A model generated the notes under the pieces. That model was not told the origin of the DNA, searched no databases, and worked only from the letters and a program-made list of their open reading frames with translations. This document shows, in pieces, positions 1 to 58,823 of a stretch of 58,823 nucleotides of DNA. The DNA is taken from positions 1-58,823 of IMG/VR virus record IMGVR_UViG_3300009537_000010; one strand, given 5' to 3'. Position numbers and translations under genes: made by a program. The stretch is from a virus. The stretch's first letter is position 1; each line of letters begins with the position of its first letter.

Positions 1-101
1 TCATATGTTATATCTGGAAACTCTTCCAGAACCCTGGGAATGACTTCATCAGCTCTTACACAAGGTCCGCAGGTCTGTCTCCCATATTTTATCACTTTCA
101 T
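1..101 (-). CDS. Thioredoxin-like protein, 3' end outside window
   Basis: Reading leftward from the ATG at 101-99, the frame runs open to the window edge for 33 codons. It begins MKVIKYGRQTCGPCVRADE and so carries the classic thioredoxin CGPC redox site at residues 11-14, followed by an amphipathic helix-like stretch. Such proteins exchange disulfides in the cytoplasm; in phages they can act as reductants (for example for ribonucleotide reductase, which this phage also encodes) or as polymerase partners. The start lies inside the end of the upstream gene in another frame, as is common here. The identification rests on the motif and short N-terminus only. Confidence 0.72.
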   Translation of the reverse strand, partial: MKVIKYGRQTCGPCVRADEVIPRVLEEFPDITY

Positions 102-486
102 AAATCATTACTTTTAATGACTTTGGTGTTCTTGCTAAACCGTCTATGTGCAGTTTACCATCTGCTTTTAATTGTAGACAGTTAGCCAATGCTAAAGGAA
201 TAGTAGTTTTACCGTATCCACAAGCTACATATCCGTCTGCTACACCATAATATGGACCTAATGCATAACAGTTGTATCCACTTCTGTTCTGATGGGCTAA
301 GGTATCCATGTCTTCCCAAGGTAAAATACTTGGATCTTCAAATTTTACTCTACAGATGGTCTTCCAACCTGTATCCTCTGGAACTGGCATCACATCAGGA
401 GCTTTAAATTTTAACCCGTTACATTCCCATTCTGTTCCACCTTTTCTATCGCTACTCCATTTTGGAGTCTCTATTAAGTTATTCAT
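49..486 (-). CDS. Hypothetical protein, 145 aa
   Basis: Not recognised. Soluble-looking protein with no signal peptide or membrane segment, rich in Trp, Gly and Tyr in its middle (about residues 60-100). The ATG at 486 overlaps the end of the upstream gene by 8 nt and its 3' end overlaps the thioredoxin start, so it belongs to the leftward late operon. The context suggests a virion or late accessory protein, but nothing in the sequence fixes a function. Confidence 0.7.
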   Translation of the reverse strand: MNNLIETPKWSSDRKGGTEWECNGLKFKAPDVMPVPEDTGWKTICRVKFEDPSILPWEDMDTLAHQNRSGYNCYALGPYYGVADGYVACGYGKTTIPLALANCLQLKADGKLHIDGLARTPKSLKVMIYESDKIWETDLRTLCKS

Positions 487-769
487 CTGCTGTAATTGTT
501 ATATTACTGGTTGGATTAGGAAACCACTCTATAAGTGGTAACACTTCATATGACACAAGTGTAGCTGTCACCTCAGATTTACCATATACTTCAGCTGCTT
601 CAGGCGATAAAGATAAAATTAAAGAGATAGTACTCGGTCTATATGTATTAGCAGATAAATTATAACTCAAAATATCCTTTCTTTTTAAAGAAAAAGATCC
701 AGTTAATAAATTTGCACTTATAGTGTAATCTTGTGCGTTAAGAATTCTCTTGTCTGTTAAAGTCGTCAT
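479..769 (-). CDS. Hypothetical protein, 96 aa
   Basis: Not recognised. The composition (alternating Thr/Ser/Leu/Val, no Cys) suggests a mostly beta-stranded protein, as is usual for small phage structural components. It overlaps its neighbours by 4 and 8 nt, which indicates translational coupling in the leftward late operon. Confidence 0.65.
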   Translation of the reverse strand: MTTLTDKRILNAQDYTISANLLTGSFSLKRKDILSYNLSANTYRPSTISLILSLSPEAAEVYGKSEVTATLVSYEVLPLIEWFPNPTSNITITADE

Positions 770-1314
770 ATTAATTTCTTCTCTTGTTTAGTCTCACGTC
801 TGCCACCTTTGACAGTCGTATACTCTTTAGCCTTTAAGAACTTTTGCTGGATCTCAGCAAGCTCTTCATAAAGCTTAAGATTCTTAGATACTGCTGTATC
901 TATTTTGTTTATGTTCTGAAGGTATTCATCTCTATTAGACATTACACTCTTCAAAATGTTGGCTCTCTCTGTTAAGTACTCTTTAGTGTCCTTGAGGCTT
1001 TTTTCGATAGAGTCCATAAAATCATTAGGATAGGACTCTAAGCACTGCTTAATGAATGGATCTTCCCAGTCTGTCTGAAAAAGTTCAGTCAACCTCTCTT
1101 GTCTCTCTTTTATTCCATATCTAAAAAATATGTTAACATCTTCATCAGGATCACTCATAAAAGTGATTGACCACATCTCTCCTGAGGACTTAGTCTTATC
1201 TTCTGATTCATCTCTATCGTAGAGTAACGAATAAGGAAGGACAATAGCAACCTGAGGATTTAACTCCCAATAGTTAATGTCCTTCGTGAAGTTCTTGCAA
1301 ACCTTGGTTAACAT
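766..1314 (-). CDS. Hypothetical protein, 182 aa, helical C-terminal half
   Basis: Not recognised. The N-terminal 75 residues are mixed and the C-terminal half (about 85-170) is rich in Glu, Lys and Leu with heptad-like spacing, so a coiled coil is likely. The C-terminus is very basic (GGRRETKQEKKLI). Member of the leftward late operon; it overlaps the next gene by 4 nt and the preceding small gene by about 40 nt, so the true start could be slightly internal. Confidence 0.65.
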   Translation of the reverse strand: MLTKVCKNFTKDINYWELNPQVAIVLPYSLLYDRDESEDKTKSSGEMWSITFMSDPDEDVNIFFRYGIKERQERLTELFQTDWEDPFIKQCLESYPNDFMDSIEKSLKDTKEYLTERANILKSVMSNRDEYLQNINKIDTAVSKNLKLYEELAEIQQKFLKAKEYTTVKGGRRETKQEKKLI

Positions 1315-1483
1315 GTCTAAATCCTATTTTTTTATCTGAATCTGAGAACTCATGCGTTACTTTAATATGTTCTTTGGAATATCTTATTCCGAAGAAATAC
1401 TTTCTTTCGGTAGTCTCGCTATGGGCAAGATTCTTATCTCTATCTACCCAGTTCAGATGCTGTTCGTATTCTCGTTTGTACAT
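1274..1483 (-). CDS. Small hypothetical protein, 69 aa
   Basis: Fills the gap between two late genes and overlaps both (about 44 nt and 41 nt), which is longer than usual in this operon. Charged, with no recognised motif. It may be a real short gene; a less likely alternative is that part of it is chance coding opposite the true start of the 182-aa gene. Confidence 0.45.
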   Translation of the reverse strand: MYKREYEQHLNWVDRDKNLAHSETTERKYFFGIRYSKEHIKVTHEFSDSDKKIGFRHVNQGLQELHEGH

Positions 1484-2015
1484 TTGCGCTAATTTTTAAA
1501 ACGTCACTCGTTCCATCTTCAAAAGTCACTGTTATGTGCTTGGTGGAAGTGTAAGGTTTTCGTTTCTCTCTTGCATTAAAAGTGATCTCTATATCTACAT
1601 TACCTTCAGTATCTGATTCTTTATGAGAGGTACATCCACAAGAGGCATATACTTTCTTGATTGACTTTGGTCCAAAATAGGTAAAAATAGTTGAAATTTT
1701 TCCTGGTTGGATATCTCCAAAATCATGCTCTAATTTACTCCACATATATCTTGATATTCTGGGATAACAAGCTGGTTGTTTTAAATACTTAAGAGCTTCA
1801 CAGCCTTTGGATGCAAAAAAGACACCTGGGGTGTCACATCCACATGCATAGCATTCTGTGTTTTCTAAGCATCTTTTTCCTTTAAAAAATCTATACCTAA
1901 TATGTCTCTTTACATGAGACCTAAGGACAGACGGAAAATAAATGTACAGGAACATTCGTAAATATCCCTGTACAAAGTAAAAAACGTTACGGAAGGACAA
2001 CCTGGACGTCAGCAT
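1440..2015 (-). CDS. DUF1573 (Ig-like) domain protein with Cys-rich N-terminus
   Basis: Residues about 95-190 match the DUF1573 pattern common in Bacteroidetes: HDFGDIQPG, then VYASCGCTS, then a hydrophobic strand (DIEITFNA) and a C-terminal beta strand region. DUF1573 is an Ig-like fold related to ASPM/SPD-2/hydin domains and usually mediates protein-protein contacts. Upstream (about 45-80) is a cluster of cysteines in CLENTECYACGCDTPG and later CEALKY and PACYP, possibly metal-binding or disulfide-linked. The first about 20 residues overlap the upstream gene, so the start could instead be the Met at about residue 21. A late-operon position suggests a virion or head-associated role; that part is inference. 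Confidence 0.65.
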   Translation of the reverse strand: MLTSRLSFRNVFYFVQGYLRMFLYIYFPSVLRSHVKRHIRYRFFKGKRCLENTECYACGCDTPGVFFASKGCEALKYLKQPACYPRISRYMWSKLEHDFGDIQPGKISTIFTYFGPKSIKKVYASCGCTSHKESDTEGNVDIEITFNAREKRKPYTSTKHITVTFEDGTSDVLKISANVQTRIRTASELGR

Positions 2016-2616
2016 ATGGATCTACTAAAATGTACCCATAATGTCTGTTGTCAGGATCAGTCGGATACATCACCTTTTCATAATCAGGGTGGATAAAAGC
2101 GTTGGGAATTGCAATTCTGGCTTGATCACCTCCACCTTCAAGAGCAATTGGTTTACCTCGGAGAACTATTCGATCTCCCACTTTAACACCCATGTATTCA
2201 GTCTGAACACCTTTTTCATCCTTGTAATAAGGAATAGCAATAACTATTGCTTCTCTTGAGAATGGAAATGGATTTTCAATTGCTTGCATGTTTCCATACC
2301 CTGCCTGTGTTTTAGGCATATACAACTCAACAGAAGGGATTAGAGTACCTTCTTCTGTGCGCTTAAGTTCGTTAAGACGCATCTTGATCAGGATTTTATT
2401 AATAGGCCTGACTGTTGAGTACATTTCGTCCAGGTCTGCTAATCGTTTATTGTAATCCTGAATTTTGGTCTGAAACTCCTCATTAAAATCGAAGTTATCA
2501 AGTCTGGCTTCTTTTTCAAGTCCATTTTCAACCTCACTTTTACCTTGAATATCACTTAAGATATCCTTGATAGATGTGTCACTTTTTCTTTTTTGCCGTC
2601 CGTCTGGTCCACTCAT
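1987..2616 (-). CDS. Hypothetical late protein, 209 aa
   Basis: Not recognised with confidence. A charged, helical N-terminus (about 1-75) is followed by a beta-rich C-terminal domain with the segment VKVGDRIVLRGKPIAL, reminiscent of small beta-barrel (GroES-like or OB-type) strands, ending in VDPYADVQVVLP. That resemblance is only visual. It overlaps its two neighbours in the leftward late operon. Confidence 0.65.
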   Translation of the reverse strand: MSGPDGRQKRKSDTSIKDILSDIQGKSEVENGLEKEARLDNFDFNEEFQTKIQDYNKRLADLDEMYSTVRPINKILIKMRLNELKRTEEGTLIPSVELYMPKTQAGYGNMQAIENPFPFSREAIVIAIPYYKDEKGVQTEYMGVKVGDRIVLRGKPIALEGGGDQARIAIPNAFIHPDYEKVMYPTDPDNRHYGYILVDPYADVQVVLP

Positions 2617-2860
2617 TGTAAATTATTTTTAAATATTGGTTTTTACTTAAGGTCCTTGCCATATATAAGTTCTCTTGTTTAGGAAAGAACTTCATGAATT
2701 TAGAAATCATTATTCCTTTTCCAGTAAGAAGAGGGTGGGAGAGATAGTATCTTAGAGATTTCCAGAATTCTCTCTCCAACACCCTAACCTGTTCAAATGT
2801 CAGCCCCGTTTCTTTTGCTGTGTAATATAAAATATCTGACTGCTCAGTAATCTTCTTCAA
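2579..2860 (-). CDS. IHF/HU-like DNA-binding protein, candidate
   Basis: This 93-aa protein has the layout of an IHF/HU subunit: two short helices (TAKETGLTFEQVRVLEREFW), then a hairpin-like hydrophobic stretch GIMISKFMKFFP in the place of the family's GFGSF segment, then a basic arm and a very basic tail (TRRTAKKKK). Crassvirales late clusters are known to encode IHF-like subunits, which supports the call. The start appears to be TTG at 2860, overlapping the upstream gene by 17 nt. Likely role: bending phage or host DNA in packaging or transcription (inference). Confidence 0.5.
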   Translation of the reverse strand: MKKITEQSDILYYTAKETGLTFEQVRVLEREFWKSLRYYLSHPLLTGKGIMISKFMKFFPKQENLYMARTLSKNQYLKIIYNEWTRRTAKKKK

Positions 2861-3089
2861 AATCCATTACAGCTTTAATGTCATCCATTTGAGATCCTAG
2901 TTCTAAATCATAATACTCATCTACTTCAATATACATACCATGATACATAGACAGATCTTCTTCAGGATCTATTTCAAGTTCTTCTCTAAGAATGGCCACA
3001 TTTTCTGGGGATAACTTTAATACCTCAGGCTGACCTCTATACATATCACGATATTCTCTTTCAAGAAAATCTATCTCGTCGCGTATCAT
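2844..3089 (-). CDS. Small acidic protein, 81 aa
   Basis: Not recognised. Very acidic (rich in Asp/Glu, C-terminus MDFEEDY), no Cys, mostly helical by composition. Acidic small proteins next to a DNA-binding subunit can act as DNA mimics, but that is speculation. Coupled to its neighbours in the leftward late operon. Confidence 0.6.
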   Translation of the reverse strand: MIRDEIDFLEREYRDMYRGQPEVLKLSPENVAILREELEIDPEEDLSMYHGMYIEVDEYYDLELGSQMDDIKAVMDFEEDY

Positions 3090-3090
3090 C

Positions 3091-3306
3091 TTAGTCTTTT
3101 TTAACTGCTATTCTGCGTCCATCTACGGACTTTATTATTTCAATTACTACTCTGTCACCTTTTAACATTTCTAAAATAAGATCAGAATCAAAATAATGTA
3201 CATTCTCTTTTTCTATATCGCTTTGAAATGCTTTGATTATTTTTTCCCTATCATCTTTAATAGCTTTATCTACTAGTAACTGTATAGCGTCATCTAACAT
3301 GCTCAT
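3091..3306 (-). CDS. Small hypothetical protein, 71 aa
   Basis: Not recognised. Helical N-terminal half followed by a short beta-like C-terminus (VVIEIIKSVDGRRIAVKKD). The start codon overlaps the stop of the winged-helix gene upstream by 4 nt (ATGA type), so translation is coupled. Confidence 0.6.
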   Translation of the reverse strand: MSMLDDAIQLLVDKAIKDDREKIIKAFQSDIEKENVHYFDSDLILEMLKGDRVVIEIIKSVDGRRIAVKKD

Positions 3307-3680
3307 AATACATAAGGCAGTTTAAGTAGTATAGGAAACTCTCCTTTACTTCTTTCACTTCTAATATATTTTCTCAGAAGTTGAAGTTTGTCATGAGGAA
3401 TTATACCATCCTCAGTATATTTTAGAAATCCTTTCTCCATCAGACTCTTCTTAAGATGAGAAAGCTGGGCAATACTCATTTTTAAAGTAGCAGCTATCCT
3501 CTTATGAGAAGCTCTCTTGAAAATAGGCTTATCTATATTTCCTGCCAGGACTATTGATAGCACATCAATCTCTCTATCAGTAAGCACTTCATAGTTAAGG
3601 TTAATCACCTTCAGATATATATTCCAGAATTTATCTTCTGAAACGTTAATATCCTGACCTTTGTTTATATCAATTTCCAT
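3303..3680 (-). CDS. Winged helix-turn-helix protein
   Basis: Residues about 32-95 read as a winged HTH: a first helix LTDREIDVLSIVLAGN, helix-turn-helix KRIAATLKMSIAQLSHLKKSL, then a wing GFLKYTEDGII. This is the arrangement of small MarR/LuxR-type regulators. It lies in the leftward late operon just downstream of the endolysin and could control late transcription or act as a packaging-related DNA binder; small terminase subunits also use HTH folds. No partner is visible to decide. Confidence 0.55.
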   Translation of the reverse strand: MEIDINKGQDINVSEDKFWNIYLKVINLNYEVLTDREIDVLSIVLAGNIDKPIFKRASHKRIAATLKMSIAQLSHLKKSLMEKGFLKYTEDGIIPHDKLQLLRKYIRSERSKGEFPILLKLPYVL

Positions 3681-4158
3681 AATTTATTTCTATAGCTCTC
3701 CTCACCCATCCTGATAAGAAGACCTTTAATGATTTCTTAGCTTGAGCAAGATCAACATAGTATTTTATCCTCTCGACTGTCAATGCACTATTAAATAAAA
3801 ATGGAGCATTATCAAGAGCTTCCCTGGTTCTCTCATCTAAGACACCAGTTATCTCAAGGTTAGCATTTATCCTATTTAATGTTCTCTGTAAAGTCTTGAC
3901 AGCGTTTCTATTACCCATATTTACAGACATATCAAACATCTGTAACCTTACAGAGACAGGATAGTTTTCAATCTTATACTTATTCCAAAAGTCTCTTTTA
4001 TAGATTTCAACAGCTTGCTCTTTAGTTAAATTCTTAATGTCAAGATCAGGGTAACTTCGTTTGGTAATACCCCAATTAGTCTCACCACCAGGGTCGGAAG
4101 GATGATTAACATATCCACCTTCATGTTTTAAAACACTTAATATGGCAGTACTAAACAT
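3670..4158 (-). CDS. Endolysin, glycoside hydrolase family 108 muramidase
   Basis: The N-terminus has the GH108 signature HEGGYVNHPSDPGGETNWGI, in which the Glu of EGGY (residue 13 from the Met at 4158) is the predicted catalytic acid. A C-terminal half with the pattern of the PG_binding_3 domain follows. It should cleave the MurNAc-GlcNAc backbone of peptidoglycan at lysis. The open frame extends upstream to 4191, but the Met at 4158 gives the usual family N-terminus and an 8-nt overlap with the upstream gene. There is no signal peptide, so a holin or similar export route is needed; no holin is obvious nearby. Confidence 0.88.
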   Translation of the reverse strand: MFSTAILSVLKHEGGYVNHPSDPGGETNWGITKRSYPDLDIKNLTKEQAVEIYKRDFWNKYKIENYPVSVRLQMFDMSVNMGNRNAVKTLQRTLNRINANLEITGVLDERTREALDNAPFLFNSALTVERIKYYVDLAQAKKSLKVFLSGWVRRAIEINYGN

Positions 4159-4456
4159 TATCAGTAATTTTCCAGTCATTCGCATAAGCATCTTCTTTTG
4201 ACGGAGTCCATAACATCAAAGTATGGTCACCAGTAAACAGGCACAAATCCTGATCTTTATCAAAATATAACTGTCCTCTAGGCCAGGATTGCCGGGTTAC
4301 AGGTATTCCATTCTTAACGAAACATAGAGCCTGATAAAAGGTCAAGTTCTCTTCTTTCTCAGGTAAATCAAGATGCATAGAACTTCTAATCACATACAGT
4401 GTATCCCTCACAAGGTCAATATGGGATAGATCTGGTTGAATACCTCTTCTTTTCAT
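4151..4456 (-). CDS. DUF2829 / Tad2-like protein (possible anti-Thoeris)
   Basis: Residues about 38-98 follow the DUF2829 pattern: FYQALCFVKNGIPVTRQSWP, then LYFDKD, then MLWTPSKEDAYANDWKI near the C-terminus. DUF2829 proteins include the anti-defence protein Tad2, which sequesters the cyclic nucleotide signal of the Thoeris system. Here the domain carries an unusual extension of about 37 residues at the N-terminus. It is the first gene of the leftward operon, only 5 nt from a TATATTTG element, so it may be translated from a nearly leaderless message. Ligand binding is not visible from sequence; many DUF2829 members are uncharacterised. Confidence 0.62.
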   Translation of the reverse strand: MKRRGIQPDLSHIDLVRDTLYVIRSSMHLDLPEKEENLTFYQALCFVKNGIPVTRQSWPRGQLYFDKDQDLCLFTGDHTLMLWTPSKEDAYANDWKITDNV

Positions 4457-4460
4457 ATTA

Positions 4461-4484
4461 CAAATATACGAAAAAGTTTCTGAA
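4461..4484 (-). promoter_or_regulatory. Promoter-like repeat copy 1, leftward
   Basis: Read on the minus strand this element ends in CTTTTTCGTATATTTG. TATATTTG fits the Bacteroidetes -7 box TAnnTTTG. It lies 5 nt before the ATG of the Tad2-like gene. The same 24-nt sequence occurs again at 4751-4774 with one mismatch, which argues for a functional promoter or operator. A convincing -33 TTTG box at the normal distance is not seen, so it could be read by the phage polymerase instead. Confidence 0.6.
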
Positions 4485-4511
4485 TTTAACTATTATCTTT
4501 ACATTAAAGTA

Positions 4512-4542
4512 AAGAAAAGTTAAACCGAGCAAGATCGCTCGG
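4512..4542 (-). terminator. Intrinsic terminator, leftward
   Basis: On the minus strand a 7-bp perfect stem ACCGAGC/GCTCGGT with a 6-nt loop is followed by TTTAACTTTTC. It sits just upstream of promoter-like copy 1 and would end a transcript started at copy 2. Confidence 0.65.
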
Positions 4543-4749
4543 TCAAAATATGTTATGTTTTCAGAGCAAATCGGTATTTTTTAGCAGGTTTAGCCTAAAG
4601 GCGACATCCGAGAGTCATTTTCAACCACAAACCACATTGGGTAATGACATCTAAATATTTCCGATCTTTCAATGGTCGCATCTCAAGGAATCTCTATAAC
4701 TTGATGTTATCTCTAATTTGAGGCTTGAGAGTCTAAACCAACTCTGAGT
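4524..4749 (-). ncRNA. Candidate small RNA, leftward, about 225 nt
   Basis: This segment lies between promoter-like copy 2 (4751-4774) and the intrinsic terminator at 4512-4542, both oriented leftward, and has no credible reading frame. It can form local hairpins, for example AGAGT/ACTCT near its 5' end and CATCAAG paired with a bulged CTTGAGATG further on. Promoter, structured body and terminator together suggest a discrete phage small RNA. It resembles no RNA family that I recognise. Confidence 0.45.
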
Positions 4750-4750
4750 G

Positions 4751-4774
4751 CAAATATACGAAAAAGTTTTTGAA
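4751..4774 (-). promoter_or_regulatory. Promoter-like repeat copy 2, leftward
   Basis: Second copy of the 24-nt element (19 identical bases, one mismatch, then four identical). Read leftward it again ends in TATATTTG. No gene starts nearby; the segment downstream is the candidate small RNA. Confidence 0.55.
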
Positions 4775-4863
4775 ATACATACTTTAGTTGACAACAAAGT
4801 AAACAAAATAGCCACTTTTTTTACTAATATAGTGTTAATTATATGTTAAATATACTTTAAAAA

Positions 4864-4885
4864 GCCCATTCTACGGGCAAAAAAG
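4864..4885 (-). terminator. Short hairpin with U-tract on the minus strand
   Basis: GCCC/GGGC stem with a 7-nt loop. On the minus strand it is followed by TTTTT, on the plus strand by AAAAAA. It could stop leftward transcription entering from the early arm, or be part of the rightward leader. Weak stem. Confidence 0.3.
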
Positions 4886-4904
4886 GATATACCATGAGTT
4901 TTAT

Positions 4905-4963
4905 CATTTTTTTTAATTTTTTTTATAATTTTTCAACATTTTTATTTTTTTTTATAATTTTAG
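4905..4963. other. Phased T-tracts at the divergent control region
   Basis: Runs of 5 to 9 T recur about every 10 bases across this segment, separated by AA, ATAA or CAACA. Phased A/T tracts bend DNA. The position between the leftward and rightward operons fits a promoter/operator or replication-origin role, which is inferred. A short frame through it (4894-5148) is low-complexity and probably not a gene. Confidence 0.4.
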
Positions 4964-4977
4964 GGGCATTTTATAAT

Positions 4978-5050
4978 CTTAAAGGATGGAACTTGTGTGT
5001 TTCTATATTTTATTTTGTAAGCTTAAAGAATGGAACTTGCGTGCTTCTAT
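4978..5050 (+). repeat. Tandem pair of 29-nt repeats in the rightward leader
   Basis: Two copies, 4978-5006 and 5022-5050, share CTTAAAG-ATGGAACTTG and GTG-TTCTAT with 3 mismatches and are 44 bases apart, about four helical turns. They could be operators or repeated start-site elements for early rightward transcription. They are followed at about 5077-5126 by a stem GAGCA/TGCTC enclosing CCGT/ACGG, so the leader RNA is structured. Confidence 0.5.
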
Positions 5051-5153
5051 CTAAGAAGAGACCCCATCCAAAATTTGAGCAGAGGGAATACCCCGTCAAT
5101 CGAACGGTAAGAGACTCCTTTTGCTCTATTATGTCACCTTTAAATTAAACATC

Positions 5154-5225
5154 ATGTCACTAGGCGAATTGACCGACGCTGCTGATCAAGGCAATGACTT
5201 CATTGACTCATTGTTTGAGTGGTGA
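5154..5225 (+). CDS. Tiny acidic protein, 23 aa
   Basis: ATG to TGA, 24 codons, translating to MSLGELTDAADQG plus ten more residues ending in FEW. The segment is clearly richer in G+C than its surroundings, as is the next gene, and is followed directly by a strong hairpin. That looks like a highly expressed first early transcript. Function unknown. Confidence 0.45.
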   Translation: MSLGELTDAADQGNDFIDSLFEW

Positions 5226-5233
5226 CACTAAGT

Positions 5234-5265
5234 GGTCTGTTGATCTCTAAAAACAGACCCTTTCC
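5234..5265 (+). terminator. Intrinsic terminator, rightward
   Basis: Perfect 8-bp stem GGTCTGTT/AACAGACC with a 10-nt loop, then CTTTCC. The U-tract is short, so termination may be partial and let transcription continue into the next gene. Confidence 0.5.
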
Positions 5266-5304
5266 ATAGGTTGAGTATCTTATTTTTTCATCTAAATATT
5301 TAAC

Positions 5305-5706
5305 ATGAAGAACGGATTTGCTATTGTCGCGGCTAAGACAGCGACACTTTACAAGGATGAGGCCAAGACCGAGTTGCGTCTTGACAAGAACGGGGAAAGA
5401 CCGATCATCCTTATTCCAGTCGGTGGACAGATTCCAAACAGGAACGTCCTAAGCGGCACAGCGGCCGCAAACGCTGGATTTCAGTCCAACAAGACGTACC
5501 TTGCAACTTATCGGGAGACAACTCCTGATGAGGATTATGGACGTCAGTTCGAATGGACAATGGTACAGGAGATCCATAGTCCGATCGACGTGATTGACGG
5601 TTGTTCCAAGCTTGGCCAACCTGACGTATTCAACGTTCTACCTGAAGGGCAGACCGAAGAGACGTCAGTTCATGCCAAAGCTCAGGCAGCCACATTTCCC
5701 GAGTAG
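5305..5706 (+). CDS. Hypothetical early protein, 133 aa, high-GC codons
   Basis: Not recognised. The protein is soluble and starts MKNGFAIVAAKTATLYKDE, with an alternating-strand pattern that could be a small beta domain. Codon choice (many GTC, GAC, AAG, ACC codons) differs sharply from the AT-rich neighbours, which points to strong expression or recent transfer. It is bounded by a hairpin on each side and so can form its own short transcript. It is the first sizeable gene of the rightward arm, so an early host-takeover or DNA-binding role is plausible but unproven. Confidence 0.8.
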   Translation: MKNGFAIVAAKTATLYKDEAKTELRLDKNGERPIILIPVGGQIPNRNVLSGTAAANAGFQSNKTYLATYRETTPDEDYGRQFEWTMVQEIHSPIDVIDGCSKLGQPDVFNVLPEGQTEETSVHAKAQAATFPE

Positions 5707-5726
5707 AGATCGAAAGATCTCTTTTG
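5706..5726 (+). terminator. Intrinsic terminator, rightward
   Basis: GAGATC, a GAAA tetraloop, GATCTC, then TTTT. It begins at the last base of the preceding stop codon. Confidence 0.75.
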
Positions 5727-5732
5727 AACCGA

Positions 5733-5817
5733 CTAGCTAATAGATAGCTAGTTATCAAATGACCAGTCAATATGTAAACGAACTACAAAAGTAGTTGAGT
5801 GAGTAATTGGCTGGTCA
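5733..5817 (+). other. Two further strong hairpins
   Basis: CTAGCTA/TAGCTAG (5733-5751) is followed by a 12-bp stem TGACCAGTCAAT/ATTGGCTGGTCA (5760-5771 with 5806-5817, one G-U) that encloses AACTAC-aaaa-GTAGTT (5781-5796). With the terminator just upstream, three hairpins lie within 112 bases. They may be RNA processing or stabilising elements of the early transcript. Confidence 0.5.
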
Positions 5818-6081
5818 CATTTTATTTTGATTATTCTCAGGTTGTGGTGTATCAGTTGGGAACAAAGTACACGTTCCATAGTTGTAGGTTGATGCTGATA
5901 GGCCCTTAAATAAACTAACCTTCCATTTGGCACTGGGTGAGATACTAACAAGATACTTGACAGGCAAACGCCGCAAGATATCAGCTCTACATAGAGAGTG
6001 CCCTCTTGTAGAGTTATTTACTACTTCGATTAATCGCAGATATGTATTCTTTTTGAACAACAGTCTAACAATCAATAAGTT
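5818..6081 (+). other. Non-coding early segment with hairpins
   Basis: No credible plus-strand gene in 264 bases. Contains GGAAC/GTTCC near 5860-5875 and a nested stem CTCTAC/GTAGAG (5985-5990 with 6008-6013) enclosing AGAG/CTCT. There is an open antisense frame, but no start signal or motif supports it. A structured RNA or untranslated leader for the small membrane protein that follows is possible. Confidence 0.35.
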
Positions 6082-6219
6082 ATGTTGGTAACATTAGCAA
6101 TTATCATGGTCACATTAGCCATATTATGGTTTATTTACCGTGAGTTTAGTCTCCAAAGAAGGAAGAACCAACCCCAAAAACTTCCAGATAATGAAAAAAG
6201 ATCAAATAAACTCCACTAA
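6082..6219 (+). CDS. Small single-pass membrane protein, 45 aa
   Basis: ATG at 6082 gives a hydrophobic segment (LVTLAIIMVTLAILWFIY, about residues 2-19) followed by a basic, polar cytoplasmic-type tail. Typical of phage early membrane peptides; function unknown. Confidence 0.55.
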   Translation: MLVTLAIIMVTLAILWFIYREFSLQRRKNQPQKLPDNEKRSNKLH

Positions 6220-6239
6220 CTTCAGGAAAAGATAAAATC

Positions 6240-6536
6240 ATGAACTTACAACACAAATCAATAAGCTATCTAACTAGTTTATACAGAGCTAATCATACTG
6301 ATAAGCAAATATGTGCTGAGATAGATGCTGAAGTGGATAGAAGGATTGAGAATGAGACAATACTCAAAGGTTATAAGTGGGTTAATGATCCAAATGATGA
6401 TTTTAGAGGTGATAAAGCACATCAAGAGAAATGTCTTGCATACACTGGTAATGCTGGTAAACATTTATCACTACGACCAAGAGGTTGGAAATACTCTAAT
6501 AATCCAGTGGTTTGTTTGGGACTTGTTCCACTATAA
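6240..6536 (+). CDS. Hypothetical protein, 98 aa
   Basis: Not recognised. Charged helical first half, then a Gly/Arg/Trp-containing segment (RPRGWKYSNN). It begins 20 nt after the preceding small gene. An overlapping frame at 6325-6543 is judged to be a shadow. Confidence 0.6.
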   Translation: MNLQHKSISYLTSLYRANHTDKQICAEIDAEVDRRIENETILKGYKWVNDPNDDFRGDKAHQEKCLAYTGNAGKHLSLRPRGWKYSNNPVVCLGLVPL

Positions 6537-6656
6537 AAAGTGAAGTCATCCTACACCCTAAGTTAGGGTCACAACAGAGAAGTTGGGGTTTAAAAACTCC
6601 ATGCTGAGCAATCATGTTAAACTGCTTATTTTTATTCATCTTTCAATACATATATC

Positions 6657-6755
6657 ATGCAAAATTCATTTGACGAAGCAGCTCCATTATTCATAATTCA
6701 AGCAATCATAGCTATAATCCTCTTTGCAGTAGCAGTATGGGGAATGTGTCAATAA
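6657..6755 (+). CDS. Small membrane protein, 32 aa
   Basis: Starts MQNSFDEAAPLFIIQ and then has one hydrophobic helix ending in AVWGMCQ. The 120 bases before it hold only a weak hairpin (GGGGT/ACTCC) and no gene. Confidence 0.5.
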   Translation: MQNSFDEAAPLFIIQAIIAIILFAVAVWGMCQ

Positions 6756-6822
6756 AGAGTTAATCTTATTAGATAACACAAGTCAAACCTTGGCTACCAA
6801 TAGCTTAATAAACTCTAAGATT

Positions 6823-7047
6823 ATGTTCTTTGAAGGTATGCTTGAGACAGGGTATAAATACTGGATAAATACCAATTTACTCCCAGATATTGACACTAAT
6901 GACTGGTGTTGGTTAAGATATTGGCCTGGTAATTTCTTTGACACAAAGGAAGAGAGGGATTTAGCAATTGGAGCCATCAAGACATATCTTAAGTATAAAG
7001 ACTATTCATCATACCTTACGCTTCTCAATCAACTACTAATAGCTTAG
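6823..7047 (+). CDS. Hypothetical protein, 74 aa
   Basis: Not recognised. The Met at 6823 is preferred over a TTG at 6790. Aromatic-rich (WCWLRYWPGNFF at about residues 29-40) with a helical C-terminus. Confidence 0.5.
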   Translation: MFFEGMLETGYKYWINTNLLPDIDTNDWCWLRYWPGNFFDTKEERDLAIGAIKTYLKYKDYSSYLTLLNQLLIA

Positions 7048-7050
7048 CAT

Positions 7051-7443
7051 ATGATACTCACACATCACTCACCTAAACTAATAGATAATCTCATTAATGT
7101 GTCTCAAGATGACTATTTTAAACCAAATGGTCTATGGGTTTCAGTTGATGATGATTGGCGTAGATGGTGCGAACAAGAAGAATTTAATGGACTAGGACAG
7201 TATACATACATGTGTGAATTGAAGGCAAATGCAAACGTCTTACATATTAAAACATGTAAAGAGTTAGATCAGTTAACCGTAGAATATGGAATCATTGATA
7301 GGTATGGTAAGACAGTAATAGATTGGGAAGACTTTGCTTCTAAGTACAAAGGTATAATCATAGCTCCATATTTACATGAACAAAGATTTAAAACATTCTG
7401 GTATTACTGTTGGGATTGTGCTAGTGGTTGTACATACGAGTGA
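7051..7443 (+). CDS. Conserved phage protein, possible ADP-ribosyltransferase-like fold
   Basis: The sequence opens LTHHSPKLIDNL, continues KPNGLWVSVDDDWRRWC and ends WYYCWDCASGCTYE. I associate this KPxGLWxS...WDCASGC pattern with phage and bacterial hypotheticals. The order H-x(2)-S near the start, then GLW-S, resembles how NAD-binding ADP-ribosyltransferase/KptA-type folds begin, so it could modify a host protein or nucleic acid. That is inference; no catalytic Glu can be assigned with confidence. It lies 3 nt after the preceding gene. Confidence 0.6.
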   Translation: MILTHHSPKLIDNLINVSQDDYFKPNGLWVSVDDDWRRWCEQEEFNGLGQYTYMCELKANANVLHIKTCKELDQLTVEYGIIDRYGKTVIDWEDFASKYKGIIIAPYLHEQRFKTFWYYCWDCASGCTYE

Positions 7444-7454
7444 ATTTTAAGATA

Positions 7455-7542
7455 AAAGTAAGTGGGGAGCTTAGTTAGATATTCACAGTTTTCCTTAGAG
7501 GTATTTTAGACTTTATTTTAGGATAAGTAAACCACTTACTTT
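7455..7542 (+). repeat. Inverted repeat upstream of the tRNA
   Basis: AAAGTAAGTGG (7455-7465) is perfectly complementary to CCACTTACTTT (7532-7542) across a 66-nt loop. No gene lies inside. It could be a processing stem, a folding domain next to the tRNA-like sequence, or the trace of a mobile element. Confidence 0.5.
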
Positions 7543-7557
7543 ATAATTTCTAACATA

Positions 7558-7630
7558 TGCCGGATAGCTCACCGGGTGAGAGCGAGAGTTTGTGGAGCTC
7601 TAGGGTAGGGTTCGAGTCCCAGCCGCGCAT
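7558..7630 (+). tRNA. Degenerate tRNA-His (GTG anticodon)
   Basis: A cloverleaf can be drawn: TA, D stem GCTC/GAGC with loop ACCGGGTGA, anticodon stem AGAGT/GCTCT with loop TTGTGGA (anticodon GTG, His), and T loop TTCGAGT flanked by GGG/CCC. Faults: the acceptor helix has C-C and G-G mismatches plus A-C at its base, and the T stem has only three Watson-Crick pairs. No CCA is encoded after the terminal A/T. It may be a decaying or highly diverged phage tRNA, lying directly before an HNH endonuclease gene. Confidence 0.6.
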
Positions 7631-7651
7631 CAGTGTATAAAATGATATATT

Positions 7652-8257
7652 ATGAGAGAAGTAATCATCCCTGGGACTGATTGTAGATATACAATTGGTG
7701 AAGATGGAGAAATGTATTCATATTATGGTAACAGAAAGAGATTAAAAAAGCGGCTTGACAAACTTGGTATAGCAACAGTAAAAGTGCGCTTCCATAACAA
7801 GGATGTAACTTATTACATATCACTTCTTATGAGAGATGCATTTAATTTAACACCACCAGATAGTTATCACTTATACCATCTTACTACTATAGATGGTGAT
7901 CCATTCAATAATTGTCTTAACAATTTACATTTTAGGAAAAGATTAAACACTAACTATCCGTTTTATCCAGAAACATTCTATAATTTTAAGGGAGAACTAA
8001 TACATAAAACCTGTGGTAAATGTGGAGATACTAGAGAGATAAAACATTTCCCAAAAGTACCAAGTAAACAAAAAGGAGCTTTTACATATGCTAATAGTTG
8101 TTACAGGTGTGTACCACGTATAACAGGTAAGGAAACACTTGCACCTTACTATATTGCTAAAAATCTTAGACTACATGTAAGTGATCTTACACCTGAAGTC
8201 ATCAGAATATATAAAAAGAAAAAGAATTTACAAAATCATCTAAAAACTTTATCATGA
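7652..8257 (+). CDS. HNH endonuclease with zinc-ribbon
   Basis: The N-terminal segment IPGTDCRYTIGEDGEMYSYY resembles the DNA-binding repeats found in phage homing nucleases. A degenerate HNH core follows (HLYHLTTIDGDPFNNCLNNL, residues about 75-94, with the NxxxN spacing typical of HNH). Then come two CxxC knuckles (CGKCGD and, 33 residues later, CYRC) forming a likely zinc ribbon. It is free-standing, 22 nt after the tRNA-like gene, consistent with a homing endonuclease that targets or was carried by that locus. Confidence 0.7.
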   Translation: MREVIIPGTDCRYTIGEDGEMYSYYGNRKRLKKRLDKLGIATVKVRFHNKDVTYYISLLMRDAFNLTPPDSYHLYHLTTIDGDPFNNCLNNLHFRKRLNTNYPFYPETFYNFKGELIHKTCGKCGDTREIKHFPKVPSKQKGAFTYANSCYRCVPRITGKETLAPYYIAKNLRLHVSDLTPEVIRIYKKKKNLQNHLKTLS

Positions 8258-8460
8258 AACCTCAAGGAGCACGGAAAATCATTAGAAACACTGAGAACAT
8301 GGGTGACACTTTATATAACAAGTTCACAAAAACTCAGGACTTAAAAGTAGCTCAAACTGCTCTATCAGCTTATAGAGTAGCATTAGCCATAGCTAAAGGA
8401 GAGTTACAACATAAGAAACTCACTGGAGAACCCGCTAAGATTGATTTCTTTAAAAAATAG
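8254..8460 (+). CDS. Small hypothetical protein, 68 aa
   Basis: Not recognised. Basic and helical with the pattern FTKTQDLKVAQTALSAYRVAL. Its ATG overlaps the HNH gene stop by 4 nt, so it is translationally coupled. Confidence 0.6.
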   Translation: MKPQGARKIIRNTENMGDTLYNKFTKTQDLKVAQTALSAYRVALAIAKGELQHKKLTGEPAKIDFFKK

Positions 8461-8462
8461 CA

Positions 8463-8720
8463 ATGAAAACATTATATGATCGAATCGTTATAGTCTTCAA
8501 AGCAATAATGTTCTTACTATTTGTAGTGAGACCTGTATATATTGTTTTTACTACAGACACACAACCATTTCAGGGAAATGATGTACACTGGTGGGAGATA
8601 ATATTACTAATTGAGACATTCATCTTTGTTTTTGTACTTGTTAAGTTAACTTATGATAAAGTTGAAGGATGGTTAGAGAGTTTTAAAGAGTATGTTAATT
8701 CATTTGAAAAAGAAAAATAA
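8463..8720 (+). CDS. Two-pass membrane protein, 85 aa
   Basis: Two hydrophobic segments (about residues 8-29 and 44-62) with a short loop containing Asp/Gln/His/Trp, and a charged C-terminal tail. Size and topology are like small holins or superinfection-exclusion proteins; the early-operon position favours a takeover role over lysis. Function not determined. Confidence 0.6.
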   Translation: MKTLYDRIVIVFKAIMFLLFVVRPVYIVFTTDTQPFQGNDVHWWEIILLIETFIFVFVLVKLTYDKVEGWLESFKEYVNSFEKEK

Positions 8721-8726
8721 ATTTAC

Positions 8727-9230
8727 ATGAATTCCTTAGAAGAGTTTGTGAAGATGTCGAAGGACAGGAAAGGACAAGTACAGTTATACGACATATGTTA
8801 CCGAAAGATATATCTAACATGTAAGAGATTTGAAAGTATTGATGAAGATGCAGAATCTTTATTTAATAATGGTTTCTGTAAGGCGTTAGCAAATTTACCA
8901 AAGCATGAGTTTCACTCAAAAGAGAAAACACTGAATTGGATGTGTCGTGTAATTACGAACAATATTATTGATACTCGTCGTAAAAGAAAGGAATACTTTA
9001 TTCCAAAGATCGCTCTTACTCATAATACTGCTGTTCGTAAGCTGGAGGCAGAGTATATTCTAAATGCGATTGATAAGAATCTATCACCTATTCAAAAAAA
9101 CATATTTCATCTTTATTCTATTATGGGGTACACACATAAGGAGATTGGAAAGATTTTAAATATATCGGACGGAACTTCTAAGTGGTATTTATCTGAAGCA
9201 AGGAAAAAGTTAAAAATTATATTATCATGA
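8727..9230 (+). CDS. RNA polymerase sigma factor, ECF type
   Basis: The 167-aa protein has the two-domain ECF layout. A region-2-like part (about 40-90) includes FCKALANLPKHEF and WMCRVITNNIIDTRRKRK. A region-4 HTH (about 118-166) includes LSPIQKNIFHLYSIMGYTHK, EIGKILNIS and WYLSEARKKLK. It should direct host RNA polymerase to a subset of phage promoters. Being in the early arm, it probably switches on middle or late genes; the candidate targets are the promoter-like repeats at 4461 and 4751. It overlaps the next gene by 4 nt. Confidence 0.82.
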   Translation: MNSLEEFVKMSKDRKGQVQLYDICYRKIYLTCKRFESIDEDAESLFNNGFCKALANLPKHEFHSKEKTLNWMCRVITNNIIDTRRKRKEYFIPKIALTHNTAVRKLEAEYILNAIDKNLSPIQKNIFHLYSIMGYTHKEIGKILNISDGTSKWYLSEARKKLKIILS

Positions 9231-9607
9231 ACTCGACTAAATACATCAGATTCGTAGCATCTATATTTCTTACAGCTATGCTCACAGCATTTCTCACTAG
9301 TTATGTAATGACACACAAATCTAAATCTCCATCTGAATCTCCAGTTAGATGTGAGAAGAAGACTGAGTGGTATCTTATTCATGATAAAGAACTTGGCTAT
9401 GCTATACGGAGAAATAAAACATCAAAAAGATGTAAAAAATCAGTAGTGTATATACGCAATGAATATAATGCTACTACACCATATGTTTCTGAGATTTTGT
9501 GGGGTGAGGAGAATCAAATAAAAAGGCAGATGTTTGACATCGGGATTATAAAATATTTACAAGAGGAAGTTTATCTGTTTCCTTACTGTTTAAATTGTAA
9601 AGAATAA
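9227..9607 (+). CDS. Membrane-anchored protein, 126 aa
   Basis: One N-terminal transmembrane anchor (about residues 8-28) followed by a basic, Lys/Arg-rich domain with four Cys, including a terminal CLNC. Probably anchored in the inner membrane. Coupled to the sigma gene by ATGA overlap, which makes an anti-sigma or membrane partner conceivable but not shown. Confidence 0.55.
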   Translation: MNSTKYIRFVASIFLTAMLTAFLTSYVMTHKSKSPSESPVRCEKKTEWYLIHDKELGYAIRRNKTSKRCKKSVVYIRNEYNATTPYVSEILWGEENQIKRQMFDIGIIKYLQEEVYLFPYCLNCKE

Positions 9608-9615
9608 TCAAGAAA

Positions 9616-9696
9616 ATGACACAAATTATTATAATCGCATTCATAGTAATAGTTATTGCTGTGGATCTGCAGCACTGGGATAGTACAAAGCCTTAA
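9616..9696 (+). CDS. Membrane micropeptide, 26 aa
   Basis: MTQIIIIAFIVIVIAVDLQH and six further residues: one transmembrane helix and almost nothing else. It sits 8 nt after the preceding gene and 11 nt before the next. Confidence 0.45.
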   Translation: MTQIIIIAFIVIVIAVDLQHWDSTKP

Positions 9697-9707
9697 AAAT
9701 ACACACA

Positions 9708-10004
9708 ATGGAAAAATTTACCCCTAAAGATGACTTTAGAAGATTAGGAAGACAAATCTCTAAAATTGTCCAGCGTTGTTATGATGCTGATCAGCAAATG
9801 TTCACTAAAGAGAATCAGATACGATCATCTGTATGTCATGAATATATACCAGCTCAGTATATGCAGGATGAAAAACCCTTTATTATCAATCATAGTATAA
9901 AGTTCGATGGCGGTAAGCAGCAGAGAGAAGATGTAGATAGAGGTGCTTTGTGTATGACTTATGACCAGCTTAAAAGAACTTTTACACAAAATGAATTTCT
10001 ATGA
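9708..10004 (+). CDS. Hypothetical protein, 98 aa
   Basis: Not recognised. Soluble, helical N-terminus (FRRLGRQISKIVQRCYDADQ), no membrane segment. Overlaps the next gene by 4 nt. Confidence 0.6.
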   Translation: MEKFTPKDDFRRLGRQISKIVQRCYDADQQMFTKENQIRSSVCHEYIPAQYMQDEKPFIINHSIKFDGGKQQREDVDRGALCMTYDQLKRTFTQNEFL

Positions 10005-10246
10005 GTTCATTTCATTTGCTGTATAAAAACATAGCAATAGAGAGAAGTAATATTACCAGATGGACAGTTCAAGATAGTGTCGTGCCAGGTAATGTTAACA
10101 TTACAATTGTATCAAACAATGGAAAAGAGATAACTCCATTATGTGTAGAAGCTTATGAAGGAGCAAGATTTATAGGTTGGATAGTTAATGAACCAGATGA
10201 TGACTTGATTGTGGATGCTATTTTTGATGAACGATTAGCTTTTTAA
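10001..10246 (+). CDS. Hypothetical protein, 81 aa
   Basis: Not recognised. Beta-rich composition with an acidic C-terminal third (NEPDDDLIVDAIFDE). Coupled to the upstream gene by an ATGA overlap. Confidence 0.6.
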   Translation: MSSFHLLYKNIAIERSNITRWTVQDSVVPGNVNITIVSNNGKEITPLCVEAYEGARFIGWIVNEPDDDLIVDAIFDERLAF

Positions 10247-10257
10247 TATTTACATTA

Positions 10258-10464
10258 ATGAGAAAGTTATTATTTATTTTACTTTTATTTGCATGTTCAA
10301 GTAAAAGTAATAAGCTACAAGTAGTAGTATCTAATGAAGATAAAACAATAGATACTATGATAATCAGGTGTACAACTCAATGCGATCTTAAGCTTGAAGA
10401 TGGATGTTTATATGTGAATCAAATTGCCGTTAGGTGTCATGTTCGTAAATTTAGAAAACTGTAA
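10258..10464 (+). CDS. Small lipoprotein, 68 aa
   Basis: The N-terminus MRKLLFILLLFACSSKSNK is a lipoprotein signal with lipobox LFAC and the acylated Cys at residue 13, followed by Ser/Lys-rich mature protein with several further Cys. Likely attached to the outer or inner membrane. The next gene encodes a single-pass coiled-coil protein, so the two have the size and order-type of a spanin pair, although they lie in the early arm. Confidence 0.6.
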   Translation: MRKLLFILLLFACSSKSNKLQVVVSNEDKTIDTMIIRCTTQCDLKLEDGCLYVNQIAVRCHVRKFRKL

Positions 10465-10467
10465 ATC

Positions 10468-10695
10468 ATGTGGATAATAATCTTAGCCTTACTGTTCATT
10501 ATATGCTACTTAGCAATAATGAATACCGACCACAGGTTGGAAGTAAAACATTTAGAAGCCCAGAAAGCAGAACTGGAAGCAAATTCCAGAAAACAATTTA
10601 ATGAACTTCAAAATTTGAGAGATGAAAATGACGCCTTATGTGGTACACACCACAGAAAGAAAGAGAGCCTTCAACAACTTGAAGAGAGCTCGTGA
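10468..10695 (+). CDS. Single-pass membrane protein with coiled coil, 75 aa
   Basis: The N-terminal anchor (about residues 2-18) is followed by a charged coiled coil (LEVKHLEAQKAELEANSRKQ, about 24-60). This is the shape of an Rz-like inner-membrane spanin. It follows a lipoprotein gene and precedes another, either of which could be the outer-membrane partner. The endolysin lies in the distant late operon, so the spanin role is only a suggestion. Confidence 0.55.
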   Translation: MWIIILALLFIICYLAIMNTDHRLEVKHLEAQKAELEANSRKQFNELQNLRDENDALCGTHHRKKESLQQLEESS

Positions 10696-10774
10696 TTTCG
10701 CGCTAGTTGAAAGATTATCGGGAAGATTTAAAAAATTATGTAACAGGAAGGGTACTTGCCTTCCACTAAAATGA
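10628..10774 (+). CDS. Small basic protein, 48 aa
   Basis: Begins in another frame inside the coiled-coil gene (MTPYVVHTTERKRAF) and ends with TGA overlapping the ATG of the next gene by 4 nt. Strongly basic with a Cys pair near the C-terminus. The ATGA junction supports real translation. It could bind nucleic acid. Confidence 0.5.
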   Translation: MTPYVVHTTERKRAFNNLKRARDFALVERLSGRFKKLCNRKGTCLPLK

Positions 10775-11136
10775 ACACTATGCAGTTACAATTAGACCCT
10801 AAGAGAATAATGTATATCATTCTCGCCATTATTATCACTATAGGAGTAATAATAATGACTTCTTGTACCACTTACAATGAGAGTACTCCTCAATGTGATG
10901 AGTTAGAGATCGAGCATCGGGACTCAATTTGGATAGTATGGAAAGACATTGATACTGTTATGGTTCATCATAACGATGAACTTATCCGTAATTGGTGTAA
11001 AAGGGATGAAGACCTGAAAATATCTTCTAATGGAAGATGGAGTGCCATCCTTAAAACGAATGGATGGGTGTGTATGGATTTTGATTCAGAAGTTACACAT
11101 AATGACTACGAATGCTGCAGCCCATTGATAGAATAA
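10771..11136 (+). CDS. Lipoprotein, 121 aa
   Basis: From the Met at 10771, a basic N-terminus leads into a hydrophobic segment and lipobox MTSC (acylated Cys at about residue 32). The mature part is rich in Trp, Asp and Cys. Likely exported and lipid-anchored; a candidate for superinfection exclusion or an outer-membrane partner of the coiled-coil protein upstream. A longer frame from 10756 has no ATG. Confidence 0.58.
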   Translation: MNTMQLQLDPKRIMYIILAIIITIGVIIMTSCTTYNESTPQCDELEIEHRDSIWIVWKDIDTVMVHHNDELIRNWCKRDEDLKISSNGRWSAILKTNGWVCMDFDSEVTHNDYECCSPLIE

Positions 11137-11350
11137 TTTACTACAATGCGTCGAAGATAATCCTCTTCATGAGAGCTACATGTCCCTTAAGGGTAGTTCT
11201 TCTCTCATGTCGTATAATAAAGTAGAATCTTAAGACTCCGAAAGAGTTGGTTAAGGATAACCGTTAACTCCAGGAGCGAAGATAGAGAACTAATAGCAGG
11301 GCAGATAGTGAGTCGGCACCACCATCTCAGAAGCTGCTCTGCTTTTTTAT
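11137..11350 (+). ncRNA. Structured non-coding RNA candidate, ending in a terminator
   Basis: No reading frame of note. Successive stems can be drawn: CATGAGAG/CTCTCATG enclosing CCCTT/AAGGG, ACTC/GAGT, GGTT/AACC and CTCC/GGAG, finishing with the terminator at 11296-11348. The density of stems in AT-rich DNA argues for a functional RNA. I do not recognise the family. Confidence 0.45.
11296..11348 (+). terminator. Intrinsic terminator with long loop
   Basis: GCAGGGCAG (11296-11304) pairs with CTGCTCTGC (11334-11342) over 9 bp with one G-U, then six T. The 29-nt loop itself contains a TGAG/CTCA helix. The layout resembles the larger element at 45167-45249. Confidence 0.7.
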
Positions 11351-11389
11351 TTGGCATAAATGAGTGCTTTTGTAACAGCTGGAGTTTAA

Positions 11390-11555
11390 AATATAGGGGT
11401 ATGTTGCTCCAGCCACAACCGGAGAGAGGGTGGCGGAGTAGCAGACGCGGCAATACCTTTACAGGGAAACGCTGAAACCGTGTCCGATATATAACTGGAT
11501 GTAAGTAACGGTTCGTGCAAGTATCGAATCTTGCCCCTCGATCCGGTCTTTTTAA
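11390..11555 (+). other. Second structured non-coding segment
   Basis: An AGGGG/CCCCT pair brackets about 145 nt that contain CTCC/GGAG, a D-arm-like GCGG...ACGC segment, AACCG/CGGTT, and a T-arm-like GCAAG/CTTGC stem with loop TATCGAAT. Parts look tRNA-like (class II, Leu/Ser style), but no anticodon arm can be drawn, so it is not called a tRNA. It ends GGTCTTTTTAAC just before the next gene. Confidence 0.4.
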
Positions 11556-11565
11556 CACAATAATT

Positions 11566-11823
11566 ATGGAAGATAAAGCAAGTATAATCATAAATGTGCC
11601 CATAAATAGCCATATCATTGTTCTCGACCAAGAGGATGAGGCTAAAATCATTTGGGCAACAGAGGGAGCTAATTATTGGTCTGCTCTCATAGACATAAAA
11701 GATGCTCTTCGTCAAAAAGTTAAGTATGGAGATCCTGATAAACAATTTTCAGCAGAGTATTTGCAAAGTAGATTCTTTCATATTTTAGAAAGTAATCACG
11801 TTGACTTAGATAAAATAAAATAA
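11566..11823 (+). CDS. Hypothetical protein, 85 aa
   Basis: Not recognised. The ATG at 11566 is chosen; an upstream extension would run into the structured segment. Compact mixed protein (ASIIINVPINSHIIVL, then an acidic helix). The stop overlaps the next ATG by one base (TAATG). Confidence 0.6.
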   Translation: MEDKASIIINVPINSHIIVLDQEDEAKIIWATEGANYWSALIDIKDALRQKVKYGDPDKQFSAEYLQSRFFHILESNHVDLDKIK

Positions 11824-12014
11824 TGAAAACTGTATATAGTATAGATGAAGCCAGAGATTGGTTCTTTGAGAATCATGAAGGTTCTGTAGCCTGCGTCAAG
11901 GACAACGGAGATGCAAGAATTTGTAAAAGTTATGTGGAAGCGAAGGAGTTTTATAAGCAGGATATCAGTGGGCCAAATACTCCTATTTTTAGGTCTGTTG
12001 GGAATACTCATTGA
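11823..12014 (+). CDS. Small hypothetical protein, 63 aa
   Basis: Not recognised. Acidic helical start (SIDEARDWFFENHEG). Follows the previous gene without a gap. Confidence 0.55.
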   Translation: MKTVYSIDEARDWFFENHEGSVACVKDNGDARICKSYVEAKEFYKQDISGPNTPIFRSVGNTH

Positions 12015-12027
12015 GTATGGAATAATA

Positions 12028-12084
12028 ATGTGTTCTCTTTTGTTCTTATGTTTTTTAGGGTTTCTTTTAATGTTTGAAGAATGA
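12028..12084 (+). CDS. Hydrophobic micropeptide, 18 aa
   Basis: MCSLLFLCFLGFLLMFEE, ending in an ATGA overlap with the next ORF. Could be a leader peptide for the following membrane genes or a genuine membrane peptide. Confidence 0.3.
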   Translation: MCSLLFLCFLGFLLMFEE

Positions 12085-12173
12085 TTACAATTATAGTTGT
12101 TATAATCCTTATATTGTTAATAATCGACGACTCTATGCGAAAGTCTGAAGATAAAAAATATCTTGACGAATGA
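12081..12173 (+). CDS. Membrane micropeptide, 30 aa
   Basis: MITIIVVIILILLIID followed by a charged tail (RKSEDKKYLDE). It overlaps both its neighbours by 4 nt (ATGA), which supports translation. Confidence 0.45.
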   Translation: MITIIVVIILILLIIDDSMRKSEDKKYLDE

Positions 12174-12604
12174 AACTACTTATGATAATATTCATAATAG
12201 CCTGGATAATGTTTATTGCCAAGGTTGTATTTCTACCTATCATGGATTTTTTGGGAATTTATAGATGGGTTGTAAGAAACTTTGTATTTGATGTTTGTCA
12301 GAATATCTCACTTCATACTCAAGAATTCACTATAAATAGAAGGACACAAAGAGTATATGAACCTGAACTTGATGAAGATACCTGGATCTTTGATGGATAT
12401 GATATTCTACATAAAGATTATATCATAAGAAAGTCTTCTTTTGAGTTAAAGGATAGAACAATAAAACTTAGAAGAAGTGAGGTAAGGTTAATCAATAAGA
12501 CAATTGACCAGCTCAACGATACAAAAGAAAAGAAAAGAAAAGATAAACTATATTACCAATCACTACAAGAGTTACTCGATGAACATGCTAAGGAAGTTAC
12601 TTAG
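12170..12604 (+). CDS. Membrane-anchored protein, 144 aa
   Basis: One or two N-terminal membrane helices (about residues 3-30), then a soluble domain and a charged helical C-terminus (KEKKRKDKLYYQSLQELLDE). Function unknown; coupled to the micropeptide upstream. Confidence 0.6.
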   Translation: MKLLMIIFIIAWIMFIAKVVFLPIMDFLGIYRWVVRNFVFDVCQNISLHTQEFTINRRTQRVYEPELDEDTWIFDGYDILHKDYIIRKSSFELKDRTIKLRRSEVRLINKTIDQLNDTKEKKRKDKLYYQSLQELLDEHAKEVT

Positions 12605-13151
12605 ATGGTTGCTTAGACAACCTATAATAATTACAGGGCCTTTGTGGATATGTGATAATAATGCATTCACTTTTAATGGAATGCTTGTTAACTATCCTAG
12701 TAAGGTAAAACAAAAGAACTATAAGTCTTCTAAGATTGATGTGGTAGCTAAGCTTACTAAACCAGTAAAAAAAAGATTTGATAATGACTATATGAAAGCC
12801 AAGTTGAGCATCGACAATGGAAGATTTTACATGGAATGGGTGAATGGAATGACTACTAAGACAGACGATCTTTCAATGTTTAAGTTTGCACCTAAAAGAA
12901 TATCCATCAGAGTACTCAATGTTGAACGTAGAATATTCTTTACCCCTAATATAGGCGAAATGCTTTATCTTACACTTGATAGACTGGATTTGAAGGCAGA
13001 TGATGTTTTATATCATAAGCATGTAAAAACCTTTCAGATATTAGATGATCGAACTATTATGCATGGTATAGGTAAAATTTATCGTGTAGTAGCATTGAGA
13101 TCCCATACTCCTTTAACTATCGGCACAATGTTAACATTATGGAAGTATTAG
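12585..13151 (+). CDS. Hypothetical protein, 188 aa
   Basis: Start placed at the ATG at 12585; the frame extends to 12504 without better signals. Basic N-terminus (MLRKLLRWLLRQ). A segment ISIRVLNVERRIFFTPNIGE resembles FEVLTFERRIFGSPLIFE in the gene at 13830, which suggests a shared module. Not otherwise recognised. Confidence 0.55.
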   Translation: MLRKLLRWLLRQPIIITGPLWICDNNAFTFNGMLVNYPSKVKQKNYKSSKIDVVAKLTKPVKKRFDNDYMKAKLSIDNGRFYMEWVNGMTTKTDDLSMFKFAPKRISIRVLNVERRIFFTPNIGEMLYLTLDRLDLKADDVLYHKHVKTFQILDDRTIMHGIGKIYRVVALRSHTPLTIGTMLTLWKY

Positions 13152-13843
13152 TAATCGGTGACATTCACGGACTCGAAACATGGAAACAATTAGTTTCAGA
13201 TGAGTATGACAAGATTATTTTCATGGGAGACTATTTTGATTCTTTCGACATAGACTCAGCTGCCCAAGTTAACAATTTTCTGGATATTCTAAAATATAAG
13301 GAATCAAATGAAAAAGTTGAGTTACTTACAGGAAATCATGATTTTCAGTATTTTCCTGATTTTGGTGAAAGATATTCTGGTAGACAGAGTGGTGTTTGGC
13401 CTATTAAAATTAGGGAAGTTCTTAAGAGTGCGCCGTTGAAAATGTGTCACATTCATGATAATTTTCTTTTCACTCATGCAGGAGTTACTAAGACTTGGTG
13501 TGAAGAGAATCAAATAGACACAGAAAATCTTGAACAGTCTATCAATGATAGACATAAATACAAGTCATTTTCTTTTTGTTTTGTAAAGTTAGGGCCAGGT
13601 GGAAGATTCTCTAATCCTTATGGTAATGATATCTTTCAATCACCAATCTGGGTAAGGGAAAAATCTCTTCATAACGATGGACTTCCAGGATACCATCAGA
13701 TTGTCGGTCACACTCCACAAAGTCTAATAAGAAAAGAACGAAATGTAACTTTCGTAGATTGTCTTCCTCATCAGTGCCTGATAATAGAAGACGGGAAACA
13801 AATTGTTTACGATATAGATTTACAAACTTATGATACAATTTGA
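13139..13843 (+). CDS. Calcineurin-like metallophosphoesterase
   Basis: The family's metal-binding motifs appear in order: GDIHG (residues 7-11), GDYFDSFD (about 31-38), GNHDF (about 66-70), HAGV (about 114) and GHTPQ (about 191). Enzymes of this family hydrolyse phosphomono- or diesters, including 5' RNA/DNA ends and nucleotide signals; phage lambda phosphatase is a known relative. Substrate unknown. Overlaps its neighbours by 13-14 nt within the early operon. Confidence 0.85.
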   Translation: MEVLVIGDIHGLETWKQLVSDEYDKIIFMGDYFDSFDIDSAAQVNNFLDILKYKESNEKVELLTGNHDFQYFPDFGERYSGRQSGVWPIKIREVLKSAPLKMCHIHDNFLFTHAGVTKTWCEENQIDTENLEQSINDRHKYKSFSFCFVKLGPGGRFSNPYGNDIFQSPIWVREKSLHNDGLPGYHQIVGHTPQSLIRKERNVTFVDCLPHQCLIIEDGKQIVYDIDLQTYDTI

Positions 13844-14075
13844 GGTACTGACTTTCGAACGAAGAATCTTCGGTTCTCCCCTCATCTTTGAAATAACAAA
13901 GACAGGTGAGAATTGGGAGATTCATCTTGTTTTCAGGCATGAGGAAATGTATAAACACTATCTTAAGTCTGAAAAAAAGATTCAAAAATATATGAGCAAA
14001 GTTCTTGAGTTGATCAAGAGGAGACAACCTGTAATGCAAATTTATAATTTCACACAAAAGGAATTCTATGAATAA
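13830..14075 (+). CDS. Hypothetical protein, 81 aa
   Basis: Not recognised. Contains VLTFERRIFGSPLIFEI, similar to a segment of the gene at 12585, followed by a basic helix. Starts within the end of the phosphoesterase gene. Confidence 0.55.
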   Translation: MIQFEVLTFERRIFGSPLIFEITKTGENWEIHLVFRHEEMYKHYLKSEKKIQKYMSKVLELIKRRQPVMQIYNFTQKEFYE

Positions 14076-14403
14076 GATAGGAACAATATATAGCTGTAAC
14101 CATACTTTTGGAGAACTTAGTTATGAGTTTAAGAATGGTATGCATTGTTATACGCTTGGATCATACGTATTAACAAGCACAGAGTATTTTCCAATTCTTG
14201 ATGTCCCTGGTCTTATGATGGGGGTGGATCATGAGGGGCGTATTCATGGTAAATTGTGTGCAATTGGAGTTGCTGTAACAAGAGCTAAATTTAAAGACTT
14301 AAATGGTTATTTTCCTACAAGTCCTTCTCCAATAAGTATGTTGAAATTTATTTTATTGAGTAAAAAGAAAAAGTGTAAAGTTACTAAAGCTTATGAATAT
14401 TAA
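14068..14403 (+). CDS. Hypothetical protein, 111 aa
   Basis: Not recognised. Gly/His-rich middle (GVDHEGRIHGKLC) and a basic C-terminus (LLSKKKKCKV). Overlaps both neighbours. Confidence 0.55.
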   Translation: MNKIGTIYSCNHTFGELSYEFKNGMHCYTLGSYVLTSTEYFPILDVPGLMMGVDHEGRIHGKLCAIGVAVTRAKFKDLNGYFPTSPSPISMLKFILLSKKKKCKVTKAYEY

Positions 14404-14797
14404 AACAGACTCTGGATATTATCTTATAAAGTTTGCTCATAAGGTAAATCACGAAAAAAATGCTGTATGCTTTTGTTTCATAAAAAATGAGAAACAAAGT
14501 ACTGTCAGTTCATTTGTGGAATTTCCACTCCGCAACTATACAAAGAAAATAGCAATATATAAAGCATTTGTTGAAACAATGCATCTTGCTATATCAGAAG
14601 ACTTTGTTTCTGGAAAAGATATTGAAACGTTATTCCTTGGATTTAAAAATAGAGGAAGGAAAAATGACCTATTCGTGTACAAAGGTACTGAATATTTAAT
14701 TGACCGTATGTCCACTGGACAGATGAGAGAGATATTTAGAGAAGTATCTCGACACTTAGCTAAACAAACTGTTAAAAATTTAAATTCTGTAGTATGA
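14393..14797 (+). CDS. Hypothetical protein, 134 aa
   Basis: Not recognised. Basic, mixed composition; KNRGRKNDLFVYKG about residue 85. Overlaps the next gene by 4 nt (ATGA). Confidence 0.55.
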   Translation: MNIKTDSGYYLIKFAHKVNHEKNAVCFCFIKNEKQSTVSSFVEFPLRNYTKKIAIYKAFVETMHLAISEDFVSGKDIETLFLGFKNRGRKNDLFVYKGTEYLIDRMSTGQMREIFREVSRHLAKQTVKNLNSVV

Positions 14798-15426
14798 AAC
14801 ATTTAATGTTATTCGCACTTATGTGCATCCCTTTTATGCTGTCCGCACAGAGTGGATGGCAAATTGTAAATAGTCGACAGGATGGGCCAATACCTCTTGT
14901 TACTATGAAAACCTCAGGAGCAACTGCGCCCAGTAATGCATGGCTCGGATCAGAGCTATTATATGAACTGGGAGAAGCAGATTTTGCTGATAATTTTCTA
15001 CTGCGATCCAGAATATTAGTAGAAATTACAAACACAGGAGATTTACACTTACCAATCATGTCAAATGTGGAAATCACATCTGAGTCTCCATTGAGTGGAG
15101 TAGATATTGGTATTTATCCTTGGCAGCAACTTAATGATAATTTTATCGCTCATGGTGGTGTAGTATTTGCAACTAATGGAGAGTTCAATGAAAATGCCTT
15201 GAAGGTGTTTGGGGGTTTTGAGTTTGTAGCCAACACTACAGGACTACCATTAACTGTAAGTGTAACTCCCTTGTTTACTTTTATGAATAAAGGTACTGTA
15301 GAGTTGGAGACCACTATTATAGTTCCTGTTGGAAATGGTCTGGGCTTACTAGCTCAAGCCAATATACCGTTTAAGAATACTCCAGCTACTTTACAGCTAG
15401 GGGTAGTAATGAACCGGATACTCTAA
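14794..15426 (+). CDS. Secreted outer-membrane-like beta protein, 210 aa
   Basis: A clear signal peptide MKHLMLFALMCIPFMLSAQ with an AQ|S-type cleavage site typical of Bacteroidetes is followed by alternating strands (LLRSRILVEITNTGDL, LPLTVSVTPLFTF, TVELETTIIVPVG, TLQLGVVMNRIL). The final strand ends at the C-terminus as in outer-membrane barrels. Inside an early phage operon this is most likely a cell-surface protein that changes the infected host, for example by receptor masking or superinfection exclusion. The barrel assignment is by pattern only. Confidence 0.6.
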   Translation: MKHLMLFALMCIPFMLSAQSGWQIVNSRQDGPIPLVTMKTSGATAPSNAWLGSELLYELGEADFADNFLLRSRILVEITNTGDLHLPIMSNVEITSESPLSGVDIGIYPWQQLNDNFIAHGGVVFATNGEFNENALKVFGGFEFVANTTGLPLTVSVTPLFTFMNKGTVELETTIIVPVGNGLGLLAQANIPFKNTPATLQLGVVMNRIL

Positions 15427-15447
15427 GGCAGGGCCTTAGAAGTTTTG
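15423..15447 (+). terminator. Hairpin, weak terminator
   Basis: CTAAGGC/GCCTTAG 7-bp stem with a 3-nt loop, overlapping the stop codon and followed by AAGTTTTG. Confidence 0.45.
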
Positions 15448-15460
15448 TTAATCTTTTATA

Positions 15461-15817
15461 ATGACTTTTCGTGAAATAGCACTATTGTGTTTGTTGGTGG
15501 ATAGGTATAATCCAAATCCACCATCATTAATTGATCAGATGTGGAGTAGAGAATTCTCTCTCTTAATGAAGAGGGGATATGTCGATATTCACGGAGAGCC
15601 TACAAAGAAAGGTAGGTCCAAAGCATATTTCTTCAAAAATAACAGGATTATTTTTGATGAAGAAGCCTCACGTAGAGGTATGAGATATTCCATAGCTATG
15701 ACGCTTGGTGGTCTCAAAGGAATCCAATCTAACTTAGGTCAAGAGCCAGAATTGGAAGAAAGATTCTTTGAAACTTTGAGGGAATATGAAGAAAGAATAC
15801 TACCTGAGTTGGCGTAG
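15461..15817 (+). CDS. Hypothetical protein, 118 aa, winged-helix-like N-terminus
   Basis: The segment SLLMKRGYVDIHGEPTKKGR (about residues 33-52) has the helix-to-wing shape of a small wHTH. The C-terminal half is an acidic helix. DNA binding is possible but not certain. It overlaps the next gene by 32 nt. Confidence 0.5.
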   Translation: MTFREIALLCLLVDRYNPNPPSLIDQMWSREFSLLMKRGYVDIHGEPTKKGRSKAYFFKNNRIIFDEEASRRGMRYSIAMTLGGLKGIQSNLGQEPELEERFFETLREYEERILPELA

Positions 15818-16301
15818 CAAGAAGGGAATTCCCCTTCTTGTTACTCCTCTCGAATTTGTAGGTTATGGTTCTTCATTTACAATTAATGGTGTTGTTTATG
15901 AAGAACAAAAATGGAGATGTAAACTTCCAGATGGAAAGATTGCAACTCTAAGTTTTAGAGAGGTAAAGGGTAATGACTCTGAAACCTCGCATGTTGAAAA
16001 TCCCAACCCAATAACAGATAACCAGCCAGATCCTATACAGTTTACAAGAGAAGAGATGGAGCATGGCAAGACTGGCACCAATTTTATGTTAAAAATGAAA
16101 ATTAAGGAAAGCAATCTTCTAAAGAGAAAAATTAAATCGTTAGATTTAGAAGGTGCAAAAGAATATCATAAGGCGTTAAAGTCTCCTTCCATGGCAACTG
16201 TAAATGCATGGAGAAAATGGGTTAAAGACAACCCTGATAAGCATGAAAAATTTAAGGAGGCCCTGTGGAGTCTGAAAGAAGAATTGAGATCTACGACATA
16301 G
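15786..16301 (+). CDS. Hypothetical protein, 171 aa
   Basis: Not recognised. A beta-rich N-terminal domain with GSSFTINGVVYEEQKW, a polar Pro/Asn linker (about 70-90) and a helical basic C-terminus. Its 3' end overlaps the DNA polymerase start by 37 nt, so it may be a replication accessory factor. Confidence 0.6.
   Translation: MKKEYYLSWRSKKGIPLLVTPLEFVGYGSSFTINGVVYEEQKWRCKLPDGKIATLSFREVKGNDSETSHVENPNPITDNQPDPIQFTREEMEHGKTGTNFMLKMKIKESNLLKRKIKSLDLEGAKEYHKALKSPSMATVNAWRKWVKDNPDKHEKFKEALWSLKEELRSTT
16254..16260 (+). promoter_or_regulatory. Strong Shine-Dalgarno site for the polymerase
   Basis: AAGGAGG 4 nt before a GTG codon at 16265. Such sites are rare in this window, and this one decides the GTG start. 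Confidence 0.7.
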
Positions 16302-18211
16302 AAAACTGGTCTAACTTTTGGTCTTATGCATACGAGAACGATAAAGGAAAAGACTTTTTCTATATTCATGAATCTCACAGTGATCTTGATAGATTTGTAA
16401 AACACTTTGAACCAAATAGAAGATATGTAGGATTTAATAACTTAAAATATGATTATCCTATATGTTACTTTATTTGGAAGAATTACAAATATATTAAAGA
16501 TTTTGACGTTAAAGATCTTCTACGATTAATAAGAGATGAAAACAATAGAGTAATCAGAAATGAATACTCTCAAGTAGATGGGCCACACGAACAGTGTGAT
16601 CTGTTTAAAATTCATCATTTTGACAACAGAAACAGAAGTGCAAGTCTAAAATGGGTACAATGTGTACTTGGGTTGGAGAATGTAATGGATTTGCCATTCT
16701 CTATTGATAAAGAGATAACAATAGATGATATTCCATTAATTAAAGAATATAACCTTGGTTCTGACGTAGAATCTACTAAGCAATTCTATAAGTTTACAAT
16801 TCCTAAAATTGAGCTAAGAGACAGTTTCAAACAGAGATTTAATTTAGATTGTCTCAACTATAGTGATGCAAAAATTGGATCGGAACTAATGTTGAAGAAG
16901 TATTGTGAAAAAACACAAAAAGATCCTTATTATGTAAAAAAATTACGTACATATCGAGATAGAGTTGCTCTGAAAGACATCCTTGTGACTAATTATCAGT
17001 TTAAAGATAAGGGATTTCAACAGCTCTACCTTTATCTCTATAATAAGACGGTTAAAGGTACCGATGAGATTGAGGAGAAAGTGTTTTTTAGAGGAGTTGA
17101 AGTTAAGTATGGATCAGGTGGATTTCATGGATGTACTAACGCTGGAGTTTACGAAGAGGATGACAAATGGATGATATTAGATATAGATGCTGGCTCATTA
17201 TACCCATTTTATTCTGTTCTTAACAAGAATTATCCAGAACACCTTGGCCCTGTATTCTCGGAAATATACAAAGAAACTACTGAAGAGAGAATAGCAGCTA
17301 AGATAGCTAAAGACATGGTAACTTCAGATGGACTGAAGCTAGCATTAAATGCTTGTACTGGAAATTATAACTCTGAATACTCATTTCTTTATGACCTCAA
17401 AGCTTTTTTATCTACAACGATCAACTGCCAGCTTCAGTTGACACAGTTATCTGAAGATATTGCCTATAACACGCCATGTAAGTTACTTCAGATGAACACT
17501 GATGGCATTACTGTAATGTTGAAACGTGACAAACTTGACGACTTTAAAAAGATATGCAAGCAATGGGAAGCTAAAACTGGTTATACTCTTGAGGATGCAC
17601 CATATAAAAAGATGGTAATTAAAGATGTAAATAACTATATAGCTGTTAAACATGACGGTAAAACCAAGGAAAAAGGTTGCTTTGAGGTAGATAAGAAGGT
17701 AGGTTCTGAATTAGCTTTTCATAAGAATCACTCTAAGAGGATTGTAAGATTAGCATTACGTGATTATTATTCAAAGAATGTTCCAGTTGAAAAGACAATT
17801 ACAGAACATGAAGATATTCGGGATTTTCTCATCCATAGTAGGACAAAAAGAGGTGATAGACATGAGTGGGATGACGTCAAGCAGCAGAAAACATTAAGAT
17901 ATTATATATCTACCGATGGACTTCCTCTGTTTAAAATCATGTCTCCTAACAAAAACAAAAAAGGAGCACTTGATCGTTTTAGAGAGAAAGTAGCTAATCA
18001 ACTTGACATATTCAGTATAATAGAAGACAAACCAGAATATAGTGAGAGAAGAAACAGATTATCTGCTGGTTATCTTGCTACTATAATGAATAAATTAACA
18101 AAAGCTTCCAATATAAACTATCAGTTTTATATAGATGAAGCTAATAAAATTGTAAGAAAATGCGGAAGCTTAAATTTAGAGGAATCAAAAGAGGAACATA
18201 TTTATCTATAA
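16265..18211 (+). CDS. DNA polymerase, family B, with 3'-5' exonuclease
   Basis: Replicative polymerase of 648 aa. Exonuclease motifs: DIE (11-13), FNNLKYDY (57-64) and YNLGSDVES (162-170). A GSGGF linker (283-287) precedes the polymerase motifs: motif A DIDAGSLYP (306-314), motif B KLALNACTGNYNS (358-370) and motif C NTDGI (411-415, with Asn where Asp is commoner). The late segment VNNYIAV matches the KxxY region. It starts with GTG behind a strong ribosome site. Crassvirales carry either family A or family B polymerases; this one is B. It is shorter than cellular enzymes, in the size class of phage and plasmid polymerases. Confidence 0.9.
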   Translation: MESERRIEIYDIENWSNFWSYAYENDKGKDFFYIHESHSDLDRFVKHFEPNRRYVGFNNLKYDYPICYFIWKNYKYIKDFDVKDLLRLIRDENNRVIRNEYSQVDGPHEQCDLFKIHHFDNRNRSASLKWVQCVLGLENVMDLPFSIDKEITIDDIPLIKEYNLGSDVESTKQFYKFTIPKIELRDSFKQRFNLDCLNYSDAKIGSELMLKKYCEKTQKDPYYVKKLRTYRDRVALKDILVTNYQFKDKGFQQLYLYLYNKTVKGTDEIEEKVFFRGVEVKYGSGGFHGCTNAGVYEEDDKWMILDIDAGSLYPFYSVLNKNYPEHLGPVFSEIYKETTEERIAAKIAKDMVTSDGLKLALNACTGNYNSEYSFLYDLKAFLSTTINCQLQLTQLSEDIAYNTPCKLLQMNTDGITVMLKRDKLDDFKKICKQWEAKTGYTLEDAPYKKMVIKDVNNYIAVKHDGKTKEKGCFEVDKKVGSELAFHKNHSKRIVRLALRDYYSKNVPVEKTITEHEDIRDFLIHSRTKRGDRHEWDDVKQQKTLRYYISTDGLPLFKIMSPNKNKKGALDRFREKVANQLDIFSIIEDKPEYSERRNRLSAGYLATIMNKLTKASNINYQFYIDEANKIVRKCGSLNLEESKEEHIYL

Positions 18212-18456
18212 ATCATTTTTATGACAGCTTTGGAGAAGTAAATAATAGATGTCCTACATTAAATATGTGGGGATTTGTGCAATGTGCAGAAGGTAAAAGG
18301 AGAAGTATTCAGGACATTCAAGCATTGCTTAATTATTACTTTCCTATAAAGCGGCATTATCATACTGTTGAAGATATCATAGATAAACTTAAAAACTATG
18401 CAGATAGGGGCATGTATTGTCCAAGTATTAATAGATACACATATAGATTCAGATGA
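18160..18456 (+). CDS. Hypothetical protein, 98 aa
   Basis: Not recognised. Basic with several Cys and Tyr. Starts inside the polymerase 3' end (52-nt overlap) and ends with an ATGA overlap with the ATP-grasp gene. Confidence 0.55.
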   Translation: MRKLKFRGIKRGTYLSINHFYDSFGEVNNRCPTLNMWGFVQCAEGKRRSIQDIQALLNYYFPIKRHYHTVEDIIDKLKNYADRGMYCPSINRYTYRFR

Positions 18457-19247
18457 ATGCAATAGTATCAAGTTTTAGAGGAGTATTTAATATAGTGGAA
18501 CAGATGAAAGAACCTGTCTCTGTTTATATTAAAGGTAAGCTTGTCAAAGGAGAAAGAGGTGAAATTGATACTCTCATCAGATGGGGTTGTAGAACTCCAA
18601 TGAAAGCAAAACAGTATATAAATCTCTCTAAAAACATAGGTCATATCTCTGACAAAATAACTGCCAGAGAGATATTAAAGGTACCTATGACAAAAGAATA
18701 TATAGAGGGAGATTTTGATACCATTATTGGCAGACCTCGATTCCATAGAGGAGGTAGAAATTTTCATGTTTGTACCACTGCGGAAGAGTATGAAGAAGTT
18801 AGAGAATTATGTGATTATTTCACTCATTTCTATCCTAAGACAAGAGAATTTAGAGCACATGTTGCTCATGGTAAAATATTGGTGCTGCTGGAGAAAGCTC
18901 CATGTGAAGGAATAGCTTGGAATCATACCTTAAATGAAGAAGCGTGGACAGTAATACCATGGAATGATTACGATACAGAGATTTGCAAGCTTGCATTACA
19001 AGCTGCGGATGAAATAGAGGTTGATTTTTGCGCGGTTGATATATTAGCATATCCAGAAGACAAAAGACTACACAAACAAGTAGTGTGTGAGTTAAACAGT
19101 TCTCCTGCTGTAGAAGGTTATACTGCAGAGAGATATGCTAAATACTTTGACTGGTTGTTAAAAGGGGAAAGAGAACATTTTAATTGGAAGAACTGGACTG
19201 AAGCAAAAAGCTTTGCCTTTAAAAATAAACAGTTATGCGCAGGATAG
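18453..19247 (+). CDS. ATP-grasp ligase, RimK/amidoligase-associated type
   Basis: ATP-grasp features in order: a lead-in NLSKNIGHISDKITAREIL, a nucleotide-loop segment IIGRPRFHRGGRNF (about 90-103), REFRAHVAHGKI (about 132-143), DFCAVDILAY (about 190-199) and the metal-binding CELNSSPAVEGYT (about 211-223). ATP-grasp enzymes activate a carboxylate as acyl-phosphate and join it to an amine. ATP-grasp ligases are known companions of phiEco32-type COOH-NH2 ligases and class II amidotransferases, which occur here 12 kb downstream, so a shared pathway is inferred. Substrate unknown. Confidence 0.75.
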   Translation: MNAIVSSFRGVFNIVEQMKEPVSVYIKGKLVKGERGEIDTLIRWGCRTPMKAKQYINLSKNIGHISDKITAREILKVPMTKEYIEGDFDTIIGRPRFHRGGRNFHVCTTAEEYEEVRELCDYFTHFYPKTREFRAHVAHGKILVLLEKAPCEGIAWNHTLNEEAWTVIPWNDYDTEICKLALQAADEIEVDFCAVDILAYPEDKRLHKQVVCELNSSPAVEGYTAERYAKYFDWLLKGEREHFNWKNWTEAKSFAFKNKQLCAG

Positions 19248-19390
19248 TATTATTAAGTACCTTTCATAAGATTATGGAGGCATCTAATGAAGGGATTGAA
19301 TTGAAACAATTTAAAGATGTACAAATGGAAGAGAAGATGACATCAAAAGAGCAACTCTATTATGTTGTACACGAAAAGGAGGAATTATGA
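19235..19390 (+). CDS. Small hypothetical protein, 51 aa
   Basis: ATG at 19235 inside the ATP-grasp 3' end; begins MRRIVLLSTFHKIMEASNEG. Acidic/basic alternating helix. The stop overlaps the next ATG by 4 nt, which supports translation. Confidence 0.5.
   Translation: MRRIVLLSTFHKIMEASNEGIELKQFKDVQMEEKMTSKEQLYYVVHEKEEL
19376..19382 (+). promoter_or_regulatory. Shine-Dalgarno site
   Basis: AAGGAGG 4 nt upstream of the ATG at 19387, the second clear ribosome site in the replication block. Confidence 0.65.
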
Positions 19391-19824
19391 TTTATGTTAA
19401 AGATAGACCAAGTCTGATAAAAAGTAGAAAATCACTATCTGAATTTATAGAACATTTCATAAGAACCTCTCCTGGTACGTTTGATAAAGATGGTGAACTA
19501 CAATGTTTTCCAAGAAAAAAGAGATCATTTGGAGACACTGTGGCATTATGTAAGACTTATTTTAAGTGTACCAAAGTTGATGTGGCTAAGGTCCTTCTAG
19601 AACTTTGCTCTCAAGGTATAGCAAGAATTAGTTATTGTCCTACTATAAGAAAGAGAGTTATTTTTATTAATAATAACGCAAATTATAGTGTTCGCCATAG
19701 CAGATATGTGACAGGACTACTTAGAATGTGTGGTTACAAATATAATATTGAACATTATCACTCTTGTGTAATGATCTGTTATCAAAGTGATAATGGAAAA
19801 AGAATAATAATTTCAAATTATTGA
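19387..19824 (+). CDS. Hypothetical protein, 145 aa
   Basis: Not recognised. Basic, with several Cys and a possible HTH-like stretch (FGDTVALCKTYFKCTKVDVA). Strong ribosome site; overlaps the helicase start. Confidence 0.6.
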   Translation: MIYVKDRPSLIKSRKSLSEFIEHFIRTSPGTFDKDGELQCFPRKKRSFGDTVALCKTYFKCTKVDVAKVLLELCSQGIARISYCPTIRKRVIFINNNANYSVRHSRYVTGLLRMCGYKYNIEHYHSCVMICYQSDNGKRIIISNY

Positions 19825-20669
19825 CGAAAAATGAAGTAGGAGAACAAGCGTTAGATTCACTAGAGAATCTTGAAGGTATTCTTGATATGGCCCCCAGAAC
19901 CGGAAAGACAAAGATAGCTATTGAAGCCATCCGACATTTTCCAGGTAAAGTACTTGTAACTTATCCTTATAATGTTATTGGTGAGGTATGGAGAGAGGAG
20001 CTACAAAAATGGAATGGCCCTTCTTTAACTCTGGCAAATCAACGAAACATACCAGATGAAGAATTTGACTTGATTATTTGTGATGAAATCCATAGTTTAA
20101 GTGAGGCTCAAATAAATAGACTTAAAGGTAGTAAGATCCTCGGTTTAACTGGATCATTGTCAGAAGAAACAGCTAAAATACTTAAACAAAAACTTGGACT
20201 TGACGTAAAGTATACCTACACAATAGATCAGGCAATCATAGATGGTATTATATCTAATTATCAGATCACAGTATTTTTTCTCCCACTGGATACTAAGGAA
20301 AAATATGTAGAAGCTGGTACTAAGAAAAAACCGTTCTTAACAACAGAACGTGTCAATTATGAGTATTTAACTAAACAATTCAATCGTTTTAAATACTTAT
20401 CTTGGCAAGATCCAACATTAGCAAATGTAAAAATGTCTTTTGCTGGTAAGAGAGCAAGAGGTATCTATTCTTATAAAAGCAAATTAGAAGCAGTTAAATC
20501 CTTCCTAAGAACTCTTGATGAAAGGTATATGATTTTCACTGTATTAAATAATATTGCTAATGAATTATCAGAACATAGATATCACTCTAAATCAGAAGGA
20601 GACGAGCTGGATAAATTTATAAATGGTGAATTTCCCAGTATTTCAGTATGTAATATGGTATCAATGGGT
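19821..20669 (+). CDS. SF2 DNA helicase (UvsW-like), 5' part
   Basis: Motif I APRTGKT (24-30), motif II DEIH (88-91), motif III LTGS (about 112-115) and the second RecA domain up to VCNMVSMG, where motif V breaks off at 20669. The frame then runs only seven codons to a stop. The missing rest (end of motif V, motif VI) is found 1.41 kb downstream at 22080-22304 in the matching phase. Rejoined, the protein is 357 aa, a normal size for this family, which remodels forks and recombination intermediates. TTG start at 19821, overlapping the previous stop. Confidence 0.82.
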
Positions 20670-20719
20670 AGACTTAAATGCCCCTTTAATTAATAATAAT
20701 TTTAGCAAACACAGAATCC

Positions 20720-21097
20720 ATGGAATTTAAAAGCGTAGAGGAGATTTTATCCCTAGACCTGGAGGAGGATGACGCACTCATTGGTCCTTTTTCGGTAGGC
20801 GACAAAAATAGTTATACTCTTGAGGTCATGCATCCGGGTTGGAACTGTCAACTGGTAGTACTTGATGCAGTAGATGCTTTTCTTCGAAGAAACCTAAATG
20901 TAGACATGCAAGAGTTCAAAGAAGTAGTATCTAGAATTATGAGACCTTGTGTCTTTATACATTTGACTGATCCAGATATAATGGATCTTATAGAGCAACA
21001 TTTTGAAGTACTATACTGTAACGAAATAGTTGCCAGAAATGGTCATATTCAATATCATATACTGTTTAAAAATCCTCGCTACATACCATGGGGTTGA
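20720..21097 (+). CDS. Hypothetical protein, 125 aa, inside the helicase insertion
   Basis: Not recognised. Acidic N-terminus (EEILSLDLEEDDALIG), then a mixed domain. It has no HNH, GIY-YIG or LAGLIDADG signature. First of three cargo ORFs. Confidence 0.55.
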   Translation: MEFKSVEEILSLDLEEDDALIGPFSVGDKNSYTLEVMHPGWNCQLVVLDAVDAFLRRNLNVDMQEFKEVVSRIMRPCVFIHLTDPDIMDLIEQHFEVLYCNEIVARNGHIQYHILFKNPRYIPWG

Positions 21098-21124
21098 AAA
21101 GCTAACGGAGAAACTCTTTTTAAT

Positions 21125-21490
21125 ATGAAAACAATAGAATCGGAATTAGAGAAATATATTGAGAAGACAACTGCCGTCGCGTCACTTGATTTTACTGATG
21201 CAATCTATATTAAATCTCCAAGAGATCATAGAAAGAGAAAACAATGGACTCAAGTCCATGAAATACAGTGGATGATAAATGGAGATTACTGGATAGTAAA
21301 AACCAATCGTTTTGGTTGGGAAATGCTATCTGATTGTATTATAAAACAAAACGCGCGAGAGACTGACAATGTGCAACCTAATCTAAAAGAGATTCTTGAT
21401 TATTGCAAGAGACACCATTTAAAATGTGTGGAAGAATTTGATCAAAAATGTTGGTCAGAAGTAATTAAGATTTATCTAAGGAAAGGTTGA
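21125..21490 (+). CDS. Hypothetical protein, 121 aa, inside the helicase insertion
   Basis: Not recognised. Basic with Trp-rich middle (QWMINGDYWIVKTNRFGWEM) and a His/Cys-containing C-terminus (YCKRHHLKCVEEF). The candidate P7 strand GACTG lies inside this frame, so coding and RNA structure would overlap if the insertion is a group I intron. Confidence 0.5.
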   Translation: MKTIESELEKYIEKTTAVASLDFTDAIYIKSPRDHRKRKQWTQVHEIQWMINGDYWIVKTNRFGWEMLSDCIIKQNARETDNVQPNLKEILDYCKRHHLKCVEEFDQKCWSEVIKIYLRKG

Positions 21491-21519
21491 AGATACAGTC
21501 CAAATTACAAATATAAACG

Positions 21520-22071
21520 ATGAAAAATTTTAATAGAAGATTGACTTATTCTGCATATAATGATAAAGAGAAGGTACTTGACATAGATCATGAGATGTGT
21601 TTTGGTGATCTTAGAAGATTAACTCACAAATATACACATATCAAGATTAAGTTGTTTAGAAGATCTAAGAAATTTGAGGAGATAGTAAACAAAATTCATC
21701 CTATCACTATTGATGACGATTTTCTACAATTTGAAACTCTTGGTTATAAGAAAGATTTAATGTTTCTTACACTTCTGAGACCGTTGTGTGAAAGATATTG
21801 CATAGGTGACTCAGAAAATCATATTGGAGATTGTGAAAAGATCTTGAAGTCGTTTGAAGAGAATGTCTCCGAATACGAAGATCCAATGAGTCAATACTGT
21901 GATTTAGTCGAGAAATGTCATATACCATTAATGGCAGGAGGTTTTGGATATTATAAGTCTCATTATCTTGGTGCAACTAAAGACTTACAGATAAAAACAT
22001 TGGAAGACTTTAAAAGTTATGTACCTGGTCAAGTATCATGGGTCAATAAATTCTTCACTACTAAATTGTAA
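21520..22071 (+). CDS. Hypothetical protein, 183 aa, inside the helicase insertion
   Basis: Not recognised. Basic N-terminal half with RLTHKYTHIKIKLFRRSKK, acidic middle. No nuclease motif seen. Its stop lies 8 nt before the proposed 3' splice point. Confidence 0.55.
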   Translation: MKNFNRRLTYSAYNDKEKVLDIDHEMCFGDLRRLTHKYTHIKIKLFRRSKKFEEIVNKIHPITIDDDFLQFETLGYKKDLMFLTLLRPLCERYCIGDSENHIGDCEKILKSFEENVSEYEDPMSQYCDLVEKCHIPLMAGGFGYYKSHYLGATKDLQIKTLEDFKSYVPGQVSWVNKFFTTKL

Positions 22072-22079
22072 ACAAAAAG

Positions 22080-22304
22080 GTTACGATACCAGATTTAAAA
22101 ATAGGTGTTTTTCATCAACTTCAATCATCTGAAGAGTTGGCAATCCAAAAGTCATTAAGATTTATGAATCTTGACGAAAATAAAATTGCTCAGCTCTATA
22201 TATTTGCGTATGCGAATACAGTTGACCAGGAGTGGGTTGAGAAAGCCATAAAACCATTTAAAAATATTACTTATGCTTATTGGGATCAACCAACTATGCA
22301 ATAA
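22080..22304 (+). CDS. SF2 helicase, 3' part
   Basis: An open segment with no start codon of its own, reading VTIPDLKIGVFHQLQSSEEL and then AIQKSLRFMNLDE. This completes motif V and supplies motif VI (Q...R). An in-frame stop at 22062-22064 lies just upstream, so it cannot be translated as a fused part of the preceding ORF. It ends by overlapping the start of the peptidase C26-type gene, as expected for the original helicase 3' end. Confidence 0.75.
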   Translation, partial: VTIPDLKIGVFHQLQSSEELAIQKSLRFMNLDENKIAQLYIFAYANTVDQEWVEKAIKPFKNITYAYWDQPTMQ

Positions 22305-22896
22305 AACAAATAATTACAATGATCTGTTCTCCAAATACGGAGATGTTGTAAATGCTGGATTAAGATTTAATCCAGATATAGAGTTTTTAGTTTTAACAGG
22401 AGGAGCAGATGTAGATCCAGCTAGATATGGTGCAAAAAGAGAGAAACAGACTAGTGATCCTGACCCTTGGAAAGAGAAATTTGATACAGAGCTATTACCT
22501 CTTTACATTGAAAAGGGTATACCTATAGCAGGTATCTGCAGGGGACATCAGACGTTAGCAGTCAACCAAGGTATGTCATTAACTCAACATGTACACCACA
22601 CATGGATGAATGTAATACTATTTGATGGTTACTATCATGTAGTTAACTCTTATCATCATCAGGTAGTTACTGAAGCAAATGAAAATGCTGAAGTTGCTGC
22701 CATAGATACTACATTTGGTACAATTGAAGCGTTAAGATATACTAATATAAATGCTATATCTGTACAATGGCATCCTGAATTACTTTACGAAGACTGTGAA
22801 GTAACCAAAAAACTCCTATCAGAAATTGGAATTAAAGAACCAGTTAAAAAACTTAGGAATAGAAAAAATAGATTCAGTTCTATTATACCTTTTTAG
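22273..22896 (+). CDS. Class I glutamine amidotransferase, peptidase C26 (PuuD-like)
   Basis: Starts MLIGINQLC and shows the GGADVDPARYG substrate loop (about 40-50), the nucleophile in GICRGHQ (about 82-88) and the WHPE His/Glu pair (about 172-175), which together form the Cys-His-Glu triad. C26 enzymes hydrolyse gamma-glutamyl amides. With the gamma-glutamylcyclotransferase and GS-fold amidoligases at 30.4-34.4 kb, this suggests gamma-glutamyl chemistry. The C-terminal about 23 residues overlap the next gene. Confidence 0.85.
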   Translation: MLIGINQLCNKTNNYNDLFSKYGDVVNAGLRFNPDIEFLVLTGGADVDPARYGAKREKQTSDPDPWKEKFDTELLPLYIEKGIPIAGICRGHQTLAVNQGMSLTQHVHHTWMNVILFDGYYHVVNSYHHQVVTEANENAEVAAIDTTFGTIEALRYTNINAISVQWHPELLYEDCEVTKKLLSEIGIKEPVKKLRNRKNRFSSIIPF

Positions 22897-23350
22897 TCTG
22901 CAATATGATATTAATATTGAGTTAGATATTTCCAAAGAGGATATGGCTCTTATTAAAAAACATAAGCTAGCAAAAAGGAATTATAAGAACGGTAGCTATG
23001 ATACAATTCTTGGGAAAGGTGAAAGGACGAGTACTCTACTTAAAGTTGTAGAAGAGAGAGTAGACGAGTATCGTCTTTTATTCAAAAATACTGGTATTCC
23101 TGGTAAAATGGGTGATAGGAATGCTTGTATCAAGAAATTAGTAAAGTTCTTGGAAATACGTCCTCAGATAACGATGGATGAAGTAATTGAGGTAGCAAGG
23201 TATTATTGTCAAAACTATAAACAGATAACAAATTATCTACAACAAGCAGATTATTTTATAGAAAAGAATGGACAATCAAGACTTGCTGCTTTGTATGATG
23301 AGAGACCTCAACATGTAGAGTCTAATGAGTATGGAGGTAATTTAGTTTGA
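22826..23350 (+). CDS. Conserved hypothetical protein upstream of DnaB, 174 aa
   Basis: Not recognised by motif. The frame is open from 22826 (TTG; no ATG until about 39 codons later) and reads coherently through IEKIDSVLLYLFSLQYDINI. The C-terminal half is helical (QITMDEVIEVARYYCQNYK). Being adjacent to and overlapping a DnaB-like helicase, it could be a loader or primosome factor; that is inference. Confidence 0.55.
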   Translation: MELKNQLKNLGIEKIDSVLLYLFSLQYDINIELDISKEDMALIKKHKLAKRNYKNGSYDTILGKGERTSTLLKVVEERVDEYRLLFKNTGIPGKMGDRNACIKKLVKFLEIRPQITMDEVIEVARYYCQNYKQITNYLQQADYFIEKNGQSRLAALYDERPQHVESNEYGGNLV

Positions 23351-24252
23351 AGACAGTAGACATTGCAATTCAGGAAGAATTAGACTATATAAGAGGTAGA
23401 AAGACTGGAGAGATAACATCTGTAAAGTGCCAATATCCAGCCATCAATAGTGTGTATATGGACGGATTTGAATGGGGCTGGATAGTTACTATTGGAGGAA
23501 TGTCTGGTAGTGGAAAGACTTCGTTTATGAACAGTCTTGAAGAAGGAATTTGTGGGTTGAATGAGAATGTTTCTGTTCTATCGTTTAACTTTGAGATGTT
23601 AGCTCGAAGATTGATTGGTAGAAAAATCTCGTCTATAACTAATCTTTCTGTTAAACAGTTGTACAGTGCAGATGGAGTTCTTTCAGATGACCAATGGGAG
23701 CATATTACCAAAGAAGTCACGCCTATGTTAGGCAAACATGATGTCACATATACAGAGTACAGACAGACTGTACCAGAAATGATAGACACAGTCAAGAGAT
23801 TTCTTGATAAAAAAGCTCCCAATGGTGTTATTGTAGAAGTAGATCACTCATTATTAGTAAAGAGACTAAGGAATGCAAATGAAAGAGATACGCTAATAGA
23901 TCTTACTTCAGAGTTCAATGATCTGAAGAAACAGTACCCAAAGTTATTGTTCTTTATAGTTAGTCAACTAAATAGGGATATAGAAGAAGACAACAGGATA
24001 ATCAATCCGAATCTTCATTTCCCAAGAAAGAAAGATCTCTTTGGATCAGATTCTATTTTTCAAATCTGTGATGGTGTAATGATTCTACATAGACCAGAAA
24101 TGCTTGGTATTACCTATTATGGAGCAAAGCAATGGCCAGTTAAAGATCTGGTATACCTACATCACTTAAAAGTAAGAGATGGAGAGCCTGTTATTAATAG
24201 GTTCAAAAACGATCTAAAACATAACAAGCTTTTATGGCAAAAGGAATCTTAG
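23347..24252 (+). CDS. Replicative DnaB-like helicase (SF4)
   Basis: RecA-fold ATPase: Walker A GGMSGSGKTS (50-59), a Walker B-type strand GVIVEVDHSLL (about 160-170), then LLFFIVSQLNRDIEE (about 199-213, the H3-like motif with Gln and Arg) and a C-terminal ICDGVMILHRPE. It lacks the full N-terminal domain of bacterial DnaB, as in many phage versions. Expected to form a hexamer that unwinds the fork ahead of the family B polymerase. TTG start overlapping the upstream stop. Confidence 0.82.
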   Translation: MKTVDIAIQEELDYIRGRKTGEITSVKCQYPAINSVYMDGFEWGWIVTIGGMSGSGKTSFMNSLEEGICGLNENVSVLSFNFEMLARRLIGRKISSITNLSVKQLYSADGVLSDDQWEHITKEVTPMLGKHDVTYTEYRQTVPEMIDTVKRFLDKKAPNGVIVEVDHSLLVKRLRNANERDTLIDLTSEFNDLKKQYPKLLFFIVSQLNRDIEEDNRIINPNLHFPRKKDLFGSDSIFQICDGVMILHRPEMLGITYYGAKQWPVKDLVYLHHLKVRDGEPVINRFKNDLKHNKLLWQKES

Positions 24253-24923
24253 TCCTTGGAGAAAGTGGTTTAGGAAAATCCACATCTATTGGAAATATTC
24301 CAGAGATAGGAATTCAAGGACTTCCACCAAAAGAAACAGTTATTATTAATCCGAGAGGTAAAATACTACCTTTCAGATCTAAGGGATACACAAAATTTGA
24401 TAAAGATCATCTTACTGGAAATCATTTAACTACTCTAGATGCAGGTGAAATAATTAATGCACTGAGATATGTGAATGAAAACAGACCAGAGATCAAATAT
24501 GTGGTATTCGACGATGCTCAATATATAATGGCAAGCTATTTCATGGAAAATGCTTTAGTTAAAGGTGAAAAAGTTTATACAATGTTTAGAACTTTAGCTA
24601 AAGATATGTATGACTTGCTAAATATAGGTCTTGGTATGAGAGATGATATTGTATTTATTACAATGAGTCATTCAGAAGAGACCAGAGATGGATTTAAGAT
24701 GAAAACTATCGGAAAGATGTTCGATCAATATTGTACTCCCGAAGGTATGTTTTCTATAGTTCTATACACTTTGGTGAAAACTGAAGGTAAAAAGGTAGAA
24801 CATTTTTTCCTGACAAACAACGATGGAGTGCATCCTGCCAAATCTCCATCTGGTATGTTTCCAGGATTACACATTCCTAATGATATGAGTGTGGTTATTA
24901 AATATCTAAATGAATATGTCTAA
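24234..24923 (+). CDS. P-loop ATPase, AAA_24 / Sak4-like
   Basis: Walker A GESGLGKST (9-17), Walker B YVVFDDAQ (about 84-91) and a sensor-like IVFITMSHSEE (about 140-150). This matches the AAA_24 type of phage ATPases, including Sak4-like recombinases that promote strand annealing. It sits between the DnaB-like helicase and a putative ssDNA-binding protein, which supports a recombination or annealing role. Confidence 0.72.
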   Translation: MAKGILVLGESGLGKSTSIGNIPEIGIQGLPPKETVIINPRGKILPFRSKGYTKFDKDHLTGNHLTTLDAGEIINALRYVNENRPEIKYVVFDDAQYIMASYFMENALVKGEKVYTMFRTLAKDMYDLLNIGLGMRDDIVFITMSHSEETRDGFKMKTIGKMFDQYCTPEGMFSIVLYTLVKTEGKKVEHFFLTNNDGVHPAKSPSGMFPGLHIPNDMSVVIKYLNEYV

Positions 24924-25761
24924 CGATATGTTTGGAGGATCTCAGAAGCAAATTGGATTTACTAAGTACACAGGTCTAGCACCTTTTAAAGTTGTAATGG
25001 TAAATCCTACAGAGGATGAATGGAAAGCATATACTGACCGAGATGCTCCATATGAATTCAATTACGACTTCTCAGAGAATCCTAATACAGAACGGCAAGA
25101 AAGGCCAGTAATATTTTGGGTTGAATATGAAGGAAATGTTTATCCTCTTCGTATCAATATCGCTGAAGATATTGTAACAACGAAAGATGAAGATAAATTT
25201 AAATTCATCAACCGATTAGGTCAAGTCTCTTATTTTGCAGCAAATGCAGATGAACTCATTCAAAATGAGAACATCTCCAAATGGTTTAATAAGGAGAACT
25301 TGAGAAAAGTTAGGATTGGAGAAGAAGCAATTCATATGTTTCTGCAAAGACTCATATGTTATAGTTCTGCTGATACCAATGCTAACTGGATGAGTGATAT
25401 TGAGAATAACGCTGGATTCACTTTTGAGTCTCTATTGAAAGGAGATTTAACTGGTATTCGTAATATTCTCAATTATGCAAATAGTAAGGAGAACAGAATT
25501 GGTCTTCTTTTCTGTGTGAAACATCAGGAAGAGAAAGATGCTTATTGGCAAGAAATTTGTTCTAATCCTGAAACCTTCTCATTTATTTCTATTGACAGTG
25601 GTACATTGCCAGAAACGGCATATACTCGTCTTGAGAAATTAGATCAGAAATATCAAGAACAAGGACGAAAACTTACCAACAGACTGTACACTGTACGTCT
25701 GCAGAAGTTCAATCCTAATGATTTTGTAGAAGCGACAGCAGAAGCCAAGTCAGCTTGGTAA
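24910..25761 (+). CDS. Putative single-stranded DNA-binding protein
   Basis: 283 aa with a beta-rich N-terminal 130 residues (TGLAPFKVVMVNPTEDEW, VIFWVEYEGNVYPLRINI) and an acidic/mixed C-terminus. No diagnostic motif. The call is by position: it is the last gene of the helicase/Sak4 operon, immediately before a strong terminator, where related phages commonly place an SSB-like protein. An alternative is a recombination mediator. Confidence 0.5.
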   Translation: MNMSNDMFGGSQKQIGFTKYTGLAPFKVVMVNPTEDEWKAYTDRDAPYEFNYDFSENPNTERQERPVIFWVEYEGNVYPLRINIAEDIVTTKDEDKFKFINRLGQVSYFAANADELIQNENISKWFNKENLRKVRIGEEAIHMFLQRLICYSSADTNANWMSDIENNAGFTFESLLKGDLTGIRNILNYANSKENRIGLLFCVKHQEEKDAYWQEICSNPETFSFISIDSGTLPETAYTRLEKLDQKYQEQGRKLTNRLYTVRLQKFNPNDFVEATAEAKSAW

Positions 25762-25768
25762 CATCAAG

Positions 25769-25796
25769 GAGAGGGGAGAGATCCCCTCTCTTTTTT
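25769..25796 (+). terminator. Strong intrinsic terminator
   Basis: GAGAGGGG/CCCCTCTC perfect 8-bp stem with a 6-nt loop, then six T. Ends the core replication operon. Confidence 0.9.
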
Positions 25797-25801
25797 ATTT
25801 A

Positions 25802-25918
25802 ATGAGAGTAAAATATAGTATTAAGATGAGTTACTTTGATCTTATTCTCGGTTTATTAGGATTATACGAAGTCCTTGCTGTATTTATATATGCAGGAGCT
25901 ATACAAAATCAAAAATAG
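25802..25918 (+). CDS. Small membrane protein, 38 aa
   Basis: MRVKYSIKMSYFDLILGLLG then a continuing hydrophobic helix and a short polar end. Directly abuts the next gene. Confidence 0.5.
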   Translation: MRVKYSIKMSYFDLILGLLGLYEVLAVFIYAGAIQNQK

Positions 25919-26125
25919 ATGATAAAATTTACAAAAGACTCAAGCGGGTTAACAGATACGCAATCATATATGTACTCTGATAAAGTTAGTCCTTGTCCTT
26001 TAATTAAAGTTCAAGATGCAGACATTACAGACGACAGATGGAAATCCATATCTGATAAAGAATTCTATGACTTTTTTTGTAAGGATTTCCATAAACAGGG
26101 TATTACCACTTTAGAAGAAGAATAA
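25919..26125 (+). CDS. Small hypothetical protein, 68 aa
   Basis: Not recognised. Acidic, with Asp/Tyr/Phe-rich segments (KEFYDFFCKDFHKQG). No membrane segment. Confidence 0.55.
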   Translation: MIKFTKDSSGLTDTQSYMYSDKVSPCPLIKVQDADITDDRWKSISDKEFYDFFCKDFHKQGITTLEEE

Positions 26126-26127
26126 AT

Positions 26128-26418
26128 ATGACAGACAGCGAAAAACTTAGAATGCTTGCAGATTGGTTCGACAATTATGACGCACGATATGCAAACGAAA
26201 GAAAAGACCTTAGACACGATCAAGACGAAGTACAGGCCGACCTTCGCCGCATTGCGGATGAGCTGGAGCAATCCAAAGACCTACAAGAATACTGGAAGGC
26301 ACTCGCACTCGCGGCTGAGCCATTATTAGAACTAAATGGTACATTTTCAATGCAAACAGATGAAGATAAAGAGAAGATACTTAAGTGGAGAGAGATAAAA
26401 AAAGCAGAACCGAAATGA
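26128..26418 (+). CDS. MTDSEK-module protein, 96 aa
   Basis: Begins MTDSEKLRMLADWFDNYD and contains DLRRIADELEQSKDL, helical and charged. Both segments recur in the next gene. G+C is visibly higher than around it. Overlaps the next gene by 4 nt. I have no function for this module. Confidence 0.6.
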   Translation: MTDSEKLRMLADWFDNYDARYANERKDLRHDQDEVQADLRRIADELEQSKDLQEYWKALALAAEPLLELNGTFSMQTDEDKEKILKWREIKKAEPK

Positions 26419-27083
26419 AAGACAGCGAAAAAGCGGATAACCTTGAAGTGAGTGACGACGAGATAGAGGTCTGGAAATATCCCGAAGCCAAAGACAAAAA
26501 TAAGACATGGTTTTGGCACTTCTATCTGGACGGTAGTTACGGTGGCGCGGAAAGGACTAGAAAAAAAGCCATATCTGCTGTATTATATTACTGGAAACAT
26601 TCAAAAACAAGCATAATGACAGACAGCGAGAAACTTAGAAGGCTTGCTTCTCTGATTGATTTTATTGAGCAACACATGGATGAAGTGCAAAATGATCATA
26701 GTTTAGGGCGGAGGGTTAAGTATATTAGTCAGACAATAATGTCCGAGATTTGGAAGCATAAAGACCTACGGCGCATAGCGGATAACCTTGAGGCTACTCA
26801 ACCATTAATAGAGCGACAGGAGAAGGCATTTGAAACTTTCAAAAAGGTTTGTGAGACACCAATGCCTGACACAGAATATGATTACGCTATGATAAAAATG
26901 ATGGCTTTTCTTGCGGGAAGGGTATTTGAGTTCGAGAAGCGTACGGACAACCTTGAGGTGAGCGACGAGGAGATTAAGCGTGCTGCCCCAACCTGTCCAG
27001 ACGTAGGACTTGAAGATATTTTAGCACACAACTGGTTTACAGCTGGTGCAGGATGGATGCGCGACAAAATGCAAGGTAGATGA
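26415..27083 (+). CDS. Composite protein with repeated MTDSEK/NLEVSD modules, 222 aa
   Basis: Starts MKDSEKADNLEVSDDEIEVW (an ATGA overlap decides the start), continues with a Trp-rich piece (KTWFWHFYLDGSYGGAE), then at 26617 an internal MTDSEKLRRLASLIDF that matches the start of the previous gene. KDLRRIADNLEA and, near the end, RTDNLEVSDEEI follow. It looks like a fusion of two or three paralogous small genes; a separate internal start at 26617 is possible. Higher G+C than its neighbours suggests acquisition or duplication. Confidence 0.6.
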   Translation: MKDSEKADNLEVSDDEIEVWKYPEAKDKNKTWFWHFYLDGSYGGAERTRKKAISAVLYYWKHSKTSIMTDSEKLRRLASLIDFIEQHMDEVQNDHSLGRRVKYISQTIMSEIWKHKDLRRIADNLEATQPLIERQEKAFETFKKVCETPMPDTEYDYAMIKMMAFLAGRVFEFEKRTDNLEVSDEEIKRAAPTCPDVGLEDILAHNWFTAGAGWMRDKMQGR

Positions 27084-27086
27084 GAA

Positions 27087-27431
27087 ATGGCAAAAGAAAA
27101 TCACAAAGCTAAAAAAATGAAAAAATATTTTATTTTAAATGACAAGGGTAAATACTATGTTTCAGAAGGACAAGCCAGTTATGACATTGATAAGGCTTTA
27201 AGATTTGAAACATTGGAAGAAATAGTAACAACTGTCCCTATAATGAAAGATTGGAATTGGGATTATGCTGTATACGAAGTTCTGGATGGTAAAACTAAAA
27301 AAATTGATGATAGAGTTTGGACGGATATACACTACAAATGGAAAGACGAGAATCCAAAAGAATATGAAAAACTTTATAGTGCTTCAGGCTTTTCAAACTT
27401 CATTAGGATTACTACCCCAATAGAAAAATGA
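27087..27431 (+). CDS. Hypothetical protein, 114 aa
   Basis: Not recognised. The family-like start may be the internal MKKYFILNDKGKYYVSEG at 27117 rather than 27087. Trp/Tyr-rich. Its stop overlaps the ATG of the next gene by 4 nt. Confidence 0.55.
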   Translation: MAKENHKAKKMKKYFILNDKGKYYVSEGQASYDIDKALRFETLEEIVTTVPIMKDWNWDYAVYEVLDGKTKKIDDRVWTDIHYKWKDENPKEYEKLYSASGFSNFIRITTPIEK

Positions 27432-27824
27432 AAAAAATATTTAGTAACAATAGAGTTTAGATACGGATTCAGAGCTGTTAATGGCGATTATATATATCGT
27501 AGTGAGGAAGTTACCATAGGTGTGTTTGATGATTTTGATAACGCTTGCTTAGAAGGTAATAAGTTACTGGAAAACCTTGAAAGCAAATTTCCTTTACATG
27601 TATTCCCTAACGGAAAAGGTGTTGCTAAAAAAGAAAGGTTTAGTAAGAATGGTGGATGCTTTGGTTCAAAGCTGACTCTAATTACAGACCTAGCTTATCT
27701 TAAAACCCCTTTTACATTTTATGCTAAAATCACTACTCTAAACTACGAAGATATTAACAGCATAATTGATGGGATTCAAGCAGAAATACGTGAGTCAAGT
27801 GAAGATATAACAGAATATTCTTGA
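27428..27824 (+). CDS. Hypothetical protein, reading shifted +1 at an A7 run
   Basis: The ATG at 27428 overlaps the upstream stop (ATGA) but reads only ten codons. Skipping one A in the run of seven at 27431-27437 gives MKKYLVTIEFRYGFRAVNGD and continues without stops to 27824, through EEVTIGVFDDFDNA. Without a shift the only Met in the long frame is a GTG at 27522. So either the A run is one base too long in this sequence, or slippage is used. Function unknown. Confidence 0.5.
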
Positions 27825-27846
27825 GTATCAAAAACACAGAACCAAA

Positions 27847-28725
27847 ATGATAGGAGGAGCAGGTTTTAATCTGAAACATAAAATAAAAGAGTGTGATCAG
27901 GCAGCTTTATTTAAGAAGTATTTTGAAGTAGATCCTGATTTAGGAAGACGATACTTTTCTATATTTCGTGAGGACAATCATGGTGACTGTAGATTTGAGA
28001 TGATTGATGGTGTGCTCTTTTTTGTCGACAATGCTGGTTACAATGGAAAGATTTACTTCAATATTTATAGCGCTCTAAAGGAAATAGGTTTATCTCACTC
28101 TGATATATTGAAACTCCTCTCTAAGAAGGGTGTAACAGATATACCAGAATCTGAAGGTAAAAGAGCAGAGATTGAGATAGGTGCTATTCCATGGGAGAAA
28201 GGTAATCGCTTTGAAGTTTATGGCTTAGATGCGGATTTTCTTAACAATGATCCTCATACATTTGATGTGTTAGCTTTCTCCATTAATGGCAGGTTGATTA
28301 ATCAAAGAGCTACAGGATATGTTTGCAATAATCATGTGAAGTTAAGAACTATAGATCATCATATCAACAACTTTGAAGTTGATGATATAATGAATGTAGG
28401 TTATCTTGATAGATTTTCAAAAGATATTATAGGAATCATAAAGGCAAAAAAGGATGCACTTGTTGTTGAAAAACATTTGAACATCCCAAGCCTTATCATT
28501 TACAATGAGAGAGTAATACTTCCTGATTGGGCCATCGACATAGCGAAGACTTATAATGATGTTTTTGTGTTCATGGATAACGATAAAACAGGAAGAGAGT
28601 CAGCAGCACAATATAGAAAGCGTTATGGATTTCGTAGTGTGTTTACTGAGGAAAAGCACATAACTGACTTGATAGATAAGAAAGGTTTAGATTACGGAAT
28701 TGAAACATTAAAAAATATAATATGA
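27847..28725 (+). CDS. DNA primase with Toprim domain
   Basis: The N-terminal part (YFSIFREDNHGDCRFEM, about 37-53) resembles the catalytic-core entry of DnaG-type primases. The Toprim domain follows: a strand-Glu site DALVVEKHLNIPSLI (about 202-216) and VFVFMDNDKTGRESA (about 240-254) carrying DND-x-x-G. No N-terminal CHC2 zinc finger is seen, as in several phage primases. It should make RNA primers for lagging-strand synthesis. Overlaps the next gene by 4 nt. Confidence 0.78.
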   Translation: MIGGAGFNLKHKIKECDQAALFKKYFEVDPDLGRRYFSIFREDNHGDCRFEMIDGVLFFVDNAGYNGKIYFNIYSALKEIGLSHSDILKLLSKKGVTDIPESEGKRAEIEIGAIPWEKGNRFEVYGLDADFLNNDPHTFDVLAFSINGRLINQRATGYVCNNHVKLRTIDHHINNFEVDDIMNVGYLDRFSKDIIGIIKAKKDALVVEKHLNIPSLIIYNERVILPDWAIDIAKTYNDVFVFMDNDKTGRESAAQYRKRYGFRSVFTEEKHITDLIDKKGLDYGIETLKNII

Positions 28726-29276
28726 TAAAGCTATTTCACAACAACATCGTTGACCATGAGGAACAGCTAGATGGGTGTCTGGCAATTGCTAAGTTTGGTG
28801 GAGATCCTATCACCAAAATAGAGATTGCTCTTGCAGGAAGAGACAGGCTGACTGTGGATGAAATCAAGAAGTTCTTCTATTTACTGAAGAGTAAACTTGA
28901 GTTTTATGGGACCTTTAAATGCGTTGTTAAAGGTAGAAATATAGTTATAACCTGGACATATCGTAAAGGAATCAACTACGGAACAAGACTTTACTACCTT
29001 CTTTCAATGATGAGAACTGTTTGGTTACATCCAGAAGTAGTTAAATCTTTTTTAAAATTATGCAAGGTAATGGATGCACAAGCAGCATTCGTTATGGCTT
29101 GTATGAAACATGGTGCTTTTGGAGATGGGAAGGACATCATACCTGATTTGGTTGATATGATTCCTTTGTTTACAGACGTAGAGGTAGACTCTGGTAATGA
29201 TCTTTGGAATTACATGGATGAAGTAGATGATGCGGAATTTCTAGACACTATTGTTAATGAACTCTGTAAAGGATAA
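28722..29276 (+). CDS. Hypothetical protein, 184 aa
   Basis: Not recognised. Mixed N-terminal domain and an acidic C-terminus (NYMDEVDDAEFLD). Lies between primase and uracil-DNA glycosylase, overlapping both, so a replication or repair role is likely by context only. Confidence 0.55.
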   Translation: MIKLFHNNIVDHEEQLDGCLAIAKFGGDPITKIEIALAGRDRLTVDEIKKFFYLLKSKLEFYGTFKCVVKGRNIVITWTYRKGINYGTRLYYLLSMMRTVWLHPEVVKSFLKLCKVMDAQAAFVMACMKHGAFGDGKDIIPDLVDMIPLFTDVEVDSGNDLWNYMDEVDDAEFLDTIVNELCKG

Positions 29277-29901
29277 GATAGAAGAACATATTCATGATAG
29301 TTGGAAAGAATTATTTTATGATAAATTTTCCAATGTTAGAATGAAACTTCTGGAGAAGGTGATAGAGTCTGATAAAGAAGAGTCTAATGTTTTTCCAAGT
29401 AAATTTGAAGATATATTTAAGATTTTCAAAGTTCCTATTGACAAAATCTCATGTTGTATTGTCGGACAAGATCCATATGCAAGAGCAGGACAAGCAATAG
29501 GAAGATCGTTTGCAGTTAGTGAAAAGACTCCTGTTCCCTTGAGCTTGAGAGTAATGTTCAAAGAAATAGAAAGAACTTATGGTCATGTCTATACTGATAG
29601 AACTCTTCAACATTGGGAAGATCAAGGAGTTTTTTTACTAAATATGGCATTAACTGTAAGACAAGAAAGGTCAGGATCTCATTTGCCTTATTGGGAATTC
29701 TTCACAGAAGATGTAGTGAGAATATTAAACGACAGAGATATCCCATTTTTATTAATGGGAGCGTTTGCTAAAAAATTACAAGTGAAAACTGCAGTGAAAA
29801 CACTTCACCCTGCAGTAGAAGGATACGGTAAATTAAAGTTTGTAGGAAATGATGCATTTACCGAGTTAAATATATGGTTAAATGACAAAATAATATGGTA
29901 A
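29257..29901 (+). CDS. ung: Uracil-DNA glycosylase
   Basis: Matches the UNG family: water-activating loop IVGQDPYARAGQAIGRSF (catalytic Asp at residue 72 from the ATG at 29257), the LLNMALTVRQERSGSH segment (Asn in the uracil-binding position) and the Leu-loop HPAVEGYG. The usual GQDPYH reads GQDPYA here, so the His next to the catalytic loop is replaced. The enzyme removes uracil from DNA; UNG-like genes are frequent in Crassvirales replication blocks. A TTG at 29251 would add two residues. Confidence 0.88.
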   Translation: MNSVKDKIEEHIHDSWKELFYDKFSNVRMKLLEKVIESDKEESNVFPSKFEDIFKIFKVPIDKISCCIVGQDPYARAGQAIGRSFAVSEKTPVPLSLRVMFKEIERTYGHVYTDRTLQHWEDQGVFLLNMALTVRQERSGSHLPYWEFFTEDVVRILNDRDIPFLLMGAFAKKLQVKTAVKTLHPAVEGYGKLKFVGNDAFTELNIWLNDKIIW

Positions 29902-30416
29902 CAGTATGGAAAGAGGGCAATATAGTACATCAGAGAGAGAGTTTGTATCTTTGCTCTGAACATGTAAGAAAAATACACGGAGACGAAATAGTAATATCTG
30001 GAGAACTTGTATCGACTCCTGCTAAAGAATATGTTAATAACTTAAATAAGCTAGGGCTTCCTGGGGTATTTAGTTTTAAAGATAGGATATTACGTTGGAA
30101 AGGACCAGATCAAGGAAGAAACAGATTGTATTTTATTCTTTGTCTTGCAAGATATCCTTTTAACCGCGCTAAAGTAGTTAGAAAGTTTAATATAGCGTGT
30201 AAATATGTTTCTTGTAAAGAGGCGCTTATGTTAGCGCATTATAATGCACCTTTTGATAGAAATGTTTTTCCGGGTAGATTCAATCGTAGAGTTACGGACT
30301 TTGAATTTAGTAAAATAGATAACAGAAGATTGGGTTTGCAAGATCAATTTACTACGGAATTTGTATATCCACCAACACAAAATCTTGATTTGTGGACTAA
30401 ACTTGAAAATATTTGA
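29895..30416 (+). CDS. Hypothetical protein, 173 aa
   Basis: Not recognised. Basic and mixed, with SRxNRLYFILCLARYP-like core (GRNRLYFILCLARYPFNR). Located between the glycosylase and the amidoligase operon and may be the operon's first gene. A polyA stretch follows the stop. Confidence 0.55.
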   Translation: MVTVWKEGNIVHQRESLYLCSEHVRKIHGDEIVISGELVSTPAKEYVNNLNKLGLPGVFSFKDRILRWKGPDQGRNRLYFILCLARYPFNRAKVVRKFNIACKYVSCKEALMLAHYNAPFDRNVFPGRFNRRVTDFEFSKIDNRRLGLQDQFTTEFVYPPTQNLDLWTKLENI

Positions 30417-30423
30417 AAAAAAA

Positions 30424-31122
30424 ATGATTATTGGATCTGATTTTGAAGTACCAATCTATGATCATAGAAGGGGTATTTATGTCTCAGCCATTGGCCTTAT
30501 TGGTGGTACTAAAAAAAGACCACTTAGTATAGGAAATGGTTGCTTTAGACAAGAGGACAATGTAAGCGCGGAATTCAATATTCCACCAGTTAATAATGTA
30601 AAAGATTTCAAAAAGTTTATATCCTACTGTCTCGAACAGGGCGAGGCTATAATTCAAAAAATTAATACAGATTATCGCTTTGATATAACAAGTTCAGCAA
30701 GATATCCAATGGGAGAACTTGGTGATATGAAAGCGTGGGAATTTGGATGTGAGCCAGCTATATGTGCATATGATAAGTCTATAGTAATATCTTCTGAAAC
30801 AGAAGATACTCTAAGAACTTTTGGATTTCATATTCATATTAATGCTGATCAAAATCCATATGAGCTTGTAAAGAAGCTTGACTATTTTCTTGGGTTACCA
30901 TCTTTAACAATGGACCCAGATGATGAAAGGAGAAGGCTTTATGGAAAAGCAGGTGAATGTAGAGTTAAAGAGTATGGAGTTGAATATCGAGTACTTGGTT
31001 CCTATATGTTAAATTTCCAAGATTTCGTATGGGAGAAGATAGAAGAGGCAATTAAATCAAAATTAAAAATAAAAGATGCAGTCAGAGAAAAAATTAATAG
31101 CAGTATACGGGTCACTGCGTAA
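30424..31122 (+). CDS. phiEco32-type COOH-NH2 ligase (GS-fold)
   Basis: MIIGSDFEVPI supplies the N-terminal Glu strand typical of glutamine-synthetase-fold amidoligases. FGFHIHINADQNP (about 136-148) gives the His-x-His metal/ATP site, and DPDDERRRLYGKAGECRVKEYGVEYRVL (in two stretches, about 166-193) carries the Arg/Glu cluster of the phage COOH-NH2 ligase type 2 family. These enzymes are predicted to use ATP to join a carboxyl to an amine. First recognisable member of a four-gene operon with overlapping starts. The start at 30424 is chosen because it begins the conserved strand. Confidence 0.8.
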   Translation: MIIGSDFEVPIYDHRRGIYVSAIGLIGGTKKRPLSIGNGCFRQEDNVSAEFNIPPVNNVKDFKKFISYCLEQGEAIIQKINTDYRFDITSSARYPMGELGDMKAWEFGCEPAICAYDKSIVISSETEDTLRTFGFHIHINADQNPYELVKKLDYFLGLPSLTMDPDDERRRLYGKAGECRVKEYGVEYRVLGSYMLNFQDFVWEKIEEAIKSKLKIKDAVREKINSSIRVTA

Positions 31123-31435
31123 AGGAGAATATAACTACAGCTCAAGAGACTTAAATTATATTAAAACTGTAACTATTCCTGGATTCGATCTATTTTCCCT
31201 GGGAGCATATCCTGGAATTAGACCCGGAGAAGGAAATTTGGTTATAGATATTATGGAATGTGATGTGCAAACTAAGCAGGGTATTGACCGAATGGAAATT
31301 AGAGCAGGGTATAGTGCTGAAAGTATTAATATTGATGGTCTTAATTGTACTATCTATGTATATAAGCATGATGTGAATCCCGATCAACTGGTTGAGTCAG
31401 GAGATTGGACAAAAAGAGAAGTATGTGTGGACTAG
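31076..31435 (+). CDS. Gamma-glutamylcyclotransferase (AIG2-like)
   Basis: The signature AVYGSLRKGEYNYS (residues 9-22) is the YGSLRxGxxN loop of the GGCT/AIG2 fold, and a plausible catalytic Glu follows (IDRMEIRAGY). The fold releases gamma-glutamyl groups as pyroglutamate or acts on related amides. It overlaps the COOH-NH2 ligase by 47 nt and the amidotransferase by 13 nt, so the three are translationally coupled; pairing of GGCT-like enzymes with amidoligases is known from phage and bacterial gene neighbourhoods. Confidence 0.82.
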   Translation: MQSEKKLIAVYGSLRKGEYNYSSRDLNYIKTVTIPGFDLFSLGAYPGIRPGEGNLVIDIMECDVQTKQGIDRMEIRAGYSAESINIDGLNCTIYVYKHDVNPDQLVESGDWTKREVCVD

Positions 31436-32910
31436 CAGGATTTAGTGGCAAACAACCAGCAAATCCTTACAAGATATTACTATTGGGTACATTAAACACC
31501 ACAAGAGGTGTAGATAGTTGTGGAGTATATATGGCTAATACTATCATTAAAGGAATTGATAAAACAGCAAACTTTTGCAATTTAGTTAAATCAAAAGCAT
31601 TACCTTTTGATACAGCAAAGCATAATACTATATTAATTCACACAAGGAAGGCTAGCTATGGTGCTCATAATGTTAAAAATGCTCATCCATTTGCATATCC
31701 ACAAGATCAGGGATTTACATTTGCATTCATGCATAATGGTCATCTTCAGGATTTACATAACCTGGCTAAAAAGTATGGTTATAATAGTTTTGCTTCAGAG
31801 TTTGATGTGGATTCGCAATTACTTGGAGAAGTAATATTTAAAAAAGATCTTAGTATCCTATCTTACTATGAAGGAGATGCTGCTTGTGTATGGACATCAG
31901 TGAATGAACCTAATACTATTTACTTATGGAAAGGTGCTCACAAGTACGAAGATGATAAAGATCTCACGGTGGAAAGACCATTGTACTATGTAATTGAAGA
32001 AGAAGGATTATACTTTTGCTCAGAAGCAGGAGCTTTAGAATGTATTACAGACTTTTCTGAAAACATAAAGGAAGTTCCCAACAATACTGTTTTAAAGATT
32101 GCAGAAGGAGAAATAGTGGAGAAAAAGAGAATGAAAAGATACTACCACGAAAAAAAGTTAGTAACCTCTTCAGTGGCTGTAACTACTGCTACCACTACCC
32201 CTGCATCTGCGACGACTTCTTTGATGAAGAAACGTTTTACAGAAGCAATGACATCCTCAGGAGGAAACAGAATCTTCTGGTTTGATGGTAGATATTTCTA
32301 TGGTAAATCTACAGCTCATGGGGTTATAAAAGTGTCCATAAATGGTAGAATAACAGAAGGAGGAGAAACCTTATATTTCTATCACGGAATACTTGCAAAA
32401 GACGAAGAGGCTTTTGATGAGATGTGTAAAGATATGTTTATAACTGAAAATGCCATTGAAGAAGGAAAGTGTAGTCACATGCTTACTAATCTTGTACATC
32501 CTGGTTCTCTAATACGAGGACAACATGGTTGGTACAAGAAAGGTGGTGAGTATCATGCATCAACTGGAGAATGTCATCCTATTTTCTCTTTCTATAGAAT
32601 GATATTATCTGGAGGTCAAGTTTCTCAATTATTCTCGGTTCAGACACATCAGTATAGAAAGAACAATGAAAATTATATAAAATCAGAAGAAATGCAACAA
32701 ACAGGCCCAATAGAAGATGAATATACCACTGGTTTAGCTGAAGATGTATTAAGTAGAGCAGCGAAGGAACTAATAGCTAAAATAGATGAAACTACCTCTG
32801 TTCTCGAAGATTTTGTAGACAGTGTAGACCCATCAATACTAGAAAAACTTATGCTCTTTGAGGATATGCGTAAAAAATTAATTGAATTGCAATGGCAGAC
32901 ACAGTTGTAA
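31423..32910 (+). CDS. Class II glutamine amidotransferase
   Basis: Starting at the ATG at 31423 gives MCGLAGFSG, so the Cys at position 2 can be the N-terminal nucleophile after Met removal, as in GATase II enzymes. Further family features: TRGVDSCGVY, LIHTRKASYG, NAHPF and FAFMHNGHLQD. It supplies ammonia from glutamine. The C-terminal half (about 250-495) is an extra domain that is not a known synthetase partner; it begins after a Thr/Ala linker. Sits between the GGCT and Amidoligase_2 genes with short overlaps, so its ammonia or amide is probably used by the amidoligases. Confidence 0.87.
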   Translation: MCGLAGFSGKQPANPYKILLLGTLNTTRGVDSCGVYMANTIIKGIDKTANFCNLVKSKALPFDTAKHNTILIHTRKASYGAHNVKNAHPFAYPQDQGFTFAFMHNGHLQDLHNLAKKYGYNSFASEFDVDSQLLGEVIFKKDLSILSYYEGDAACVWTSVNEPNTIYLWKGAHKYEDDKDLTVERPLYYVIEEEGLYFCSEAGALECITDFSENIKEVPNNTVLKIAEGEIVEKKRMKRYYHEKKLVTSSVAVTTATTTPASATTSLMKKRFTEAMTSSGGNRIFWFDGRYFYGKSTAHGVIKVSINGRITEGGETLYFYHGILAKDEEAFDEMCKDMFITENAIEEGKCSHMLTNLVHPGSLIRGQHGWYKKGGEYHASTGECHPIFSFYRMILSGGQVSQLFSVQTHQYRKNNENYIKSEEMQQTGPIEDEYTTGLAEDVLSRAAKELIAKIDETTSVLEDFVDSVDPSILEKLMLFEDMRKKLIELQWQTQL

Positions 32911-34364
32911 CTATTTCCGGTAAAAAAGTAAGCAAGTCAAGATGTAGAAAGATTGGTGACGACTACTATAAAATAGGAGATAATCAAATCAAAGACTCAG
33001 GCGACTGTTATCTTATTGACGGAAAGTATGTAAGAATAAACTCAGGTTACATAGAGTTTGATCATATGACAAACGAATATGTAAGAAAAACTAAGGTAAA
33101 CTTATTAAAAGGAGTAGTGGATATCAAGAATGGAGTTCTTATAGAGGGATATTTTAGCGATAATCCTAGTGAAGTTTTTTTGATACACTACTCTGCTTCA
33201 GGTACAGTCCCTTGTATGAATGAGGATGTTATTAAAAAGTTACGTCTTACCTTTTTTAGTACAGGCGGTCTGTATACGCAAGGTGCAAGATCTGAACATG
33301 GTAAAATGTCATATTCAAAATTCAACACAGGGTTGTACTCCGTAGATGAAAATTCTCTGTCCTTTGTTGATAAGTGGAGATATAAGTTTAAAGAAACTCC
33401 TTTTTCCAAGCTTATACCTTACAATGTAGGTATTGAGTATGAAACAGATTCAGGAAATGTTCCAGAGCATTTATGTGTAAGAAATGGATTGATTCCTATT
33501 AGAGATGGCAGTATAGGTGGTTATGAGTATGCTACAGTGGTGATAGAACCTGAAGAGTTGAGTATGATCGAAGCTCAGTGTGAAGTTTTAAGTTCTCACT
33601 GTCATGTTAAAGCTTATTGTAGTGTTCATAATCATATGGGAAGGTATCCAAAGAATGAATTGAAGGTGCTGGCCTTGTATGAACTATGTAGAAGGATTCA
33701 GGAGGAAGTTTTTAGCTTTTTACCACCATTTAAGAAGGATGTGAGATATTTCGTATCTAAAAAAGAAGCAAAAGACCATTGTCAAATGCTTCCCAATTTA
33801 GCTATACAAGTATTTCAAAACAATGAAATATCTTCAGAAGCTGTATCAATGTATTTCAAAAGATTATTGTTGTTTTTAAATGAAGGAAATACTCCTGAAA
33901 AGATTAACGACATTTATGTTCATGCCAGAAGTGGAAATAACAAATGGGACTACAAAAGAAGATACTATTGGGTAAATTTCATTCCTCTTCTATTTGAAAG
34001 GAAAGCAACTGTAGAATTTAGAGCACATCATGGTACTCTCAATAAACATAAAGTGTTAAAATGGTTAGAGATTACCAATGCAATCATGAGATTTGCAGAT
34101 GCTTATCCTGAATTGATCTTGAAAAGAGAAGAAAAAATAACATTAATGGATGTTATTCAGGGTTATCGTAATAATTTTGGAGCAGGTAACGTAGACGGAT
34201 CTAGTCTTGCTGATAGTATATGCAGATATATTAAGTCAAGGCAAGAAGATTTCTTCGAGTATCTGATGCAAGATAATGTATTCTGTGATGCAGAATTCGC
34301 CAAAGATAGTCAATTTACGTGGGAAACAATAGAAGAAAAGGTCACGACTTTGAACGCAGTATAG
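32892..34364 (+). CDS. Amidoligase_2 family enzyme (GS-fold)
   Basis: The amidoligase core starts at YNVGIEYETDSG (about 177-188). It continues with IRDGSIGGYEYATVVI (about 201-216, the metal-binding Glu strand), the His-rich YCSVHNHMGRYPKNE (about 239-253) and LLFERKATVEFRAHHGTLN (about 364-382, Arg/Glu site). The roughly 170-residue N-terminal part is not recognised and could bind the target. Members are predicted ATP-dependent carboxylate-amine ligases. Last gene of the operon; overlaps the amidotransferase by 19 nt and the next nuclease gene by 46 nt. Confidence 0.78.
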   Translation: MADTVVTISGKKVSKSRCRKIGDDYYKIGDNQIKDSGDCYLIDGKYVRINSGYIEFDHMTNEYVRKTKVNLLKGVVDIKNGVLIEGYFSDNPSEVFLIHYSASGTVPCMNEDVIKKLRLTFFSTGGLYTQGARSEHGKMSYSKFNTGLYSVDENSLSFVDKWRYKFKETPFSKLIPYNVGIEYETDSGNVPEHLCVRNGLIPIRDGSIGGYEYATVVIEPEELSMIEAQCEVLSSHCHVKAYCSVHNHMGRYPKNELKVLALYELCRRIQEEVFSFLPPFKKDVRYFVSKKEAKDHCQMLPNLAIQVFQNNEISSEAVSMYFKRLLLFLNEGNTPEKINDIYVHARSGNNKWDYKRRYYWVNFIPLLFERKATVEFRAHHGTLNKHKVLKWLEITNAIMRFADAYPELILKREEKITLMDVIQGYRNNFGAGNVDGSSLADSICRYIKSRQEDFFEYLMQDNVFCDAEFAKDSQFTWETIEEKVTTLNAV

Positions 34365-34702
34365 CTAAAATGTGGAGAGAACTTGGATTTGAGAGAGCAG
34401 CTACATCCAGAGCAGTTAATAGAATTCTAGATGATTGTAAGATAGACATTGCAATTAATGGCACTTCTTTTGATATGCCAGTACTGCAACAATGTAAATC
34501 AGGTTATGTCAAAAACAGAATAAAGCCAGACGAGGAAATGTTAAAAATAAGGACGGCTTTATCTGAAAACTTTGATGAGAATCATAGCATTCATAATACG
34601 CCAATAGCTGTTATCCATAAGCTTCCTAGAAGTGTGACATTGGTGACAATTGATTTAAACTTTTATAAAGAATTATTAAAAGCATGGATTATGAAGAAGT
34701 AG
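34319..34702 (+). CDS. PD-(D/E)XK nuclease, Holliday-junction-resolvase-like
   Basis: 127 aa starting GTG-encoded MGNNRRKGHDFERSIAKMWR (catalytic Glu), then ATSRAV, DDCKIDIA (Asp) and LQQCKSGY (Q-x-K), in the order and spacing of small archaeal-type resolvases. It would cut branched DNA during recombination or before packaging. The fold assignment is by motif. Confidence 0.65.
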   Translation: MGNNRRKGHDFERSIAKMWRELGFERAATSRAVNRILDDCKIDIAINGTSFDMPVLQQCKSGYVKNRIKPDEEMLKIRTALSENFDENHSIHNTPIAVIHKLPRSVTLVTIDLNFYKELLKAWIMKK

Positions 34703-35580
34703 AAGCTCTAAATCAGAGCACAGTAAAATTAATTCTGAGTAATCAGCTGACTAAAGCAAAGAAAGCAAGAGATACAGAAGGCTTTATGCTTGGTAACATG
34801 GTTGATAGCTTAGTAACAGGTAGCGAGTATAATTACATAGTTTGTGAAGAGAAGATTCCAGACTCTTTAGACTCTATATTCCACACTCTTTTGGAAAATA
34901 GAATTGCTGATGATATTGAGAAAAATAAGGAGCTTATTCTACAATTAGCTAATCAGTTTGAATATTGCATGAAGATGGGAGAGGAGGTTAGAATTGATAG
35001 GATAATAAAAGCATGTAAACCTCTTTGGGATAAATCTATTGAAGCAAATGGCAAGTTACTTATCCCACAAGACTTACATACATCAGCTGTTCTGATGAGT
35101 GAAATGTTAAAGAATCATCCTTTTACAAAGGATATCATTAATAATCCAGACAATGAGTTTCAAAAAGAATTATACTTTGAGTATAATGATACCCCTTGTA
35201 AAGGAAGATTAGATATCCTTGCACCTGATATAATTTACGATGTCAAGGTGATCACAAAAGGTAGCGTTCATAATTTCATGAAATCTTATAACAGATTCAG
35301 ATATTCGATTCAATCAGCTTTTTATACTATAGGGGCAGAGACTCTCTATAATTGTGAGTTTGAATTTAAGTTTATCGCCGTTTCGCCATTCAGTAACTAT
35401 CCGCTTATATTTAATGTAAGTAGTGATATTATTGAAAAAGAAATACCGAAAATAGAAGAAGCAATTGTAAAATACAATTGGCATCAAGAAAACGGGTGGG
35501 AAACTCCTATGGACGTTGTTTTGTCCAATGGAAATGTAGAGATTGGAATTGATGACATATCATACAAATTCGACGATTGA
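34684..35580 (+). CDS. PD-(D/E)XK exonuclease, RecE/DUF3799-like
   Basis: Starts NQSTVKLILSNQ-type helix and GFMLGNMVDSLVTG (the G-x-x-x-D entry strand). The active site follows: CKGRLDILAP (Asp) then IYDVKVITKG (D-x-K), with RFRYSIQSAFYTIGAE as the downstream Gln helix. This is the layout of phage RecE-type 5'-3' exonucleases. With the Sak4-like ATPase it would give the phage its own recombination pathway. Confidence 0.75.
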   Translation: MDYEEVEALNQSTVKLILSNQLTKAKKARDTEGFMLGNMVDSLVTGSEYNYIVCEEKIPDSLDSIFHTLLENRIADDIEKNKELILQLANQFEYCMKMGEEVRIDRIIKACKPLWDKSIEANGKLLIPQDLHTSAVLMSEMLKNHPFTKDIINNPDNEFQKELYFEYNDTPCKGRLDILAPDIIYDVKVITKGSVHNFMKSYNRFRYSIQSAFYTIGAETLYNCEFEFKFIAVSPFSNYPLIFNVSSDIIEKEIPKIEEAIVKYNWHQENGWETPMDVVLSNGNVEIGIDDISYKFDD

Positions 35581-36169
35581 TTTAACTAAAGGTATTTTAT
35601 ACGAAAATAGAACTTTAAAGTATCTAACTCCATCATTAAAGGATTGGGGTACTGATCTTACATACAGGGTAAATAGAATACCAGCATTAGCTTGGTGTAT
35701 TGGAGATGCCAACATGTCTGATACTTTTACTGATGACACATTATATATGCTTACAGAAGTAGACTCTGATCTCAGTATATCATTTCATAACTTCTTAGAA
35801 TGGTTTCAAGATAACGAATTTTATTCTACAGATTATGAGTATGATGAGATAGATGGAAACAAGCATATGCTGGTATTTAAAATTCCTGAAAATCATGAAG
35901 GAATTGTTTCAAGGTTTATAAAGGGAAAGTATAGTAGTTTATATTCTGATGAATCTCTCAAAAGATTATTTTCTAGAATAGTTAAAAGAGATGGAAAAGA
36001 GTATTATAATGAAAGACTTCAAATATTAGAGAAAGATCCCAAGTATAGAGAAAGATTTAAAAAACAACTAGTAAAAGATTTTAACTATTTTGGAGAAATA
36101 GATTCGACCAGTGAATTTGATTATCCACCTATTCTCTCTGAAGAAATATTTAACTATGAAAGCTTATGA
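35552..36169 (+). CDS. Hypothetical protein, 205 aa
   Basis: Not recognised. The ATG at 35552 is preferred to a TTG at 35543. Acidic mixed protein with LEKDPKYRERFKKQL near the C-terminus. Overlaps both neighbours. Confidence 0.6.
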   Translation: MTYHTNSTIDLTKGILYENRTLKYLTPSLKDWGTDLTYRVNRIPALAWCIGDANMSDTFTDDTLYMLTEVDSDLSISFHNFLEWFQDNEFYSTDYEYDEIDGNKHMLVFKIPENHEGIVSRFIKGKYSSLYSDESLKRLFSRIVKRDGKEYYNERLQILEKDPKYRERFKKQLVKDFNYFGEIDSTSEFDYPPILSEEIFNYESL

Positions 36170-36815
36170 CATTGATGGTGTAATAGCAAATTTTGTAGAA
36201 AGGTTTTATGAGTATTTTGACAAACCTTATTTAGAGTATCCTGATTGGGATGATCCTTTTATTGCAGCCAATCAGGGAATACTAGAGGATGACGATCGCT
36301 TTTGGCGAAATCTACCTCTATATAATGAAATGATTCCAAAAAACGGTCTTTATGTTACAAATAGACCTAAAGCTACAACAATTCCCACATTACATTGGTT
36401 TATAAATCATGACATATCTTTTAGTGCAGTAGTGATCACTAAAGATAAAGTTGCTGTATGTAAAAAATATGAAGTAACTGAGTTTATTGATGATAATCCT
36501 AAGAATGTAAAAGCTTTACTTGAGGCTGGAATTGATGCAGTTTTACTCGATAGAGTGTGGAATCGAAATGTCGATCTCCCAAGAGTTAATTCGCTTAAGG
36601 AATTTATAGATGGCAGCGACGCGGTACAACGATGGAAAGTTAGAATGGAGTCAAATAAACTGGAAGGCTCTGGAACCGATGGTGAAAGTTCTGATGTTTG
36701 GAGCGAAAAAGTACGGACGGTCAAATTGGAAACAAGGATTAAGTACCACACAAATCCTAGACAGTCTACTCCGTCATTTGATAGAGTACTCAGAGGGAAA
36801 AAACCTAGACGATGA
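36156..36815 (+). CDS. HAD-family 5'(3')-deoxyribonucleotidase-like protein
   Basis: MKAYDIDGVIANF is HAD motif I (nucleophile Asp 5, acid Asp 7), YVTNRP supplies the motif II Thr, and FIDDNPKNV motif IV. Size to about residue 150 matches NT5C-like phage nucleotidases, which dephosphorylate deoxynucleoside monophosphates. The frame does not stop there but runs 206 nt inside the next gene, adding a basic, low-complexity tail. A stop in the +1 frame (36607-36609) lies directly before the next ATG, so the tail may be an artefact of a one-base change. Confidence 0.72.
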   Translation: MKAYDIDGVIANFVERFYEYFDKPYLEYPDWDDPFIAANQGILEDDDRFWRNLPLYNEMIPKNGLYVTNRPKATTIPTLHWFINHDISFSAVVITKDKVAVCKKYEVTEFIDDNPKNVKALLEAGIDAVLLDRVWNRNVDLPRVNSLKEFIDGSDAVQRWKVRMESNKLEGSGTDGESSDVWSEKVRTVKLETRIKYHTNPRQSTPSFDRVLRGKKPRR

Positions 36816-36906
36816 ATCAAAGCTTCGTATAGTAGGACATATATTATGTAATGCAATGTTCCTATCTTATTTTGAAGATACTGAATGGGATGACAGAAAC
36901 AAGTAA
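36610..36906 (+). CDS. dATP/dGTP pyrophosphohydrolase-like protein (MazG-like)
   Basis: The 98-aa sequence shows the pattern RYNDGKLEWSQIN, MFGAKKYGRSNWKQG (about 29-43), LLRHLIEYSEGKNLDDES (about 53-70) and VGHILCNAMFL, matching the phage dATP/dGTP diphosphohydrolase N-terminal family with helical MazG-type metal-binding residues. It adjusts purine deoxynucleotide pools. Follows a nucleotidase and precedes ribonucleotide reductase. Confidence 0.75.
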   Translation: MAATRYNDGKLEWSQINWKALEPMVKVLMFGAKKYGRSNWKQGLSTTQILDSLLRHLIEYSEGKNLDDESKLRIVGHILCNAMFLSYFEDTEWDDRNK

Positions 36907-36912
36907 GCTATT

Positions 36913-37185
36913 ATGATTAAGAAAACTTTTTATAGGACGTTAAGAACTCACGATCCTTATGAGCCACCTGAGACAGTAAGTGTATATGAAACTTTAGATT
37001 TAATTCCTGAAAATTCAGAGGTAGTTCAATTTCTAAGAGAAGCAAATGACTACGATAAAATTAAACATGGAAGTAAAACTGTGTATATTTATCAGAATAT
37101 TCATACTGGAGAAGAAGTTCCGGCAGATTGGACAGGACCTGATTGTTTGTATGTTGAACCTATAGAGGTTATTTGTAAATCATAA
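36913..37185 (+). CDS. Hypothetical protein, 90 aa
   Basis: Not recognised. Acidic, with a Pro/Glu-rich segment (DPYEPPETVSVYE). 6 nt after the pyrophosphohydrolase gene. Confidence 0.55.
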   Translation: MIKKTFYRTLRTHDPYEPPETVSVYETLDLIPENSEVVQFLREANDYDKIKHGSKTVYIYQNIHTGEEVPADWTGPDCLYVEPIEVICKS

Positions 37186-37196
37186 TATATTAAGTT

Positions 37197-37481
37197 ATGA
37201 AAAATCCATATTCTCAAGTTCAAATTGATGCTGTAAATGAAATTTTAGACAAAGTTCGTAGTCGTAAGAAACAAGGCATTAGTGGATTAGAAATGTGTAT
37301 TATAATTATCAATCTGTTACATGTCACAAAAAAGGATAAAACACCTATATCAGCAAAAGAATTATGGAACAGTTCTTCTACTGGTGAATTGTGGCATATT
37401 TATGCATATTTTGCAGAGTGTATGAAACTTTTACAAACAAAAAAATATAGAGAATATGGGTTTGTAAATCATATTATATAA
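37197..37481 (+). CDS. Hypothetical protein, 94 aa
   Basis: Not recognised. Helical and basic (EILDKVRSRKKQGISGLEMC). No motif found. Confidence 0.55.
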   Translation: MKNPYSQVQIDAVNEILDKVRSRKKQGISGLEMCIIIINLLHVTKKDKTPISAKELWNSSSTGELWHIYAYFAECMKLLQTKKYREYGFVNHII

Positions 37482-37500
37482 CTATTTAACAATTACTAAA

Positions 37501-37716
37501 ATGAAAAAGATTAGAATTAAAGTCTGTGAAGATTGTCCTCACTATTATACAGAAGGAATGGAGAGACTAATGACTTGTGGACACAAAGATGCTCCAGATT
37601 GGAGACAGTATGAAAATTTAGTCGATAGAAGCTCTGCTCCACCAGAATGGTGTCCTATACGTAAGGCAGGAAATTCTGTTGTAGAAACTAGAGTTAGAAA
37701 ATTAGTAATCGTTTAA
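37501..37716 (+). CDS. Small Cys-rich, probably zinc-binding protein, 71 aa
   Basis: Cys/His spacing CEDCPHYY, CGHKD and WCPI gives four to five ligands for one zinc site. Possibly a regulatory or nucleic-acid-binding protein. A similar Cys/His signature appears in the damaged ORF at 38111. Confidence 0.55.
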   Translation: MKKIRIKVCEDCPHYYTEGMERLMTCGHKDAPDWRQYENLVDRSSAPPEWCPIRKAGNSVVETRVRKLVIV

Positions 37717-37757
37717 ACCTAGAGTAGAGATAAATTAGTTAATTTAAAATAGATAAC

Positions 37758-38114
37758 ATGTATTATCAAGATCCATCAGATGACCCTGCAAATTATAATC
37801 AATTTCAACAGCAAAATAGTTGTTCTGATTTTGAAAAGAGACTTAAAAAGTTAGAGAAATTAATTATCAAGCCCGTAACTGCCACCAATATGAAGCCTAT
37901 TATAGTAGACGTTAAATATGGAGACGGAATTAATCTTAAAAGAATTGCTAATCTTCCATATTTTATATTATCAGATGGTAGCATTAAAGCTATCAGAGGT
38001 ATGGAGTTTGCATCTGTCGTAAAACTCGGAGATGACTTCATAGTTTGTACAGATGATAAAATCCAAGTCTTTGATAAATTTGCAAACTGTATAAAAGTTA
38101 AGAGGTTATTATGA
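37758..38114 (+). CDS. Hypothetical protein, 118 aa
   Basis: Not recognised. Short coiled coil (FEKRLKKLEKLI, about 25-36) then a beta-rich domain ending FANCIKVKRLL. The stop overlaps the ATG at 38111 by 4 nt. Confidence 0.55.
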   Translation: MYYQDPSDDPANYNQFQQQNSCSDFEKRLKKLEKLIIKPVTATNMKPIIVDVKYGDGINLKRIANLPYFILSDGSIKAIRGMEFASVVKLGDDFIVCTDDKIQVFDKFANCIKVKRLL

Positions 38115-38189
38115 ATAGGTTGACAGTATGATCTAAGTGGTAGTTGGGAAGGTCCTGTTACCTGTAATTGTTGTGGAGCTGAACATTAA
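38111..38189 (+). pseudogene. Short Cys-rich ORF needing a +1 shift
   Basis: The ATG at 38111 overlaps the upstream stop (ATGA) but closes after MNRLTV. One base downstream in frame, the sequence reads QYDLSGSWEGPVTCNCCGAEH up to 38189, a credible zinc-knuckle tail (CNCCGAEH). Either a one-base insertion broke the gene or the sequence holds an error. Confidence 0.4.
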
Positions 38190-38202
38190 AATAAATTTTA
38201 TC

Positions 38203-38611
38203 ATGTCAATTACTAGAGTTATAGCTCGAAGAGTACAAGTAGTCCAAGAAAAAGTATTAGTAGGTACATTTAAAAGAAATGGTACTTACACTGCAGAAGG
38301 CCAAAGAGTACGACGTTATCGACCTAATGATTATACCTCTCACGAAAAAGGTGATAGATGTGTAATACCATTTGTCGATAAAATACCTGAATTCGTTACA
38401 ATGGGTCAGTTTCGAGAAGGTAATATCCATAAAGTACCTTCTAAAGACTTAAATTGGGTGTCAAAGTGGCAGGATAAATCAGAAGGCTTTAGCTAGGAAG
38501 GATGCTTTTACAATAGACTACTTAATAGAACCTAGGGAATTTATAGGATTTGAACATGATGAAGATGAGTGGATTTCGGAAGTGAGTATTTTAAATAAGT
38601 ATGAAGAGTGA
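38203..38611 (+). CDS. Hypothetical protein, probable +1 frameshift near its 3' end
   Basis: From the ATG at 38203 the frame reads MSITRVIARRVQVVQEK to a TAG at 38494. From about 38495 the +1 frame continues as RKDAFTIDYLIEPREFIGFE and ends in an acidic tail with TGA at 38609-38611, which overlaps the GTG start of the reductase (GTGA). The +1 segment has no start codon of its own and is closed upstream at 38450, so the two parts were probably one protein of about 136 aa. Confidence 0.5.
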
Positions 38612-40112
38612 ATGAACTAGAATATTTTAATAATGAATTACCTGCCTCAGTCTGGAGAGACAAGTATACAGATGAAGGTGAACAGAATCCAGACGATATG
38701 CATAGACGGTTAGCTAGGGAACTAGCTGGGCCTCTTTCAGAAGAAGAGGTTTATAATTTGTTGAAGGACTTCAAATTCATAATTCCTCAAGGCTCTGTAA
38801 TGGCTACACTTGGGACAGAAAAGATAGCAAGTTTATCTAACTGTCTTGTAGTTGGTCAGCCAGAAGATTCCTACGGTGGAATTATGAGGAAAGATGAACA
38901 GCTGGTTCAAGCAATGAAACGAAGAATGGGTGTCGGTATAGATATTTCTTCACTTCGTCCAGCTGGTTCAGATGTTAACAATGCAGCTCAAACTTCAACA
39001 GGTGCTGTAAGTTTTATGCATAGATATTCAAATACAACAAGGGAAGTCGCGCAGGATGGTCGTAGAGGTGCATTAATGATATCTATGGATATCAGGCATC
39101 CCGATGTATTTGAATTTGTTAAGATGAAACAAGATCTTGCCAAAGTAACTGGTGCTAATGTGTCAGTAATGGTAAGAGATGATTTTATGAAAGCTGTTGA
39201 AGAAGATAAAGACTACTATCTTAGATGGCCTTGTGATTATGATATTGATAAATACATTAAAGATCTTCCTAAAGAATATTTAAGTGAAGAACATCTTCCA
39301 TATAACAAAATACAAACTTTATTGGAAGAATCAAATAATGTGTATTTTACTAGGATCAAAGCAAAAGAGCTTTGGGATCTTATAATTGAGTGCGCGTGGA
39401 ATAGTGCAGAACCTGGTGTTCTATTTTTAGATAGACATTGGAATTATTCTCCAGATTCAGTTTATTCGCAATATAAAGGAGTTACTACAAATCCTTGCGG
39501 AGAGATATTCATGCAAATGTATGATGCTTGCCGTCTGATTTGTGTAAACCTGTTTTCCTTTGTGAAGAATCCATTCAAGGATGATGCCTTTTTTGACTTC
39601 GAGTTATTTTACGACATATGTTACAAGCAACAATTATTAGCTGATCGTATTGTCGATTTGGAGCTTGAATACATAAAAAGGATAATTGAGAAGGTTGAGC
39701 AAAGTGGTGGAGAAAACCATGTTGAACTGGATCTTTGGAAGAATATACTTAAGGTGGCCGCTTCAGGGCGGAGGACAGGCTCAGGCCTTACTGCTTTAGG
39801 TGACTGCTTTGCTGCTCTTGGACTTGGATACGATAATGATGAGGCCAAAGCTCGACTGCGGCAAATCATGAAGACCAAGTTCGGAGCAGAATTGCAGTGT
39901 TCTGTTGATCTAGCTATAAAACATGGACATTTTGAAGGTTGGAATCCTGACTTAGAGTTTGATATAATAGGCAAAAAGAATGGATTTAGTGTAGTTGGAA
40001 AGAATCCCTTTTATCAAATGATTGCAGAAGAATTTCCAGAACTAGCTTTCAAGATGTGTGTTTTTGGTAGAAGAAATGTTTCTTTTTCGACTGTTGCTCC
40101 TACAGGTTCCGT
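38608..40112 (+). CDS. nrdJ: Ribonucleotide reductase, class II type, exon 1
   Basis: Reduces ribonucleotides to deoxyribonucleotides. Exon 1 carries the allosteric/substrate region, LSNCLVVGQPEDSYGG (first active-site Cys), MGVGIDISSLRP, the glycyl/thiyl-type NPCGEI loop (about 296-301) and ends in NVSFSTVAPTGSV at the conserved substrate-phosphate loop. No NrdB-like small subunit or NrdD/NrdG features are seen in the window, so the adenosylcobalamin-dependent class II enzyme is the best match. GTG start at 38608. The exon ends after the second base of a Val codon (phase 2). Confidence 0.85.
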
Positions 40113-41064
40113 AAAATACTTGCGGCTTTGAGAAGTGATTCTCATTGAAAAATTGGATGAATTGCTGGAAAGCTAAAATTAACAATTAATTAACGATAAT
40201 TTAACATAAAATATTTGGATCTTGTCCAATTATTTCGTATACTTATGGGATTAAAACCATAATTTTATGAGAAAAATGACAAGAAATGTTAAAGGACAAT
40301 ATGAAAAGGGTGGTAAAACTCGAAAATACTACCCCAAATTGGGAGACACTTATGGTGATTACATTGTTATTAGTGAAGATGTTGAATTTACTAATGATAA
40401 TAAAATTAAATATCATGTAAGATGTTCCTGTGGATATGAACATTTTGTAAGAGCTTACTTTCTGTTTACTGGTAGACAATTATCTTGTAGAGAATGTAGT
40501 AGTAGAAAAGCTTATAATAGAGCTTTAATAGAAGGTAAAAAAATAGGATTTATAAAATTACATCATGAAGGTGTAGGAAATCTTACTAAAACAGCATATT
40601 GGTATTTTAAAAATAATGCTGCAAGAAGAAAAATAGAGTGGTCTGAAGATTTGACTATTGAATATTTGTGGAAATTATTTCAAGATCAAAATAATAAATG
40701 TGCTCTTTCTGGATTAGATATAAAATTAACAGAAAAGAGAAAATTGTCAAACATAGATTTTGAGTATATGACCGCATCTCTTGATAGAATAGATTCATCT
40801 AAACCATATACCACAGATAATGTTCAATGGGTTCATAAAGATATTAATAGAATGAAATGGTGTTTCAAAGAAAATCGTTTCATTGAATTATGTAAATTAA
40901 TTGTTAATCATGCTAATCAGCAGCCTAGCTAAGAGTACACTCTTAGAAGGTTCAGAGACTACTGGAGAGGTTTAGCCCTCTTAATAACCAGAATTAGCGT
41001 CCAACTTCCTCTGGCGAGGAAGATGATATAGTCCAAATCTATAAGAAATTATAGAACGAGAATG
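40113..41064 (+). mobile_element. Group I intron in the reductase gene
   Basis: Splice points are fixed by the protein: GSV continues as SILTQTTSGLEPLF. P1: exon CCGU (40109-40112) with GCGG (40122-40125), giving U-G at the 5' site. P10: AATACTT (40115-40121) with exon-2 AAGTATT (41065-41071), a perfect 7 bp. Core: P element TTGCTGGAAAGCTA (40162-40175), Q AATCAGCAGCCTAGCT (40915-40930), R with GACTA (40957-40961), S with TAGTC (41029-41033), and a P9 hairpin CTATAA-gaaa-TTATAG (41039-41054). The intron ends in G. The HNH ORF sits in the P5 loop, its last codons overlapping Q. Confidence 0.93.
40267..40932 (+). CDS. Intron-encoded HNH homing endonuclease
   Basis: 221 aa. An N-terminal Cys-rich element (CSCGYEHF, then CREC) resembles a zinc knuckle. 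The HNH region is CALSGLDI (Cys/Ser-Gly entry) followed by ASLDRIDSSKPYTTDNVQWV (Asp-Arg-Ile-Asp, then Asn) and HKDINRMKW. It would cut intron-less reductase genes and drive spread of the intron. Wholly inside the group I intron. Confidence 0.88.
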   Translation: MRKMTRNVKGQYEKGGKTRKYYPKLGDTYGDYIVISEDVEFTNDNKIKYHVRCSCGYEHFVRAYFLFTGRQLSCRECSSRKAYNRALIEGKKIGFIKLHHEGVGNLTKTAYWYFKNNAARRKIEWSEDLTIEYLWKLFQDQNNKCALSGLDIKLTEKRKLSNIDFEYMTASLDRIDSSKPYTTDNVQWVHKDINRMKWCFKENRFIELCKLIVNHANQQPS

Positions 41065-42046
41065 AAGTATTCTCACGCAAACTACTTCAGGATTAGAGCC
41101 ACTCTTTCAGCCATATTACATCAGGAGAAAGAAAGTTAATCCAGGAGACAGAGTAGACTTTGTTGATCAGAACGGTGATTCTTGGCAGGAGTATCCAGTT
41201 CTGCATTCAAAGTTTGTTGACTGGTGTCTCTCTAAGAATGACGGAAACAGTAAAGAGTTCTTAGAGTCTTTAGACAAAGAAACATTAGACGATTTATTTA
41301 AACTCTCTCCTTGGTATGGTTCAACCGCAAATGATATTGACTGGAAAAGCAGAATAGAGATTCAATCCATAATTCAAAAATACACAACCCATAGTATAAG
41401 TAGTACTATAAATCTTCCTAATAATGTAACAAAAGAGGAAGTAAGCGCTATTTACATGGAGGCTTGGAAGAAGGGATTGAAAGGCGTGACAATCTATAGA
41501 GAAGGTAGTAGAACAGGAGTTCTAATCAATAAGAAGGAGTTCAATCAACATGATGCTCCAAAACGTCCTAAGCAATTAGATGCAGTCTGGTATTCTACTA
41601 CAGCATCAAAAGAAGATTTACAGGTTATAGTTGGTCTATATGAGGAGAAACCATATGAAGTGTTTACCATATTTGAACCGCCTGAAATACCTGACTCTAC
41701 TATTGGTGCAGTAGTTAAGAACGCGAAAGGGAAATATTCTTTTCAGTCTCAAGACTATAAGAGAAGTAATATAATGCGTGAAGAGAATTCTGAACATGTA
41801 GCTATTTGTAGATTAGTCTCTACTAGTTTGAGACACGGAGCTGATGTAAAATTTATTGTTGAGCAATTAAACAAGACTCCAGGTGAGTTAAACAGCTTCG
41901 CAAGAGCGATTGGTAGAGTACTAAAAAAATATATACCAGATGGAGAAACAACAACAATCAGATTCGAAGACTGTGAAGGAGACTGTAACATCGTCTTTGA
42001 AGAAGGATGTATCACCTGTAAAACCTGTGGAAAGTCAAAATGTTAA
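41065..42046 (+). CDS. nrdJ: Ribonucleotide reductase, exon 2
   Basis: Begins with the last base of the split Val codon, then SILTQTTSGLEPLFQPYYIR, then DFVDQNGDSWQEYPVLH, HSISSTINLPNN and a Cys-rich tail (CEGDCNIVFEEGCITCKTC) that is probably the redox or zinc-binding C-terminus. There is no start codon for the first 130 codons, so splicing is needed. The joined product is 828 aa. Confidence 0.9.
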
Positions 42047-42053
42047 ACCTTTC

Positions 42054-42476
42054 ATGGGAACTAGTGGAGATCCTTCTTTGTATGAGAAAATGATGAAAAA
42101 TTCTCTTAGTCCAGACGATATGGTAGTGGCGAAAGCTAAGAGAGATTGTTTCATTCCACCTTATCATTCAACTAATATATTAGTTAGTAGTAAGTATAAT
42201 GACAAAAGAGTTTCAGTCGACGCTGGTGGTTGTATCTCTCATGCATCACATGAACTTGACACAAGGATGACATTGAAGGGTTTTGGTGACTATCTTGAAG
42301 ATCTCTTTAAGAACAAAGACTGGACATCATTTTTTTGGAGAGTAGGTTTACCCTTCAAGAACAATGGAAGGAATCTCTTTGTTAAAATGGATGGTAAGTG
42401 GGTGCGGTGTAAGCGAATTAAAGTAGTGGATGATACTCTTATTTATTGTAAAGGCAAATATTTAACTAAATTGTAA
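42054..42476 (+). CDS. Hypothetical protein, 140 aa
   Basis: Not recognised. The start at the ATG at 42054 is preferred because an upstream extension to 41940 would overlap the reductase tail by 107 nt. C-terminal half: FFWRVGLPFKNNGRNLFVKM and a basic end. The stop overlaps the next ATG (TAATG). Confidence 0.55.
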   Translation: MGTSGDPSLYEKMMKNSLSPDDMVVAKAKRDCFIPPYHSTNILVSSKYNDKRVSVDAGGCISHASHELDTRMTLKGFGDYLEDLFKNKDWTSFFWRVGLPFKNNGRNLFVKMDGKWVRCKRIKVVDDTLIYCKGKYLTKL

Positions 42477-42697
42477 TGTTTAAAAGAATACTTGTAGAAT
42501 TATCAGGAAAATTACTGCTATGCACTATATGGAATGATGGTAGAGTTTTAAATTATGTTACGGGTAGAAGAATACGTTTAACTGGTCATGATCCAATAGT
42601 GGATGTTATTGACGCGAAGCCGTGGACTCCAAATACGTTTAACTATTATCTCAATCTACATGAGGAAAGAAGACAGATTTACGATAGACGCCGTTAA
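42476..42697 (+). CDS. Hypothetical protein, 73 aa
   Basis: Not recognised. Basic, beta-like start (MFKRILVELSGKLLLCTIW). Overlaps both neighbours. Confidence 0.55.
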   Translation: MFKRILVELSGKLLLCTIWNDGRVLNYVTGRRIRLTGHDPIVDVIDAKPWTPNTFNYYLNLHEERRQIYDRRR

Positions 42698-42920
42698 TCA
42701 GCAATTTTCAATTGCAGGATATGATCTCTCTTACAAACATGTTAAAGATAGTAAGAATCCTCTGTTTAAAATTTACAAGATAACATCTTTACAACATAGA
42801 ATATTCAAAGACTGGTTTATTAGAAATATAATAAAAAGTCTAAAGATCAGTATTGAAAAAGCCAATGCAGAGTTCGATTGGTTTGAATTAACTTATGGAC
42901 TCAAAATTGATGACAAATAG
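42660..42920 (+). CDS. Hypothetical protein, 86 aa
   Basis: Not recognised. The ATG at 42660 overlaps the upstream gene by 38 nt. Basic, helical C-terminus (NIIKSLKISIEKANAEFDWF). Confidence 0.5.
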   Translation: MRKEDRFTIDAVNQQFSIAGYDLSYKHVKDSKNPLFKIYKITSLQHRIFKDWFIRNIIKSLKISIEKANAEFDWFELTYGLKIDDK

Positions 42921-43131
42921 CGATTTTAATAGAATACTAAAGGGTAAAAGATTTAAAGTTGATTTAACTCTATCCGATAAAGAATTTATTAATAGAATTA
43001 ATAAAATACTCGATAGTATAGGGGAAGAAAGACTTATGTATCTTAATCATAGAGATATTGAAGTGTTTGCTAACCAAACAATGAGACGTTTACAAAACAT
43101 AAGAAAGAAAACTAATCTTACATTGGTATGA
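42895..43131 (+). CDS. Hypothetical protein, 78 aa
   Basis: Not recognised. Helical and basic (LTLSDKEFINRINKILDSIG). The start may be 42895 or the Met at 42910. Ends in an ATGA overlap with the HNH-like gene. Confidence 0.5.
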   Translation: MDSKLMTNSDFNRILKGKRFKVDLTLSDKEFINRINKILDSIGEERLMYLNHRDIEVFANQTMRRLQNIRKKTNLTLV

Positions 43132-43439
43132 AAAAGCATACCAAAGTATATTTAAATACTTTTTATCCTGATTTCGAATTTGATAAACCTTTGTGTGAAA
43201 TTTGTGGCAAAATAGCTACGGACATTCATCATATAGATGCAGGGTGGCACAAGAGAAGTGATCATCCTGCACTTCTTATTGGTTTGTGTAGAGAAGACCA
43301 TATTAAGTATGGAGATAAGAAACAGTTCTTTAAATTTCTAATGAAAAAACATGAGCAGTTTATTATACGAAAATTAGGAAAAATACCTGAAGAGTGGATA
43401 TTATTAATTAATAATTATGGATTTAAAAACTTACAGTGA
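43128..43439 (+). CDS. HNH-type nuclease-like protein, 103 aa
   Basis: CEICGKIATDIHHIDAGW (about 22-39) and GLCREDHIKYG (about 55-65) give two Cys knuckles, the IHHI core and the final His of a zinc-binding HNH domain. Could be a homing nuclease without an intron, a packaging/recombination nuclease, or a repair protein. Coupled to the MazG gene that follows. Confidence 0.65.
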   Translation: MKKHTKVYLNTFYPDFEFDKPLCEICGKIATDIHHIDAGWHKRSDHPALLIGLCREDHIKYGDKKQFFKFLMKKHEQFIIRKLGKIPEEWILLINNYGFKNLQ

Positions 43440-43929
43440 GATCATTGAAAAGACAGCAGTTTATCCTAAGGAATTCGGATGTGCTTATACGATCTTAGGG
43501 CTTATTGAAGAAATAGGCGAATTGCAACAGGCAGCAGCGGAAGAAATACTCTACGACTTTTCGATTCCTGACGAAGTGAAATGTTCTTTTACTGACTCTG
43601 AAAGAGTAGTTCAAGAGTGTGGAGACGTGTGCTGGTATACAGCTGCTACACTTGCAGAACTCGACTTAGACATGACAGTATTAGTTGACATAGTTAGCTC
43701 CTCAAATGATCCTATTTTTGACTTGGCTAAATTTGGGAAAAAGTATATCCGTGACAAAAATGAAAATCTTGATCTTTTACTTCCGGCACTTAAAAAGGTA
43801 ATGTTAGATATTCAAAAAGCATTAAATACAGCTGGTGTTAATTTTGAAGACTGTCTTCAGATGAATTACGATAAATTAATGAAAAGAAGAGATGACGGAA
43901 CTATTCACGGAGACGGAGATAATAGATGA
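43417..43929 (+). CDS. MazG-like nucleotide pyrophosphohydrolase
   Basis: GLIEEIGELQQAAAEE (E-x-x-E metal site, about 28-43), ERVVQECGDVCWYTAATLAE (E-x-x-D, about 62-81) and the conserved end NYDKLMKRRDDGTIHGDGDN. Hydrolyses NTP or dNTP to NMP and pyrophosphate; may clean the nucleotide pool or remove (p)ppGpp. Third nucleotide-pool enzyme within 8 kb. Confidence 0.8.
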   Translation: MDLKTYSEIIEKTAVYPKEFGCAYTILGLIEEIGELQQAAAEEILYDFSIPDEVKCSFTDSERVVQECGDVCWYTAATLAELDLDMTVLVDIVSSSNDPIFDLAKFGKKYIRDKNENLDLLLPALKKVMLDIQKALNTAGVNFEDCLQMNYDKLMKRRDDGTIHGDGDNR

Positions 43930-44086
43930 GTTAAACGCAGAAATAAAAAGAAGGCTTCCTGATTATGAATTTGATGAAGTCAAATACCCAATTCCTGAGT
44001 TCATTATTGCAACTCAAGAGAATAGCAAACCTATTATTGCAAGGTATGTATATTTTAAAAATGACAAGATTTGGAAAATACTTTAG
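43892..44086 (+). CDS. Small hypothetical protein, 64 aa
   Basis: Not recognised. Acidic start (TETEIIDELNAEIKRRLPD). Overlaps MazG by 38 nt and the next gene by 16 nt. Confidence 0.45.
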   Translation: MTELFTETEIIDELNAEIKRRLPDYEFDEVKYPIPEFIIATQENSKPIIARYVYFKNDKIWKIL

Positions 44087-44439
44087 TAATTGAAGGAATA
44101 TTAGATGGTATAAGAAGTAGAGCAGATAGAACTCTTGCTGTTATTATTGGTACTCAGGAAATGAGTCCTGATCAGATAGGCAAGTTATGGAGTCACTATA
44201 AGAATTATATACATCTTGCTGTCAGAGATATTCCTTTTAACGATGAGGAATTGCAGGCTTTTTCTTCTATGAAAGCAGAAGCTCCTGAACTTTTACAACG
44301 AAGAACTCCAAGTCAAAAGCTTAGAAATGTTCTTTATAGAGTATGGGAGAAAGAACCTGAAGGGTTTGAGAACTTTGATAATTTTTATCGCAAAAAAGTA
44401 GAAGAAATTATATCACAATACTTAAAGAAATTAGAATGA
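44071..44439 (+). CDS. Conserved phage hypothetical protein, 122 aa
   Basis: Pattern GIRSRADRTLAVIIGTQEMS, LWSHYKNYIHLAVRD and TPSQKLRNVLYRVWE is one I associate with phage proteins of unknown function found next to recombination genes. TTG start at 44071 gives the family-like N-terminus. No catalytic motif. Confidence 0.55.
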   Translation: MENTLVIEGILDGIRSRADRTLAVIIGTQEMSPDQIGKLWSHYKNYIHLAVRDIPFNDEELQAFSSMKAEAPELLQRRTPSQKLRNVLYRVWEKEPEGFENFDNFYRKKVEEIISQYLKKLE

Positions 44440-45062
44440 AATTTTTCAATCGTATTCCAGAAGATTATAAATACCAATCTGGAGACAGTTTATTGTTAGT
44501 ATTAGGAGGTTCATTGTATCCTATACAGTTTTCAATGGGCTATATCCATTCTGAATATACCACATTTGATGTTATATTAGATAATCTAAATATTGATGAT
44601 CCTGTAAAATATCTTTCATCAAAAAAATTAGCTTATGCATCAGAAATGGATGGTGAGAAAGAAAGGATTGTAGCTATAAAGTGCGGTAATGGCGACAACA
44701 GAGAGAGAGTTTTATCTTTACTAAAAGAAATTTGTAAAGTTTCAAAACAGCAGTCCAGAGATAAATCTTCTTGTGATCTTGATGAATTTTCACATATAAT
44801 TGAGTGTGTGATTCATGACTATATCAATGAAGAGCTTGATCTATCTGAGATGAGAATATTGATCAGAAAGACAATATGTGATTTTCTGAAGCTGGATGAG
44901 AAAAAGATGACAAACTTTATACAGGATAGTTCTGTACTCTTACAGGAAAGAAAGAATAAAAAATCAGCTCTTAATCCTGTTGCGGATTTTCATATTGAAG
45001 ATATAGGTATTATGCCAATAGGAGCTGACTTTATGGGAGATAATCCTATGGAAGAAGAATGA
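44436..45062 (+). CDS. Hypothetical protein, 208 aa
   Basis: Not recognised. Beta-like N-terminal third, helical middle (CDLDEFSHIIECVIHDYINE) and an acidic tail (MGDNPMEEE). Last gene before a long structured non-coding segment. Confidence 0.6.
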   Translation: MKFFNRIPEDYKYQSGDSLLLVLGGSLYPIQFSMGYIHSEYTTFDVILDNLNIDDPVKYLSSKKLAYASEMDGEKERIVAIKCGNGDNRERVLSLLKEICKVSKQQSRDKSSCDLDEFSHIIECVIHDYINEELDLSEMRILIRKTICDFLKLDEKKMTNFIQDSSVLLQERKNKKSALNPVADFHIEDIGIMPIGADFMGDNPMEEE

Positions 45063-45250
45063 TTGTGTAGGTTCAACTTTAGTACCCGTATCGCACAGCA
45101 GGGCTAAGTAAGATACAATTTCTGTTAGCGAGAAGTAGAATGCTAAAGAGACCTGCATTAGACAGAGGAGCCGCCGGGAGAATATGGTAACCTCACGATG
45201 CCCGTCCAGTTGCAGCCATATGTATAATCTGGGTAGCGGCTCCTTTTTTA
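45063..45250 (+). ncRNA. Structured RNA candidate with pseudoknotted terminator
   Basis: About 190 nt without a gene. The 5' part has GTATC/GATAC and other short stems. The 3' part is an 8-bp stem GGAGCCGC/GCGGCTCC (45167-45174 with 45236-45243) followed by six T. Its 61-nt loop contains CGGG/CCCG (45175-45178 with 45201-45204) enclosing ATATGG (45182-45187), which is complementary to CCATAT (45216-45221) outside that stem: a possible H-type pseudoknot. Not a recognised family. Confidence 0.5.
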
Positions 45251-45265
45251 AAACTAAAAAAAAAT

Positions 45266-45769
45266 ATGAATCAACAACAAAGAAGATATCTTATAAAGAA
45301 AATATCTCAATTTTATACGAACGAGATAGATGTTATAAATATTAGAATCAATGAAACACCAAAGCCTTGTGTTATTGAAGCTGTTAGACTTGCAGCAAAG
45401 ACTGGTCAATTAAAGATGGTTGATAATTCCATGTTTATGCGAATGCTTGCTGTTGATAAAGAATTTACTCTAAATCATGGATATCTTTACAACAAACTTG
45501 AAAAAGATAGACCTGTTCGGCTATGCATTGATAATGTTTCTAAAATTATAGACATACCAGAAAAGTACTACAGTGATTTAGAAATATATGAGACTGCAAT
45601 AAAGCACTTAAATGATGAAAGAGACAAATTGAATAGAGAACATGAGTCTCTAATATCTAGAATAACTTTCTGCGACGGAAAATTACTAGAGCCAGTTATT
45701 GAGATGATGAATGACAAAGGTAAATTATCTCGTGAACTTCTTATTAAAGTCTTTAATGAAGTAAAATGA
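45266..45769 (+). CDS. Hypothetical protein, 167 aa
   Basis: Not recognised. Basic N-terminus (NQQQRRYLIKKISQFY) and a coiled-coil-like helix (YETAIKHLNDERDKLNREHE, about 113-132). ATGA overlap with the next gene. Confidence 0.6.
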   Translation: MNQQQRRYLIKKISQFYTNEIDVINIRINETPKPCVIEAVRLAAKTGQLKMVDNSMFMRMLAVDKEFTLNHGYLYNKLEKDRPVRLCIDNVSKIIDIPEKYYSDLEIYETAIKHLNDERDKLNREHESLISRITFCDGKLLEPVIEMMNDKGKLSRELLIKVFNEVK

Positions 45770-46176
45770 ACAAAGAATTTGTACCTTACGAAATAGCTCT
45801 ATCTCTTAAAAAGATAGGATTTGATAAGAGATGTTTTGGTTGTTATGATGAACATGGAGTTTTTGGACTTACTGTAATGAGTATACAAAAATATTATACT
45901 AACAGAGAAATAGATTCATGGAATGTAGCAGCACCAACTTGGTCACAAGTCTTTAGATGGTTTAGGAAAAAACATAAGCTACATGGCATATTATTTAACA
46001 TGGACACTAAGGACTTCGGAGTTGAAATAAGAACTATTGATAACGAACCTGAGGGTTGTATATTGCTTGGATATTTCAAAACTTTTAAAAAAGCACAACT
46101 TGCATGTCTTAGAAAATTAATTGAAATTGTAAAAGAGAAGAATTCCAATGGATTTAAAAATAAGTGTAAAAAATGA
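45766..46176 (+). CDS. Conserved phage hypothetical protein, 136 aa
   Basis: LSLKKIGFDKRCFGCYDEHG and VAAPTWSQVFRWFRKKHKLH form the pattern of a family frequent in Bacteroidetes phages and prophages, of unknown function. Basic C-terminus. Coupled to both neighbours by 4-nt overlaps. Confidence 0.6.
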   Translation: MNKEFVPYEIALSLKKIGFDKRCFGCYDEHGVFGLTVMSIQKYYTNREIDSWNVAAPTWSQVFRWFRKKHKLHGILFNMDTKDFGVEIRTIDNEPEGCILLGYFKTFKKAQLACLRKLIEIVKEKNSNGFKNKCKK

Positions 46177-46385
46177 AAAAATTCAGAGTAGAATTAGTAT
46201 GGAATGGAGAGTTTGACTGGAGTCATTTTGGAGAAGACTATGATGACTTAGAGCTTGCTAGACAAGCAGCATTGTCTATTCGTGATTCAGGAGATGGAGC
46301 AAGAGTTAAAAAAGCACGCATAGTTGATAACGAAACAGATGAAGTGGTAATAGATGCTTATCAACTTTATAAATCAACGTTATGA
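46173..46385 (+). CDS. Small hypothetical protein, 70 aa
   Basis: Not recognised. Beta-alpha-beta-like pattern: MKKFRVELVWNGEFDWSHFG, an Arg/Ala helix, then ARIVDNETDEVVIDAYQL. Coupled on both sides. Confidence 0.55.
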   Translation: MKKFRVELVWNGEFDWSHFGEDYDDLELARQAALSIRDSGDGARVKKARIVDNETDEVVIDAYQLYKSTL

Positions 46386-46477
46386 AAAAGAAGAAAACTA
46401 AAACTAAAAAGGAAAAGAAAGAGAAATATCCTGGTCTCTATCTTGGTACTAATTTAAGAACAGGATCAAACTTTTAA
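46382..46477 (+). CDS. Lys-rich micropeptide, 31 aa
   Basis: MKKKKTKTKKEKKEKYPGLY and eleven more residues. The ATG overlaps the preceding stop by 4 nt. Extremely basic N-terminus, possibly nucleic-acid binding. Confidence 0.4.
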   Translation: MKKKKTKTKKEKKEKYPGLYLGTNLRTGSNF

Positions 46478-46548
46478 GTGACTGATAATCAGCTACTTAC
46501 TAAAATAACGCGTTTTAAAGCGTTTAGAGAAGAGATTTTTAGGGTGAT

Positions 46549-46590
46549 GCTGGGAGTTAACTTTCGAAAGAAAGTCGCTCCTGGCTTTTT
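46549..46590 (+). terminator. Intrinsic terminator
   Basis: Two stacked helices, GCTGGGAG/CTCCTGGC (two G-U) and ACTTTC-gaaa-GAAAGT, followed by TTTTT. Upstream at about 46507-46525 is AACGC/GCGTT. The 46478-46604 gap holds no gene. Confidence 0.7.
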
Positions 46591-46604
46591 AAAACGATAA
46601 AAAA

Positions 46605-46823
46605 ATGAGAGAAATGACTGATAAGGAGTTAGAAAGAGCAAAAGCCTTTTTAGACTATTTTCACGTCTCTTATGACAAAGAGATTATCAATTTAACCAAC
46701 GGAGGTACTTCAGTTATCATGAACCCCACTACAAGGTGGAAAGAGTTTCTTGGTTTTAGTATAAACCAGGTAGCAGAAGCTGTAGCTAAAAAACTAAATA
46801 AGAAAACAAAGTGGCTAGAATAA
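46605..46823 (+). CDS. Small hypothetical protein, 72 aa
   Basis: Not recognised. Helical (MREMTDKELERAKAFLDYFH). The last codons overlap the next gene. Confidence 0.5.
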   Translation: MREMTDKELERAKAFLDYFHVSYDKEIINLTNGGTSVIMNPTTRWKEFLGFSINQVAEAVAKKLNKKTKWLE

Positions 46824-47080
46824 ACGATCCACATCAATATTTACCAGCATTAAAAGCGATATGGAATTATCCAGAAGAGCTTTTAAATAGAATATTGTGG
46901 CAACTTGAGATTAACAGAATCAGTGCTTGGTCAGACAACCATGAAAAATCTATGATACTTGGACTTGCGAATTCTTTGATTGACTATATGGATGGTCAAG
47001 AGATTAAAGATCCAAAAGATGCATGGAAAGATTGGGCTAGTCAAAATGAGATCTATATAGAAGAAAATCCTTTTGAATGA
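46811..47080 (+). CDS. Hypothetical protein, 89 aa
   Basis: Not recognised. GTG start at 46811. Trp-rich and acidic (DPKDAWKDWASQNEIYIEEN). ATGA overlap with the phosphoesterase. Confidence 0.5.
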   Translation: MARINDPHQYLPALKAIWNYPEELLNRILWQLEINRISAWSDNHEKSMILGLANSLIDYMDGQEIKDPKDAWKDWASQNEIYIEENPFE

Positions 47081-47649
47081 AAAATACATGGTTTACAAGT
47101 GACTTTCATTTTCTACACAGAAACATGGCAAGAGGAACTTCCATATGGGACATAGAGAGCACAAGAGACTTTAAGGATAAAGATCATATGACAAGAAGCA
47201 TCATTGATACTCTTAATTCTCATGTGAAAGAGGATGATGCTCTTTACTTTATGGGCGACTTTTGTTTTGGCTCCTTTGATACAATAAGATATCTCAGACA
47301 ACAAATCCTTGTAAAAGAGTTTCATTTCATCTTAGGTAATCATGATAAGACAATACGTAAGAGAAAAGAAGCTCAAGCATTATTTACTTCCGTAGAGAAA
47401 TGGTCTATAGTTACAATTAATAAACAACGTTTTTTTCTCATTCATTATCCAATGAGAGCATGGGACGGTTCTGCTCACGGAACTATTTGTTTATATGGCC
47501 ACAGCCATGGTAACATGCCTGATTATGGAATGAGTATGGATGTAGGAGTTGATGTAGCGTTTAGAGAGTTTGGAGAGTATCGTCCATTTCATATAGATGA
47601 AATTTTACAAAAATTTACTGAAAGAATTAATATTTATCATCATGACTAA
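47077..47649 (+). CDS. Calcineurin-like phosphoesterase, second copy
   Basis: Metal-site motifs: SDFHFLHRNM (8-17), FMGDFCFG (about 58-65), ILGNHDK (about 85-91), LIHYPM (about 121) and LYGHSHGNMP (about 139-148). Different subfamily from the enzyme at 13139 (FHFLH rather than DIHG). Substrate unknown. Confidence 0.8.
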   Translation: MKNTWFTSDFHFLHRNMARGTSIWDIESTRDFKDKDHMTRSIIDTLNSHVKEDDALYFMGDFCFGSFDTIRYLRQQILVKEFHFILGNHDKTIRKRKEAQALFTSVEKWSIVTINKQRFFLIHYPMRAWDGSAHGTICLYGHSHGNMPDYGMSMDVGVDVAFREFGEYRPFHIDEILQKFTERINIYHHD

Positions 47650-47887
47650 ATTAGAGATTATTAATTTGTGTCAGAATCTTGGAATCGACTTAGAGTATGA
47701 TAGATGGGATAAATCAGGATGGATGAGATTTCGAGATGATACATTTGACAGAGGTGAGCTAGGGGTTGCTCTTGTAATATTCAAAGAACATAATATAGAT
47801 CATGTTTATAGGAGTATTAGAAAACATCTTATAAAAGTAGGGAAACATAAGATCAAGCGAAATCTTAAAGAAGTATTGAAATTATAG
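47642..47887 (+). CDS. Small hypothetical protein, 81 aa
   Basis: Not recognised. The ATG at 47642 is preferred to an upstream extension. Basic C-terminus (HLIKVGKHKIKRNLKEVLKL). Confidence 0.5.
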   Translation: MTKLEIINLCQNLGIDLEYDRWDKSGWMRFRDDTFDRGELGVALVIFKEHNIDHVYRSIRKHLIKVGKHKIKRNLKEVLKL

Positions 47888-47940
47888 TAACTGATTAAAA
47901 ATTAAAGACTATGTTAATAGAGTACGTTAAAAGCTAAGAG

Positions 47941-48168
47941 ATGAAGTATGCAGTAAAGTGTCCAATAGATCCAAACGAAAAATGGCATAGCTTTTTAGAT
48001 TATCTAAGAGGCTGTGCCATTGAAGAAATTGAAGAGCCATGTCTGACTGGAAAGTATTATACTACTGTTGACGGTTATATTGTGGCTCTAGAACCAGAAG
48101 AACTAAAAGGTATATTGTATATTGATATAGATACCTGGTATGTTTTTCACGAAAGTGTCTTAGCCTGA
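47941..48168 (+). CDS. Small hypothetical protein, 75 aa
   Basis: Not recognised. Last gene of the rightward arm; its 3' end overlaps the convergent late gene by 22 nt, and no terminator lies between them. Confidence 0.5.
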   Translation: MKYAVKCPIDPNEKWHSFLDYLRGCAIEEIEEPCLTGKYYTTVDGYIVALEPEELKGILYIDIDTWYVFHESVLA

Positions 48169-48602
48169 TCTGGAATCTGACCTGTATATGGTATACAAGT
48201 TACAGCAGCTTCATACGATCCAGGACAGCTAGGAGTTGGCGATAAGATTATCTCAAAGTTAAACCGAATTCCATCTATTATATTAATAAAACCTATACTA
48301 TGAACAAGAGATTCATATGGTACATCTTCATCTGTACCTACACAGAACAGCTTGAATGACGACCATTCTTCACCGTGCTGGGTAAAAGTATGACTAAGTT
48401 TAACTGTAAAGCATCTACCATAATATTTTCTTAATGCAGCTTGACAATATTCTACTACCTTCTGAGAAGATCCTTCAATCTTCTTAAAGTCTAACACGAG
48501 TGGTATTGTTTTGTAATATTTTACGCCATTAGCCATTTTAATATATGTAAAATTAATAGCTGATAACTTTGCGTATAAGGTATTACCTCTATATTCCCAC
48601 AT
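48147..48602 (-). CDS. Hypothetical late protein, 151 aa
   Basis: Not recognised. Beta-rich, beginning MWEYRGNTLYAKLSAINFTY, with Cys-containing loops near the C-terminus (SCPGSYEAAVTCIPYTG). A small virion component is plausible from its place at the end of the leftward late block. Confidence 0.6.
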   Translation of the reverse strand: MWEYRGNTLYAKLSAINFTYIKMANGVKYYKTIPLVLDFKKIEGSSQKVVEYCQAALRKYYGRCFTVKLSHTFTQHGEEWSSFKLFCVGTDEDVPYESLVHSIGFINIIDGIRFNFEIILSPTPSCPGSYEAAVTCIPYTGQIPDQAKTLS

Positions 48603-48604
48603 GA

Positions 48605-48874
48605 TTATTTAAGTTTGGTTTCATTATTATCTACTCGTCTATAGTCTTCCTTCCAAAGAATGTCTGCAGTATGAATAGATAGTTTATTTATTTCTTTCTC
48701 TGATAAGTCTGGAAAGAGACGGTGATATATTTCGTGTATAAGTATCTGTAAATGACCTTTACCTTTTAAAGATTTGTCAAGTTCGATAACACCATCATTC
48801 CAACTTAAACCCCAGCATTTGTTTCCTTCATAAACAATCTTGTCTTTGTAAATAACTTTTTTAATTTTTTGCAT
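48605..48874 (-). CDS. Small HExxH metallopeptidase-like protein, 89 aa
   Basis: LIHEIYHRLFPDLSEKEINK carries HEIYH (HExxH zinc site, about 47-51) followed by a Glu-rich helix that could give the third ligand. The size is that of a minimal SprT/ImmA-type core. A virion maturation or host-factor protease role is possible. Start codon faces a plus-strand gene with only one base between the two ATGs. Confidence 0.6.
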   Translation of the reverse strand: MQKIKKVIYKDKIVYEGNKCWGLSWNDGVIELDKSLKGKGHLQILIHEIYHRLFPDLSEKEINKLSIHTADILWKEDYRRVDNNETKLK

Positions 48875-48875
48875 T

Positions 48876-49001
48876 ATGAAGTATGTATTTGTATTTATTG
48901 CATTTTTGTTTGTTTGTGCTTGCGACAGTTGTTCAACTGTTAATCAGACAGATCAGACAGAAACTCCAGCTGAGATCACTCAGCCGGATACTTTGCAGTA
49001 A
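48876..49001 (+). CDS. Small lipoprotein on the opposite strand, 41 aa
   Basis: MKYVFVFIAFLFVCACDSCS has a lipoprotein signal with lipobox FVCAC, then a Thr/Gln/Pro-rich tail. It is the only rightward gene in the leftward late block and is followed by a strong hairpin. A surface-exclusion lipoprotein is a reasonable guess. It has no room for its own promoter upstream outside the coding region of the neighbouring gene. Confidence 0.55.
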   Translation: MKYVFVFIAFLFVCACDSCSTVNQTDQTETPAEITQPDTLQ

Positions 49002-49027
49002 AGAGAAGGGGGAAACCCCTTTTCTTT
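49001..49027. terminator. Bidirectional intrinsic terminator
   Basis: AAGAGAAGGGG / CCCCTTTTCTT around a short loop, U-rich on both strands. It closes the rightward lipoprotein gene and also the leftward giant gene whose TAA lies at 49026-49028. Confidence 0.75.
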
Positions 49028-52000
49028 ATTGTGTATAATATTTCAAAGTCTCTTCAGGTGTAAACCATCGTTCAACCTGATCTACTGGTGGAATAAGTTT
49101 TCTACTCTTTACCCATAAAAATGTTTCACCTTTATGTTTACCTGATTGATATACCCGTAAAAAAGGTTTATCATTTACCATCCAGCCATAAGGATCAACT
49201 GCGGTAAACAGATCAATTATGTTTTGAACTTGCATTACACCAGCACTTGGAGCTTTCATAATTCTCATAAATTCATTAGGATTAGCATAAAATCCTAATT
49301 CAGACCTTAGTCTGTTAACTTGTAATGCAAACGTATTCAAGAGGTATTTATCATCATCGTCAGCTCCCTCACCTAAGGCTCTCAGTATTCCACCTGCTAC
49401 TACAGCAAATGTAAATTGAGCCATTCCAGTAAGTCCTCTTAGTATATTTGCTCTTTGCCAATCTTCCAACTGGTCATAGTAGGCCATAAGATGAAAGCTG
49501 CCTGCTCTCATCTCACTGATCAAACCTGACATAAACTTGAATAAGGAAATATAAGTTCCTTCATTCATTTTCTCAGTATTGTAATCATAATGTTTTCCCA
49601 CAAACCTTCTCGAAATACCTGGTGGCATCCATGATCTAAAGACCATGGCCATCCTACCTATTGCCCACTGTTTAGCAGCTATTCTATCCATGTCTCCCAT
49701 GTTACCGTGTAACTCACGGTTGAGCTGTTGAATTTTCAGGTAAACTTCCGCTTCGTTTATTTTAACTCCTTCCTTTAGTACTGCTTTGTTATTATCTACC
49801 TTGTATGCCTTAAGCAGTGGTATCTTTTCCCCTTTATATTCTACTTTTATGTTGTTTAAGATGGATAGACCCATTCTTGAACCAACATGTACTTCACCCA
49901 TTCTGGTTGCAAAAAGAGCATGGCTCATGTTAAGCTGACGTTTGAACCAGTCTCTGTCAGTATTCATGCCATATAGCCTAGAGGTATAATCTTGAACCAT
50001 ATCATATTTGTCGATTAAGAGTCGCAAAATATTATTAGTAGTTAGATTACCTATACTGCCAAGATATCCTGCACCATGTCTCATCCAGAAGTTATCAGCT
50101 GCTTGAATATCACTATTGGTTACGTGTTGTCCAGCTACACCCTCTTGTCTAATCAAGAAGTTAGAAATGACAGGGTTAGCTAAAGCTGCACTTAAGTTAA
50201 GAGCAAGTCCTTTTAGTCCCACATATTTATTGAATGTGTCAGCTAGTTTAGCCGTATTAAATTCAATATAGTAGCCACCTCCCTTCTTTGGTAACCATTT
50301 AATATCCTCTCCGGGTTTCTTACTTTTACCATACATATGCATTTGTAGAAAGTCGTGATAACGATCTGCTACAAACCCGCCTGTTCTAATTACTTCTTTT
50401 ACATTCTTATCTATAAGAGATCTAAACTTACCTAACCAGGTTGGTTTTCCTGTTATCTTTCTCTTCTTTAGCACATCCTCTCCCACCTCAAGTATGTCAA
50501 TGTAATCCTTCATTGTTATATAATGTTGAGCCATTTCCATATATAACAACAAAGATCTCGTCGGATCATCACTTAGATCTGAAGGATCTATCTTCCTGAT
50601 AAAATTAACAGGAAGAGTGTCATACCTCTTGTTATTCTCATCTGTAATAACAAATTCTCCTCCAAACTCTGTTTCGTCTTGTCTTTTGTTAAACCATTCG
50701 TACATTTCTTGCTTGATTGCATCAAATGGTTTGTCTTTTATCCTCTCCATTAAATCTTTATGGACCTGAACAGCTCTATGTGGTACTCCCATTGGTAGTA
50801 ACTTATCAAAACTAGCTTTCAAATCCATGTAGTACTTATAGAATTTCTTCTTTGCAGGATCAGCTTGTATCTCATCGTATTGAAGATTACTATATCTCTC
50901 ACTAGGTCTCAACAGCTGACCTTTAACGTAAAAAGGATCTTTATGTGATCTCTCTCGATAAGCAGAATAACCTATATTCTCATTTACCCATTCCTGAAAT
51001 AGACGTTGTACATATTTTTCATCCTCATTTAACGCTGTCTTACCTTCACCTAATGAAGGAAACCATTTATGATATCCTTTAATGGTGTTTCTAATTATTT
51101 GATCTATAGAGTCCTGATTTATATCGTGAAACTCATCTTTATAGAGTCTCGTAATATAGTCCATTATGATATTAGGAGTATCAGGATTTTCTTCAGTGTT
51201 ATCCTTCATCCAAATAGCCCAGTCTCTATTGTACATTTTTCTTGTAGCGTCAATCTCTGCAAGCTTCTGTTCTACATCATTGGAGAATCCAGTATAAGCG
51301 AATTTCTTATTCAATCTCTCTCTCAGATAAGCGTTCGGTTTCCAGTTCTTTACAGTTTCAGCATCATAAATAAATAGTTTTCTCCTATCTTCCGCATCTT
51401 CTGGTAGTCCATATTTCTCTATTAACTCTTTACTCATTTTAGCTTCTTCTCTTTCATACTCCTCCATATTCCTATCTGTTACTAAATTGTTAGTAGGTTT
51501 ACCATCAACCTGTTCTTTCATCCACTTAAAATCCCCAACTTTTTTCTTTGTCTCTTCAGCTATAACTAAAAGATCTTGACCTTTTGCATGATTAATGATT
51601 CTATCTTGAGCTTGCAAGTGTTGAACAGCTCTGGCTACACCACCCAAAACATCGTTAGGAGTCTCTGCCATGGCTGATAAGAATCTGTGATACATGTTAA
51701 TATCCTTGCCTTCCTTAAGCATAGCTACTAGGTCATCACGACTGTGAATATCAGGGTGATTCTTAAAATGAGGAAGAATGTAATCAGCTATAAGATAAGG
51801 CGCATCATTTTCATAAAGAGTAATGAGATCATCAATAGTTGATTGTATTTTTATTAACTCATTTCGTATTTCTGTGTAACGTTCTCCATCATACTCAGCT
51901 AAACCTGCCTTAATATTACGAATAATACCATTATAGGCTTCTGCTAATGAATTAAGATCTTTAAGATGTTTAGCTATTATGTTTTGTTCTGAGCTTAGTG

Positions 52001-53171
52001 CTCTGTCTTTTATTCTTTTGTATTTAGTAAAAGCTCTCTCAATGTCAGAACCTATATAATTGATAGCATTCACAACACCATAAGTAACCTTATCATTATG
52101 GAGCGCCCTGTTAAGCGTTGTTAACCGCTTGTTAATTTCAGTTTTATTTACAGCTTTATCTTTAGTGTAAGCTATTTTTGTTCTAAGTATAGTTTTATTG
52201 ATAGTTTCTTCAAGCTGTTCTTTAAATCTATTTAATATTGTAGATTGTTCATATTTCTCAACATCAATATCAAAATAAAACTTGTCTGTTAAATCAAAAT
52301 TAGGATCAACATTAGCTCCTATTAAGTCTTTAGCAATATCATTTATATGAGACTGTAACTCTTCGTGGTTGTTAAAGAATGACATAAACTTATCCCAAAG
52401 ATGAGTGATAACATTTGCCAGTCTTCTATAAGGTTTAATGTTATTTCTAATCTGATTCCAAATCAATCTATCAAGTACCTCTTTTCTTACATCCTCTTCG
52501 TTACCATATTTGCTCATGTAAGCATCGTGTAACTCTTCATATTCTTTAGTCTCTACAACTAACTCTAAAGCTCTCTTATAACGAAAATCATCCTTGAGTC
52601 CTACAGTTGCAAAGTGAACCACCTCTTGAGATAAGGCTTTTTCGTTACCCTTCTTGACAGCTATAGTTCTGTTCAGAATATCAACGATACCCTGAACATC
52701 TTCATCCAAAACCTTACCTGTCCTCTTTTTGTATTCATCATGGTATTCCTCAAAGATACCAACCCTTAAACCTAATTTAATCATTAATGATCTAAGAGTG
52801 TCAAGAACTTCATCTCTCTTTTCTACAACATCGTCTGGTACTTTAATCTCACCCTCATCTTCTACAAAGGTTTGCTGTTTAGCAAAGTATTCTGCTATCT
52901 TCTGTTCAGCAATAGGATTAATGTTAACCTTAATTCTCCTACTTCTATCCTGTCCTACTATCCTTTCTCCATACTGCTTGTTGATACTGTTAATTAGAGC
53001 CATTCCATCTTTAATACGCTCTGTGTCATATTTAGGTAAGTACAGTCCTTTATTGGCTCTCCTAAATAATTTACTGTCTTCCAGACGAGTCATAACTGAC
53101 TTATAGATACCATAAGCTATTTGAGCTTCTGTATTCTCGTACTTTCTTTTATTGTGGATGAAACAACTCAT
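49026..53171 (-). CDS. Giant virion/cargo protein, 1,381 aa
   Basis: Follows the virion RNA polymerase with a TAATG overlap. The N-terminal and middle thirds are long charged helices; the C-terminal about 300 residues are less charged, with Gly/Ala-rich hydrophobic stretches such as LALNLSAALANPVISNFL and FTFAVVAGGILRALGEGADD. In Crassvirales, giant proteins encoded beside the polymerase are packaged in the capsid and ejected with DNA, so a cargo or ejection role is likely. I see no enzyme motif. The open frame extends to a TTG at 53180, but ATG at 53171 fits the overlap. Confidence 0.75.
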   Translation of the reverse strand: MSCFIHNKRKYENTEAQIAYGIYKSVMTRLEDSKLFRRANKGLYLPKYDTERIKDGMALINSINKQYGERIVGQDRSRRIKVNINPIAEQKIAEYFAKQQTFVEDEGEIKVPDDVVEKRDEVLDTLRSLMIKLGLRVGIFEEYHDEYKKRTGKVLDEDVQGIVDILNRTIAVKKGNEKALSQEVVHFATVGLKDDFRYKRALELVVETKEYEELHDAYMSKYGNEEDVRKEVLDRLIWNQIRNNIKPYRRLANVITHLWDKFMSFFNNHEELQSHINDIAKDLIGANVDPNFDLTDKFYFDIDVEKYEQSTILNRFKEQLEETINKTILRTKIAYTKDKAVNKTEINKRLTTLNRALHNDKVTYGVVNAINYIGSDIERAFTKYKRIKDRALSSEQNIIAKHLKDLNSLAEAYNGIIRNIKAGLAEYDGERYTEIRNELIKIQSTIDDLITLYENDAPYLIADYILPHFKNHPDIHSRDDLVAMLKEGKDINMYHRFLSAMAETPNDVLGGVARAVQHLQAQDRIINHAKGQDLLVIAEETKKKVGDFKWMKEQVDGKPTNNLVTDRNMEEYEREEAKMSKELIEKYGLPEDAEDRRKLFIYDAETVKNWKPNAYLRERLNKKFAYTGFSNDVEQKLAEIDATRKMYNRDWAIWMKDNTEENPDTPNIIMDYITRLYKDEFHDINQDSIDQIIRNTIKGYHKWFPSLGEGKTALNEDEKYVQRLFQEWVNENIGYSAYRERSHKDPFYVKGQLLRPSERYSNLQYDEIQADPAKKKFYKYYMDLKASFDKLLPMGVPHRAVQVHKDLMERIKDKPFDAIKQEMYEWFNKRQDETEFGGEFVITDENNKRYDTLPVNFIRKIDPSDLSDDPTRSLLLYMEMAQHYITMKDYIDILEVGEDVLKKRKITGKPTWLGKFRSLIDKNVKEVIRTGGFVADRYHDFLQMHMYGKSKKPGEDIKWLPKKGGGYYIEFNTAKLADTFNKYVGLKGLALNLSAALANPVISNFLIRQEGVAGQHVTNSDIQAADNFWMRHGAGYLGSIGNLTTNNILRLLIDKYDMVQDYTSRLYGMNTDRDWFKRQLNMSHALFATRMGEVHVGSRMGLSILNNIKVEYKGEKIPLLKAYKVDNNKAVLKEGVKINEAEVYLKIQQLNRELHGNMGDMDRIAAKQWAIGRMAMVFRSWMPPGISRRFVGKHYDYNTEKMNEGTYISLFKFMSGLISEMRAGSFHLMAYYDQLEDWQRANILRGLTGMAQFTFAVVAGGILRALGEGADDDDKYLLNTFALQVNRLRSELGFYANPNEFMRIMKAPSAGVMQVQNIIDLFTAVDPYGWMVNDKPFLRVYQSGKHKGETFLWVKSRKLIPPVDQVERWFTPEETLKYYTQ

Positions 53172-56100
53172 TATTCGCAAGGTTTAAAATCTTCTCCCTC
53201 AATTTCTGAGAGTCCTGGTAGCTCTTCTGGCTTATTAACAGGAGCTGGTAAAGCTTCACCAGTGTAATCAGGAACCTGATAATAGTTCCAATATTCGTTC
53301 TCCAAGTAATCATTCTTTGGAGTTAACTCTTTATATTCATTTTCAGTACGCTTAAACAATCTCCATTTCTTATTCTTGTAAGTCTTAACGTACAAGGCAC
53401 CTTGTCCTTTTGTAGTATTAACCTGTCTTATAAAGTTCAACCTAGGAAAGAAATTAGCGATGAACTGCTCTTTAAAGTTATGATGTTCTTGCTTTAATGA
53501 CAAGGAATCATCAATTAATTCTTGTAAGTTAATAGCTCCCCACATTGAGAGAGGAATTAGATTAGAAATGGAATTAGGAGCAAATCTGACACCTGATTGC
53601 AAGAATGCATAGTAGAATAAGTTACCAGCAAATCTTCTTTGTTCTTCAGTACCATTTAACCACATTCTCTCTATCTCTCTTCTAATTAATGAAGCTTCAT
53701 GCTTTCCAGGATCACCTCTTTTCATCAAAAATCCTTCCTTACTCATTCCCAAAACTGACTTAGTGTATTCAAACCCAGTAAGATCAGGAAGTTCATCAAA
53801 GAATTTACTAGCTCGCTTAGCTACAAGTTCTCTTCTGAGTTTTTTAGACGCTAAGAAAGACATAAAACTATGATATAAGAGCTTACTATCTCTGGTTGAA
53901 ATATAACTACCGGAAAGTTCTGTAAAATATTCCTGCATCTTGATAAATGCTTCGTTTCCATAAGGTAATTTTGCTACCTCATATAATACATTTTGAGCAC
54001 CTATTATACCTAAATCAAAAAGAACATTATTAGCAATCCTTTTATCATTAAAAAACTTATCAGCATTTAATACTGCAAGATTTTCCATATAAGGTAACAT
54101 CTCTCTTCGATTAATAATATCGGCAGTTTCTACAAACGACTTACCTACACCATCATCGGACGTTTGAGCTACTAATATCACCTTTCTATAAACGTCATCA
54201 GCTATTTGTTTGTATACAATAAACGTATTAACCAATTCTTGCTTTCTAGCTACATGTTCTAAGGAACCTTCAGGAACTTTTTCAGTCAAATATTTGTTTG
54301 TGAGTGGTACAGTATTACCTGTAATATTTATACCTTCACTCTGTAATGCGAGCCTTACCATGAACTCACCTTCAGATCTAATCTTATCTGTCAGTTCTCT
54401 AATAATAGGATTACTAATGAATCTAAGAGTAATCTCAAGAGGAACTCCCATTATTCTAAACATTAAAGCAACAGGAGCAGTATACTCATTGAGGTTAACT
54501 CTACTCATTCGAGGATCATTCCTATCGTCTACAGACGCACCACCTAAGTCTGATAAACCTTGACTAACCAGATCTCCATCTAAATCTTCTGTTACTCCAA
54601 GTTTAGTAAGTTTTTGATCTCCAATTAGAACAGACCTTTTAGTATGTAAATCACCAAACATTTGCATTGCAGGAAAGGCTGCAGAAAAGTCAGCTACCAT
54701 ACCAATCAATGCTCGGGCATCATTATAACTAGCGACAACATCAGCTCTGACGTTAATATCAAGAAGATCAGGATCATTCACAGGTGGAGCAATCTTATCT
54801 ACAATTTCTTTAAAGTTATTAAAATCGCCGGGTATCAACTGTTCTTTTTGTCTCTTCTGAAGCATATTCAACATCAGAGACAGTGTTCTATCATGTAAAC
54901 TTGATCTATCCTCAGTTTCAAATGTGATCAATGAGGTCTTGTCGATATCAAAGTCATGACCTGTCATAATTATAAGTTCCTGTGGCATAGTTATACCACC
55001 GTTCCCTAAAGTCCTTTTAGTTACTTTAAATCTAAACATAGACCTGAAACCTTCAGTAGGAGTACGATAAGCTATACCCTCTGTTCCAACAGGAAGATCA
55101 GCCCACGCTTCTGCATATAAGAAATCACCTTGATCACTCCACGCTAATCTGGGTGGATTTTCAAGTCCCCAATCTGATATATTATAAAAAGCAGCACCTG
55201 GAACTTTTCTGATTGTAAAGTTGTTCTTTGGGATGGAATTTACAGTAGCTTCCAATGAATTAGAATGTACTGGAATATACCAAGGAATCTTGTCAATAGC
55301 TTGAATAATATCTTCAGGCTCCCCTCTTTCTCTCATCTGTCTAACCACAACGTCTCTTGCTGTTTCTGTGTTAAACATTTTAACAAATGAGTTCCAACGT
55401 TTATGGTAGTCTTCTTTTAATAAGTTGTTATAATTTTCAAGATCTTCAGGATCAGCATTAGTTTGGATCATCTTCTTCTTCTGCGTACCATCTTTAATGG
55501 TCTTATATTTAACAGGAGTTTCTTGTTGATGACCCCAGATGTCATTCATGAAAGTATGTTTATCACCAAATAAACCAACCTTTACAGCTGAAGAAAATAC
55601 AAAATGATCCGTGTACTTACCGTTATCTCTACCTTCCTCATCAAAAGTTATTTCCTCTCCAAACTTATAACCCATTTTTTCAAGAAGAGCCTTCCTTGCT
55701 GGATGGTTTCTTGCTTCACTAGGAATAAGTATAGCTTCTGACAGTTTATGTTCTACAGGATAAACAGAGTCTCCCTTTTTGACAATACCATAAATGAAAG
55801 ATTTGACTACCTCAAATACGTCTCGTACATCTTTAGGAGTTTCCTTACCAGCAAGAACTCTACGATATGCTTTCTCTTTTTTGACATTCCAGCGACCCAG
55901 CATCATCTGTTCCTCTCTAAAGCGATAAGGGTCAATAAACGATTGAGAGTCTGATCTATCTATTCTCTCATAAGCATCAGCTTCATCTCCAATTAAATTT
56001 CTAATCTTATCAATATCAGGAGAGGTCTGTGGTTCATCATAAAGATACTCTACGTTATAAGTAGTTCTTACGCTATGTGTTTTTCCCTTATCATCTGTGA

Positions 56101-58823
56101 ACGTAGCATCGGTATTACCATATGTAACAGGAGAATAAATCTGTTTATTTCTCTTATAGAACGATAAAGTATCAGAATAAAAAGCAGGGTCACCTGAAAA
56201 CATAGTAATCAGTTGACTTTGCATATAGTGATCGTTAGCTACAAATTGATGAAGATCATCTACTGTTCTTATTGGAGAATTAACTTTTAGCACTTTAAGG
56301 TTAGCAGCAAGTTCGTCTCTCTTTATTAAAAGATGTTCTCTAATCTGGTCTTTAGCTGTTGTCTCATCTCTACTAGTTACATAAGAAAACATTCTGTATT
56401 TAGGGCGCTTGTGAGCAGGATGTTCTACTCTATTCATCTCACTTAATGCAGCCAAATATATTCTATCTACTGAGTCTTCTACAGACAGTTTAGGCATCCT
56501 TAAGAAACCATACTCTCTGGAGTCTGAAAATACTGGGAATCCAAAGTAAGCTTTTTTTGCATTTCCGTTATTATGGAAAGCAGTCAACGTAGATAGTAGA
56601 AAATTGCTTTTACTCATTTTATTGTAAGGTACTCTTACTCTTATTCCAGCTAGTCCGTTGAGATTGGCGTATTCAACTATGTCTTTTGCTTCCTTTACGT
56701 CATCAAAAAAGGGCATTAGTTCATAGAACGGATCTGTTCCATAACGAAGTCCTTTATCTTTATATGCCCTAAGTCTTCTGTTTACAAAATTGGGTCTTCT
56801 GTGTAAATACTCACGTTCATAGTTAACATTAGTAAATGAAGGTACATAGTAAGAAGAATAGAATTTTTTAACAAAAGAGGCTATTTTGTTAGTGTTAGTA
56901 ACTGCTCCCTTCTCTGTGAAGATATCTACATTGTTACTAATAGCTGTGAGCAATTCTGTAACGTTATCAGATATCTTCCGAAGTTTAGGATGGTCATCAA
57001 TTTTAATACCAAGTCTAACTAAGTATTCATGGACTGAGAGCTTTTGATCTAACAACTCCTTAGCTCTTTCTGGTGTGATATTATTAGTGCTTATTCCATT
57101 TCTTAAGTCACTGATGACCTGACGAACTATGTCTCTCTCAGTTGCACTACCGAACCTGCCATTTGTATAAGCCAACATAGGCTCAGGTGTATTCATTTGG
57201 AATATTCCTAATATCTGACTTCTAAGTGCTGAATTATTGATAGTCTCTCCCTCTTTTACTTTATCTTCCAGAAGTTCAATAACATCATAGACCCAAGGCT
57301 TGATTGTGGCCAATTCCTTGAGCTGATCCATCATATCCTCTTCGTTATAAGTCTCTCTGATATTCTCAATAAGATAAGCAAACACCTGAGAACCATCAAG
57401 ATAGTCAGGGAATTTTTCTATGAATCCTTTAGTGTATTTAATTTGATCTCCATCGAACTCCCTATTAGGAATACCATGAAATAGAGCTTTCAACGTAGGA
57501 GACAATCTCTCCGTAGGACTGATATAGGCATCGTTTACAGCGTAATATTCTTTAGTCTCATCTTCTTCATCTATCTCTTCTTCAATATCAAAGTCAATAT
57601 GAACTCCTCTCTTTGAGATTTTATCGAGTACTACACGATAGAAATCACTATCAGTGTTTATATATTTAAGAAGCCTGGCTGCGTTAGGGTCGTCTGAATA
57701 GCTTTCAAAGAAACCATAGACACTATCTATCTCTCTGGAAACAATAAGATTCTGTTGAGGATTTTGTGAAAGAGCAATACGATAAGCCTCATCTCTTTCA
57801 AGATCATTCTCTTTCATCAGTTTACTGGTATAACCATCGAATACACGAGCAGCTAACCTTGCAGCTTGATCTACTTGAGCTATCGTAAATTCATCATAAA
57901 TATTTCCAAAGCTGGTTTTTGAGTTATAATAACCGCCATCCGTGATAACCTCTTTCATGGCTTTTTTAAGCTCAGCTTCATTCCTTCTAATCAGAGTCTC
58001 AAATATACCACCAACTGTCTCTTTCTTACCCATTACTCTATTGATAAGCCTGATAATACTATCAATTAACTCGTCAATAAATTTGACACTAGTGAATTTA
58101 TTAGGACTGATTGAGAAGTGATCTCTGCTATCAATCTCAAGTTCTGCTATTAATCTTCCATATCTGGGATTAGCAAACAGTTCAGATAAAAATTCATGGG
58201 CATTAGTAAATCCATGAGTGTCGTTAGCATCTACTATTTCTTGATAAGCTTTAAACCAAGGAGAATCTGGATCTTGCAATCTCTCCATCACTTTATCATA
58301 TAGTCCATCTATCTCAGCTTTAAACTGTTTATCGGTTAGATATTTAGGGACTACTAAGGCATGTAAGCCTTCATGTACAAAGGTATATACATTTGTTCCT
58401 CTTGGTACATAAATTGTGCTGTCATTAGGGTTGTACCAACCACCATATATTGCATCAAAGTACTTCTCTTTTGGGAGTACTACTACTTTTGTATCAAGAG
58501 TCTCTAAAATATCATAGAGAATCGCCTGATAAGAAGTTATTTTACCTTTCTTCCTTGCAGTCTTAAGAGCATCTCCTAAAGTGTGAGTAGAGATGATATC
58601 AGCTTCATCCATGTTCTCTCTATAATGATCCAATAACTCTCTCCTTGCTGAAGAATTAGGATTCACACTAAGAAGTATTTGAGCTACATCTCTATTATCA
58701 TTAATCTTCACTTCATACCACTCATTGCCATACTCATCAGTTATTCTTGTTGGCTTATAACCTTGTTTTTTTAATATATTATAAATAGTTTCTTCATAAA
58801 ACTTATAGATAGGTTTTAAAGCA
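53171..58823 (-). CDS. crAss-like virion RNA polymerase, 5' end outside window
   Basis: At least 1,883 residues, open to the window edge; the GTG at 58711 is probably internal, since in-frame coding (ALKPIYKFYEETIYNIL) continues upstream. Counting from that GTG, a zincin-like site FVHEGLHALV (111-120) with a downstream FLSELFANP Glu lies near the N-terminus. The catalytic loop GHDFDIDKTSL, with DFDID at 1253-1257 (54941-54955), matches the metal-binding Asp triad of the single-chain crAss-like polymerase (phi14:2 gp66), related to eukaryotic RNA-silencing polymerases. It should enter with the DNA and transcribe early genes. Confidence 0.88.
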   Translation of the reverse strand, partial: ALKPIYKFYEETIYNILKKQGYKPTRITDEYGNEWYEVKINDNRDVAQILLSVNPNSSARRELLDHYRENMDEADIISTHTLGDALKTARKKGKITSYQAILYDILETLDTKVVVLPKEKYFDAIYGGWYNPNDSTIYVPRGTNVYTFVHEGLHALVVPKYLTDKQFKAEIDGLYDKVMERLQDPDSPWFKAYQEIVDANDTHGFTNAHEFLSELFANPRYGRLIAELEIDSRDHFSISPNKFTSVKFIDELIDSIIRLINRVMGKKETVGGIFETLIRRNEAELKKAMKEVITDGGYYNSKTSFGNIYDEFTIAQVDQAARLAARVFDGYTSKLMKENDLERDEAYRIALSQNPQQNLIVSREIDSVYGFFESYSDDPNAARLLKYINTDSDFYRVVLDKISKRGVHIDFDIEEEIDEEDETKEYYAVNDAYISPTERLSPTLKALFHGIPNREFDGDQIKYTKGFIEKFPDYLDGSQVFAYLIENIRETYNEEDMMDQLKELATIKPWVYDVIELLEDKVKEGETINNSALRSQILGIFQMNTPEPMLAYTNGRFGSATERDIVRQVISDLRNGISTNNITPERAKELLDQKLSVHEYLVRLGIKIDDHPKLRKISDNVTELLTAISNNVDIFTEKGAVTNTNKIASFVKKFYSSYYVPSFTNVNYEREYLHRRPNFVNRRLRAYKDKGLRYGTDPFYELMPFFDDVKEAKDIVEYANLNGLAGIRVRVPYNKMSKSNFLLSTLTAFHNNGNAKKAYFGFPVFSDSREYGFLRMPKLSVEDSVDRIYLAALSEMNRVEHPAHKRPKYRMFSYVTSRDETTAKDQIREHLLIKRDELAANLKVLKVNSPIRTVDDLHQFVANDHYMQSQLITMFSGDPAFYSDTLSFYKRNKQIYSPVTYGNTDATFTDDKGKTHSVRTTYNVEYLYDEPQTSPDIDKIRNLIGDEADAYERIDRSDSQSFIDPYRFREEQMMLGRWNVKKEKAYRRVLAGKETPKDVRDVFEVVKSFIYGIVKKGDSVYPVEHKLSEAILIPSEARNHPARKALLEKMGYKFGEEITFDEEGRDNGKYTDHFVFSSAVKVGLFGDKHTFMNDIWGHQQETPVKYKTIKDGTQKKKMIQTNADPEDLENYNNLLKEDYHKRWNSFVKMFNTETARDVVVRQMRERGEPEDIIQAIDKIPWYIPVHSNSLEATVNSIPKNNFTIRKVPGAAFYNISDWGLENPPRLAWSDQGDFLYAEAWADLPVGTEGIAYRTPTEGFRSMFRFKVTKRTLGNGGITMPQELIIMTGHDFDIDKTSLITFETEDRSSLHDRTLSLMLNMLQKRQKEQLIPGDFNNFKEIVDKIAPPVNDPDLLDINVRADVVASYNDARALIGMVADFSAAFPAMQMFGDLHTKRSVLIGDQKLTKLGVTEDLDGDLVSQGLSDLGGASVDDRNDPRMSRVNLNEYTAPVALMFRIMGVPLEITLRFISNPIIRELTDKIRSEGEFMVRLALQSEGINITGNTVPLTNKYLTEKVPEGSLEHVARKQELVNTFIVYKQIADDVYRKVILVAQTSDDGVGKSFVETADIINRREMLPYMENLAVLNADKFFNDKRIANNVLFDLGIIGAQNVLYEVAKLPYGNEAFIKMQEYFTELSGSYISTRDSKLLYHSFMSFLASKKLRRELVAKRASKFFDELPDLTGFEYTKSVLGMSKEGFLMKRGDPGKHEASLIRREIERMWLNGTEEQRRFAGNLFYYAFLQSGVRFAPNSISNLIPLSMWGAINLQELIDDSLSLKQEHHNFKEQFIANFFPRLNFIRQVNTTKGQGALYVKTYKNKKWRLFKRTENEYKELTPKNDYLENEYWNYYQVPDYTGEALPAPVNKPEELPGLSEIEGEDFKPCE

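Follow-up and report, generated by a model that had tools for sequence, protein, structure and literature searches.

The window analysed here, that is, the whole stretch of 58,823 nucleotides taken from a 58.8 kb virus record that is possibly a fragment, carries four overlapping intact genes between positions 30424 and 34364. They encode a COOH-NH2 ligase, a gamma-glutamyl(amine) cyclotransferase (GGCT), a class II amidotransferase and an Amidoligase_2 protein, and consecutive genes overlap by 47, 13 and 19 bases. Two further enzymes of the same cassette, an ATP-grasp ligase and a Peptidase C26, lie 8-12 kb upstream of this run. The cassette genes and their immediate neighbours are the following:

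18453-19247, + strand, RimK-like ATP-grasp ligase, fifth cassette member (PF08443, E 5.7e-5, over the cut-off)
22273-22896, + strand, Peptidase C26 / class I amidotransferase-fold gamma-glutamyl hydrolase, sixth member (PF07722, E 4.5e-30)
29251-29901, + strand, uracil-DNA glycosylase-like gene, a neighbour of the cassette and not a pathway member (PF03167, E 1.1e-6)
29895-30416, + strand, protein directly before the COOH-NH2 ligase (no Pfam or PHROG match)
30424-31122, + strand, COOH-NH2 ligase, 232 aa (PF14395, E 6.7e-11, over the cut-off; phrog_3815, E 4.8e-50)
31076-31435, + strand, GGCT of the GGACT/AIG2 family, 119 aa (PF06094, E 1.7e-14)
31423-32910, + strand, class II glutamine amidotransferase (Ntn), 495 aa (PF13522, E 1e-8, over the cut-off)
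32892-34364, + strand, Amidoligase_2 GS-fold ligase, 490 aa (PF12224, E 1.1e-5, over the cut-off; phrog_2443, E 2.1e-30)

The identities and positions of the four genes in the original prediction are confirmed by these profile matches, PF14395, PF12224, PF06094 and PF13522 all being found, and by intact conserved residues. Its description of the four as a complete operon fails, because at least two more cassette enzymes, the ATP-grasp and C26 members, had been missed upstream. The ATP-grasp ligase matches a cassette-seeded profile (E 1.8e-45) and phrog_2599 (E 2.2e-14), and is 35% identical to the cassette ATP-grasp of a relative (L014). For the C26 protein the cassette-seeded profile gives E 2.8e-37, and the Cys, His and H-x-E motifs are present. 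These two genes may be regulated apart from the four-gene run.

The best matches of the RNA-polymerase subunit (49026-53180) and of DnaB are crAss-like phages, which bears out the earlier crAss-like assignment; judged by its crAss-type polymerase subunit and replication genes, the phage would belong to the Crassvirales. The cassette lies among replication genes both in the window and in the crAss-like Cellulophaga phage phi14:2, and a uracil-DNA glycosylase-like gene adjoins it in phi14:2 and cr108_1 too. The protein at 29895-30416 is a weak paralogue of that at 28722-29276 (phmmer between the two, E 3-4e-4); examined as possible members of the cassette, the two turned up in none of the relatives. 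A PADLOC search of the window for defence systems gave no match.

The two GS-fold ligases

All residues that are invariant or nearly so in relatives of the COOH-NH2 ligase are kept in the window (D6/E8, E50, H136/H138, E187/R189); between D6 and E8 stands an F, where relatives usually have P. Its AlphaFold2 model, with a mean pLDDT of 95.3, matches in Foldseek the plant glutamate-cysteine ligase (GCL) 2gwc (E 2.8e-5) and YbdK 1r8g (TMq 0.63), so that the protein is predicted, from sequence and model, to be a gamma-glutamyl (carboxylate-amine) ligase of the GCS/GS fold. The Amidoligase_2 protein, which has a beta-rich N-terminal region, retains E182/E184, D205, E212, H246/H248, K351 and E375/R377, and its model (mean pLDDT 87.1) matches YbdK, GCL and PafA; with its E-x-E, H-x-H and E-F-R residues it fits a ligase of GS-like fold. 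Both ligases therefore model confidently on the GCS/GS fold with no loss of catalytic residues. Solved relatives of the two were sought by sequence and none was convincing. When viral contigs were scanned with the single Amidoligase_2 protein no relatives appeared, and alignments were required to detect them.

The amidotransferase and the predicted gamma-glutamyl-removing enzymes

The class II amidotransferase begins MCGLAGF, with the catalytic cysteine (C2) right after the methionine; C2 and the other invariant residues are kept, and PurF is matched in the PDB. Beyond the Ntn domain there is an extra C-terminal region. The GGCT carries the YGSLRKG motif and the conserved catalytic Glu (RME..GY), its PDB match being YtfP 1xhs (E 1.6e-12). 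The C26 protein matches Lin1909 3fij and PuuD 6vtv, and its nearest NCBIfam family, below the cut-off, is gamma-glutamyl-CDP-amidate hydrolase. In one relative (L113) GGCT is fused to C26 in a single open frame, and the two removing enzymes are therefore tied together.

About a quarter of the non-redundant amidotransferase rows (34 of 136) have an N-terminal hydrophobic segment that stops exactly at the catalytic cysteine. It is taken as real coding sequence on account of the length of the open frames, in DNA that is AT-rich, and of the lack of an internal start. The window copy, with its Met-Cys start, has no such segment. On the amidotransferase phylogeny, which is a quick tree only, the segment is gained or lost repeatedly, at least eight changes being forced by starred branches. 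Since the window copy is without the segment, and the segment comes and goes on this tree, a membrane location is not essential.

Conservation of the cassette

That the genes travel together was examined in 69 Amidoligase_2 loci, all non-redundant and each with 7 kb or more of upstream sequence. The class II amidotransferase lies directly upstream of Amidoligase_2 in every one of them, the COOH-NH2 ligase is present in 67, ATP-grasp in 62, C26 in 58 and GGCT in 52, and 41 hold all six enzymes. In the 53 loci found through the ligase the counts are 52 for the class II amidotransferase, 52 for Amidoligase_2, 49 for ATP-grasp, 42 for C26 and 19 for GGCT. The window holds six intact enzyme families that are kept together across phages. 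The joint presence of two GS-fold ligases, which had been thought unusual, is the norm in phages carrying the cassette: besides the 67 of 69 independent loci, both occur together in phi14:2, PaP3, TC6 and an Alcaligenes phage.

The cassette is widespread, with 306 named phage records matching the COOH-NH2 ligase of the window, and it is kept as a block at a cost of several kilobases. In the window all six enzymes are retained even though their genes stand in separate places, which argues for their joint action.

Proposed pathway and alternative explanations

The chemistry of the cassette is likely to be the ligation and removal of gamma-glutamyl or amide groups, so that the pathway first suggested, one that adds and trims such groups, is supported as a reading of the enzyme families. 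Two enzymes, the COOH-NH2 ligase and the ATP-grasp member, would use ATP to activate carboxylates and build gamma-glutamyl or peptide-type amide bonds; glutamine would be split by the class II amidotransferase and the ammonia passed to its neighbour Amidoligase_2, which would convert a carboxylate to a primary amide; and the gamma-glutamyl group, perhaps a temporary protecting group or carrier, would be removed by C26 through hydrolysis and by GGCT as 5-oxoproline. The acceptor is assigned with less certainty: it may be a precursor of the cell envelope, the likeliest candidate being the stem peptide of peptidoglycan, altered at the cytoplasmic face of the membrane in mid-infection.

The envelope target is favoured because the cassette of phiEco32, PaP3/LUZ24 and RIO-1 phages has been described as a "peptidoglycan modification" module (PMC5498523; PMC11945000) and because of the 34 amidotransferases with a membrane segment, which offer new support for a role at the membrane side, even if the window copy has no such prefix. 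The nearly exclusively Gram-negative hosts of the named phages among those listed were also counted in its favour. A mid-infection role is supported by PaP3 ORFs 42-48, homologous to the cassette, which belong to the middle expression class (PMC4707531). Against the envelope, no cassette enzyme closely matches a known peptidoglycan enzyme family and the ligases resemble glutamate-cysteine ligases, makers of soluble metabolites; in the papers retrieved, neither a measured cassette product from any phage nor an experiment on peptidoglycan modification was found. Taken as a whole, the favoured proposal, that a crAss-like phage carries here the six-enzyme cassette of phiEco32/PaP3/RIO-1 type and that it performs gamma-glutamyl and amide chemistry on an envelope precursor, has in our judgement an even chance of being right.

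A more specific form of it, in which the amidotransferase of many crAss-like relatives would be made as a proenzyme anchored in the membrane and cleaved to expose the catalytic cysteine, and the pathway would amidate or gamma-glutamylate lipid-linked wall precursors at the inner membrane face, is put forward tentatively and is unlikely to hold. If true, it would represent a phage-encoded peptidoglycan remodelling not known from bacteria, with the window copy as its soluble version.

The resemblance to glutamate-cysteine ligases and YbdK, the nearest folds of the two ligases, is also the starting point for a rather doubtful alternative, namely that the product is a small soluble molecule of gamma-glutamyl or amide type, glutathione- or antibiotic-like, with gamma-Glu as protecting group, and that it would act on host metabolism or defence. 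By analogy with butirosin (BtrJ/BtrG) or the putrescine PuuA/PuuD route, this would suit the C26 matches to PuuD and, below the cut-off, to gamma-glutamyl-CDP-amidate hydrolase, the plainly soluble nature of most members, and GGCT, a family whose substrates are small gamma-glutamyl amines. However, neither a carrier protein nor a tailoring enzyme specific to a substrate was seen to be conserved alongside the cassette, and the membrane-segment amidotransferases of many relatives would be left unexplained.

The C26 and GGCT families have small gamma-glutamyl compounds, not proteins, as their substrates, which weighs against the tagging or amidation of proteins, whether those of the phage or host ones such as RNA polymerase and translation factors, and the crAss-like form of the cassette was not seen to be accompanied by any conserved small acceptor, be it protein or peptide. 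This reading, modelled on RimK-type ATP-grasp and Pup-ligase-like enzymes, draws on the RimK-like ATP-grasp member, on PafA and Dop, both listed by Foldseek for the ligase models, and on an earlier prediction that phage peptide ligases modify proteins (PMC4431377), and appears distinctly improbable.

Nitrogen feeding into host amino-acid metabolism by auxiliary metabolic genes, as proposed for the Planctomycetes phage ZRK32, whose record matches the ligase of the window and whose description reports genes of this sort as well as better growth with nitrate or ammonium (PMC10945688), is very unlikely, three ATP-driven ligases and two gamma-glutamyl removers being ill suited to nitrogen assimilation and the cassette looking phage-specific (when genomes were scanned with one ligase pattern, only eight metagenome-assembled contigs matched). 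Equally slight is the chance of a hypermodified DNA base with an amide-linked adduct, which the replication and uracil-excision genes around the cassette in crAss-like phages might suggest, but no hydroxymethylase, kinase, deazaguanine or other base-synthesis or DNA-transferase gene was seen beside the cassette in the window and the annotated loci.

Were peptidoglycan indeed remodelled by the cassette, this would be a new route of phage cell-wall takeover, and cultured carriers exist in phi14:2, PaP3 and the phiEco32-like coliphages.

Comparison with known systems

The cassette was reportedly first noted more than a decade ago, its founding papers being those of Iyer in 2009 and Hardies in 2013. 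The link to phiEco32-like phages made in the original prediction is borne out by gene content: phiEco32-like, PaP3/LUZ24-like, RIO-1-like and Zobellviridae cassettes share with the window both GS-fold ligases, the class II amidotransferase and ATP-grasp, and usually include GGCT or a class I amidotransferase; the window has both GGCT and the class I amidotransferase-fold C26. The PaP3 order differs (ligase, a ~190-aa protein, Amidoligase_2, amidotransferase, ATP-grasp, GGCT). In the window no match better than E 9.7 was found for this ~190-aa family, which has an RQWKRGL-like motif, nor does it occur between ligase and Amidoligase_2 in any crAss-like locus, so that it marks no more than a subtype, the podovirus form. 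A suspected link of this family to the amidotransferase C-terminal or the Amidoligase_2 N-terminal region was rejected, the matches being weak and insignificant.

The fold of glutamate-cysteine ligase family 2 (2gwc, YbdK 1r8g) is that of the predicted catalytic domain of the two GS-fold ligases, although identity is only ~10%. Leptolyngbya phage Lbo-JY46 and the uncultured phage cr108_1 resemble the window in ligase, C26-type protein, ATP-grasp, class II amidotransferase and Amidoligase_2, but have uninterrupted gene runs with extra class I amidotransferase-like or uncharacterised genes. In the cultured phi14:2 (NC_021806, g037-g041), where the cassette is already annotated, GGCT, COOH-NH2 ligase, class II amidotransferase, Amidoligase_2 and the adjacent UDG gene recur, with cassette proteins ~27-39% identical to those of the window; unlike in the window, GGCT comes first, ATP-grasp is encoded within the run, C26 was not found there, and the amidotransferase has a hydrophobic N-terminal segment before its cysteine. 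The cassette of the window is a divergent new member of the described phage module, with two of its genes detached.

The cassette and its enzymes

Positions 30424-34364 of the window hold, on the plus strand, four overlapping genes of the amidoligase set, exactly where the original prediction had placed them, and each family is matched above the Pfam cut-off with agreement from PHROG. That set had been called complete, but when every open frame in the window was searched with profiles built from relatives, two further members appeared upstream on the same strand.

Cassette genes of the window
18453-19247, plus strand: RimK-like ATP-grasp ligase (profile E 1.8e-45; PF08443 above cut-off)
22273-22896, plus strand: Peptidase C26 (profile E 2.8e-37; PF07722 E 4.5e-30; motifs AGICRG, NSYHHQ and QWHPEL)
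30424-31122, plus strand: COOH-NH2 ligase (COOH-NH2_lig, PF14395)
31076-31435, plus strand: GGCT (GGACT, PF06094)
31423-32910, plus strand: class II amidotransferase (GATase_6, PF13522; N-terminus Met-Cys-Gly)
32892-34364, plus strand: Amidoligase_2 protein (PF12224)

The ATP-grasp and C26 genes lie inside the cassette in most relatives, and dispersal is also seen outside the window (e.g., in viral-contig loci L056, L097 and L109). The window cassette is confirmed and its genes are intact; it is a new and divergent example of a phage enzyme cassette already known, more complete, yet less unusual, than first thought.

Loss of the GS-fold catalytic residues, which would have spoken against the prediction, was not found in the window copies, because conserved positions, fold matches and GGCT features are all retained. 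The window's ligase and Amidoligase_2 retain the acidic, H-x-H and E-x-R positions that are conserved among relatives (alignments of 63 and 55 proteins, respectively, each the window sequence plus viral-contig relatives), and GGCT has its YGSLRKG motif and conserved Glu. AlphaFold2 models (mean pLDDT 95.3 for the ligase, 87.1 for Amidoligase_2) gave as top Foldseek PDB matches the glutamate-cysteine ligases 2gwc, YbdK 1r8g and 1tt4. Glutamine synthetases and Pup ligase/depupylase come next, all of them members of the GCS/GS superfamily.

Distribution and genomic context

Eighty loci were fetched by Amidoligase_2 alignment and 80 by ligase alignment. Among the 69 Amidoligase_2 loci left after near-copies were dropped and 7 kb upstream was required, the amidotransferase is always present (69/69), immediately upstream with a gap below 100 bases, followed in frequency by the COOH-NH2 ligase (67), ATP-grasp (62), C26 (58) and GGCT (52); 41 have all six. 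The ligase-found loci (n=53) carry the amidotransferase and Amidoligase_2 in 52 cases each. Given these counts, the pairing of two GS-fold ligases, previously considered unusual, is the rule. Moreover, the cassette looks phage-specific, since a bacterial and archaeal genome scan with one ligase pattern matched only eight metagenome-assembled contigs.

The ligase occupies two open frames in L024, L025, L063 and L066, some about 1 kb apart, perhaps through an intron, insertion or frameshift. Proteins of ~300 aa without assigned function lie inside the cassette beside ATP-grasp or C26 (L004:3147-5048, L059, L079, L083, L086), and cr108_1 has two mutually similar ones.

A 1384-aa protein (49026-53180, minus strand) matches RNA-polymerase subunits of crAss-like phages, and the DnaB helicase likewise has its matches in crAss-like phages; the 58.8 kb record may be a fragment. 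The adjoining 1846-aa open frame (53171-58711, minus strand) has no PHROG match and may encode a further crAss-like virion or polymerase protein. Weakly similar predicted paralogues (28722-29276 and 29895-30416; E about 3e-4) flank the uracil-DNA glycosylase (UDG)-like gene and have no relatives among 169 other loci.

Proposed mechanism

Beyond family assignment, we infer the mechanism. Amide bonds of the gamma-glutamyl or peptide type would be made by the ligase and the ATP-grasp enzyme. The amidotransferase would hand ammonia to Amidoligase_2, the product of its constant neighbour gene, and C26 and GGCT would remove gamma-glutamyl groups. A single open frame in L113 (7823-8965), with a GGCT domain and then a C26 domain, supports joint action of these two putative removers. 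Butirosin BtrJ/BtrG and the PuuA/PuuD route offer analogies to this chemistry.

Of the 136 non-redundant amidotransferase rows, 34 have an open frame that starts with a hydrophobic segment of 26-33 residues (48 in one), usually followed by basic residues.

Amidotransferases with the segment
L002:7811-7900: phi14:2 g040
L036, L046, L050, L062, L063, L068, L082, L085, L105 and others

The segment leads directly to the catalytic Cys with no preceding Met, and therefore a free catalytic Cys is possible only after cleavage. The distribution of charges points to a catalytic domain on the cytoplasmic face. Variation is highest at third codon positions (431 vs 393 and 278), as is weakly expected of coding DNA. 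No such segment was found in the other cassette families, except for three hydrophobic matches in Amidoligase_2, and its scatter on a quick tree indicates repeated gain or loss. Judged from these sequences, the segment favours a membrane-side substrate; the window copy lacks it.

Comparison with known phages

A literature search found no experiment identifying the cassette product. The set has been named a peptidoglycan modification cassette, with a proposed role in barring superinfection or preparing lysis (PMC5498523; PMC11945000); such genes were interpreted as nitrogen-metabolism genes in phage ZRK32 (PMC10945688) and listed with no pathway in UFV-P2 (PMC3890496); the PaP3 homologues are middle genes (PMC4707531). 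A conserved ~190-aa protein with an RQWKRGL-like motif (L008:6785-7363, L007:8363-8932 and about 40 open frames) between ligase and Amidoligase_2 is typical of the podovirus-type cassette, whereas the window has no match to it. In the cultured crAss-like phage phi14:2, the genes for GGCT, ATP-grasp, ligase, amidotransferase, Amidoligase_2 and UDG are consecutive, and named Pseudomonas, coli, Vibrio and Alcaligenes phages likewise carry the cassette.
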